DNA of 40,061 nt, taken from a candidate division Zixibacteria bacterium SM23_81 (GTDB lineage: Bacteria; SM23-81). Under the pieces are notes generated by a model, which saw only the letters and a program-made list of their open reading frames with translations, had not been told where the DNA came from and ran no database searches. Position 1 is the first letter of the stretch, and every line of letters starts with the position of its first letter. This document shows, one piece after another, positions 1 to 40,061 of this stretch. Position numbers and translations under genes: made by a program. Location: assembly GCA_001304015.1 (NCBI GenBank), contig LJUY01000006.1:86605-126665 (forward strand), written 5' to 3'.

Positions 1-177
1 ATCACCTTCCAAAATCTCCACCCGATTCTCTACATCCTTCAGGTTGGATCTGTCCCCGCTGACGAAGTTGTCGTATACCACCACCTCCACGCCCTCTTTC
101 AGCAGCTCCCTGACCAGCGTCGAGCCGATGAAACCGGCCCCCCCGGTCACCATGGCCTTTTTTCCCCTTAGCTCCAT
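1..177 (-). CDS. NAD(P)-dependent sugar epimerase/dehydratase, N-terminal part
   Basis: This is the first 59 codons of a short-chain dehydrogenase/reductase (extended SDR) gene that runs off the left edge of the window. The start is the ATG at 177-175, giving [19 protein letters not shown]. The glycine-rich [10 protein letters not shown] motif binds NAD(P), and the following strand ends in an acidic residue ([10 protein letters not shown]), as in NAD-preferring nucleotide-sugar epimerases. It begins 35 bases after the stop of the GalE-like gene at 213-1093, so the two are probably cotranscribed. Substrate cannot be told from the N-terminus alone; UDP-sugar 4-epimerase or dTDP-glucose dehydratase-like enzymes both fit. 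It belongs with the nucleotide-sugar supply genes of the EPS locus. Confidence 0.8.
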
Positions 178-212
178 CTTAAAATCCCTTATGCCAGTTT
201 GTCCTTCAGACC

Positions 213-1093
213 TCAACAGGCTTCAGATTGACGCTTGCTGTAGTATTCGACGGTCCTCTGGATGCCCTCGTCTAAATCCACCTGCGGTTTCCAACCCAAC
301 TCCTTCTGGGCCTTGGTGCTATCCAGACAGATACGATGTATTTCCCCTAACCGCTCCGGGACATAGAGGGGTTCGATGTCCGTGGCCAAGTGGTTTTTCA
401 GTGTGCCGAAAATCTCGTTCACGGAGACTTCCCATCCCCAACCCAGGTTCATGACCTGACCGTCGCCCCGCTCCATGGCCAGAAGGTTGGCCTCAACGAT
501 GTCTCCCACGAAAACGTAGTCCCTGGTGTGAGTCCCATCCCCATAGATGGTGGGCCGCTTGCCCCGAAACAGTGCTTCGGTGAAGATGGCCACTACCCCC
601 GCCTCCCCATGGGGATCCTGCCGGGGTCCGTAGACGTTAGGATACCGCAGGATGGTATAGTTCAAGTGATAATTATAACGGTACAGATAGAGGTAATGCT
701 CCACGATGTGCTTGGTGATTCCATACTGGGACAGAGGCCGAATGGGATGGTCCTCGTCGGCGGGCAGATATTCTGGCTCTCCGTAGATGGCACCGCCCGT
801 GGAGGCGTAAATTACCTTCTTGATCCCGTATACAGCACACAGCTGGATGAGGTTGATGGAACCCAAGACGTTGACCTGGGCATCGAACATTGGATCTTCA
901 ACGGACTTGCGCACATCTCTGCCAAGCCCGGATCTCGAATGTCCAACCGATAAAAGGTAGCCTTAGGATGGACGTTTTCCCTGAAGCCGGTGGAAAGATC
1001 GTCCACGATAACCACCTCATGTCCCTCAACGATAAGTCGATCTGCGATGTTGGAGCCTATAAAACCAGCTCCCCCCGTAACCAATACTTTCAT
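213..1093 (-). pseudogene. GalE-like UDP-sugar 4-epimerase broken by an internal deletion/frameshift
   Basis: Two overlapping reading frames together make one extended-SDR epimerase. The first starts at ATG 1093 ([20 protein letters not shown], Rossmann GGAGFIGS) after a good GGGAGG ribosome site and stays homologous to about residue 60 ([10 protein letters not shown]). The second frame picks up at [18 protein letters not shown] and runs to the stop at 213, with the YG-ITK active-site segment and the YGPRQDPHGEAGVV substrate loop. In GalE relatives about 15-20 residues, including the conserved H-AA-Q segment, lie between these two points. Here they are missing and the frame shifts near 905-915. 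So this is not a one-base error but a loss of roughly 50-60 bases. Either the gene is dead in this strain or the assembly dropped a segment. Confidence 0.75.
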
Positions 1094-1109
1094 TCCGCCT
1101 CCCTGTTCA

Positions 1110-1970
1110 TCAACGGTTTGCGAGGAGACGGTTCTTGATGTAATCGCTCAATGCCTCCTCCCAGGGTCTCATCCAGTTCAATCCCAGCAGCTGCAACATA
1201 TAATTGCGAATGGCCTCCATTCTCGGCCTATGCGCTGGAAGCGGAAAGGCTTCGGAGCTCACTGGCTCCACGGAGCAGTTAGACCTATCGACCAAATTTA
1301 AAACCTTTTGAGCGTATTCGAATCGGCTGCAACACCCCAGATTGGCCATGTGATAGGTGCCATACCATCCTGTTTCGACCAACTTCAAGATGCCCTGGGC
1401 CAGATCGTTCGTGTACGTGGGTGAACCGAATTTGTCATCGACTACCTGCAACTTTCGCCCCTGCTTGGCCAGGCTCACGATTTTGCCGACGAATTTCTTG
1501 TCTCGCACACCGCCGCCGAACATCCATCCGGCCCTGACTATATAATACTCCCTGAGCGAATCCCTGACAAACAGCTCACCTTGGTATTTTGCCTTGCTGT
1601 ATTCACTGCTGGGATGAGGTGTGTCGAACTCGGTATAGGGTTCGTTCTTGGCCCCGTCAAATACAGAACCCGTGCTGAGATAAACCATACAGGCGGCGTA
1701 ACGTGCGCAGGCCAGGGCTACATTCTTGGCACCAATAGCATTGGTCAAATAGGCTTCGTCCTTCATCTCCTGGCAACCATCTACATTGGTCAAGGCAGCC
1801 AGGTGCAGGACCAAATCCGGTTTGTTCTCCTCGATGATGGCAAAAACGGCCCTGGGGTCTCTGACGTCCAGCTCCTGCAAGTCCGTGGCCACAACCTGGT
1901 GTTTCTTCGCAAAAACCGGACACAGATCGCCACCAAGCATGCCCTTAGCACCTGTTACCAAAACTTGCAT
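1110..1970 (-). CDS. rfbD: dTDP-4-dehydrorhamnose reductase-like SDR (RmlD/RfbD family)
   Basis: This 286-residue protein matches the RmlD/RfbD family, which reduces dTDP-4-keto-L-rhamnose to dTDP-L-rhamnose with NAD(P)H in the cytoplasm. Visible features are the nucleotide-binding TGAKGMLGG (residues 6-14), the family segment [13 protein letters not shown] (55-67) and the catalytic Y124-x3-K128 pair (YSKAK). Residues after 145 ([10 protein letters not shown]) fit the substrate-binding half. Length is close to the usual 280-300. The ATG at 1970 has a strong GAGGAGG site seven bases upstream. The gene ends 16 bases before the GalE-like start, so the two form a pair. No rmlA, rmlB or rmlC is in the window, so the exact substrate is inferred. 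Confidence 0.85.
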
Positions 1971-2615
1971 ACATCCTCCTCATGCATATCAAGGAATTAC
2001 AGGTAGCCCAACATCTCGAGGCGTTCCTCCAAATCCTTTGCTTCTTAAGAAACCTCTCTGGTCGTTGTACTAAGACTCAACAACCACCGGAGAGCGCCAA
2101 CGTTGAACTGAAAGGCACCTCCCCCCCGAGGCGTTTGAAAACCATGGGCCGATAAGACCAGCAAGCTAGTATGTTCTGAGAACAACTTGAACACCTTTCC
2201 GATGAATCGATGTGCCCCGCTTGCAGTAAAACTTGCTGACCATCAGAACTTTCATCTGAGTAAGCTCGCCCCGTGAAAATAACCAGCAAGATGCACTCTC
2301 AACAAATCCATAACGGTGGGCGCGATGCCCATGAGGCTGGGATCCTCCACGGCCACCTCTCGTTGGGATTGGCCATCATGAATTCACCTTTTTGGGGTGC
2401 TCTCTGAAGACCCCTGTATAGGTCGGGCAGATCTCTACCGAGTTCCCCCTACAGCCGAATGGCTTCTTTTAGAGACAAGTGGCAGATCTTAGAAACAGGG
2501 AGTCATATCGGCTTCAAACGTATAGCTAGTGAGCACCTCCTTCGACGGAGAGTCCTTCGATGTTTGAGCTGGTAAGCTTTTTTAAGAACCTTTCATTTCG
2601 GCAAATACGATATAA
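1971..2615. other. Gene-poor stretch between rfbD-like gene and flippase; possible decayed gene
   Basis: I see no intact gene over these 645 bases. On the minus strand around 2280-2375 one frame reads EDPSLMGIAPTVMDLL, which looks like the C-terminal end of an alkaline-phosphatase-superfamily protein (these often end in a DIAPT-LDLLG motif). The frame is interrupted on both sides by stops. A 70-codon open frame at 2077-2289 has no recognisable content. The stretch probably holds decayed remains of one or more genes between two EPS subclusters; no terminator or promoter stands out. Confidence 0.35.
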
Positions 2616-4082
2616 TTATATCAGGTTCCCTAAAACATCCAGTCTCGACTTCCCTCTCAGAAACCAAGTTTTAAGCGACCTAAGGGGACCCCCAAAGAGT
2701 AAGTTCAAGCTGATCAGCACAACGCTGTATAGAACGACGGCTGAGGGGATAATGACCAGCAGTCCGTAACTGTTCCCTAGAAGGGCCAAAAAGACGGCCA
2801 GAAACAGGCTGGATACAATGGGCTTCCAGATCACTCCAGGGAGGGATACCGGAAAGACATTTCTGGAGACAACTGTGTAATAGAGGACGGCGGAGACGAC
2901 GTGGCCGGCCACCGCCGCCACACCTGCACCCATAAGCCCTAATCTCTGAATAAATATAACGCTGAGAGGAAAAATATAGGCCACCTCAACCACGGTGATG
3001 ACCAGTTGTTTCCTTTGCAAATTGCTGGCCAGCAAGACGGGCCCGAGAATTCTGCTGAAACACATGGGAACTAAGATCCATCCCAGCACACGCATCACCG
3101 GGGCCGCCGTCACGAATTCCGGCCTATACACCAGCAGGATGCGGTCGGCCAGGAAAAAAAAGCCCAAGGCCAATGGAAGGGCCAAGGAGATGAGAAACTC
3201 GATGGCGCGCTGGGCATATTGTTTGAATATGGCCAAGTTCGTCCGGTATGTCCTGGACAAGACAGGATAGACCGCCTGTTTGAGACTTACGGAGATGAGC
3301 ATAAAGATATAGCTCAATTGAAAAACTGCGTTGTACAATCCTACCTCAACTTCTCCCTGCAACTTGGACAAGACGATGACGTTCAGCCTCAAAAAGATGA
3401 CGTTGAAAACGCTGATGCCCAAAAATGTAGGGGCGACTTTGAGTAACTTTCGACAAAAACTCAGGTCGATGACCCAGGAGGGTCTGGGAAAATAGCGATA
3501 GATGAAATACCACTCTATCACTAACAAGGCCAATTGGATGATGGCCAGTAATGCGACGATTTCTATCAGACCGTAACCCCGTCGCAACAGCAGCCAGATC
3601 AACCCAACCTTGGCCAGACTCGTTAAAGCGAAGGCATAGGTGATGAACTGCATGCGCTCGAAGGCTTGAAATATGGCCTCGCAAACCTGGCTCATGGTAA
3701 AGGGAATTAGAGCTAATCCCAAAATATAACTGGCTTTGATCACATGGGAGGAATAGCCTAACAGGTGAACCAGCAGTGCCCAGATACCCACAGAGGCCAG
3801 AGACGCCATCAGAACGATGAGGTTACTGTTGACCAGGTATCTGTCGAAATGCGGCTTGTTCTTGGCCACTTCTCGAACGATGATACCGCCCAGGCCAAAC
3901 ATGGCAGGCACCTGGAAGATGATGAAAAGAGTGTAGACCAGGGAAAACTGACCGAAGACCAAAACGCCTAGGTGACGAGCGATGAGAATTAAGATCACAA
4001 AGTTGGCCGCTCTCTTTATCATTAAAGCGCTCGTTATGGCGACGGAGTTTCTGGCCAGTCTGCCGACCGTGGACAATTTCAC
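2616..4082 (-). CDS. Oligosaccharide flippase (Wzx/MOP superfamily)
   Basis: A polytopic inner-membrane protein of 488 residues with about 12-14 hydrophobic segments spread along its whole length, as in Wzx/RfbX flippases that move undecaprenyl-linked repeat units to the periplasmic face. The N-terminal region (ARNSVAITSALMIKRAANF, then ARHLGVLVFGQFSLV) is typical of the polysaccharide-transporter branch. I place the start at the GTG at 4082 (VKLSTVGRL), because GAGGAT lies eight bases before it; a TTG 14 codons upstream is possible but has no ribosome site. It lies 168 bases after the stop of the O-antigen ligase gene, in the same direction, consistent with a shared EPS assembly role. Confidence 0.85.
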   Translation of the reverse strand: MKLSTVGRLARNSVAITSALMIKRAANFVILILIARHLGVLVFGQFSLVYTLFIIFQVPAMFGLGGIIVREVAKNKPHFDRYLVNSNLIVLMASLASVGIWALLVHLLGYSSHVIKASYILGLALIPFTMSQVCEAIFQAFERMQFITYAFALTSLAKVGLIWLLLRRGYGLIEIVALLAIIQLALLVIEWYFIYRYFPRPSWVIDLSFCRKLLKVAPTFLGISVFNVIFLRLNVIVLSKLQGEVEVGLYNAVFQLSYIFMLISVSLKQAVYPVLSRTYRTNLAIFKQYAQRAIEFLISLALPLALGFFFLADRILLVYRPEFVTAAPVMRVLGWILVPMCFSRILGPVLLASNLQRKQLVITVVEVAYIFPLSVIFIQRLGLMGAGVAAVAGHVVSAVLYYTVVSRNVFPVSLPGVIWKPIVSSLFLAVFLALLGNSYGLLVIIPSAVVLYSVVLISLNLLFGGPLRSLKTWFLRGKSRLDVLGNLI

Positions 4083-4250
4083 TGGTATATCCTCTTCGAT
4101 GTACCAACGTTCAATGGGAACCAAGTAAAACTATCGAAGGCCTTCACAGCACTTCTATATCCTTTCCTCCAACTCGGAAAACCCAGCTGCCTCTTAGACA
4201 AGTATCTAAATTTATACATCACAGATTCCACAGCTCCCTGGCTTTCACTC

Positions 4251-5747
4251 CTATCGGTGTGTTTTCTCACCTTCGATCTGGAGCATTCGTTCTTCCTCAG
4301 ATATCTTTGCGCTGGCCATCACCAGACCAGATAATAGCCAAAAAATGGTTTCACCACTCCCCAGCCAACAAGGAGATGGCAACCAGACAATCCACCTGGC
4401 GAACAGCCCAGCCAAGATGCCGATGTTGAGACAAACGAAAAATATATGATTGGTTTTGAGGTTTCTCAGACCCTGCAAGAAAATGGAGCTCAGTAACCAG
4501 AGGAGGATCAGTAATCCCAGAATGCCCGTCTCGACGGCCGCAATCAGATAGGTATTGTGCAATTGAAAGAGAGGAATACGTTTTAAGGAGATGAAAAGAT
4601 GCTGGACTTTCCCGTGATTTCTGGCCCCCACGCCCAGCAAAGGATGGGCTTTGATTATCCTGATGGCCCTCTGATTTTGGACCATCCGTTCTTCAATCGG
4701 TTCGCCTGGTGGCTCACTGGCGAGCCGGGACTCTATTAAAGCGAAAAAGCTCATACCGACACCTATTAAAATGATGGCTACCAAGCCTATGGTCATAAGA
4801 GTCCGCAGACTGACGAGTTTAACTCGAAAAATGAGAAGAAAAAGCAAGACCATGGCTCCCAAAAAGCCAATCCAGCCAGCGCGGCTCATGGTCAACACCA
4901 ACACAATCAAGGCGCAGGTGAAGACCAAACTATTGGCCAGTTTGTACCTTGGCCTGATGTTAGTAAAAAGTAGGGTTATGGATAGGGGCATAAGCGACAC
5001 CACGTACTTGGCCAATTTGCCTGTGGTTCCCAGGGTTGCCCCCGGCCTCACTACGTCGGCATAATAGCCATGAGTCAAATAATAAGAGCGTAGCTCCCTT
5101 TCTCCGAAGATATAGAGACCCAGATTCAGTCCCAGTAACCTCTGGGCGAAGGCGAGGAGGCTTTGCAAAAAAAGCCCTGACAGCAAAAGTATGAGAACGA
5201 AGGAAATGTCTTTTTTACTCCTAAAATGGTTTGCCACATAAAAATATAACAGAATTGCCTTGAAGATATGAATGGTTTCGAAAAGGGCCAGGTAAGGATC
5301 CTGGGCCGGGATCATGCTTAAAGCACTGATGCCCACCAGGCTCAATGCGGGGATGGTGATTTTGGGGAAGAAGTGGAAACTTCCGCTCTTCTTGATAAGC
5401 AGTTCATATATCCAAATCAGGTACAAGACTATCAGAATGATGTCCAGATCACCAAAAGCTAAGCCTCCTACGCCATACTCATAATAGCGTCGGAAGAAAT
5501 GGGTGGCGGAGTGGATAGGGAGGATGAAAATCAACAGGCCCTGAAAGAAACGTTTGAACCTGCCCGTCAAGATAGCGATGAACAGGATAATAGGTCCACC
5601 AATGAGGTAATATGTGAATTTGACAGGGAGCTTGAATATTATCAGCACAAATATTCCGAAAAATATTCCTACTAAAGCGGCAAATAACATCCGCTCTATT
5701 TTTGGTTGATTTATCTCCGTAATCCCTCTGGCTAACTCGTTCAACAC
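4251..5747 (-). CDS. O-antigen ligase/polymerase family membrane protein (Wzy_C)
   Basis: This 498-residue protein has about 12 hydrophobic helices and a large loop before the last group. The signature region is in the second half: LTMSRAGWIGFLGA, followed after two helices by IIKAHPLLGVGARNHG and the conserved His in LFQLHNTYLIAAVETGILG. That order is the Wzy_C/O-antigen ligase pattern, a family of periplasmic-facing enzymes that either polymerise EPS repeat units or ligate glycans. In a locus with Wzx and Wzz-like proteins the polymerase role is the more likely. The start is a GTG (5747) preceded by GAGG nine bases upstream. No exosortase motifs are seen in it, although it is the sort of membrane gene where one might look. 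Confidence 0.8.
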   Translation of the reverse strand: MLNELARGITEINQPKIERMLFAALVGIFFGIFVLIIFKLPVKFTYYLIGGPIILFIAILTGRFKRFFQGLLIFILPIHSATHFFRRYYEYGVGGLAFGDLDIILIVLYLIWIYELLIKKSGSFHFFPKITIPALSLVGISALSMIPAQDPYLALFETIHIFKAILLYFYVANHFRSKKDISFVLILLLSGLFLQSLLAFAQRLLGLNLGLYIFGERELRSYYLTHGYYADVVRPGATLGTTGKLAKYVVSLMPLSITLLFTNIRPRYKLANSLVFTCALIVLVLTMSRAGWIGFLGAMVLLFLLIFRVKLVSLRTLMTIGLVAIILIGVGMSFFALIESRLASEPPGEPIEERMVQNQRAIRIIKAHPLLGVGARNHGKVQHLFISLKRIPLFQLHNTYLIAAVETGILGLLILLWLLSSIFLQGLRNLKTNHIFFVCLNIGILAGLFARWIVWLPSPCWLGSGETIFWLLSGLVMASAKISEEERMLQIEGEKTHR

Positions 5748-6003
5748 TGCTACTGACCTCGCTTTTATCCAGGGGGAACCGTGGCTTTTCTTCCGGCATC
5801 GCCTCAGTGATTTTATTTGATCGGAGAAAAGTTCACTGCCTCAAGAACGTCGTTTATGAATATTGCTGGGCGTCCAGCTACATTGAAGATCACCTACTCC
5901 GAGCCAAGCACATCAATCCGGCGTTAAGATCTTCCTATGCTTTTATGCCCGCAATCGTTAACGTAACAATTGTGCCTACCTTAATCTATTAACTTTTTAC
6001 CCT

Positions 6004-7053
6004 CTAACGCATTATACGCTTTAGCAGATCAATCCACCATTTTCTCTTTATAAAGGCAATTATCGATCCCGAAGCAATAATTATGGCCGTTGCACCACTA
6101 TTACGGGAAAAAGTGAGGACAATGCCGATAAGTCCCAAGACCAATGTCATTGCAAACAGTACCAGCACAGCTTTTCTTTTGTTAAAGCCATAGCTTAGAA
6201 GCCGATGATGGATGTGCTCCTTATCTGGGGAGAAAATGTTGAGCCCTCTTCTTAGGCGGCGGGTGATAGCCGTAGCAGTGTCATAGACCGGGACACCCAG
6301 GCAAAGAAATGTAATTATAAGTACATTGAACACTAGGCCCTTACGGGATCCGATGATGGCTAAACTGGCGAGAAGAAAACCCAAGAGCATGCTGCCATTA
6401 TCGCCCAAAAAAACCTTTCCTTTCTGTGATAGGTTAATTCGGAGAAAGGAAAGCGTAACTCCAGCTAGAGCAGCTATCAGGATAGAAAAATCCACGCTCC
6501 CAGAGACCAGTGCAATGGGGAGCAAAATAAGGCTAGTTATAGCAATGATGCCAGTGGCTAAGCCATCCAGGCCATCGATGAGGTTCATCGCATTGATAAA
6601 TCCCAAAAACCAGAATAAGCTGATGGGAATAGTGAGCCAACCAAGGTGAAATGCTCCTCCAAAGGGATTACTAAGTATATCAATCCTGAATCCCATGCCA
6701 ATGGCCACGAGGCAAATTGCTATCTGTCCTAGGAGCTTCCATTGGGCACCAATATTTCTTTTGTCATCGTAAATCCCAAGTAGGAGCAAGAGAGCTCCGA
6801 GAGAAGACAGCATTATTACCTTTGAGCCTATCTCCTGGTAAAGATGTGGAGCAATAGAGAGAACCAGAAAGAGCGAGATAAAAAATGCGAGATAGATGGC
6901 GACACCACCACTACAAGGTATTGCCTGTTGGTGCATCTTCCGAGGATTAGGGTAGTCTACGATTTCAAGCCTGCTGCCTATCCAGCGTGCGAACGGCATC
7001 GAAATCCAAACTAAGAATAACGCCAACATCAAGGAGAGTAAGGATTCTATCAT
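6004..7053 (-). CDS. WecA/MraY-type polyprenyl-phosphate HexNAc-1-phosphate transferase
   Basis: A 349-residue, roughly 10-11 helix membrane enzyme of the glycosyltransferase family 4 (MraY/WecA) class. It moves a sugar-1-phosphate from a UDP-HexNAc to undecaprenyl phosphate on the cytoplasmic face. Motifs in order are DYPNPRKMHQQAIPCSGGVA near residue 35, the Mg-binding GIYDDKRN near 95, NAMNLIDGLDGLATG near 155, GKVFLGDNGSMLLGF near 213 and the His motif HIHHRLLSYG near 280. All catalytic Asp residues are present. The ATG at 7053 has GGAG six bases upstream. With a second, PglC/WcaJ-type initiator at 37509-38501, the locus has two possible priming enzymes; they may start different glycans. 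Confidence 0.9.
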   Translation of the reverse strand: MIESLLSLMLALFLVWISMPFARWIGSRLEIVDYPNPRKMHQQAIPCSGGVAIYLAFFISLFLVLSIAPHLYQEIGSKVIMLSSLGALLLLLGIYDDKRNIGAQWKLLGQIAICLVAIGMGFRIDILSNPFGGAFHLGWLTIPISLFWFLGFINAMNLIDGLDGLATGIIAITSLILLPIALVSGSVDFSILIAALAGVTLSFLRINLSQKGKVFLGDNGSMLLGFLLASLAIIGSRKGLVFNVLIITFLCLGVPVYDTATAITRRLRRGLNIFSPDKEHIHHRLLSYGFNKRKAVLVLFAMTLVLGLIGIVLTFSRNSGATAIIIASGSIIAFIKRKWWIDLLKRIMR

Positions 7054-7297
7054 TTAAAACTCCGCTGGAAATCACTTACGCTAATTCCAGGTTGACCCAG
7101 CCATAGTCTCAGGTCTTTCATACACAGCTAATGTCATGATAGTTCTGATGTTGAAATACCCAATAACCACGAAAATACACTATAGCGAAGAATCATGGAG
7201 CTGACAAATTATTGCGTTCGTATGCAGCCAATAACCGAAGACAAGGATAACTCATAACCAATAATTGCCGTACATAGGGTTTCAGATGTATGCTATT

Positions 7298-8401
7298 TTA
7301 AGCCTTATGGTTCTTGTAAATCTTCAAATATTTGGCGGCTACATCATCCCACCTGTATCTCTCCTTGGCTCTTTGATAACCCCTTTCCGAATAGAGAGCA
7401 ATGATATCGACATTATTCAAAAGCCATCGAAGCTTTTCTTCTAAGTCGTCAAAATCATTTTCCCTATATGCTAAAGCGCTATTGGCTATTGTCACCAGAT
7501 TCTCTGGGATACCGTTTACTAAACAACAAACTTTCGATCCCATTGCTGCCAATAATGATGGAGAGGTACCTTCAACCATAGAAGCAGATACATAAATCAA
7601 ACTGTTTTTGAGCAAACTGTCATAGACCCGCCCATATTGATAGCCCAGAAACATAATATGAGGAGTAGCTGACTTTTTAAGAGAATTCACATATTCCTTG
7701 TTATAAGGAGCATCGCCTACGATGACCAACGGGTAGGCCGTATTGAGTCTTTTGTAAACTTTGATCAAGTTATGAACGCCCTTTTCTGGTACTAATCTGC
7801 CGACATACAGCAGGTACTTTTTCCTTCGCAAGCCAAATCTCAGATATGAATCATCCGTTTCCTCAAGAAGCTTGGCCCCATAGGGAATATAGGCCATATT
7901 GTAGTCAAACTTCCTTGCAAAGTAATCTCTGACAACTTGCGAATCACACACTACGTTATCCGATGCCTTCGTGGTGAACCACATGACAAATTCTAAAAAC
8001 ATTTTCGCAAATTGTCCCCACTTATCTCTATTCCATTCAATCCCATCTACAGTCACAGTGATATTAACTTTTCTCTTGAATAACTTGATTAACGGTATAA
8101 AAATAGAGCCTCCAGGATTGTAGAGATGAACGCAATCAACTTGTCTGCAAAATAAAATCAAATGCAAGGTAGAGAACAGAGTGTGTGTGAGCGTCTCCAG
8201 ACTTTTTGTGGGAATGGACCTGATGTAAATAAGTCTGACACCTTTATAAGTTGGCCTATGCTCTTTATATTGGGAATATCTACAATACACTGTAACACTG
8301 TGCCCTGCCTTCACAAATCTTTGAGCTGTTTCTTCCACGCAGGTTTCAAAACCACCGTAATTTGCTGGAATCCCTCTTATGCCATATATGACGATATTCA
8401 T
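7298..8401 (-). CDS. Glycosyltransferase, DUF1972/GT4 type
   Basis: The 367-residue product starts MNIVIYGIRGIPANYGGFET, the signature of the DUF1972 N-terminal domain found in rhamnosyl- and related transferases. A GT-B C-terminal half follows: YLLYVGRLVPEKGVHNLIKV near residue 210, then VEGTSPSLLAAMGSK near 300 in place of the E-x7-E motif. It acts in the cytoplasm on the lipid-linked glycan. I chose the ATG at 8401, not the upstream frame extension to 8428, because the family starts exactly here and GGAAGG precedes it closely. Base composition is distinctly AT-richer than in the export genes to the right, as is common for strain-specific glycosyltransferases. Donor and acceptor are unknown. 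Confidence 0.85.
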   Translation of the reverse strand: MNIVIYGIRGIPANYGGFETCVEETAQRFVKAGHSVTVYCRYSQYKEHRPTYKGVRLIYIRSIPTKSLETLTHTLFSTLHLILFCRQVDCVHLYNPGGSIFIPLIKLFKRKVNITVTVDGIEWNRDKWGQFAKMFLEFVMWFTTKASDNVVCDSQVVRDYFARKFDYNMAYIPYGAKLLEETDDSYLRFGLRRKKYLLYVGRLVPEKGVHNLIKVYKRLNTAYPLVIVGDAPYNKEYVNSLKKSATPHIMFLGYQYGRVYDSLLKNSLIYVSASMVEGTSPSLLAAMGSKVCCLVNGIPENLVTIANSALAYRENDFDDLEEKLRWLLNNVDIIALYSERGYQRAKERYRWDDVAAKYLKIYKNHKA

Positions 8402-8659
8402 TATCCTTCCCAATGCCCTCTCAGCCAAAAAGAGGGATGTCTCTCACATTCTCTTGAACAGGGCCCAAACCACATATCACTAGCCAAAACTCTAACAATA
8501 CGTAACATGTATAAACAACTCCCTGAGCATAACACTTAAACATAGCTATCGTGATAGAGATAACCATATCGTGTTTCTTCTAAACAAGTCTTGAACTGCT
8601 AATCTATGATTTTCTACCCCTGCGTCAAGAAGCTTGCCCTAAGAAGATCGATACCACCT

Positions 8660-9877
8660 TTATGAACATGCTTCTTGGTAGACTTTCATCAATCTCCGAT
8701 AGTGAACCCTGGGACTATATTCCTTTTCCACCATTTGCCTCCCGTTCTTACCCATCTCCGTAATCAGAGACGGATGAGAAAGGAGAAAGTCTATCTTTTC
8801 CTTCAAGTCGTTATCATCCTTAAGATCAAAAAGCAAGCCCGTCTCTCCGTCGATGAGCATTTCAGGTATTCCGCCGATATTTGAACCGATAACTGGTTTA
8901 CCACTAGCAAAAGCCTCAAGTATGGACATAGGAGCGTTTTCAAACCATTCCGATGGGAAAATTATAAAAAGAGCATTTCTGAAGATGTCCTTTAATTCTT
9001 GTCCTGTTTTATAACCTTCAAAGACAACGTTATGAATTCCACATTCTCTAGCATAAGTCTCATACTCTGCCCTCAACGGTCCCTCGCCCACTATTTTTAT
9101 GCGGGCATCAAGACCCCTTGCTGCCTTAAGCAAAGTCATAACTCCCTTTTGTTTAGAAAGTATTCCTGCAAAGAGTATATAGTCACCTTGATTATAGCTG
9201 GGTTCAAAAGCAGCAATATTCACAAAGTTAGGAATGTGCACCAATTTCTCTTCTTCTATTCCAATTTCAACATGTTTCTTGAGGCAAAAAAGGCTGGGGC
9301 AAATAAAGAAGTCTATATTTTTTGTATAGATGTCGAGCATATTATGGAACTTTGCCTCAGTCCAATGGAATAGACTTTGAACCAATGAACCTCTTGCGCA
9401 ACGGTGTTTAAGGATTCGGTGTTTACCCCATGAGAGACATTCGTTGCATATGAACCCATCTCTATAAAAAGTGTATCTTGGACACCCAAGTTTATAATCA
9501 TGAAGAGTCAAAACTGTAGGAATCCCTTTCTTCTTCAACACATTGAGGACTGAGGGACATACCCTATTATAGATATTGTGAGCATGCGCTATATCAACTT
9601 CATAGTCAGTGAGAAGTCCCCTCAGCTTCTTATTGTTAGAAAGGGAATACAGCATCCGAAATGCGGTCTCTGCTTTTTTTCCTATACTCTGCTCCGCATC
9701 AAAACTCATCGATTTGCCAAAGTAGGATGAAAACTGCGATGGTATATTCCTCTGATCTTGAATTGAGAAATGAAGTACATTATGCCCGTGCTCTGCCAAA
9801 AGCTTTGACACCTCGAAATAACAACGATCAGCCCCGCCTTTCACAAAGTGATAATTATTCAGTTGCAAAATATTCAT
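8660..9877 (-). CDS. Glycosyltransferase family 4 (GT-B fold)
   Basis: A 405-residue GT4 enzyme. The N-terminal half carries the glycine-rich acceptor loop (NYHFVKGGADRCYFEVSKLL, residues 8-27), HDYKLGCPRYTFYRDG near 127 and a cluster of cysteines (GCP, CNEC, HRC) seen in a GT4 subgroup. The C-terminal half has the donor site: ILFAGILSKQKGVMTLLKA near 235 and EWFENAPMSILEAFASGKPV near 317, containing the E-x7-E pair. The ATG at 9877 is preceded by GGGAG nine bases away. It follows the kinase gene after a 292-base gap with no recognised promoter. It probably adds one sugar of the EPS repeat; donor unknown. Confidence 0.88.
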   Translation of the reverse strand: MNILQLNNYHFVKGGADRCYFEVSKLLAEHGHNVLHFSIQDQRNIPSQFSSYFGKSMSFDAEQSIGKKAETAFRMLYSLSNNKKLRGLLTDYEVDIAHAHNIYNRVCPSVLNVLKKKGIPTVLTLHDYKLGCPRYTFYRDGFICNECLSWGKHRILKHRCARGSLVQSLFHWTEAKFHNMLDIYTKNIDFFICPSLFCLKKHVEIGIEEEKLVHIPNFVNIAAFEPSYNQGDYILFAGILSKQKGVMTLLKAARGLDARIKIVGEGPLRAEYETYARECGIHNVVFEGYKTGQELKDIFRNALFIIFPSEWFENAPMSILEAFASGKPVIGSNIGGIPEMLIDGETGLLFDLKDDNDLKEKIDFLLSHPSLITEMGKNGRQMVEKEYSPRVHYRRLMKVYQEACS

Positions 9878-10169
9878 TCACGAAACTCCCAGATATACCC
9901 CCAGTGATACAAAAGGCTCCCCTGGCACAGCGGTATTTGCTTTCTCTTCACATATCCAAATGATGGGAGTCCGCGTTACGGGGTGGCAATAGATATCAAC
10001 AATTAGATCCGTAGTGAGGAATCGCCTCCAGCTGGAGACCCGGTATTTCAGGTGGGCTTCCCAGCTCTATGAGTTATGCGTCTGGGAAGATCATTGGTCA
10101 GGAACCATATTCTCTTACCCACTCCGGCAACCAGCAAACACCTTCAACTAAGACCTGCCTTAGGCTCGC

Positions 10170-10922
10170 TTAAAGCCGCCTATAAATTCGCTTAGGAATC
10201 ACGTATTGCCGTCTGTTCAAAACCACGCCCAACACGGTTGCCTTAGAGTCACTGAGAGTACTCTGCGCTCTCCGAACTACCTCCCAACGCGTCTTTCCAG
10301 CCTGAACCACTAAGACGACTCCGTCCATCAGACGACTGAGGATGACGGCATCGACGTAATTCAGCACAGGGCAGGAGTCAAGCAAAACGTATGAATAATC
10401 CCGATTCCACGTCGTCAGAGCCTCCTTGAGATGAGGAGAGCTCAACAGCCGCGAGGGCTCCTCGGCGGGCTGTCCCGAGGTGACCACGAAGAGACCGCGG
10501 GAATCGGTTTGCTTGATCACCTCAGTTCCCGAGGCTGTCCCGGCAAGCAGTTCGACCAAGCCTCCCTTGCGTTCCAGACCGAAGATGTCGTGCAGCACAG
10601 GATTTCGCAGATTGGCGTCCACCAGCAACACGTTCTCCTGGCCGCCCTGGGTGAGGGCACGGGCAAACTGAGCGCAGACCGAGGACGACCCCTCGCCGCG
10701 AACGGAGCTGGTGATGAGAATTGCTTTGACTTTGAGGTCGGGATTCCTCAAATTGATGGCGCTGCACATCTTCTGGTATTCCTCGGCGACGGCCGGAGGT
10801 GCCAGTTTGTCCGCTACTGGGCGAACCGGAGACTCGACGGGAGATGGCTGAAGAGCACCATCGCCTCCAACAACGCCTCTTTCCTTCTCAGCCTTCTTCA
10901 GGGCTTCGTAGATCTTACTCAT
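10170..10922 (-). CDS. BY-kinase-like EPS regulator (CpsD/CapB family, XrtA-locus type) lacking Walker A lysine
   Basis: This 250-residue protein begins MSKIYEALKKAEKERG, the N-terminus typical of tyrosine autokinases in exosortase-associated EPS loci. The P-loop region reads TSSVRGEGSSSV (residues 71-82): the lysine of the usual GEGK[ST] is replaced by Ser79. Walker A' (VLLVDANLR, Asp102) and Walker B (VLLDSCPV, Asp182) are intact, as is the VVLVVQAGKTRWEVVRR segment. The tail has only two tyrosines (QYVIPKRIYRRL). The missing lysine makes ATP hydrolysis and autophosphorylation doubtful, though similar Ser/Thr/Ala variants occur in some relatives. Its start overlaps the ATPase stop by eight bases, and the Wzz-like partner lies one gene further upstream. 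Confidence 0.88.
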   Translation of the reverse strand: MSKIYEALKKAEKERGVVGGDGALQPSPVESPVRPVADKLAPPAVAEEYQKMCSAINLRNPDLKVKAILITSSVRGEGSSSVCAQFARALTQGGQENVLLVDANLRNPVLHDIFGLERKGGLVELLAGTASGTEVIKQTDSRGLFVVTSGQPAEEPSRLLSSPHLKEALTTWNRDYSYVLLDSCPVLNYVDAVILSRLMDGVVLVVQAGKTRWEVVRRAQSTLSDSKATVLGVVLNRRQYVIPKRIYRRL

Positions 10923-12459
10923 TCCCTGCTCCTAGAGAGTCGGTAATTTGAGAAGTCATCACGTCCATCTCAGCCAGTTCCCCCTGCTCACCTTCGTTGA
11001 CCTCTTTAATAAGAAGAGGCTTTGCATAGTCAAATGTGCCAAATGCCATAAAGCGTTGGGCATCTCGGAGAGCTACATCCCTGTCTGGATACTTGCCCAC
11101 CATCACTCGCAGCCAGCGACCCGTTTCGGGAAACTGTACCGGCACGATGAACACCGGCTTGAAGCCGTTCTGCTTCATGATCTGCTCCAGTCTCTTGGCT
11201 CTGCTCAACTCTTCAAAAGAGGCCACGTGCACCGAGTAAAATGTGCCCTGGTCAGTTTCCCTCAATTTCTCACCTATTTCCTTTTCGCTCAATCTCCCCC
11301 CCATCTCCTTCCCATCCAAGCTCCCATCTATTTCCTTCTCATCCAATCTCTCACTTATCTCCCTTTCGCTGCCCTTGGCCAACTGGGCTGGGAACGTTGC
11401 CCTTTCTTCTCCCAGGCTCTGGGTAAGCATCGATGCCGACATGGTCACAGGCTTTGGTCCTGCATCTACGGAGCGTTTACTCCCATGTCCCCCCAATAAT
11501 AATGGCATACTCAAGAGCACTGCCACCAGCAAAAGTCCAGACGCCACCGTGGTGGTGCGAAAGATGCGAGGTATCCATGTAAAGAGCTTCCTGTTCTCTT
11601 TTGGAGCAACCTTGACGACAGGTTCGGCCTCCTGTGCATGGGCGGATGTAAAATCCCAGGTTGTGAGATCCTCTACGGCCTCGTCGATGATCGGGGCACC
11701 AATTTTCCTTTTTTCATAGAGATAGCCCAAAAGCATCGCGGTATCACAGATTTTATTTATGAGACGAGGAATCCCCTGGGACCATCGGTTGATTTTCTCC
11801 ATAGCCTCCGCGTCAAAAATGGAGTCAGCCAGCATACCAGCGACTCTTAACCGGTGCTGGATATACTCAACAACCTCCTGGCGATTGAGAGGACGGATAT
11901 GATATTGGGAGCTGATTCTCTGACGAAGTTGTCGAAGCTGGGGCATGGCCAACTTGGCTGCGAGCTCCGGCTGCCCCACCAGAATGATCTGAAGCAGTTT
12001 CTCCCGATCTGTCTCCAGGTTGGACAACATCCGGATCTCCTCCAGGAGACGAAAACTCAGGTTATGGGCCTCATCCACGATGAGCACGGCGTTGGCTCCC
12101 GAGGAGAATTGCCGGAGAAGAAATGCGTTCAGATCCAGCAGAAGTTCAGCCTTGGTCCTGGCCTTGGATTCGATGCCAAAATCAGCGATCAACAAACTCA
12201 ACAGTCCCTTGGCTGTGAGGTAGGTGCTGAAGATAACGGCCGTCTTGGTGCTTGAGTCCAATCCATTGAGCAGGGCATGGACCAAAGTGGTTTTGCCGGT
12301 GCCCACCTCTCCGGTGATGACCACAAATCCCCGACGCTCTTGGACCCCATACTGAATGTGGGCCAAAGCCTCCCTGTGGTGAGGACTGGGAAAGAGAAAC
12401 CTCGGGTCGGGCGTCACATTGAAGGGTTTCTCCCTTAAACCATAGAATTTCTCATACAT
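10915..12459 (-). CDS. ExeA/XrtA-type AAA ATPase with transmembrane helix and SPOR domain
   Basis: A 514-residue protein in three parts. Residues 1-270 form an AAA ATPase of the ExeA/PEP-CTERM-locus secretion ATPase type: FYGLREKPFNVTPDPRFLF at the start, Walker A GEVGTGKTT (50-58) and Walker B VLIVDEAH near 130. A single hydrophobic helix follows near 297-320 (SGLLLVAVLLSMPLLLGG). The rest is periplasmic: a linker with four 9-residue charged repeats and a SPOR domain over the last 80 or so residues (YSVHVASFEELSRAKRLEQI, then GRWLRVMVGKYPDRDVALRDA). SPOR domains bind stripped peptidoglycan, so the protein may couple cytoplasmic ATP use to the wall around the Wza export channel. DamX-type proteins share this order. 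It sits 17 bases after the Wzz-like gene. Confidence 0.9.
   Translation of the reverse strand: MYEKFYGLREKPFNVTPDPRFLFPSPHHREALAHIQYGVQERRGFVVITGEVGTGKTTLVHALLNGLDSSTKTAVIFSTYLTAKGLLSLLIADFGIESKARTKAELLLDLNAFLLRQFSSGANAVLIVDEAHNLSFRLLEEIRMLSNLETDREKLLQIILVGQPELAAKLAMPQLRQLRQRISSQYHIRPLNRQEVVEYIQHRLRVAGMLADSIFDAEAMEKINRWSQGIPRLINKICDTAMLLGYLYEKRKIGAPIIDEAVEDLTTWDFTSAHAQEAEPVVKVAPKENRKLFTWIPRIFRTTTVASGLLLVAVLLSMPLLLGGHGSKRSVDAGPKPVTMSASMLTQSLGEERATFPAQLAKGSEREISERLDEKEIDGSLDGKEMGGRLSEKEIGEKLRETDQGTFYSVHVASFEELSRAKRLEQIMKQNGFKPVFIVPVQFPETGRWLRVMVGKYPDRDVALRDAQRFMAFGTFDYAKPLLIKEVNEGEQGELAEMDVMTSQITDSLGAGNE
11261..11368 (-). repeat. Four 27-base tandem repeats coding 9-residue units
   Basis: Four imperfect 27-base units stand in a row inside the ATPase gene. 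On the protein they read approximately REISERLDx, EKEIDGSLD, GKEMGGRLS and EKEIGEKLR: an acidic/basic helix-like unit with Leu at position 8. The unit length is a multiple of three, so copy number can change without a frameshift. The array lies in the periplasmic linker between the membrane helix and the SPOR domain. Confidence 0.85.
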
Positions 12460-12476
12460 CGGGGCGTCCCTCGAAC

Positions 12477-13925
12477 CTAATCCTGCTTCATATCGGGAAT
12501 AGAGGCCAAAACAGGAAGGCCAAGATAGTGCTCCACATCCTCGCTGGTTCTCAAGGAGTGATCCAAATACTCCAGCGCGAAGGCCAACCCAAATCCCCCC
12601 ACGAGTCCTATGAGAAAGCCGCTGAAGATAAGCAGTTTCCTTTGGGGTTTGACAGGTTTGAGGGGCAAGGTGGCTGGGCTAATCACTGAGACATTGACGA
12701 TGCGGCGATCGCTGGCCTCAGAAATCCTGGCCTCTTCCCTCTTGAGCATCAACATGGAATAGACTTCTTTGTGATTCTCAATGGCCCTCTGCAGCTGTTC
12801 GATGGTCAGTTCCTTCTCCGGAAGGGCTCTTACCTGCTTATACAACATGGTGACGGTGGTGCGCAACGCGTCCTCTTCCGCGCGTAGTGCCTCCAAGGAA
12901 GACTCTTCCAGCTCGATCACTTTTTCCACCTCTATCCTCAGATCGGCCTCTCCCAGAGCGATTTCTCTCCTCAGCTGTAAGACCTCCCGATGATCCTCCG
13001 TATATTTCGTAAGAAGCTCGTTGAGGCGCAACCGAAGGTCAATGAATCGATCGTGGAGCTCGGAGATGATCTTTTCCTCTCTCATCTCCAGAGAGGGAAT
13101 CAGAGGTTGGAGGGGAGAAGACATGAAATCACGAATTTTGCTTAATTTCGTTTCCTTGCTGATGATGTCTTTTCGTACCTCCGTCAAGGAGGTCTCAAAC
13201 TCGTTAAGCTTCCTGAGGAGCATTTTCGACTGCTCGTCATAGGACAGCACCGCCTCTTGCTGCCGATAATTTCTCAACGCTGACTCCAGCTCATCCAGAT
13301 TGCGCTTGGCCAACTCGATCTGCTCATCGAAGAAATCAACCGCCCCCCTGGTCCGATAGATCATGGCCCGATAGTCGATATACGCCTCGGCTACGGTATT
13401 AGTCACTTCTATAGCCTGTTGGGGATCCTGAGAGCGATACCGGATCTGGATAACGTCAGACCTCTTGACGGGCTCGGCAATGACGCTCCTCCGTAGTGCC
13501 ATAATTTTCCTTAGACGGCTTTTTTCGGTATCCCCTTCCCCACCCTCGACACGAGAGGTGCTGTCCTGGGAAGTCTCTTGCGAGGCAGAAGGTTCTTGAG
13601 TCAAGGCTTTCTGATCAAGTCTATCCACCACTGCTTCTAGCACGGCTCGACTTGTAATTAACTCAATTTCGGAGTTAATAGCCTCCTCTAACTCTAATGC
13701 TCTCAATGAAGGAAGCCAGGGAGCCATCTTAAGCTCCGATTCACTCACTCCCCTGTTGATGAGAACTTTGGCAGAGGCCTCATAGACGGGCTTGGTTAGG
13801 AAAACCCCTATGGTAACCGTGGCTACTGTGGCAACTAAAACGAAGATGATCATCTTTTGCCGCTTGAAGACGACAAAGAGTATATCTCTTACTGATACGA
13901 TTTCGCCTGGCGTTTTCTCAGCCAT
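12477..13925 (-). CDS. Wzz-type polysaccharide co-polymerase / chain length determinant
   Basis: A 482-residue inner-membrane protein of the Wzz/GNVR class, which sets polymer length and works with a BY-kinase. It has a transmembrane helix at residues 22-42 (MIIFVLVATVATVTIGVFL), a large periplasmic part rich in coiled coil (about 190-390) and a C-terminal helix near 435 (LLIFSGFLIGLVGGFGLAF) preceded by the Pro-rich PATLPLKPVKPQRK. I use the ATG at 13925, with AGGAG eight bases upstream; a longer frame would start inside the Wza-like gene. There is no fused kinase domain; the kinase is the separate protein at 10170-10922. A low-complexity Ser/Glu stretch near residues 115-140 looks like a family-variable loop. 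Confidence 0.9.
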   Translation of the reverse strand: MAEKTPGEIVSVRDILFVVFKRQKMIIFVLVATVATVTIGVFLTKPVYEASAKVLINRGVSESELKMAPWLPSLRALELEEAINSEIELITSRAVLEAVVDRLDQKALTQEPSASQETSQDSTSRVEGGEGDTEKSRLRKIMALRRSVIAEPVKRSDVIQIRYRSQDPQQAIEVTNTVAEAYIDYRAMIYRTRGAVDFFDEQIELAKRNLDELESALRNYRQQEAVLSYDEQSKMLLRKLNEFETSLTEVRKDIISKETKLSKIRDFMSSPLQPLIPSLEMREEKIISELHDRFIDLRLRLNELLTKYTEDHREVLQLRREIALGEADLRIEVEKVIELEESSLEALRAEEDALRTTVTMLYKQVRALPEKELTIEQLQRAIENHKEVYSMLMLKREEARISEASDRRIVNVSVISPATLPLKPVKPQRKLLIFSGFLIGLVGGFGLAFALEYLDHSLRTSEDVEHYLGLPVLASIPDMKQD

Positions 13926-13947
13926 AGCCTTCTCTCCTAAAGATCCA

Positions 13948-14724
13948 TCACCAGCGCCCACGACGCTCGGGATGCAAAGTATCATACCCTTTCAGGTAAA
14001 AATCCATGGGGGGCATTAGCTTGGTAAAAAACTGGTCCAGAAACGTGTTCAACTGGGCGATAAAGGTATTGGGCACGTAGACGATCTCGTTGCCCTGCAA
14101 TAGGGAATCATCTCCTAATCTCCCCCCTGCCACAGCCCGGGTTAGGTTCACCCTGCTGGCCACTGGTACCCCCTGGGCGTTCTTTTTAATTAGGATAATG
14201 CTACTGAGTTTGGCCGTGTGCTTAAATCCAGAGGCCATGGAGATGGCCCCCAGGACAGTTGTCCCCTGGGGATTCAAGGGATATCCCCCGGGATCGGCCA
14301 CCTCCCCCAAAACGTAAACCACCTTCCCTCCAACTTCCCGGACGATGACCGTTACGTCAGGATCCCTGACGATCTCAGAATACTTCTCTGTAATTAACTG
14401 GTCCAGTTGCGTTGGGGTCATCCCAACTACAAGGACGTCGCCCAGGCGAGGTAGGGTAATTCGACCGTCTGGCCTGATGGTCAGGGTTTCGTTCAAGTTT
14501 TCATTATAAAAGAACTTCACATCGACCACGTCCCCGTATCCCATTCTGTATTCCGGAATAGAGTCCGGCTTGGCGGATGGCTTGGCGGCAAACACCTTCT
14601 CTTTCTCAAGGAGAGGCTCTTCCTCTGGAACAGGTGCGCGCCCGCGCAATCGCACGCAGGCAAGAAGCACAAGTGATACAATTAACAACCAGACGGCTGA
14701 AAACCTCGCTGCTCTGTGAAACAC
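13948..14724 (-). CDS. Wza-like polysaccharide export lipoprotein
   Basis: This 258-residue protein has a signal peptide ending in a good lipobox (LVLLAC, Cys22), then a Poly_export domain (YRMGYGDVVDVKFFYNENLN, residues 59-78, through TIRPDGRITLPRLGDV) and SLBB-type repeats (VYVLGEVADPGGYPLNPQG near 145). It fits the outer-membrane polysaccharide exporter family, forming the periplasmic/outer-membrane channel. At 258 residues it is shorter than E. coli Wza (about 380), as is usual for the exosortase-locus subfamily. The start is a GTG at 14724 with AAGGGG seven bases before it. Its stop overlaps nothing once the Wzz-like start is set at 13925, leaving a 22-base gap. Confidence 0.9.
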   Translation of the reverse strand: MFHRAARFSAVWLLIVSLVLLACVRLRGRAPVPEEEPLLEKEKVFAAKPSAKPDSIPEYRMGYGDVVDVKFFYNENLNETLTIRPDGRITLPRLGDVLVVGMTPTQLDQLITEKYSEIVRDPDVTVIVREVGGKVVYVLGEVADPGGYPLNPQGTTVLGAISMASGFKHTAKLSSIILIKKNAQGVPVASRVNLTRAVAGGRLGDDSLLQGNEIVYVPNTFIAQLNTFLDQFFTKLMPPMDFYLKGYDTLHPERRGRW

Positions 14725-14763
14725 GCGACAACCCCTTTTTAGATAACCGGAAGCTTCTTCCCT

Positions 14764-15726
14764 TCAGACATCTTGCCGTTTTTGAAACCAATGAACAAAC
14801 AGCGGTATACCTTTCTCAATGGGCACCTTGGGGGCATATCCCAGGAGCTGGTGAGCTTTCTCTATGTGGGCACAGGTTTTGCGCACATCGCCGGGTTGTT
14901 CAGCGAGGTTCTTAATCTGAGCCCGACGAGACAAGCTCTGTTCGATGAGAGCGATCATTCGATGTAATGGCACAGACTGAGAGTCACCCAGATTGAAGAT
15001 CTCAAAATCGAAATCGGCCTCGAGAGCGGCTATGAGCCCGTCGACGATATCGTCAATGTATGTGTAGTCACGCTCCGAGCTGCCATCTCCGAAAACGGGC
15101 ACCTCCTGGCCCTCCCAGATCAACCGGGTGAACTTGTGAATGGCCATTTCTGGCCGTTGGCGAGGTCCATACACAGTAAAAAACCTCAAACATCCCACAG
15201 ACATGCCATACAGTTGGTGATACGCCCAAGCCAAGAGCTCTCCTGTTCTCTTGGTCACTGCATAGACCGATTGGGGTGTATCCACACGATCAGTTTCCCG
15301 CGAGGGAAAGGAATTGCCAGCTCCATAAACAGAGGAGGAGGAACCGAAGAGAAACTTGGGCACTCTGTATTGGCGCACCATCTCCAGGACGTTTAAGGTC
15401 CCCTGAATGTTCACTTTTTCGTAAAGATCAGGCACCTGAAGGGAGGGCCTCACCCCTGGTCTGGCCGCCAGATGAACCATGACTTCTACAGGATTCTGAG
15501 CCAATAGGCGCGATAGAAGGTCCTGATCTCTGATATCCCCTTCTACAAGCTTATAGTTCGGGGCTTTTAGAGCCTGGGTTACATTCTCCCGTTTGATCTG
15601 AGGATCATAGTAATCGTCGAAATTGTCCAGACAGATAACGGAAAAGCCTCTGTCCAGTAATCGCTCGGCGAGATGTGAGCCGATAAAACCCGCGCCGCCA
15701 GTGATAAAAACCCCTTGAAAACGCAT
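14764..15726 (-). CDS. UDP-glucuronate 4-epimerase-like SDR
   Basis: A 320-residue extended SDR with GGAGFIGS at 10-17 and the subgroup markers NFDDYYDPQIKREN (35-48) and FTVYGPRQRPEMAIHKF, which are typical of UDP-glucuronate 4-epimerases (CapI/LspL group). The catalytic Y155-x3-K159 pair (YAVTK) and the upstream SSSSVYG serine segment are present. It would convert UDP-GlcA to UDP-GalA in the cytoplasm, supplying an acidic sugar for the EPS. It is the first gene of the run 15726 to 10170, with 39 bases to the Wza-like gene. A sigma-54-like element lies about 105 bases upstream. The exact C4 specificity is inferred from the motifs. Confidence 0.85.
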   Translation of the reverse strand: MRFQGVFITGGAGFIGSHLAERLLDRGFSVICLDNFDDYYDPQIKRENVTQALKAPNYKLVEGDIRDQDLLSRLLAQNPVEVMVHLAARPGVRPSLQVPDLYEKVNIQGTLNVLEMVRQYRVPKFLFGSSSSVYGAGNSFPSRETDRVDTPQSVYAVTKRTGELLAWAYHQLYGMSVGCLRFFTVYGPRQRPEMAIHKFTRLIWEGQEVPVFGDGSSERDYTYIDDIVDGLIAALEADFDFEIFNLGDSQSVPLHRMIALIEQSLSRRAQIKNLAEQPGDVRKTCAHIEKAHQLLGYAPKVPIEKGIPLFVHWFQKRQDV

Positions 15727-15831
15727 GGAATCTTTGAACCTCCGCAGATCCTCAGGAGACGGTCATTAAAAAAAGCGAGCTGATCAGTCCGAGGCTGTAA
15801 CTCACCAAAATTTAAGGACATGTCCTATTGG

Positions 15832-15848
15832 AGCAAATTATATGCCGG
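15832..15848 (-). promoter_or_regulatory. Putative sigma-54 promoter for the EPS export operon
   Basis: On the minus strand it reads CCGGCATATAATTTGCT, with GG and GC exactly ten bases apart. Compared with TGGCAC-N5-TTGCW, the -12 element is perfect and the -24 element has CGGCAT. The expected start point lies about 95 bases before the epimerase ATG at 15726. Confidence 0.55.
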
Positions 15849-15865
15849 GTTTTGGATGAAAGCCG

Positions 15866-15887
15866 GAAAAATGCCCCGCACGGGCCA
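15866..15887 (-). terminator. Probable terminator after the PorV-like gene
   Basis: On the minus strand GGCCCGTGCGGGGC folds to a short GC stem and is followed by ATTTTT. It lies about 165 bases after the PorV-like stop and just before the sigma-54-like element, where a transcript boundary is expected. Confidence 0.5.
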
Positions 15888-16052
15888 ACTGCCCCGACCG
15901 GGGTTGGGCAATATCCTCGATCTTGGCCGGCATACTCTTGCTCCGGAGGAATCCTCCCACCTGACAGGAGCTTGCAACGGTTCTTGCAATTTGCAAAATT
16001 TACTTTCTTCCTCCAGCAGCAGAGTCGGCCAGAACTCCAGTCTGGTAGCCTC

Positions 16053-17096
16053 TTAAAAGTTGACGGCGACGCTCAATCGATGACTGTTGCCCAGCTCGTA
16101 GCCCACGAAAGCATAGTCTACTTTCGCCATGTACATCTTCACCCCAGCGCCAGCAGTGAATTCGCCGACATCCGCCCCTCCCCTCAGAAAAAGCATGTCC
16201 TTAAATGAGTACTCACCCCCATAGTGAAATTCCTGACCATATTGGTCATCCAACTCTGCAGCCAATGTAATGGTGCTGGAGAAGGCGGCAATGTCTTGCG
16301 TAAATGCCAAGCCATATCGAAGGTTCTCCACCACCTTGTCTTCATAATTAGATGGCTCTCCTTCCTCCGTAACCGTATCCCAAGCCACCTTAGTACCCAA
16401 ATTTTGGATCCCGAACCCCAAGGAAAGAAATCGAGCCGAGGACCCCTCTGCCTGCGAGGTCAAACTGACCCGCAGCAGCGCGCCCAGATCTATCCCCTGG
16501 CCCGTCCCCGTTCTGGTATCCAGTTTATGAGAGAGAAATTTGCCGCTGGCTCCCACAGAGAACTCCAAAGGGAGCACGACAGGAGTGAGGCCACCGCCTA
16601 GGTAAAAATCGAAATCGAACCGTTTTCCGAAGGAAAAGATGTATGCTTGTTCCGTGTCGCTGAAATATCCATCAGCCTGGCCAGTGGACCTCCACTCGGG
16701 ATGAGCTTGGCCTATACGGTCCGAGCTCGTTCCCTGCAATTCATTGTACTTAGGAATATCATCAATGCCCAGACGGATCCAGCTTAATCCCAAACCGAAA
16801 CCCCACCCCACAGGCATTGAAAGAGCTAGGGCATCGAAATTGGCCAGCGCATCGAACATTGACACGTGAGTGACGCTGATCTCGGGCCCGGCCAGAAAGG
16901 AGAGGCCCGCGGGATTCCAGTAATTGGCGGTAGCGTCGTTGGCCACAGCTACATAGGCTCCTCCCATAGCCAAGGCTCGTGCTCCTACTCCTTCCGAGAG
17001 AAACTCCCCGGCATATTTGCCAGCCTGCGCCCCATGTGGAAAGATCAACAAAAACAACAACACCACCGTCTCTAGAGCAACCCCTTTTCTGATCAT
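16053..17096 (-). CDS. PorV/PorQ-type outer-membrane beta-barrel protein
   Basis: The 347-residue product has a signal peptide ending GAQA and a mature start GKYAGEFLSEGVGARALAMG followed by GAYVAVANDATANYWNPAGL. This is the hallmark of the PorV/PorQ (UPF0164, FadL-like barrel) family: an N-terminal glycine-rich region and the NDA...WNPAGL motif. PorV proteins are outer-membrane partners of type IX secretion that shuttle cargo from the translocon to the surface attachment complex. Regular alternating strands run to a C-terminus ending in aromatic Phe (LSVAVNF), as in barrels. The ATG at 17096 has GGAG eight bases upstream. It sits 93 bases after the C25 protease gene, consistent with cargo and partner being made together. 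Other family members act as porins, so function is likely, not proven. Confidence 0.85.
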   Translation of the reverse strand: MIRKGVALETVVLLFLLIFPHGAQAGKYAGEFLSEGVGARALAMGGAYVAVANDATANYWNPAGLSFLAGPEISVTHVSMFDALANFDALALSMPVGWGFGLGLSWIRLGIDDIPKYNELQGTSSDRIGQAHPEWRSTGQADGYFSDTEQAYIFSFGKRFDFDFYLGGGLTPVVLPLEFSVGASGKFLSHKLDTRTGTGQGIDLGALLRVSLTSQAEGSSARFLSLGFGIQNLGTKVAWDTVTEEGEPSNYEDKVVENLRYGLAFTQDIAAFSSTITLAAELDDQYGQEFHYGGEYSFKDMLFLRGGADVGEFTAGAGVKMYMAKVDYAFVGYELGNSHRLSVAVNF

Positions 17097-17189
17097 GGTC
17101 AACTCTCCGTTAAAGTTACTGTGCTTGAGACTAAATGACCTGCCAACTCTTTTGTGTGCAACACGCAGCTACAATCCCCCGGGGGTGCT

Positions 17190-20100
17190 CTATTCCAATT
17201 TGGCCATTTTACCCACTATGGGAGTCACTTTTTCTCCGTTGCCACTAGTGACAGTCAGCTTGTAATAGTATACCCCATTGGCCACCCTATCCCCATCGTT
17301 GTCACGTCCATCCCAGATGACCTCCACATAACCAGGACCCACATTGCGATACTGGCGGTTCCAAACAAGCCTGCCCCGCACGGTGTAAACTCTGATTGTC
17401 ACCACGTCTGCAGGCAAATCCGAAGCTACCACGAAAGCGATCACCGTCTCCGTTCGAAAGGGATTGGGATGGTTGGCCACAAAGGGGATTTCAAAACCTG
17501 CGGTGACCTTGAAAAAGATGGTGTCCGCCGATGAATTTCCAAAGCAGTCATAAGCCTTGACCACCAATGTGTCCGAGCCGACGCTCAGCTCGGGCATATA
17601 AGTGACCATGCAGAGATTTCCACTCTGTGGTGAACAGGCGCTGGAGTAATCGGCGTCGGCCACGGGGATACCGTTTAAGGTAATTTGCACAGGGCGATTT
17701 ATGATGTCCACGCCGTTCTCGTCCTCCACGGTTGCCGAAATGATGGGATTCGATGAGATGTAATCGCCATTGGCGAAAGATTGGCCCTCCACATTGATCT
17801 GAACCTCAGGCGGTATATGGTCGTCCAGAATGAAGAGTCCGAACATGCCTAAATGGGGCACTGAGACCCGCACCATGGCCGAATCCGCTATCACATCTTG
17901 ATCTGGCAACAACACCCATTTTTCCATTTCCTGCAAGAGATAGCAGATTTTCAGTTCGTTTTCTGCAACGGCCAATTGGATCAGGCTGTCCTCGGGATGA
18001 TAATGGAAAGCAACGGTGGCCGGAGAACCGAGGACTAAGGTGCTATCAGCGAGGGTTAGACTATATACATGGTGGCTGCTGTTCTTTAGAGTCGCGAAAA
18101 TTAAACCCGGTTGTTCTAAGGAAGAAGGGTTATATTTCTGGAAATATGGGGACGAATCTGCATCTTGATCAGCTATGTAGAGGAGACAGCCTTGGGTAAT
18201 GGCCCCAGCCGTAATATGACAGGTGACATTACCTTGACTATGAGAAACGGGGGCGTTATTCCCTCTGATCGTGGTCCCATGTTGGGGTGTGACCAAAAAG
18301 AGGTCCGAGAAATATTGCTGGGCTCTGTTGTCGTATGCTAGAGCATCCTCGGCCTCCATCATCACGTAGATATAATGTGGCTCGCCGGGCCCTTCCCAAG
18401 GCACTTCCGCCAATGCGGAATCTTCTGCCGAAACGACCGAAATCAATTGGGGAGTTCCTATGAGGTCGTTGGAATCGGGATGGTCGTCATAGAAAGATAC
18501 GATCACTGAATCCACATCCCCCACGCCTTTGTTGCGCACCCAGCAACCGATCCAGAGTTGATTGTCCTTAACGAAGAGGAAGATGTCCCTTTTAGCTACC
18601 GTGAGATTGGGGATTTGCTGAACTTGATATACTTTCAACGGGCTTTCGTAGACGTGGGTTGAGGATCCCCCCCCCACTCCCCCGTATTTCACAACGATCC
18701 GGTAGTAAATAAAGGTCCCCCCCTGAGCGCTGATGGCTTCATCCGTCTTATATGTGACGCCATCTATCGTGGACATGGGCCGGCGATTGAATAGCAATTC
18801 TCTCTGGAATCCCCAGATGCACGTCACAGTGTCCGGGCCATCTGAATCAAGACCGGGACCCACCTCGACATCGGCGAAAACATGAGTTTCAGCCCATGCA
18901 ATGGGCCTCTCGGGCTCGTGCCAAATGCTTTCCAGGTGGGGAGTCTCTAGACTCATCGGGGCCCAGCCGATGGCATCTGAATCTTGGTTCCAGAAGTAGG
19001 CGGTGACGTTTTTTCTGCCTGGAGTGAGTACGTAGAAAGGATGCTCGGGAATTGTGTCGGGGGGAAGGATCTGGCGGCCAAACTGACCATTGTTCACCGA
19101 GATAGTATCTTGGGAAAGGGGAATTCTGGGAGAGAAGACCATGTCTAACGGCGAAATACCCGTTGTGTCAGCCTGCCACCCGGTGGTGTCGCTATCGCAG
19201 AAGGCAACCTGAACGTTCCCAGCTAAGTTCCCAGTGATAGTCCCTTGGACCGATACGGCCTCTCCCAAGGGCAGGGAGTTATGTGCCAGCTCCAAAGAGA
19301 GTTGGTGCTCCGGCAGGCCTATCTTCATGGCTGGATCGCCAAACAGATTGAAGACGTCTACCAATTCTCTGGAGATATAGCGCAACCCCAGCTTTCCCTG
19401 AGTGGCGATAATCCCCAGATGCCGCTCTCCATCCTTGAAGATAGCTTCAAAGAGATACTGGCCCAACAAATTGTCTGCATGCGCCCAAGCCACTCCCGAT
19501 GAGCCGAAGTGAGCGATCACTCCCTTCCCCTCAGCCCGAAAAATCTCCTCCCCGAGAGAGCTGTACCAGGGATTATCAAAATAGCCACAGAAACAGGTGA
19601 GGCTAAACACCACTGGCAATCTCCGTGGGTTGTTCAACAGGGGCACGTGCTCCAGCAAGAAGAAATTGGCATCGAACCAAACGCTGCCGCCCCCATGGCC
19701 CGTAAAGGCAGCCAGGGCAACGCCTTCATCCCACTGCGCGATGAGATCCTGAGTTGTGCCGTGGTGGATCGAGCCCGGAGCAGTATAGATACGCGGTGTC
19801 TCGTAACAGGGCGGGATAAAGGCGCTGTCCAGGATGACAGCTTCACTTTCGAAAGTGGATCCTTCGCCGGCCAGCAATTGAATCCTCTTTCTCCAAGGTC
19901 CGATTTCCGGATTGGTCTCATACTGGAGAAGCTTGTCCACCACTAAGTCGGCATCGGCTTTCGTGCTGATGGGGAACCGGCCGATGGCCATATCGGGCAA
20001 CTGATCTTGGCCCACTATGCATACCAGACGGTTATCGGCGGCAGAGACACCCCAGGCGATGGTCCAAGCCATCATGGTGGGCACAAAGCATTTCTCCCGC

Positions 20101-22310
20101 CAGTATGTCTGGCGGGTGACGGGTTTCTCGTATCCCCATGATGTATCGCCTACCAAAAGCACATAAACAGGAGCTGGCTTTTGCCAATTTTCATAAGCGT
20201 ATCGTAGAAAATCCCGAATTGCCTCAGGGCTGAGAACACCGTCGTTGAACTCATCGTAGATGTCCTGCACCCGTGCAACTTTCACCCGGAGCCCCTGCGA
20301 CTCACGATGCATGGCCAGGGGCAGAATGCTCTCGTAGAAATCAGAATGCACGATGATGATATAATCGGCCCCGTTAGCCAGGGATCGCAGATTGGAAGCC
20401 TTGTTGCCAGAGATGCCGGAGGGCAATAACAGCTTGTTCTTTGTCAGAGCCACATAGCGCGTGGGACGAACCACCCGATCTTGAAACCTTAGGGTGTAGC
20501 TTATGCTGTCCTGGCTTACCTGGAAATTAACTATTTTCTGGCCAGCCAGATCGAACAGCTCGATGTCGCTGCTACTAAAGCCTGACACCCGAAACTCGTA
20601 GAGGCCCAGCTCTCCATCCTCTGGTGGGCCGAATTCCAAGTAATCATCCTGAGCTCTATATCCATGCCAATAGTCAATTTGATACCAGTTCAAGTAGATC
20701 TCGTCTACGGCACCGGCGTCAGTATCTCCCTCGTTCTTGATTTTTAGAAGGTTTCTTCCCTCCCACAACAAGGAGTTTGGCAAGCCAGTTCCACGATAGA
20801 TGTGCTCTTCCTGGTCGTTCCAATAGGCCGTTTCCAGTTTAACGCCATTAAGTCGAATAGTAGTATGGTGATTTGGGCGCATGTGCGGAAAGGTTATGCC
20901 TCGTAGCCGCACCTCGATATCGCACGTGGCAGTGGCACTGGTATCCAAGGCCGACAGATTAAAGCTGTACTCTAAGGAATCGCCGGCGGCAATTTTTTCC
21001 CATAGCCATCGGTCGATGCTCTCATCGCTTATTTGGCTTAAGCGTTGAAAACTTAAGTCTTCTTCCTTGCGATAGGTGGCTTTATAGCTAAAGGGAATAA
21101 TAAGGCTATCTGGGTCCTCCTCCATGAGTCCGCCATCTTGCTCCACCATTCTTAACCCAATGCCACCGCTGGAGACCAACCAGTACACGTTTGCATCCGT
21201 ATAGGGAGAGAAATGGTGCTTCTCCCCATGATACACTTCGCCCCAAAACTGAATATGATCTCCGACATTAAACTGGCCATCCCGAGCTCCGTGAACGTAG
21301 ATGGGAATCTGTTCACCTCGATTATACATCTTCACCCTTTTAGGATCGATGGCCGAGACAGCCACGCCTTGGCTCTGCAGATACTCATAGCTTAAGGAGT
21401 AAATTCCGTCTTCTCTCACGATAATCCTATAGGCTGTGGAATCCCCGTAGGGCGTTTCCGTTTCCACCCCCATAATTTTAGGTAAAGTGGCACGGTGGCG
21501 ACGCCAGCGTTTTGAGGATTCATAATTTGGCAGGACATTTTTGAGGATAGATTCGAAGCGATTCTCCGCAAACGTCGCCAAACTCGGTTCGTCAAAATCA
21601 CGAGGTACGGTGGGTGAGGCGCCCATAAAGTTCAGTCGTAGGGTGAGACGCTGGTGAAACATCAGGTCCCCGGTAACGGGATTGAACTGAAAGGGGCAGA
21701 TCTCTAATTGCGCCACTCGCTGATCCCTGATAAATGCGGTTTGAGTTACCTCTGCGACCTGCTGTGGAGAAAAGGCATTTCGCCTGTAGTGTTGCTCATC
21801 TTTATAAAATTCAGTGGTCGTAAAGGGTTCGCCCGTAGCTGTCTTAGATACAACCCGTCTTGGAGCTGGATATACATTATAGCCAACACTTCGCTTGGTC
21901 TCTGTATGCACCACCTCTAGACTCACATCCCCCTCCACAGGGATGCCCAACATCACCACTCTGGTGGGCAACTGTGGCTTCCCCTCCTCCTGGGTGATAG
22001 CGGCTCCGTCCAGGCTTAGATGATGGTAGAACCGGCCTTCTACCTCCTCTACGCGGGAGCTGAATCCCGAGTGGAAAACCTCAATTTCTATACCCTTTTC
22101 GTCGCAACGTATGATGCGTAACGTCTGGGGATCCTTTTGCCTCTCGAGTGTCTCCGTCAACAACCTCTTTGTCCCAGCTGAACGGTTCCCTCGTTCTTCG
22201 GCGACAGAACGGATTTGTTGTGAAAAGGCAGAAGAAAACAGTCCGCATAGCATCAAAGCCGCTAATAGTCCCTTGCGCCCGCAGTTATATATCCTCCAAC
22301 TCCATCTCAT
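17190..22310 (-). CDS. C25-family (gingipain-like) cysteine peptidase with type IX-style C-terminal tail
   Basis: A secreted protein of 1706 residues. I place the start at ATG 22310 (MRWSWRIYNCGRKGLLAALM), since GGAG lies eight bases upstream and a signal peptide ending SSAFSQ follows; the open frame extends further without a ribosome site. Order: signal; C25-type propeptide (about 40-300); linker; peptidase C25 domain (about 645-1000) with His872 in FTGHGGGSVWFD and Cys906 in FSLTCFCGYFDNP. The 34-residue His-Cys spacing is like gingipains. Then CARDB/Ig-like domains (about 1235-1345 and 1500-1605) and a FlgD/T9SS type A tail (NHPNPFRTETVIAF to WDGRDNDGDRVANGVYYY). It probably acts at the cell surface or outside, on arginine/lysine-like or other sites; specificity is unknown. 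Confidence 0.9.
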   Translation of the reverse strand: MRWSWRIYNCGRKGLLAALMLCGLFSSAFSQQIRSVAEERGNRSAGTKRLLTETLERQKDPQTLRIIRCDEKGIEIEVFHSGFSSRVEEVEGRFYHHLSLDGAAITQEEGKPQLPTRVVMLGIPVEGDVSLEVVHTETKRSVGYNVYPAPRRVVSKTATGEPFTTTEFYKDEQHYRRNAFSPQQVAEVTQTAFIRDQRVAQLEICPFQFNPVTGDLMFHQRLTLRLNFMGASPTVPRDFDEPSLATFAENRFESILKNVLPNYESSKRWRRHRATLPKIMGVETETPYGDSTAYRIIVREDGIYSLSYEYLQSQGVAVSAIDPKRVKMYNRGEQIPIYVHGARDGQFNVGDHIQFWGEVYHGEKHHFSPYTDANVYWLVSSGGIGLRMVEQDGGLMEEDPDSLIIPFSYKATYRKEEDLSFQRLSQISDESIDRWLWEKIAAGDSLEYSFNLSALDTSATATCDIEVRLRGITFPHMRPNHHTTIRLNGVKLETAYWNDQEEHIYRGTGLPNSLLWEGRNLLKIKNEGDTDAGAVDEIYLNWYQIDYWHGYRAQDDYLEFGPPEDGELGLYEFRVSGFSSSDIELFDLAGQKIVNFQVSQDSISYTLRFQDRVVRPTRYVALTKNKLLLPSGISGNKASNLRSLANGADYIIIVHSDFYESILPLAMHRESQGLRVKVARVQDIYDEFNDGVLSPEAIRDFLRYAYENWQKPAPVYVLLVGDTSWGYEKPVTRQTYWREKCFVPTMMAWTIAWGVSAADNRLVCIVGQDQLPDMAIGRFPISTKADADLVVDKLLQYETNPEIGPWRKRIQLLAGEGSTFESEAVILDSAFIPPCYETPRIYTAPGSIHHGTTQDLIAQWDEGVALAAFTGHGGGSVWFDANFFLLEHVPLLNNPRRLPVVFSLTCFCGYFDNPWYSSLGEEIFRAEGKGVIAHFGSSGVAWAHADNLLGQYLFEAIFKDGERHLGIIATQGKLGLRYISRELVDVFNLFGDPAMKIGLPEHQLSLELAHNSLPLGEAVSVQGTITGNLAGNVQVAFCDSDTTGWQADTTGISPLDMVFSPRIPLSQDTISVNNGQFGRQILPPDTIPEHPFYVLTPGRKNVTAYFWNQDSDAIGWAPMSLETPHLESIWHEPERPIAWAETHVFADVEVGPGLDSDGPDTVTCIWGFQRELLFNRRPMSTIDGVTYKTDEAISAQGGTFIYYRIVVKYGGVGGGSSTHVYESPLKVYQVQQIPNLTVAKRDIFLFVKDNQLWIGCWVRNKGVGDVDSVIVSFYDDHPDSNDLIGTPQLISVVSAEDSALAEVPWEGPGEPHYIYVMMEAEDALAYDNRAQQYFSDLFLVTPQHGTTIRGNNAPVSHSQGNVTCHITAGAITQGCLLYIADQDADSSPYFQKYNPSSLEQPGLIFATLKNSSHHVYSLTLADSTLVLGSPATVAFHYHPEDSLIQLAVAENELKICYLLQEMEKWVLLPDQDVIADSAMVRVSVPHLGMFGLFILDDHIPPEVQINVEGQSFANGDYISSNPIISATVEDENGVDIINRPVQITLNGIPVADADYSSACSPQSGNLCMVTYMPELSVGSDTLVVKAYDCFGNSSADTIFFKVTAGFEIPFVANHPNPFRTETVIAFVVASDLPADVVTIRVYTVRGRLVWNRQYRNVGPGYVEVIWDGRDNDGDRVANGVYYYKLTVTSGNGEKVTPIVGKMAKLE

Positions 22311-22691
22311 CTTTGCATCTCCATCTTTTCGATATTCAGCTTGGTCCTCTGCGCTCTCATGACCTGGTAGTATGAACTGGCAGGAGCAAAGAAAATACCG
22401 CCGAAACTCCTTTCTCACCATACCATTGTTCCCTGAACACCTGTACCTTGCCCCCGTAAGGAAAAGGGCCAATGGTAGGATTGAGGTCTTGGTCTCGACG
22501 GTCTGCCAGACATCATCCCTTCAATCCCAATCAAGTAAATCAAAACTCGAAATCCCAGATAGGATTTAGACAGGATGTCGATTGTTTTTTCCGAACCCGT
22601 TAGCGAACCCTCTTCGCGGCTCTCCTCCTTTTAAATGGTAAGAAGAAGTGAAGTTCCTCGCGGCTCATATCGTCCGATCCATACAAATTTA

Positions 22692-22721
22692 AATATAACA
22701 TATTTGTCCTTCTATTGTCAA
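22692..22721 (-). promoter_or_regulatory. Sigma-70-type promoter for the C25 protease/PorV operon
   Basis: On the minus strand TTGACA (22721-22716) is followed after 18 bases by TATATT (22697-22692), in an AT-rich setting. The -35 is perfect and the -10 matches five of six positions. The start point would be near 22685. Confidence 0.6.
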
Positions 22722-22818
22722 GGTCAAATCTTCAATATTTGTTTATAAATCCAGCCAAATCCACACTATCGACTCCTTGCAGGAAGTGCAATTGACTCAG
22801 TGCCCCGCAAAACTCATG

Positions 22819-22850
22819 CCGAGAGATAAAAATTCTCCCGCATCTCTCGG
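22819..22850. terminator. Inverted repeat, possible terminator after the lipid module
   Basis: CCGAGAGAT and ATCTCTCGG form a perfect 9-base stem with a 14-base loop. It stands about 80 bases beyond the stop of the YdjM-like gene, where a transcript end is expected, but no clear T-run follows on the minus strand, so it may be an RNA-stabilising or regulatory hairpin. Confidence 0.45.
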
Positions 22851-22930
22851 TTTATAATTGTTGACCTCTCGTATTTACATATAACCAAAGCATTTGCACG
22901 GCTGAGAAGAACTCTTGAAACCCAAACAGC

Positions 22931-23383
22931 TCAATAGATCACCGTGAGCCGATACAAAAAGAGCACCACAACCGCCGATTCCAAAATCCACGGCCAGGGC
23001 TGCTCATAGCTGCCTACCACCGTTGCCTTGCCCCAATATCCAGTATCCTTCCAAAGAGCCATGGTGAATTTCTTCTTGGAGACAGGCCAGAATATTTGTT
23101 GTCCGATATCGCTGGGCAGATCGGCCAGCATGTGAGCCACTAAGCTGATTAAGGCAAACAGAGCCAGATGCGGCGAGAACGGCATTAAAAGAGCGCTGAC
23201 AATCAAGGCGAAAAGAAGAGTATGGGTAATGGAACAGTGAAAATCGTCCTTAGCCAAGCCAGCCTTGATGGCAAACACATCGAAATTGGGCAAAAAATGG
23301 GTGATCAGCACCGTTAATATGACGCTAGGTCGCCAATCAAAGGAGGCAATAAATAGGCTCAGTCCCACATGTCCAAACTGCAT
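22931..23383 (-). CDS. YdjM/DUF457-like membrane-bound putative metal-dependent hydrolase
   Basis: A 150-residue membrane protein with three to four hydrophobic helices. It shows the family pattern MQFGHVGLSLFIASF, THFLPNFDVFAIKAG and FHCSITHTLLFALIVS, i.e. the spaced His/Asp residues (H5, THxLPxxD, HxxxTHT) that define YdjM-like hydrolases. These are known as inner-membrane proteins of uncertain substrate. I choose the ATG at 23383 because AGGAGG lies just upstream; the longer frame to 23443 would overlap the VTT gene's stop. It is the last gene of the module starting at 27190. Function cannot be stated beyond a possible membrane hydrolase. Confidence 0.7.
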   Translation of the reverse strand: MQFGHVGLSLFIASFDWRPSVILTVLITHFLPNFDVFAIKAGLAKDDFHCSITHTLLFALIVSALLMPFSPHLALFALISLVAHMLADLPSDIGQQIFWPVSKKKFTMALWKDTGYWGKATVVGSYEQPWPWILESAVVVLFLYRLTVIY

Positions 23384-23439
23384 AGCTCCTCCTCTACTGG
23401 AGCCCCCTGTGAGGTGGAAAGAGTGAACTAGGTTATATC

Positions 23440-24039
23440 TCAAGCTTTCGCTTCAGGGTGCTTCCCCAATGCTTTCGATTTTCGCCTCCGGCGATTGATG
23501 GTGTCCCCACAAGCGCGGTAGGCCAGAGCCAAAGCGGACCGTATCTGTTTCTTGTTCCGGAAGACTGAAATCACCATCAGCAGGATGAGTGAGACAACGA
23601 TGAAGACTGGCGGTATGTGCCAGTGTCCTCCCAGTTGAGCCAACAAATAATAGCGGGGAGCACGTCCCACGAATATGGCTGCCAGGTAACCCGCTCGATT
23701 GTAACCGCTGGCGATGGCTAAAAAACGAAAGGGGTCAAAGGGGATAGGAGTGAAGGCAGCCACTACCATCGAGATAAAGGCAATCCTGTTGAAGAATGCA
23801 GCACACTTTCTATAAAAGCCGCTCTCTTGGAAGGCACGCACCTTCCTTTGTTTGATGAGCAGCAGGAAAAGAGAATAATCAATTAAACCCGCCATGCAGG
23901 AGGCCACCCCACCCACAACCGCCACCACTATCGGGTCGTGAAACTCACCCATGTAGATCACTGTGGGCGGCGTTGGCAATGGGAAGAAGGTACAGGCTAC
24001 CGTCATATAAAAAAAATAACCGATCAGGCTCCCCGACAT
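23440..24039 (-). CDS. VTT/DedA-like (SNARE-associated) membrane protein
   Basis: This 199-residue protein has about five hydrophobic segments and the layout of VTT-domain (YqaA/DedA/TMEM41) proteins: a re-entrant proline-rich loop (CTFFPLPTPPTVIYMGEF), a glycine-rich segment (VGGVASCMAGLIDY) and the conserved TPIPFDPFRFLAIASGY loop followed by GRAPRYYLLAQLG. Some DedA relatives have been shown to move undecaprenyl phosphate or phospholipids between leaflets. The ATG at 24039 has GGAG nine bases upstream. It follows the DUF362 gene after 49 bases and precedes the YdjM-like gene by 56. Lipid transport is inferred from family and from the PAP2 and DGK neighbours. Confidence 0.75.
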   Translation of the reverse strand: MSGSLIGYFFYMTVACTFFPLPTPPTVIYMGEFHDPIVVAVVGGVASCMAGLIDYSLFLLLIKQRKVRAFQESGFYRKCAAFFNRIAFISMVVAAFTPIPFDPFRFLAIASGYNRAGYLAAIFVGRAPRYYLLAQLGGHWHIPPVFIVVSLILLMVISVFRNKKQIRSALALAYRACGDTINRRRRKSKALGKHPEAKA

Positions 24040-24088
24040 TACTTCACTCTCCAAAAGGCCACTTCATCCCCTCCTGGTAAAGACCCAA

Positions 24089-25252
24089 TCAACGTGAGCT
24101 GATGCGAAGCCACCAAGTTGGCTTTCTGGACATGGTAAAAACCTTCTGAGGACATGTCCTCATACAAAGAAAACAACGACCACATTTGGCATAATCGATC
24201 CTGACATGACCCATCAGCTCCAGGGCTTGTCGAGGGCAAGTCGCTACGCACTGATCACAGCTTACGCACCTCTCCGGATTAACTTTCGGTTTTGCCACAT
24301 AGAGGTCCGAGAACTTTTTCAAAAAAGGTCTAATGTCATAATCATAACGGCTCAGCAGGAAGGTACCCAAGCGATACTGCAGTTGAGCCCAGATAAGGAT
24401 TGCTTTGCCCCCAAAAGGTCGTTTGAACGGTCGAGAAACGGCTTCCAGGTCCTCCCCCCTAATCTCGATCTGTTTCAATTCATTGATGCCCAGCCTCGCC
24501 TGGCCTGCTAACTGCAGATGTTTCACCTCGTCAGCGCTAAATCCCATAACGGCGGATCCCACGGTGTCCACAGCCACCACATCCTCTCCTGCCAGGATGA
24601 GGTTCATCTCAACGGGGCTTCCTATGGTCGGGCCCATTCCCTCCATGCCCACAATGCCATCCACGATGACCAGGTTGGGCTTCACTAAGCGATTGAGATC
24701 GACCAGGGCATAGTGCAATCCGCTCATATGCATCTTCCACTTTTCCCTCTGCGGCAAAACCCCCATCATGTTCTTCATGCCCAAGGTCGTTCCTGTAGAC
24801 ATGTGGGTCTTCAGTACCGGGAGGCTGATGATGTAGTCGGCCTCCAAGGCAGAACGAGCGACGCCCACCTCCTTCAGGTTCGTGGCCCCCTGTATTTTGA
24901 CGCCGACAATCTCGTCTCGATCTAGATCTCTCACCTCCACGCCGTCCAGAGCCTCCCGTAAGCCCAGTAGCTCATAGATCTCCTCTGTATCGTATTGGTT
25001 GCCTGAGGCTTCCCCCACCACCGGATGGCCCCCCGCTTCGCGAACCAGCTCAACGACCCGTTTGATAATCTCAAAGTTTGTGGTGGTGCCCACCACAGAG
25101 GGCTCCTCTCGTATGAAATTGGGCTTGATCAATACCTTATCGCCCGGTTTAATCCTTCCGGACAGGCCGCCGATGAGCTTGGTGGCCTTGGAGACGGCGT
25201 CCCCGATGGCACCTTCGACTCGCACGATGGATACCACGGTCTCTTTCTTCAT
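24089..25252 (-). CDS. DUF362 protein with C-terminal 2x[4Fe-4S] ferredoxin domain
   Basis: The 387-residue product has a DUF362 domain over residues 1-285 (GDKVLIKPNFIREE, TTNFEIIKRVVELVREAG, SLPVLKTHMSTGTTLGMKNM and VIVDGIVGMEGMGPTIG) and a bacterial ferredoxin domain at about 325-370. Its cysteines are CVSCDQCVATCP and CGRCFLCMRTCP, enough for two [4Fe-4S] clusters. DUF362 proteins are widespread in anaerobes and their reaction is unknown; the ferredoxin part points to electron transfer. It acts in the cytoplasm as far as can be seen (no signal, no clear helix apart from a weakly hydrophobic stretch near 290). It sits between the PAP2 and VTT genes. The start has only a weak G-rich ribosome site. 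Confidence 0.85.
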   Translation of the reverse strand: MKKETVVSIVRVEGAIGDAVSKATKLIGGLSGRIKPGDKVLIKPNFIREEPSVVGTTTNFEIIKRVVELVREAGGHPVVGEASGNQYDTEEIYELLGLREALDGVEVRDLDRDEIVGVKIQGATNLKEVGVARSALEADYIISLPVLKTHMSTGTTLGMKNMMGVLPQREKWKMHMSGLHYALVDLNRLVKPNLVIVDGIVGMEGMGPTIGSPVEMNLILAGEDVVAVDTVGSAVMGFSADEVKHLQLAGQARLGINELKQIEIRGEDLEAVSRPFKRPFGGKAILIWAQLQYRLGTFLLSRYDYDIRPFLKKFSDLYVAKPKVNPERCVSCDQCVATCPRQALELMGHVRIDYAKCGRCFLCMRTCPQKVFTMSRKPTWWLRISSR

Positions 25253-25306
25253 TCTCGGCCCCCAGGGGAAAATTTGTCAACTCTGTAAGAGATCCTTTTT
25301 CACCTC

Positions 25307-26179
25307 TTATTTTCGAAACGCAGCCTCTCGAACGTCTCTTCTTGACCTTTGCAGAATCCAAAGGCCTATGAGAAATCCGACCAGCCCCACCAGCACTCCC
25401 GACAGGACATCTACGGCATAGTGGAAACGACCATAGACGGTTGAGACGAGAAGCCCGATGATCACCGGCAGGAGACCATGAAAAAGCACTCGCTGATGTC
25501 GATAGGCCGCTATGAGAACCACCACAGCCACAGCAACGTGGGAGCTGGGAAAAGCGCCACCACGAATAGTTCCCAGACCCTCTACGAAATAGACGAACCA
25601 AGTAAATGGGCCCCCCTTCAAGGGCTCCGGGTGCAGATGGATCATGGTAATCCAAGGACCTTCTGCTGGCAGGAAGATGAAGATCAAAAAGCAAATGTAA
25701 AAGGCGATGCCAGCTGTGAGCAACAGCTCACTAAGCTCCTCCTGCTTGTTCTTAAAATACAGCACCAGGCCCACAAACGGGATCAGGAAGTAAAAAGAGG
25801 CGAAGCAGAACATCAACATCTCGGTCAGCCAAGGTCGCGCAAATTGCCCCAGCCAGACGGTGGGATGGACGCCAAAGATGGCGTAATCCAAGGCAATAAG
25901 GGCTTGGTGAAATCTCTCAGGGGTGACCATGTCCGCCAGATAGCCGATCTCCTCGAAACCGAAGATGAAAAATAGACCGGGATACCACTCCCGACAAAAA
26001 CGGACCAATTCACTTCTCATCCTCCTGGCCAGAAATACCAAACCCACGATGAGGGCGATGATGCAGAGGTGAAGGAATATAAAAGCCCATGGACGACTCA
26101 GATTCCCATTAAAAAAGGCGACGAGGACACTTAAGAGGAGAAGGTACCCAATTGTTATCGCATCGATGGGACGAAACAT
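25307..26179 (-). CDS. PAP2-family membrane phosphatase
   Basis: A 290-residue protein with about seven to eight hydrophobic helices and the PAP2 phosphatase motifs near the end: FPSSHVAVAV around residue 208 and YGRFHYAVDVLSG around 250, holding the catalytic His pair. The first motif (K-x6-RP) is not evident in the expected form, as in the inositolphosphotransferase-like PAP2_3 branch, which also has the long N-terminal helices seen here. Substrates in the family are lipid phosphates: phosphatidic acid, undecaprenyl pyrophosphate or inositol lipids. The ATG at 26179 has AAGGA close upstream. It lies 54 bases before the DUF362 gene and 75 after the DGK-like gene. Confidence 0.85.
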   Translation of the reverse strand: MFRPIDAITIGYLLLLSVLVAFFNGNLSRPWAFIFLHLCIIALIVGLVFLARRMRSELVRFCREWYPGLFFIFGFEEIGYLADMVTPERFHQALIALDYAIFGVHPTVWLGQFARPWLTEMLMFCFASFYFLIPFVGLVLYFKNKQEELSELLLTAGIAFYICFLIFIFLPAEGPWITMIHLHPEPLKGGPFTWFVYFVEGLGTIRGGAFPSSHVAVAVVVLIAAYRHQRVLFHGLLPVIIGLLVSTVYGRFHYAVDVLSGVLVGLVGFLIGLWILQRSRRDVREAAFRK

Positions 26180-26254
26180 CGTTCCTTCCTGGAAACCTCG
26201 AGAATATCGCCCTTGACTTCAAGGAGATGGGAATTACAGGTGGACTCGGATTCA

Positions 26255-27190
26255 TCAATTGTGGGTGCCCTTGGGCACACGAATCCCCAGGGCGCGAGGC
26301 AACAGTTTGATTTTCAGGTGGGTACTCTCCTGAACGGACTCGCCGTCGACTTGGACTGGCATGGGTAAGTCCGATAAAATTTCCAGAGCGTCAGTGCGAT
26401 AAGTGACCCATTGCGGCATCCGGTCGATGCAACCCACGAAAAGTTTGGGCCAATGATAGAAGGCCTGGAGAAAGTTGAGATTATGGATAATGCATACGTC
26501 TAAAAGTCCATCATCGGGCTCGGCTTGAGGAGCTATAATGGCTCCGCCGCCGAACTGAGTCGAGTTGGCCACAGTAACCAATAGAGGAATTACCGTGAGT
26601 TGGTGATCATCGAACCTCAAGTGCATCAACGAAGGCTTATGTTTAAAAAAACCCTTAATAGCTACATAAAAGTAGGGCAACACACCACGTCGGTTGGCCC
26701 ATCTCTCCTCAAAGATCTTGACCAACAGTGCATCGTAGCCTATGCCAGCGGTTCCTAAAAAAAATCGATCATTCATCGCGCCCACGTCCACCTCTCGCGT
26801 GTCTCCATGAATGATCGTCTTGCAGGCCTCACTCATCTTAAGGGGGATGCCGAATTCCCGTGCCAAGCCGTTGCCGGAGCCAGCTGGAACTATTCCCAAT
26901 GGCACTCCGCTGTTCACCAGACCGCATACAACCTCATTGATAGTGCCATCTCCGCCCACAGCCACAACCATATCGAATCCTTCAGCAACAGCTTCTCGAG
27001 CCAGAAGAGTTGCCTCTCCCACCTTACCTTGACAGATCACTTGAGATTCAATGCCGTGCGCGGCGAAGATCCTGTTCAAATCCGAGATGTCATCCTGAGG
27101 GTGTCTGCCTCGACCAGATATAGGATTAACGATGACTCTGGCTTTCAATTTCTCTTTAAGAAAAGGGTTATTATACAACGAATCATACAA
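26255..27190 (-). CDS. Diacylglycerol/sphingosine kinase-like lipid kinase (DAGK_cat, YegS/DgkB type)
   Basis: A 311-residue soluble or peripheral protein with the DAGK catalytic domain: VNPISGRGR (21-29), AVGGDGTINEV (77-87), GIVPAGSGNGLAREFG (99-114) and the later FFLGTAGIGYDALL. All motif glycines and Asp81 are present, so it should be an active kinase of diacylglycerol or a related long-chain alcohol. The C-terminal beta domain (PMPVQVDGESVQ) is complete. The start is uncertain: the frame begins with TTG at 27190, no ATG lies in frame before the catalytic motifs, and no ribosome site is obvious. A 12-base tandem duplication sits exactly at this start. It is the first gene of the lipid module. 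Confidence 0.85.
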   Translation of the reverse strand: MYDSLYNNPFLKEKLKARVIVNPISGRGRHPQDDISDLNRIFAAHGIESQVICQGKVGEATLLAREAVAEGFDMVVAVGGDGTINEVVCGLVNSGVPLGIVPAGSGNGLAREFGIPLKMSEACKTIIHGDTREVDVGAMNDRFFLGTAGIGYDALLVKIFEERWANRRGVLPYFYVAIKGFFKHKPSLMHLRFDDHQLTVIPLLVTVANSTQFGGGAIIAPQAEPDDGLLDVCIIHNLNFLQAFYHWPKLFVGCIDRMPQWVTYRTDALEILSDLPMPVQVDGESVQESTHLKIKLLPRALGIRVPKGTHN

Positions 27191-27198
27191 CGAATCGA
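27175..27198. repeat. 12-base tandem duplication at the DGK-like gene start
   Basis: On the minus strand GATTCGTTGTAT occurs twice in direct succession. It duplicates four codons at, or just before, the presumed TTG start and offers a second TTG four codons on. Confidence 0.7.
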
Positions 27199-27365
27199 AA
27201 CCATATAAGGATCTCGCTCGTCAGTGACAGGACTCCGACGATTGCCGGACAAAGACAAAAGCTCCACAGCTTAATTGAAATGCCTAACACAATTTTGCTC
27301 AAAAGTCAATAGAAAAATAAAAATTTTTCCTTCAACAAACCGCCGCCTCCTCCTCGCCTAGAGAT

Positions 27366-27391
27366 AAAAAAAGGGGATATGATCCCCTTTT
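27366..27391 (-). terminator. Rho-independent terminator after the GGDEF-like gene
   Basis: AAAAGGGGAT and ATCCCCTTTT form a 10-base stem with a three-base loop, followed on the minus strand by a T-run. It lies 56 bases after the stop at 27447 and would end the prs/GGDEF transcripts before the lipid module. Confidence 0.85.
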
Positions 27392-27446
27392 CTAACAGAA
27401 CACGTCATCAATTCACATGGAAAAGATGCCAAAAACCAATGATCTC

Positions 27447-28031
27447 TCAGTTGGAAGTTCGACTTCCCAGAACAGATGACCCACTATTCAGCGGAGAACT
27501 GGCCACCTGAAGGAGATCATCTTGGTCGCTCCCGTCTTCGGGAAAGGAGGCGATGCCGATATTTACGGCCTCCCCTTTTAGCAACTCGAGGTCTTCGGAC
27601 AGCGAAGTTTCCGCAATCTTTTCCCTCAACCTCTCCGCCAGGTGAAAAGCACCCTCCTTCGGCGTTTCGGTGAGGATTAAAGCCAGGCGATTTTTACCCA
27701 GGGAAGTCAGAATGTCCGTCGCTCGGACGGTGTCCTCGATGAGATGACCCATGCTTTTGAGCGCCTCAGCCCTTCTCCGAGAACTCTGATCCGCCAGTGC
27801 AGAGCTCACATCGATCAGCACCAAAGATAGAAACTCGCAGTAACGCTCCGCTCTGCGCAACTCCTGAGCGAACCTTTTCTCAAAGTAACCTTGTGAATAC
27901 ATATTGGTTACCTCGTCAAATTGGCTCCTCTGCTCTAGAAACGAGATGCGCCTTCTCAACGATTCGTTTTCCGACCTTAGCTTCCGGAGTTCTTCCTCAA
28001 ACTCCCGCTTATTGCTCCCAGACAATTCCAT
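27447..28031 (-). CDS. Degenerate GGDEF-domain protein
   Basis: A 194-residue protein: a charged coiled coil (about 5-38, EEELRKLRSENESLRRRI) and a GGDEF-like fold (FDEVTNMYSQGYFEKRFAQE onward). The signature GGDEF is replaced by GKNRL at 112-116, just before ALIL, and the upstream metal-binding segment (usually D-D-FK) is IDVSSALAD. A diguanylate cyclase needs both, so it should not make c-di-GMP; it may act as a binding or scaffold protein. No I-site RxxD is seen. The last 25 residues are Ser-rich. It has its own sigma-54 promoter 170 bases upstream and follows prsR, so it is probably a PrsR target tied to EPS control. The ATG has GAGGGG six bases upstream. Confidence 0.8.
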   Translation of the reverse strand: MELSGSNKREFEEELRKLRSENESLRRRISFLEQRSQFDEVTNMYSQGYFEKRFAQELRRAERYCEFLSLVLIDVSSALADQSSRRRAEALKSMGHLIEDTVRATDILTSLGKNRLALILTETPKEGAFHLAERLREKIAETSLSEDLELLKGEAVNIGIASFPEDGSDQDDLLQVASSPLNSGSSVLGSRTSN

Positions 28032-28435
28032 TGGTAACCCCTCATGTTAGGGCTATGGCACATCTCTATCCCAGGATAGTAACCGCCCCAATTATCGATG
28101 GACGGCTCGAGATCCAAAGATGTAGAAACCGCTTTCTTCGCTTCGCTGGGAGATTCTCCTCCAAGAAAACTCTGAGCCCAATCTTACTCTTAGTAAATTG
28201 GCAAACACTGTGCCAACTTCTTATAGATAAAGAGGTTTTTCTAGATACTTCTTTCTAAGGCTTGACCATGTAAAAACTAGCGAGCCGCACTTATTTGTCC
28301 GATCGCCTTGCGGCAATTGCACACTCCCATTCATGGAGCAAAAGTGTTTAAATAACCGACAGACGCTTCCTCAATTTGGGGTGAAATTCTTTGAAATAAA
28401 GCACTTAAGTTTGTACAAGAATCCGACAAGGAGGA
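28032..28435. other. Regulatory intergenic region between prsR and the GGDEF-like gene
   Basis: These 404 bases contain the sigma-54 promoter at 28200-28216, a leader of about 155 bases downstream of it, and about 220 bases upstream where activator sites would be expected. No gene and no clear terminator after prsR is seen. Confidence 0.6.
28200..28216 (-). promoter_or_regulatory. Sigma-54 promoter of the GGDEF-like gene
   Basis: On the minus strand it reads TTGGCACAGTGTTTGCC: a perfect TGGCAC, five bases, then TTGC, with ten bases between the invariant GG and GC. The expected start point is near 28189, about 158 bases before the ATG. The neighbouring PrsR is a sigma-54 activator. Confidence 0.8.
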
Positions 28436-29803
28436 TTATTTCATGTCTTCCTTGTCTATTTGGTGCTTTTCCAACAGATCGTACAGGGTGGCTCGGCTTA
28501 TCGCCAACTCCCGGGCTGCTCGAGAGATGTTTCCTCGATTTCTGATCAGAGCTTCCCGGATGAAGTTCCTTTCTAGCTTCTTCTTCGCCTGTCTGAGAGT
28601 TAATCTACCACCCTTCTCCAGCAATTGCAGATCCAAGTCCTCGGGGACCACCAGATTGCCTCTAGCCATGATGACAGCCCGTTTCACCCTGTTCTCCAGT
28701 TCTCGCACGTTACCCGGCCATTTGTAGGTCTGCAACTGCAGAAGAGCCTCTGTGCTATACCGCTTTAAGTTCTTGCCATACTCTTTGTTAAAATGGCTCA
28801 GGAAGGAATTTGCCAATAGCACGATATCCTCTCCTCGATCCCGCAAGGGAGGCAGGGAAATGGAAACCACACTCAGTCGGTAGTACAGATCTTCCCGGAA
28901 TGTATTCTTCTCCATTTCCTCCTGCAGATTTTTATTGGTGGCAGCGATGATTCGGACATCGAGCTCGATGGGCTCTCGCCCCCCTACTCGTTCGATCTCT
29001 CTTTCCTGCAAAAACCGCAGAATCTTCACCTGAAGGGCCAGGGTAAGTTCCGCGATCTCGTCCAGAAATAGGGTCCCTCCGTCGGCCAGTTCAAACTTGC
29101 CCTTCCTGCGTCCCACTGCTCCTGTAAAGGCACCTTTTTCATAGCCGAACAGCTCGCTTTCCAGCAAATTTTCAGGAATGGCACCACAATTAATTGGAGT
29201 GAAAGGCTTGTTTTTCCGCAAGCTTTGCCGATGAATCGCCCTGGCCATCACCTCCTTACCTGTGCCACTTTCACCATAGATTAATACGGTTGCGTTGGTG
29301 GTGGCCACCCGATCGACGATGTCAAAGACATTCAACATCTGAGGACAGTTGCCGATGATCCCGTGGAACTTTCGCTCCTCCTGTAATTTCTCCGTGAGGA
29401 GTTCATTCTCGCGCTCGAGCTTTCGTATGTAAATGGCTCGGTTAATGATGACCTTAATTTCTGGGAGATCGATGGGCTTGGTGAAGTAATCATAAGCCCC
29501 CATCTGAATGGCCTTCAGGGCCAGGTGCTTGGTTTCATTGCCCGTGATCATGATCACCTTGGACTTGGAATCCAGCTCCATAGTTTTGCGGAGCACCTCG
29601 AAACCCTCTTCGTCCTGTCCAATGGGGGAAAGGCTGATATCCAGAGCAACAACTTGGGGCTCCTGCTCTCGGATTATCTCCATGGCTCGAGCACCATCAC
29701 CGGCCGAGAGTACCTCGTAACTATCGTTTAGTGCCCACATCAACTGATCGCGGATTCCCTGGTCGTCATCAACGACAAGGATTTTATCTCTCGCTATTTT
29801 CAT
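28436..29803 (-). CDS. prsR: PrsR: NtrC-family response regulator, sigma-54 activator
   Basis: The 455-residue protein has a receiver domain (KILVVDDDQGIRDQLMWALN; phospho-acceptor Asp55 in VVALDISLS), a sigma-54 AAA+ domain (Walker A GESGTGKE near 178, GAFTGA loop near 222 in YEKGAFTGAVGRRKGKF) and a C-terminal Fis-type helix-turn-helix (about 405-450, GNISRAARELAISRATLYDL). The receiver wording, including QLMWAL, YEVLSAGD and the long loop after the Asp (SPIGQDEEGFEVL), is that of PrsR, the PEP-CTERM-box response regulator. It should activate sigma-54 promoters of EPS and surface genes when phosphorylated by PrsK. Its ATG overlaps the prsK stop by four bases. Confidence 0.92.
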   Translation of the reverse strand: MKIARDKILVVDDDQGIRDQLMWALNDSYEVLSAGDGARAMEIIREQEPQVVALDISLSPIGQDEEGFEVLRKTMELDSKSKVIMITGNETKHLALKAIQMGAYDYFTKPIDLPEIKVIINRAIYIRKLERENELLTEKLQEERKFHGIIGNCPQMLNVFDIVDRVATTNATVLIYGESGTGKEVMARAIHRQSLRKNKPFTPINCGAIPENLLESELFGYEKGAFTGAVGRRKGKFELADGGTLFLDEIAELTLALQVKILRFLQEREIERVGGREPIELDVRIIAATNKNLQEEMEKNTFREDLYYRLSVVSISLPPLRDRGEDIVLLANSFLSHFNKEYGKNLKRYSTEALLQLQTYKWPGNVRELENRVKRAVIMARGNLVVPEDLDLQLLEKGGRLTLRQAKKKLERNFIREALIRNRGNISRAARELAISRATLYDLLEKHQIDKEDMK

Positions 29804-31962
29804 CCCCCCCCATCTTGAGACCCGCCAGTGGAATTAGGGTGATTGACCGGCAGCCGAATCAGGAAAATGGTACCCTGGCCTTCTTTGCTTCTGACCTCGA
29901 TATGGCCTCCATGAGCCTCCACAGCCTCTTTGCACTGGTAAAGACCGATGCCCAATCCTTTCTCTTTGGTGGTCTGAAACGGTCTGAAAAGTTTGTGCTT
30001 CACAAAACTATCGCCCATACCAGTGCCCGTATCGGCCACTTCAACTTCAACAAACTGCAAAGTTTCACCGGCAGTTGGCAGAGATCCATCTTTCCAAAGC
30101 TTGGTTGATACCCGCAGAGTACCCTCTTTGCCCATGGCCTCTAGGGCGTTGACGATGAGGTTCCTCAGAATTCGTTCGGCATAATCCCGGTCGACGTTGA
30201 CCAGAGGCAGAGGGTGAAGGTCTTCTATATACTGAATGCCCGCCATCTGGCTTCCCCTGATCTTAGAGATAACCCCTCGAACGATGTTGTTGAAATCCTG
30301 AGGTTGAGGGTTCAACTGGAGATCTTTGGGCATGGTGGTCATCCGGTTCATCAAACCCTTCATTTTCTCCACAGTCCCGGCGATGGTGGTCAGCATGCTC
30401 TCTCGAAACTCGGGTTTCTCCATTTTGGTTCCGGCGTTCTGAAGCAGCATGGACAAGGAGGAAACCAGATTCTTCAGATCGTGAACCACAAAGGAAGAGA
30501 TCTTGTTTATGAACTCCCACTCCTTGGAGAGGACTAACTCTTCGCTCAGCTTGAGGTTCAGGATAGCCACGGAGAGATGATTGCCAATCGCTTCCAGAAG
30601 CTCCAAGTCCACGCTGGAAAGAAGATCTCCAGATTTCCTCGGGCCCAGTACCAAAAGCCCTACCAGTTTCCTCTTAGTAATCAATGGCACCACCACAGTG
30701 AAACCCAGGCTTCTTAAGCGGTCACGCTGGGATTGAACTTCAGACACTGGGCTTTCGCTAAACCGACTGTCCTCTAGGGTAATAGGCTGGCTCAGGATAA
30801 ACAGCCAGTCCAAAAACTCGCTCTTTTCAGAAATCCGAAAGTCCTTGGTAGGCACGTTTTGGGCCTCGGCTAGCAAGAAATCTCCTTGAGTATCCCATTG
30901 TAATAGAACAGCAGCGCTGCACACGTTCAGAGTGTCCATCACCATATGCAGGAATCCAGGGAGAAAATCCTCCAGACTTAATAAGCTGGCTAGCTCCTCG
31001 CTAAACCGAAGCCACTGTTCCCGATAGTCGTATCGGCCTTTGTAAAAATTTCTGTCGATAAAAACCCTGAGTCTCCTCTTTAGCGAGCCTGAGACCAACA
31101 AGACCAAGAGCAGAATGAGCATCACGAAAGCCGCCAGGATGGTGAGGAATAGATTCAAATTGCCGCCGATAACCTTAACGAGTTTTCCCACCACTCCGAC
31201 GAGAATTAAATATGCCCCCACAAGAAGCAAGATCGCCGATGAGTAAACGGCTCCCCTACCGACGTAAATTTCCACCTGAAACAGGCCATAGCGCACGATG
31301 TCGTAGGCTATGAACAACCCTGCCAGAGTGATGACCGCCGAGCCCACGAGCAGGGCCGCTGAAGGAATCCGAGAATATAGCAGACCCTGACTACATAAGA
31401 AGATAGCATAGACAAGCCCGCCCATGAGACCGTAGAGGGTATGGCGCCCTTCCTTCTGACGAGCATTCCGGTAAGTATTCTCCAAGACAATGAGCATGGC
31501 CACCACAGAGAGCAGGAGATAGATGAGAAACCAGCGACCTAATGTCCCGAAGCGAATGGCTTGGAGAAAGGGCGGCTGGGCATCCGCAGGGATATAGACC
31601 AAACGGTCTGTGGGCAGGAAGGCCATAAAGCTGACTCCCACCACGAGAAGGAGGAGCAAATATCTCAAACCTTTTCGTATAATGGTCTCGGGATTGGGTT
31701 GCATCAAAAGGAGGCTGATCAGCAACCAGGTAAGGGGCAAGAAAGAAACCCCCACTAAAGAGAACTTGTACCAAAACAGCACTCGACTCTGCACGGAGCT
31801 TGCCAGACACACCAAGTAGCCGAGTGTGATGATGATGATGCATAGGAGGCCGCATCCAAAAGCCCGGCTGATTGGGGACTTGGGATTTTTCCTCATGACC
31901 AGTACCGAGAGGAGGATGGCCATCATGATATTGGTCATGGGTATAAGGAGGAAAGGATTCAT
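29800..31962 (-). CDS. prsK: PrsK: membrane histidine kinase with GAF domain
   Basis: A 720-residue sensor kinase. About eight N-terminal helices (1-280) form the PrsK-type membrane sensor (MNPFLLIPMTNIMMAILLSV, then repeated hydrophobic stretches). A GAF domain follows (about 315-460, ending VVPLITKRKLVGLLVLGPRK). The phospho-acceptor is His494 in FVVHDLKNLVSSLSML, a HisKA-like box of the form HDLKN, and the ATPase domain runs from about 590 to 705 (NLIVNALEAM, DTGTGMG, GLGIGLYQCKEAVEAHGG). It phosphorylates PrsR. Start and stop overlap its neighbours by four bases each (ATGA junctions), so TPR protein, PrsK and PrsR are translationally coupled. The signal sensed is unknown. Confidence 0.92.
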   Translation of the reverse strand: MNPFLLIPMTNIMMAILLSVLVMRKNPKSPISRAFGCGLLCIIIITLGYLVCLASSVQSRVLFWYKFSLVGVSFLPLTWLLISLLLMQPNPETIIRKGLRYLLLLLVVGVSFMAFLPTDRLVYIPADAQPPFLQAIRFGTLGRWFLIYLLLSVVAMLIVLENTYRNARQKEGRHTLYGLMGGLVYAIFLCSQGLLYSRIPSAALLVGSAVITLAGLFIAYDIVRYGLFQVEIYVGRGAVYSSAILLLVGAYLILVGVVGKLVKVIGGNLNLFLTILAAFVMLILLLVLLVSGSLKRRLRVFIDRNFYKGRYDYREQWLRFSEELASLLSLEDFLPGFLHMVMDTLNVCSAAVLLQWDTQGDFLLAEAQNVPTKDFRISEKSEFLDWLFILSQPITLEDSRFSESPVSEVQSQRDRLRSLGFTVVVPLITKRKLVGLLVLGPRKSGDLLSSVDLELLEAIGNHLSVAILNLKLSEELVLSKEWEFINKISSFVVHDLKNLVSSLSMLLQNAGTKMEKPEFRESMLTTIAGTVEKMKGLMNRMTTMPKDLQLNPQPQDFNNIVRGVISKIRGSQMAGIQYIEDLHPLPLVNVDRDYAERILRNLIVNALEAMGKEGTLRVSTKLWKDGSLPTAGETLQFVEVEVADTGTGMGDSFVKHKLFRPFQTTKEKGLGIGLYQCKEAVEAHGGHIEVRSKEGQGTIFLIRLPVNHPNSTGGSQDGGG

Positions 31963-33467
31963 TTCGTCCTCTGTCTCAGTCTCTCCATCCGTTCAAGGGC
32001 AATCTGGGCCAGCTGGCTGCGGGGAGATTTCTCAACCAGCCTCCTATAGGCTTTAAGAGCTTCATCGGGGTATTCCAGATGGGTCTCGTACATTTCTCCA
32101 ATCCGCAATAGGGAAAACAACACCTGTGGGCTCAGAGGGTGGTTCTCCACCAGGACTTCCAAAGCGGCAATGGCATCTTCCCATTGCTCCATCATTTCAT
32201 GACACTGGGCGATATACCATTGCCCGTAAGCCGCTTGAGGAGAATCAGGATTTCTCGCTATAAACCTATCATAGTCTCTTAAGGCCTGAGAGTAAGCGCT
32301 GGTGGCTAACTCGCGATCTGAAAACTTTATATAGTGATCCAAAATATGATGGGGCACTTGGAGGGCTTCAGGGGAATTTGGGTAGTTTTCCATAATCCAC
32401 CGAAACTCGTTTAGGGCCCTATCCCATTCTCCCTCCACTTCGTAAGTGAGGGCAAGGTAGTACTGAGCGCGGGCACCGATAGCCGCCTGCTCAGGAAAGT
32501 CGGAAATAACCCCCTTGAATTCCTCCCGAGACATGGCCAGCTCCCCCCGCTGCAAGTGGATTTTGCCCATGCCCAGGTGCACCCGGCTTAGTTTCCTGGC
32601 ATCGGGATACCTCTCAAGCATATCGGTATAGATCTTCATGGCCTGAGCCGGGTCGTTGAGTTTTTCCTGGTAGAGCTCAGCCATGGTAAAGGAAGCCTCT
32701 GGAGGCTCTGTGCTATCCCCATGCGCCACCAGTGGCGCCAAGGCGGTTATGGCTTCGCGCCAGTGCTCTTGGCTCAGATAGCTGGACACAATCTGATTTT
32801 GGGCAAATTGGGCCGAGAGGGTATTGGGCCACTCCTGCACCACTCCTGAGAGATATTCCCGGGCTTTCTGAAAATGCCGGTCAGCCTCGGCTTTTTCTCG
32901 CTGTTCCCGATAGACCTGAGCGATGTAGACGGGCACTCGTAAAATATTCACATCGGGCTGATTGGGCGTCCCTGTGAAAGGGGGGTAGTTGTGCAGCAAA
33001 ATATGGAAGGCAGAAACGGCATGTCCCCATTTCCCAATTTTCTGGTAGCTTAAGCCAATATAGTACTGCGCCCTAGAGCTTAACACCTGCTCAGCAGCAT
33101 AATCGCGAACCACACCTTGATACTCAACTATGGCGGAGTCAAATTGCCCTTCCTGGAAAAAGAGATCGGCGACATTCATCTGGCTGGTCCCCGTTAAAGC
33201 CAACAGCTCGCCACGCAGCTTTTCTGATCTGTGCCCTTCGGTTCTCAGAGAGGCAACCGGGTATCTAACCAATATGTGCCGAAAAGACTCTCTGGCCTGT
33301 CTATAATCCGAAGGCCCAGCACCGCGTGGATTCACCTGTATGTTCTGGTACAGTTTATTGGCTCGATAAAACATCCTCTCGGCGAGATATCGATCTTTTA
33401 TCCCCTTCACGTCAGAACAATGCGCAAATAGAAAAAGCAACAACACAAAGGACAGAGGTCTTCCCAT
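31959..33467 (-). CDS. Exported TPR-repeat protein coupled to PrsK
   Basis: A 502-residue protein from the ATG at 33467 (MGRPLSFVLLLFLFAHCSDV). The N-terminus is a signal peptide followed by Cys; the lipobox (FAHC) is atypical, so lipid attachment is possible but not certain. The rest is a chain of tetratricopeptide-like helices, e.g. FDSAIVEYQGVVRDY, HWREAITALAPLVA, DPAQAMKIYTDMLERYPDA, EWDRALNEFRWIMENYPNS and QWEDAIAALEVLVENHPLS, similar to BamD/YbgF-type periplasmic scaffolds. It overlaps prsK by four bases. TPR proteins are known partners in exosortase/EPS loci. Likely a periplasmic adaptor; a role in signalling to PrsK is inference from the coupling. Confidence 0.8.
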   Translation of the reverse strand: MGRPLSFVLLLFLFAHCSDVKGIKDRYLAERMFYRANKLYQNIQVNPRGAGPSDYRQARESFRHILVRYPVASLRTEGHRSEKLRGELLALTGTSQMNVADLFFQEGQFDSAIVEYQGVVRDYAAEQVLSSRAQYYIGLSYQKIGKWGHAVSAFHILLHNYPPFTGTPNQPDVNILRVPVYIAQVYREQREKAEADRHFQKAREYLSGVVQEWPNTLSAQFAQNQIVSSYLSQEHWREAITALAPLVAHGDSTEPPEASFTMAELYQEKLNDPAQAMKIYTDMLERYPDARKLSRVHLGMGKIHLQRGELAMSREEFKGVISDFPEQAAIGARAQYYLALTYEVEGEWDRALNEFRWIMENYPNSPEALQVPHHILDHYIKFSDRELATSAYSQALRDYDRFIARNPDSPQAAYGQWYIAQCHEMMEQWEDAIAALEVLVENHPLSPQVLFSLLRIGEMYETHLEYPDEALKAYRRLVEKSPRSQLAQIALERMERLRQRTK

Positions 33468-33645
33468 TCTCAGATCGCATTGTATTTTATCGATAAGATA
33501 ATCCAAAAACACAGCAAAGACCCATTTATATTTGGGCAATAAAAAAAGGATTTGCATTCCCGGATTGATCAATCTCACGGGCTACCACATTCTACTTCCA
33601 TTTCCTCGGTGAAGGGAGACTCCTCTCGAGGGCCAAAGGCCAATG

Positions 33646-34488
33646 CTATGGGGTGCCTTCTGCAACACCCAAATAGAGTGCGGTGAGGGCGCCTACAATC
33701 ACGAAGTTGACCAGCAAGGTGACTACTACTCCCAAACCTAGGAGAAAAACGACGATTTCAGGGCTGAATTTGGCAACCATCAGGGGAGCTCTCCCAGCTG
33801 CGACATCCACAATCCAGGAGAAGAAAGCTGGTATGGCGATGATCAGAAAAGTGACCCCGAAATTGCTCTTGGCCAGTGAAAAACTTCCTGTTAGAGCAGT
33901 CCAAATGTTTCGCTTTCCCAATACCACCTGAGGCGTGGTGAAGGCAAATGGAGTCATGATCACGACGTTGCAAAGGAAACCCGCAAGCCTTAGAAGCCGA
34001 TGTGAATGAGCCCCCCACATTAAAATCTCTGGAGCCATAAATCGAAAGAGCCGGGTCATAAGAAACACCAGCGACCATTCCACCGCCCCAAGGACGAAAA
34101 GGGGCAGCATGCATCGCAAGGCCTGGTAAAAGCTTCTCCTCGCTTGAACCGTCTCGCTGCGATACTTCGCGGCGAACATGAGGGTGGCAGTCCCGATGAC
34201 CAACCAGCTGACCAGCAGGCTCAACCAGCGGTTGGCCCCAAAGAAGAGCGTGGGCAAAACGACGAAGTTATGTGGATAGTGAAGGGCCGGCTCGCCATAA
34301 AGGCGCTCCATCAAAGGAACCAGCACTTGCGAAAACGGAGGGACAAAAAACAGGATGAGAGCGGTGAGGATAACGCTTTGCAGAAGGGTAAAAAGGAAAA
34401 ACGGCAAAAAAATTGAGATCTTCTTCGCAGATCTCAGGCTCTGGATCCAGGTCCAAATGAGGATGTTGATCCTCTCGACGACGCGCAT
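33646..34488 (-). CDS. Integral membrane protein of unknown function
   Basis: I do not recognise this family. The 280-residue protein has about six long hydrophobic helices (e.g. FLPFFLFTLLQSVILTALIL, LSLLVSWLVIGTATLMFAAK, FGVTFLIIAIPAFFSWIVDV, VVFLLGLGVVVTLLVNFVIV), short loops and no cysteine or metal pattern. The general layout resembles the DUF4013/YIP1-like membrane proteins that often have a TALTGSFSLAKSN-type loop before the last helices. The ATG at 34488 has a GGAGG five bases upstream and is preferred to the GTG at 34506. It lies 178 bases before the TPR gene and 34 after the hypothetical protein. Confidence 0.75.
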   Translation of the reverse strand: MRVVERINILIWTWIQSLRSAKKISIFLPFFLFTLLQSVILTALILFFVPPFSQVLVPLMERLYGEPALHYPHNFVVLPTLFFGANRWLSLLVSWLVIGTATLMFAAKYRSETVQARRSFYQALRCMLPLFVLGAVEWSLVFLMTRLFRFMAPEILMWGAHSHRLLRLAGFLCNVVIMTPFAFTTPQVVLGKRNIWTALTGSFSLAKSNFGVTFLIIAIPAFFSWIVDVAAGRAPLMVAKFSPEIVVFLLGLGVVVTLLVNFVIVGALTALYLGVAEGTP

Positions 34489-34522
34489 GGCATCCTCCGG
34501 GCCCACTGTATCCAGAAAGGCC

Positions 34523-35188
34523 CTATTCTCCCTGTCCCACTTCCATTTTCCCTACATACCGATTAAGCGCCTTCAGGGTGGCGAAAATCACGCTTCTTTT
34601 CAAGTCGCTTCCAATAATAGCGCTACCAGTAATCCTGATCTCCTCCCGAGGCTTCAGCAGACTGAGGATCGTTACGATGACCTCCTCCTGTCCCAGAGGA
34701 ACGACCTTCAAATCCTCCAGTACCGGGGATTGGTCAGGAGGCAGAAATTTCTCGACGGCTCTTAAAGCGGCTTCGGCAACCAACCTCATCTGGTTCTGCG
34801 TGGAGCTTGGGCCCGATGCCACCCCAGTGGATACAACTCCGTCCCTCTCAATCTCCACCTGTGCTTCAGCTGCCACACCGGTTACGGTTAGATTGATGCC
34901 GCGAAATTTCAATCGAGCAGTGGGTCTCTCTTGTGGGGGCTTGCCTGACTTCCGCATTTGTGCTACGCTGACTCGTTTGTGGTCGATGCGTATTCCCAGC
35001 TGCGTGGCCAGCATCGATTCGATGTCCCTCACTATCTGTTTCGGCATTCTTTCGGCATCCCCTAGAATATGGATTTCCTCAATTTCTCCTTCTTTGGTGA
35101 GGGAAACGTAAGCGGACAGGACGCCTTTCACCTGATGTATGAGTTCCTCGATGTGCTCTCGATCGCTTTGCGTTCTCGCGTCCTGCAC
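34523..35188 (-). CDS. Conserved hypothetical protein, two related alpha/beta halves
   Basis: A 221-residue soluble protein. It has an N-terminal part (EELIHQVKGVLSAYVSLTKE, IEEIHILGDAERMPKQIVRD, MLATQLGIRIDHKRVSVAQM) and a C-terminal part (VTGVAAEAQVEIERDGVV, RLVAEAALRAVEKFLPPDQ, LEDLKVVPLGQEEVIVTILS, ALNRYVGKM). A Lys-Pro-rich hinge lies near 83-92. I recall the same layout in conserved hypothetical proteins of thermophilic firmicutes and chloroflexi, but no function is assigned there. No signal or membrane helix is seen. The GTG start has AGGAG eight bases upstream. The gene lies between an FN3 lipoprotein and a membrane protein, all in one direction with short gaps. Confidence 0.75.
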   Translation of the reverse strand: MQDARTQSDREHIEELIHQVKGVLSAYVSLTKEGEIEEIHILGDAERMPKQIVRDIESMLATQLGIRIDHKRVSVAQMRKSGKPPQERPTARLKFRGINLTVTGVAAEAQVEIERDGVVSTGVASGPSSTQNQMRLVAEAALRAVEKFLPPDQSPVLEDLKVVPLGQEEVIVTILSLLKPREEIRITGSAIIGSDLKRSVIFATLKALNRYVGKMEVGQGE

Positions 35189-35219
35189 AGCTCATGCTCC
35201 TGGAAAAGGAACTATTCGC

Positions 35220-36521
35220 TCACGGGCCTGATGGAGTGATCGCGTCCACTTCGTTACTACCTGCACATAGAGATCCTTGGTCATAGACGAAGATGCTGTA
35301 GAAATAATGAGTGGATAAATCGAGGCGAGAATCGGTGAGCGATGTGGTTTGAATATCGTTGAAAAGCTCGATGGGATTCGAGGAAATATCAACAGGGGAG
35401 GATAAGTCCCGATACACGATGTAATGGTCGAAGTCCGCCTCCTGGCTGCGAGTCCATTTCAGTTCAATTTGCGCCGTGGTTGAATCATCGGGAGAAAGCT
35501 GGACCGAGGCGATGACAAGAGTCACTGGCTCAGGCGCCTTCTGAATTGTCAACGTCTTCACAGAGGTCCTTTCCTCAGAATTATTTCCTGCTTCGTCCCG
35601 AAATCGAGCCTTCACAGAAGCCTCGATGACCTCAAGCCCACTGGGGACCACAAAGTTCAGCTCATAGGTGCCATCCTCGACGAACTGGTCACCATGAGTG
35701 CCATCATCGAAGAGCTGCATCCCCGTCACGACGTTGCCGATGTCGATCTCAGCCCGACCCTGCGTCTCGCCCGTCTCAACGGAAAAGTGAATGAGATCCC
35801 CTGGCGAGAGCACTGTATCTGTTGGGGAAAAGACGAGAGCGTTGATGCTGGCCCGTGTGTCCAAGAGAATGGAATCCCAATGAAAACCAGAGGTCTCGTT
35901 ATCGTCCAAATCCCTGACTTTCAAATAAACCCATTTCTGTCCATCCACAGATGTCAGATGCCAGCTTTTATTCGGTGCGAAAGGCTCCCAAGAGGCTTCT
36001 GTAAACAGAGAATCGTTGGCCAACAACATATACCTGGCTCCTTCGGGTGCGGATACATTCAGGGTAACCGAGGTGGATGTGGTGTACTTGTCACCATCAT
36101 TAATTGCAATGGTGAAGCCATTGGGAGTAGCGGCAATCTCTTGAGAGTACTGTCCTATAAAGCCATGGTTGACGACCACACAGACACGGTATCGATAGGT
36201 GCGACCGTTTCTCAATCCACGATCCACATAGCTCTTGGTGGTGGTGGAATCGATGATGGCGAAATCGCCATCAATAGAGTCTTTACGAGCAATACGATAC
36301 CACTTGACGACGGTCGTATCGCTAAGTTCCCAGCTCAAATGGACGGTCCTATCCCCCACTCCGATAGATAGATTGTGGGGAACAGGAGGCCAGGAGGCCT
36401 GGCCTGAATCCAATGGGTTTAGATAGATCACCGGCCCATGATCTTTTTCACAATTGCTGAAGAACAACAGAGCCACACCAAATGTGATCAGAAGTGCCCC
36501 TCGCCCCACCGCCTTTTTCAT
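35220..36521 (-). CDS. Secreted FN3-domain (lipo)protein
   Basis: A 433-residue exported protein from ATG 36521, which has a perfect GGAGGTGA just upstream. The signal peptide ends LLFFSNC; Cys at the end of the hydrophobic run suggests lipid attachment, though Asn before Cys is atypical. Mature part: FN3 domain near 50-135 (PVPHNLSIGVGDRTVHLSWE, YRYRVCVVVNHG), a middle Ig-like/bridge region (TSVTLNVSAPEGARYMLLAN), a segment like CHU_C/choice-of-anchor layers (DTVLSPGDLIHFSVE, FDDGTHGDQFVEDGTYEL) and a second FN3 near 335-430 (IELKWTRSQEADFDHYIVYR). It probably faces the surface or periplasm and binds another component; no enzyme motif is present. Confidence 0.8.
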   Translation of the reverse strand: MKKAVGRGALLITFGVALLFFSNCEKDHGPVIYLNPLDSGQASWPPVPHNLSIGVGDRTVHLSWELSDTTVVKWYRIARKDSIDGDFAIIDSTTTKSYVDRGLRNGRTYRYRVCVVVNHGFIGQYSQEIAATPNGFTIAINDGDKYTTSTSVTLNVSAPEGARYMLLANDSLFTEASWEPFAPNKSWHLTSVDGQKWVYLKVRDLDDNETSGFHWDSILLDTRASINALVFSPTDTVLSPGDLIHFSVETGETQGRAEIDIGNVVTGMQLFDDGTHGDQFVEDGTYELNFVVPSGLEVIEASVKARFRDEAGNNSEERTSVKTLTIQKAPEPVTLVIASVQLSPDDSTTAQIELKWTRSQEADFDHYIVYRDLSSPVDISSNPIELFNDIQTTSLTDSRLDLSTHYFYSIFVYDQGSLCAGSNEVDAITPSGP

Positions 36522-36548
36522 GGTCACCTCCGTGCCAACCTCATAACT

Positions 36549-37295
36549 TTAGAAGCGTTGGGTAAGCAGAAGTTTGGTTTGACCTTGGTGTACCTGCCCT
36601 GTAATGAGTGGAGTGGCCCGCTCGTAAATATCCTCCTTGTATCGGGGAAAAAAGAAAACCGCTTCCAGCACGTTGTAGGCCCAGAGAACGGCCGTCGCCA
36701 CGGTAAAGGCGGTCCTTATTTCAAAGGCTTCATCAGCCTCACGAGCTGCCTTTTCCATCTCCCTACGAAGCCGAGGGATGTCATCGACAACCCTGGCTCG
36801 GCGGTATTGGGAGAGCGCCTGTTCATAATCGTCCTTCGCGTCCTCATAGTTCTTGTATGCGTCAACAGTGGCAAGGATAGATGTCGTGTTAAGGATCCCT
36901 AAAATTACTCCTTTTGTTTTCCTGTTGGAGTAAAATTGACCCCAGCCAGGAAATAATAAAGAGCGCCATGCTGCTTTGAATCGCGATTTGGAAACGAGCT
37001 TGATGTACAGACTATTTTGCCGATCTCCCACCAAAGTGACCTTGGTAGACCAAGTTTCGTAGCCCCGCTTCAAGGCCTTAACCTTATAGGTACCCACCAA
37101 ACCGAAGGGCAACTGACAAGGGGTATGACCCACGAAGTCATAATCGCCCTCTATATAAACCAAGGCTCCCGAAGGTTTCGAGTATAGTGAAAAAGCGCCG
37201 CCTGAGGGTGTAACCGCGCCCTCCTCTTGTGCCAAAGCCATGGACGCGAATACGACGACGCTCATCGTCATCAGGATACAAAACGCTTTGCTCAT
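36549..37295 (-). CDS. PEGA-domain plus DUF5683-like membrane protein
   Basis: A 248-residue protein. A signal peptide (MSKAFCILMTMSVVVFASMA, cut after ALA) leads to a PEGA domain, residues about 35-100 (FSLYSKPSGALVYIEGD, ALKRGYETWSTKVTL), a carbohydrate-binding-like fold of surface proteins. Then comes the DUF5683 signature (RSLLFPGWGQFYSNRKTKG), a hydrophobic helix (VILGILNTTSILATVDAY), a charged coiled coil and another helix near 200. It looks like an envelope-anchored scaffold. GGAGG lies nine bases before the chosen ATG; two upstream in-frame starts (37313, 37304) are possible. The stop is 27 bases before the FN3 lipoprotein start, so the two are probably cotranscribed from a promoter near 37414-37440. 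Confidence 0.8.
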   Translation of the reverse strand: MSKAFCILMTMSVVVFASMALAQEEGAVTPSGGAFSLYSKPSGALVYIEGDYDFVGHTPCQLPFGLVGTYKVKALKRGYETWSTKVTLVGDRQNSLYIKLVSKSRFKAAWRSLLFPGWGQFYSNRKTKGVILGILNTTSILATVDAYKNYEDAKDDYEQALSQYRRARVVDDIPRLRREMEKAAREADEAFEIRTAFTVATAVLWAYNVLEAVFFFPRYKEDIYERATPLITGQVHQGQTKLLLTQRF

Positions 37296-37413
37296 GGACA
37301 CCATTCCCTCCACTCGCAGCTACCAGTTTTATTCATCCTAAAGTTGCATCCCTCAAGGCAGAGTCCTGAACATTCCCCCCATACTTAGACTTACTTCGAC
37401 TTACTTCAATCAA

Positions 37414-37440
37414 GTTATCATCTTTTCTTGACATTGTCAA
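37414..37440 (-). promoter_or_regulatory. Possible sigma-70-type promoter of the PEGA operon
   Basis: On the minus strand TTGACA (37440-37435) is followed by GATAAC (37419-37414) at 15 bases or TAACTT at 17. The -35 is perfect, the -10 is weak. TTGACA is also half of a palindrome (TTGACAATGTCAA), which could be an operator. Confidence 0.35.
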
Positions 37441-37508
37441 GGGAATAATTCTGCTGCGCTCTGGGAGGAAATGAAGCCAATAGCAAGATAGCTCACCGTT
37501 TCTGGTTC

Positions 37509-38501
37509 TTAATAGATCCCCTTTCTGCAAATGACAACCACAATGGTCTTGAGCAGTATCTTCAAATCGTGGCCCAAGGATTTGCTATCTACATATTTTA
37601 AATCATAATCCAGTTTGGAATAGACATCCTCCATGCAGGTATCATAGCCGCCCATCACCTGAGCCAAACCAGTCAATCCGGGTTTTACCTTCAATCTCTC
37701 TTCGTATCGAGAGATGGTGCCCACGAATTGGTCAACAAAATAGGGTCGCTCGGGCCGAGGCCCAACCAGGCTCATGTCACCTTTGAGAACATTGAACAGC
37801 TGCGGTAGCTCATCTGCCCGGATGGCCCTGAGTAGTTTACCCACTTTGGTGATTCGTGGATCATTCCTCTTGGCCCAGACCGGCCCGCTTTTCTTCTCGG
37901 CATCCTCTCGCATGGAACGAAACTTATAGACGACGAAAAGTCGCCCGTAGGCGTTCTTCTTCCGTCTATCCCCATTCCTTCGATCCCCGTTTAGCCTGTA
38001 AGAATTTCTGCGGCGGTCGCCATTACGCCTTTCTTGACCAACTCGCATCTGTTTGAATAGCACACTGCCAGGGGAATCGAGCTTAACTAATATGGGCACC
38101 AGCAAGAAAAAAGGTGAAGTGAGAATGAGCCCTAGGATGGCACCGATGATGTCGACGCCCCTCCTCATAGCCTCACCACAACGGCTCCTCAAATCGATGG
38201 AACAGGTGCCCTTGAGAACTGAATCGGGAACGAGGAAGAAGACTATCAGGGAAGAGATCAGGAAGGAAGGAGAGAGAATTAATCGGCCGAAAAAAGTTTT
38301 TACGCCGACCAATGTCCTTCCCATGGGGTGCCGGTTCTCTTTCCACGTTGGATGCTGCCCCAAGGGCAGAAATGTCCTCCCAGGACAAGAGGATCCTTTA
38401 ACCGCGTGGCCAGTTTTAGTCTCGGGCACATTTAGGACTTTGATATCGTTTTGGGAAGTAAACGGGCTTTGATACCTTTCCCTGACTGAGGTTTTTTTCA
38501 T
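37509..38501 (-). CDS. Polyprenyl-phosphate sugar phosphotransferase (WcaJ/PglC-type)
   Basis: A 330-residue enzyme that starts glycan synthesis by moving a sugar-1-phosphate from a UDP-sugar to undecaprenyl phosphate. The catalytic part (about 115-330) shows the re-entrant membrane helix (GVDIIGAILGLILTSPFFLL), SPGSVLFKQMRVG, VYKFRSMREDAEK, DELPQLFNVLKGDMSLVGPR and KPGLTGLAQV. Two oddities: an Arg-rich insert of about 30 residues with three NGDRR copies between RVGQ and YGRLF, and a polar N-terminal extension of about 70 residues in place of the usual four-helix part. I start at ATG 38501, because a sigma-54 element at 38574-38590 puts the transcript start near 38563, too close for the GTG at 38552. 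The ribosome site is weak. Confidence 0.88.
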   Translation of the reverse strand: MKKTSVRERYQSPFTSQNDIKVLNVPETKTGHAVKGSSCPGRTFLPLGQHPTWKENRHPMGRTLVGVKTFFGRLILSPSFLISSLIVFFLVPDSVLKGTCSIDLRSRCGEAMRRGVDIIGAILGLILTSPFFLLVPILVKLDSPGSVLFKQMRVGQERRNGDRRRNSYRLNGDRRNGDRRKKNAYGRLFVVYKFRSMREDAEKKSGPVWAKRNDPRITKVGKLLRAIRADELPQLFNVLKGDMSLVGPRPERPYFVDQFVGTISRYEERLKVKPGLTGLAQVMGGYDTCMEDVYSKLDYDLKYVDSKSLGHDLKILLKTIVVVICRKGIY

Positions 38502-38573
38502 GTTCCACGCTTTATACTTCAAGTCTCCGACCCCCTTTAAAGTGGAGACCACGCTATAACTGTATTTTTTTAG

Positions 38574-38590
38574 TGCAAAGTCTATGCCAA
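38574..38590 (-). promoter_or_regulatory. Sigma-54 promoter of the sugar transferase gene
   Basis: On the minus strand TTGGCATAGACTTTGCA: -24 TGGCAT, five bases, -12 TTGCA, GG and GC ten bases apart. The start point would be near 38563, about 60 bases before the ATG at 38501. Confidence 0.75.
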
Positions 38591-38685
38591 GCTTCGTTGC
38601 TCCAGCCTTTCCACAGAAGCTAAAATCAACATGGCCAGAAAGGCGCTTGTGACGCGCATCTAGAAGAATACGCTAACATAAAAAA

Positions 38686-38716
38686 TGCGGGACCCAGAAA
38701 ATAGGATCCCGCTTGC
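38686..38716 (-). terminator. Rho-independent terminator
   Basis: On the minus strand GCGGGATCC and GGGTCCCGC pair around an eight-base loop, followed by ATTTTTTA. It is the second of two terminators after the T9SS-tail protein gene (stop at 38848). Confidence 0.75.
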
Positions 38717-38737
38717 TGTGAAATACCCCGGCCAATG

Positions 38738-38770
38738 AGAAAAAAAACGCACTAAAAGTGCAATTTTTTT
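38738..38770. terminator. Bidirectional terminator hairpin
   Basis: GCACT-AAA-AGTGC with a run of A before and a run of T after, so it can end transcripts in either direction. It lies about 80 bases after the stop at 38848. Confidence 0.75.
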
Positions 38771-38847
38771 CATATATCCTGCTTAATGTTGCACCGTACT
38801 GACTCGAATGCCGACACCTCCAGGTGAATCGGATGGAAGATTGAGGG

Positions 38848-39567
38848 TCAACGGATGACCGTTATCTTCTTCACATCGAGGAAATCCCCACACCACATTT
38901 GGCAGAAATAGACGCCACTGGCCACAGCCATACCTATATCATCGGTACCATCCCAAGAAACCTGATGGAGACCTGGATCTGCTGAGTCGTCCACCAACGT
39001 GCGCACCTTCTGGCCTTGGACGTTGAAAATAGCCAGAACCACTCGATTCGCCTCAGGAGTTTGATAGCTTAAAGTCGTGTTAGCATTGAAGGGATTGGGG
39101 TAGTTCTGATGCAGTTGGTATTCTATGGGCCTTTCCCCTAGTGCGGGCTGGCACAAGACCTCCTCGGACTCGAGAGAAAGGGGCCCCTCCTCTTGGTAGG
39201 CATTGACCCCAGCTACGCGAAGCCTGTAGTAATGGCCTCCGTCAGCCTCAACCACGTAAGATGTGTCTGTGGTTGTATCTACCAGTTGATAAGCCTCTTC
39301 ATCCACGGAAAGGTATATATGATAATATGCGACCGTTGTCTCGGCATTGGCTGGGGGTTGCCACCGAAAGCCTATCTGGTAATCGTCATCTACAGCTGCT
39401 TCCACTGGGGAAACTGCCAAAAGCAGAAACAGGACACTGGTGAGAAGCGCCGAAAGAAGAACTATCCGATCCCAAACACGTATATGGTCGCGTAGGCACA
39501 ACATGGCCGAAAAAGGGAATAAAGAGAACGTACCTCCTGCAAGATAACCATTCAAAAAGCGATTCAT
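38848..39567 (-). CDS. FN3-domain protein with type IX-style C-terminal sorting tail
   Basis: A 239-residue exported protein from ATG 39567, chosen because GGAGG lies five bases before it; an ATG four codons upstream has no ribosome site. The hydrophobic export segment (IVLLSALLTSVLFLLLAV) starts about 38 residues in, so the true start may be further down, e.g. at MLCLRDHIRVW. One FN3 domain follows (FRWQPPANAETTVAYYHIYL to YYRLRVAGVNAY), then a clear type A sorting/FlgD-like tail: LHQNYPNPFNANTTLSYQTP, VVLAIFNVQGQKVRTLVDD and WDGTDDIGMAVASGVYFCQM. It is likely anchored at or released from the surface by a type IX system. The enzyme role, if any, is not visible. Confidence 0.82.
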   Translation of the reverse strand: MNRFLNGYLAGGTFSLFPFSAMLCLRDHIRVWDRIVLLSALLTSVLFLLLAVSPVEAAVDDDYQIGFRWQPPANAETTVAYYHIYLSVDEEAYQLVDTTTDTSYVVEADGGHYYRLRVAGVNAYQEEGPLSLESEEVLCQPALGERPIEYQLHQNYPNPFNANTTLSYQTPEANRVVLAIFNVQGQKVRTLVDDSADPGLHQVSWDGTDDIGMAVASGVYFCQMWCGDFLDVKKITVIR

Positions 39568-39579
39568 TTTCTCCTCCAT

Positions 39580-39958
39580 CGCTTGATATCAATATCCCAA
39601 TGCATAGCACCTGGAACCCAAGAGCTGGGGGGTAAGGTTCAACAGAAACACCATATCATGTGAATTCTACAAATTTAAATGACCTTATTCAAAAAAGCAA
39701 GGCATTTTTTCGGCATGCACAAAAGGAATTCTCTTAGGTTTCGCACAAAACACAGATGTATTGAGCTATGATCAACAACACCGTCCCTTCATAGGGAAGA
39801 CAAATCCATGTCACTCAAATGATATCAAAACGAGGCTCTTTACAATATCTTCACTTCACACAAATGAAATACGTTTCTGGTGCGAAGAACAGAGCTATAC
39901 GTTTAATAGAATAATGGATTATTGAAAGGTGCTCAAACCACCGTGTCCCATGGTTCTC
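39580..39958. other. Intergenic region, no gene seen
   Basis: About 380 AT-rich bases before the FN3/T9SS-tail gene. A small A-run/T-run hairpin (39691-39710) could end the upstream gene's transcript. I see no convincing -35/-10 or sigma-54 element. Confidence 0.45.
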
Positions 39959-40061
39959 TTAGTCGTCGAAATGTATCGGCTGGCCGGGAATCCCGGGAAG
40001 CTCGTGTGCGGTGGTGAAAGTCATGTCTTGAGACGTACTGGCATTGCCCCACACATCTTGG
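39959..40061 (-). CDS. C-terminal end of an Ig-like (Big_5/SbsA-type) protein
   Basis: The last 33 codons of a gene entering from the right edge, ending at TAA 39961-39959. The sequence VWGNASTSQDMTFTT matches the end of Big_5/SbsA Ig-like domains, where a GN turn is followed by a strand ending FTT, and the tail is HELPGIPGQPIHFDD. Probably a surface or secreted protein; nothing more can be said from 33 residues. Confidence 0.6.
   Translation of the reverse strand, partial: QDVWGNASTSQDMTFTTAHELPGIPGQPIHFDD

Follow-up and report, generated by a model that had tools for sequence, protein, structure and literature searches.

In the PEP-CTERM/PrsK-PrsR/sigma-54 system, a 17-nt motif ending in TTTACA is followed, after a spacer of 62.8 nt on average, by a -24/-12 promoter element (Haft et al. 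2006, PMC1569441). In Aquincola tertiaricarbonis, the transcript start of pepA maps to a -24/-12 element and depends on RpoN1 (PMC9850573). A DAP-chip experiment in D. vulgaris showed binding to five predicted PEP-CTERM targets by a regulator that had been predicted for such genes (PMC3333781). In the same species, exopolysaccharide (EPS)/biofilm operons are also assigned to a regulator of PEP-CTERM genes (PMC4641369, table).

An earlier note on the 40,061-nt stretch of DNA analysed here (the window) proposed that sigma-54 promoters join three EPS units, for priming, export and a GGDEF-derived protein, into one PrsR regulon. Only a part of this proposal is borne out: the GGDEF promoter carries two strong PrsR boxes, but the sugar transferase and epimerase promoters carry none. 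The reading that we prefer, with a probability of about 0.7, is that PrsR acts directly on the genes for a c-di-GMP-receptor-like protein and for PEP-CTERM cargo, and that another activator serves the operon from the sugar transferase to prsR and, probably, that for export as well.

The prsK-prsR locus and its sigma-54 promoters

The features of the window are collected in Table 1. The sugar transferase is the first gene of the unit that contains prsK and prsR, which adjoin each other with a 4-nt overlap. The four envelope-type genes within this unit keep their order in one relative (G001) and mostly keep it in two others (G002 and G003). Matches above the cut-offs of both TIGR02915 and TIGR02916 were found in the genome under study (G000), in G001, in G002 and in a distant PrsR genome (G045), and above that of TIGR02915 in G095. 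The TPR protein at the locus falls short of the PrsT model TIGR02917. An intact rpoN is present in the genome, the lack of which the earlier note had named as fatal to its proposal. PrsR is indeed the only sigma-54 activator (bEBP) in the window; however, the genome encodes 11 full bEBPs, so that this is weak evidence.

Table 1. Coordinates, sequences and model matches of the features in the window
Feature	Coordinates	Strand	Sequence or match	Remark
Export unit: tyrosine autokinase, XrtA-type ATPase, chain-length determinant, export protein	10170..14724	-	TIGR01007, TIGR03015 above cut-off; TIGR03007/TIGR03027-like	
NAD-dependent sugar epimerase	14764..15726	-		first gene of export unit
-24/-12-like site before epimerase/export operon	15832..15847	-	CGGCATATAATTTGCT	14.7 bits
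T9SS PorU-like sortase, 1760 aa	17190..22472	-	NF033707, 387.9 bits (cut-off 420)	
Fourth -24/-12 site	22806..22821	-	CGGCATGAGTTTTGCG	upstream of PorU-like gene
Degenerate GGDEF protein, 194 aa	27447..28031	-	TIGR00254/PF00990 matches	
-24/-12 promoter of degenerate-GGDEF gene	28200..28215	-	TGGCACAGTGTTTGCC	16.5 bits
PrsR box 1 (proximal)	28345..28361	-	TGTCGGTTATTTAAACA	129 nt upstream of -24/-12
PrsR box 2 (distal)	28412..28428	-	TGTCGGATTCTTGTACA	196 nt upstream; 67 bp from box 1
PrsR response regulator/sigma-54 activator	28436..29803	-	TIGR02915, 586.8 bits (cut-off 502.6)	GAFTGA present
PrsK histidine kinase	29800..31962	-	TIGR02916, 410.7 bits (cut-off 300)	
TPR protein in PrsT position	31959..33578	-	weak TIGR02917 match, 43.7 bits (cut-off 312)	
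Four envelope-type genes (unknown, unknown, fn3, PEGA)	33646..37313	-		between sugar transferase and prsT-like gene
Bacterial sugar transferase (priming)	37509..38552	-	PF02397, 204 bits; TIGR03025/TIGR03013-like	
-24/-12 promoter of sugar transferase unit	38574..38589	-	TGGCATAGACTTTGCA	17.6 bits
Weak PrsR-box-like sequence, doubtful	38800..38816	-	TGTCGGCATTCGAGTCA	210 nt upstream of sugar transferase promoter

The three GG-N10-GC elements claimed earlier are all present on the minus strand (28215..28200, 38589..38574 and 15847..15832). The 28200 site had been called perfect, but it has one mismatch to TGGCAYN5TTGCW, as does the 15832 site; it is the 38574 site that matches perfectly. These three are the best matches in the window to an approximate sigma-54 matrix, and at or above 14.6 bits there are three matches in 40 kb against 0.47 in Markov-shuffled windows (P ~0.003). 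A bare -24/-12 consensus with three mismatches allowed stays at chance level (56 matches seen against 51 expected in the window). Genome-wide, 227 matches with at most one mismatch were found against 102 for a reversed control, which means that roughly half of them are real; the window holds four such matches where three are expected from the genome average and is thus not specially enriched. All genome-wide statements made here come from pattern and family searches, with approximate, purpose-written matrices. On these counts, the -24/-12 sites, which combine GG-N10-GC and well-matching flanks with an intergenic position, are supported as credible sigma-54 promoters.

The GGDEF promoter has a counterpart, TGGCATAGAGTTTGCC, at the equivalent place in G001. 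In G002 and G003, a search of the stretch from prsR to the GGDEF gene gave no -24/-12 element, so that conservation of this promoter is limited to the family. The sugar transferase promoter has orthologues in these two genomes (TGGCATAGACCTTGCA in G002 and TGGCATATACCTTGCT in G003). The G001 contig stops inside the epimerase gene, and the promoter region of that gene is not recoverable there. The fourth site, upstream of the PorU-like gene, was missed in the earlier note; its counterpart in G001, CGGCATGGGTTTTGCT, lies within a conserved block. A search of the PorU leader for a riboswitch or other known RNA found none.

PrsR boxes and their wider occurrence

A 17-nt box, TGTCGG-N6-TnACA, was found de novo upstream of PEP-CTERM genes, and it agrees with "motif 1" of Haft et al. 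(2006). In four related genomes, 11 of the 12 PEP-CTERM genes have an upstream -24/-12 element, including both genes of the genome under study whose products score above the cut-off (C70 and C23). At C23 a PrsR box precedes the -24/-12 element, whereas C70 has a perfect -24/-12 element without a box, which counts against the PrsR reading. Exosortase genes are present in G001 and G002; none was found in the draft genome under study, which is 92.6% complete.

G045 bears this box out: promoters with both a box and a -24/-12 element number 12 in one spacing range and 17 in another (control 0), and at least five of the 12 in the first range stand before PEP-CTERM genes. A PEP-CTERM gene of Vibrio near an annotated prsR has TGTCGATATATTTTACA located 72 nt before its -24/-12 element. 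G095 encodes a TIGR02915 PrsR, yet it shows no excess of box promoters, and in Alteromonas and Nitratidesulfovibrio plasmid stretches no convincing box promoter was seen. A search with a gap of 50–110 nt between box and promoter overlooks the GGDEF promoter with its spacing of 129 nt, and the range was then widened.

With a matrix built from G045 only, the two boxes of the GGDEF promoter are the best two sequences in the whole 40-kb window, box 2 ranking first (20.7 bits) and box 1 second (19.9 bits). Both boxes, which score 19.4–20.7 bits, are kept in G001, and tandem boxes 63–69 bp apart are seen again in G000, G001, G002 and G045. The box scores in G002 and G003 are modest (6.7–13.8 with the same matrix). 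A TTTACA at 28274..28269 was at one time taken as the PrsR box and was replaced once the motif search gave the tandem 17-mers. Around the sugar transferase site, to a distance of 350 nt, neither G000 nor G002 nor G003 has a strong box, and none precedes the epimerase or PorU genes. The doubtful sequence before the sugar transferase scores 8.7 bits (shuffle p 0.04) in one scan and 11.6 bits in the scan with the G045-only matrix, where it ranks fourth in the window, and no equivalent was found in G002 or G003. NtrC-type enhancers are able to act over long distances, so that the lack of a nearby box is less than a full exclusion of PrsR.

One activator or several

Taken together, the promoters are best explained by two or more activators. 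Phosphorylation of PrsR by PrsK is probable, given what other PrsK/PrsR systems do. PrsR would then bind the tandem boxes, which lie immediately behind prsR, and would turn on the GGDEF gene together with sigma-54 polymerase at 28215..28200; it would also turn on PEP-CTERM cargo elsewhere in the genome. The promoter at 38589..38574, in this reading also sigma-54-dependent, probably serves the entire unit as far as prsK-prsR under a different activator, which would place PrsR lower in a cascade.

A second bEBP that recognises palindromes like TTATGCA-N6-TGCATAA at the promoter of the sugar transferase and at some PEP-CTERM promoters, with PrsR below it, is rather unlikely in this specific form. 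In G002 and G003 the promoter of the sugar transferase has the exact palindrome, and one PEP-CTERM gene each in G000 (C70) and G001 (C278), both without a PrsR box, is preceded by TGCA-N6-TGCA. Four matches associated with -24/-12 elements were found in G000–G002 (control 0), but those of G000 and G001 are orthologous. TGCA-N6-TGCA is moreover absent from the window, so that it is not intact before the sugar transferase or epimerase of the genome under study, and the cognate activator is still only hypothetical. We tentatively put forward a looser version, a two-tier sigma-54 cascade in which an activator, perhaps through this palindrome, starts transcription of the operon from the sugar transferase to prsR, and PrsR in turn that of the catalytically dead GGDEF receptor and PEP-CTERM cargo. 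If this were true, PrsR-driven transcription and c-di-GMP signalling would converge on one protein. A motif shared by the promoters of the sugar transferase, PorU, epimerase and C70 genes was considered but rejected, as it scored barely above shuffles in non-orthologous sets.

It is also doubtful that the sites at 15832 and 22806 are chance or minor matches and that 38574 and 28200 are the only real promoters. About half of the one-mismatch matches in the genome are expected by chance, and the 15832 site has a C at position 1, follows a GC-rich stretch that by eye resembles a terminator, and lacks a recoverable counterpart region in G001. However, this site is intergenic and the third best in the window, and the conservation of the block around 22806 in G001 speaks for that site.

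Direct activation of all three units by PrsR, with weak or remote sites serving the sugar transferase and epimerase/export promoters, is improbable: it would fit three credible sigma-54 sites, the position of prsK-prsR downstream of the sugar transferase (the same in G001 and G002), the weak box-like sequence and the EPS/biofilm operons assigned to a D. vulgaris regulator of PEP-CTERM genes, but strong boxes are missing at both promoters, the palindrome is shared by the G002 and G003 sugar transferase promoters instead, and ten other full bEBPs are available. The common upstream motif that the earlier note had asked for was not found for the three units as a set, an outcome that the note itself had listed as refuting its proposal; strong boxes are confined to the GGDEF promoter. 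Three promoters in one cluster with no common enhancer motif are a warning that the activator encoded closest to a sigma-54 promoter need not be the one that controls it.

The GGDEF protein and the known systems

The locus shares with the system of Haft et al. (PMC1569441) a PrsK and a PrsR that pass the curated models, the 17-nt box with its -24/-12 element, the occasional doubling of the box, PEP-CTERM targets and the link to exopolysaccharide. It differs in that the counterpart of PrsT is below cut-off, no exosortase was found in the draft genome, and the spacing between box and -24/-12 is 129–141 nt (GGDEF gene and C23) against 32–92. Here, the probable targets also include a degenerate GGDEF gene that lies immediately behind prsR. 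The box of Haft et al. was reported from Proteobacteria only, whereas the present one belongs to another lineage, with only three relatives from the same phylum among the genomes searched. This suggests that the box reaches further than the group from which it was first reported, and it provides a concrete PrsR box for a lineage that formerly had the gene name only. As in A. tertiaricarbonis (PMC9850573), a sugar transferase (epsB2 in that species), prsK and prsR are adjacent; the promoter tested there belongs to a PEP-CTERM gene rather than a GGDEF gene, and dependence on PrsR was not shown.

The GGDEF protein has GKNRL where GGDEF is expected, as its alignment to 6d9m places it, and retains the RxxD of the I-site five residues before the lost active site (RATD-ILTSL-GKNRL). 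An alignment of four orthologs shows this degeneracy together with the retained RxxD, the pattern being the same in G001–G003. Judging from these residues, the protein is probably unable to make c-di-GMP and instead probably senses it as a receptor on behalf of the exopolysaccharide machinery. PelD and BcsE are c-di-GMP receptors whose GGDEF fold also lacks the active site, encoded among exopolysaccharide genes, and PelD also retains RxxD (PMC8461298). The present protein is only 194 aa long, Pfam gave GGDEF and a sub-threshold Cnn_1N match but not the GAF domain that, along with transmembrane helices, precedes GGDEF in PelD, and no Pel or Bcs genes were identified alongside. By analogy, it may work like PelD and BcsE without being a member of either family. 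Overall, the findings suggest that PrsR governs both a c-di-GMP-receptor-like protein and exported cargo, and thereby joins two layers of exopolysaccharide control.

Predicted sigma-54 promoters of the window

The earlier note read three -24/-12 elements with GG-N10-GC spacing, and all three are indeed present on the minus strand where it placed them. With an approximate sigma-54 matrix, which like all matrices used here was small and home-made and was based on the consensus, they are the top three scores among all window positions, and about 0.3% of shuffled windows match that number of sites. The perfect consensus ascribed to the GGDEF site belongs instead to the sugar transferase site. Across the genome (a draft, 92.6% complete with 4% contamination), the -24/-12 pattern is about 2.2 times as frequent as its reversed control (227 vs 102), and 14 of 18 exact matches fall outside long reading frames; their density in the window is no higher than in the rest of the genome. 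A check for rpoN found one gene, with an RpoN box (ARRTVAKYRE), alongside 11 full sigma-54 activators. PrsK and PrsR both pass curated models, and GAFTGA is present in PrsR. As predictions, the three promoters are credible.

Features of the window and their coordinates
Feature	Position	Strand	Remarks
-24/-12, epimerase/export	15847..15832	minus	
T9SS components	16053-22472		PorV-like; PorU-like with FlgD/Por tail
PorU-like gene leader	22472-22805	minus	330 nt; has blocks conserved with stretch L103:13008-13400
-24/-12, PorU-like gene	22821..22806	minus	
GGDEF gene leader block	~28128-28157	minus	TCTCCCnGCGAAGCGAAGAAAG; conserved, common to window and G001
-24/-12, GGDEF gene	28215..28200	minus	
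PrsR box	28361..28345		
PrsR box	28428..28412		
-24/-12, sugar transferase	38589..38574	minus	TGGCATAGACTTTGCA

The GGDEF site has a counterpart at an unchanged position in G001, a genome of the same family (TGGCATAGAGTTTGCC), and the sugar transferase site reads TGGCATAGACCTTGCA in G002 and TGGCATATACCTTGCT in G003, both of the same phylum. The epimerase gene of G001 runs into a contig end, and no other part of that genome yielded its first half. G001 and G002 preserve the order sugar transferase, PEGA, fn3, unknown, TPR, prsK, prsR; in G003 the same sugar transferase-to-prsR order is split across two contigs. In the window these genes share one orientation, with short gaps except for 195 nt 3' of the sugar transferase. 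Since this gap holds neither a minus-strand terminator-like site nor a -24/-12 element, the promoter at 38574 probably drives prsK and prsR too.

Elsewhere in the same genome, on contig C77 (stretches L013 and L039), a second sigma-54 activator lies near a perfect -24/-12 element preceding a polysaccharide export protein; this locus is a predicted further EPS/sigma-54 unit.

The PrsR box and its predicted targets

PEP-CTERM genes come after prsR and the GGDEF gene in G002 and G003, each with its own -24/-12 element, and 11 of the 12 PEP-CTERM genes across the own genome and G001-G003 have one upstream, including both of the own genome. The regions upstream of ten such PEP-CTERM sites and of two GGDEF sites were searched for a common motif, which gave the 17-mer TGTCGG-N6-TnACA (PrsR box). 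Motif 1 of Haft et al. 2006 (PMC1569441) has the same length and end.

Three checks independent of the window were available. In G045, a distant genome in which PrsK and PrsR both score above cut-off, 12 boxes have a -24/-12 element following at 50-110 nt and 17 have one at 110-170 nt, the control giving 0 in both ranges; for the first 12 box promoters, at least five downstream genes encode PEP-CTERM proteins, as counted by reading C-terminal tails. In Vibrio, TGTCGATATATTTTACA lies 72 nt before the -24/-12 element of a PEP-CTERM gene that has an annotated prsR nearby. The third check comes from DAP-chip in D. vulgaris (PMC3333781), where five PEP-CTERM targets were bound by a regulator for which control of PEP-CTERM genes had been predicted. 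Another genome, G095 (stretch L108), encodes a TIGR02915 PrsR at 558 bits and has no excess of box promoters; its PrsR box may be a different one.

When the own genome is left out of the matrix, just two strong boxes emerge in the 40 kb, both ahead of the GGDEF gene. They also rank first and second with a G045-only matrix (20.7 and 19.9 bits; next 13.3), for which matches above 15 bits number 0.185 per shuffled window. The boxes lie 67 bp apart, a tandem spacing (63-69 bp) also seen in promoters of G001, G002 and G045. This strong pair is also kept in G001. PrsR can thus be tied to the GGDEF gene, a predicted link that is well supported, as is that to PEP-CTERM cargo elsewhere. At 210 nt upstream of the sugar transferase lies, at most, a weak box-like sequence that is not conserved, and box matrices found no box ahead of the epimerase or PorU genes. 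The proposal that PrsR governs the GGDEF, sugar transferase and epimerase/export units as one regulon is thus not supported.

A possible second site and the PorU-like leader

G002 and G003 have TTATGCA-N6-TGCATAA in common upstream of the sugar transferase. Orthologous PEP-CTERM genes on contigs C70 of the own genome (L113) and C278 of G001 (L115) have good -24/-12 elements with TGCA-N6-TGCA ahead and no PrsR box, suggesting that the activator was switched between relatives. Neither form occurs within the window, so the palindrome is a lead only.

The EPS/XrtA-type cluster encloses the T9SS components. Among these, the PorU-like gene comes with a sigma-54 site of its own, the fourth of the window, within a block conserved with G001. 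The leader of this gene contains conserved blocks around GGTTCGCTAACGGGTTCGG and ACAATCGACATCC, has neither a conserved reading frame nor an Rfam match, and is possibly structured.

The degenerate GGDEF protein

Alignment to active diguanylate cyclases places GKNRL at the GGDEF position, with RATD five residues before. The active site is missing in 4/4 orthologs, and RxxD is kept in all four. Such domains can act as c-di-GMP receptors in polysaccharide synthesis, as in PelD and BcsE (PMC8461298), and by analogy the window protein is a putative receptor of this kind.
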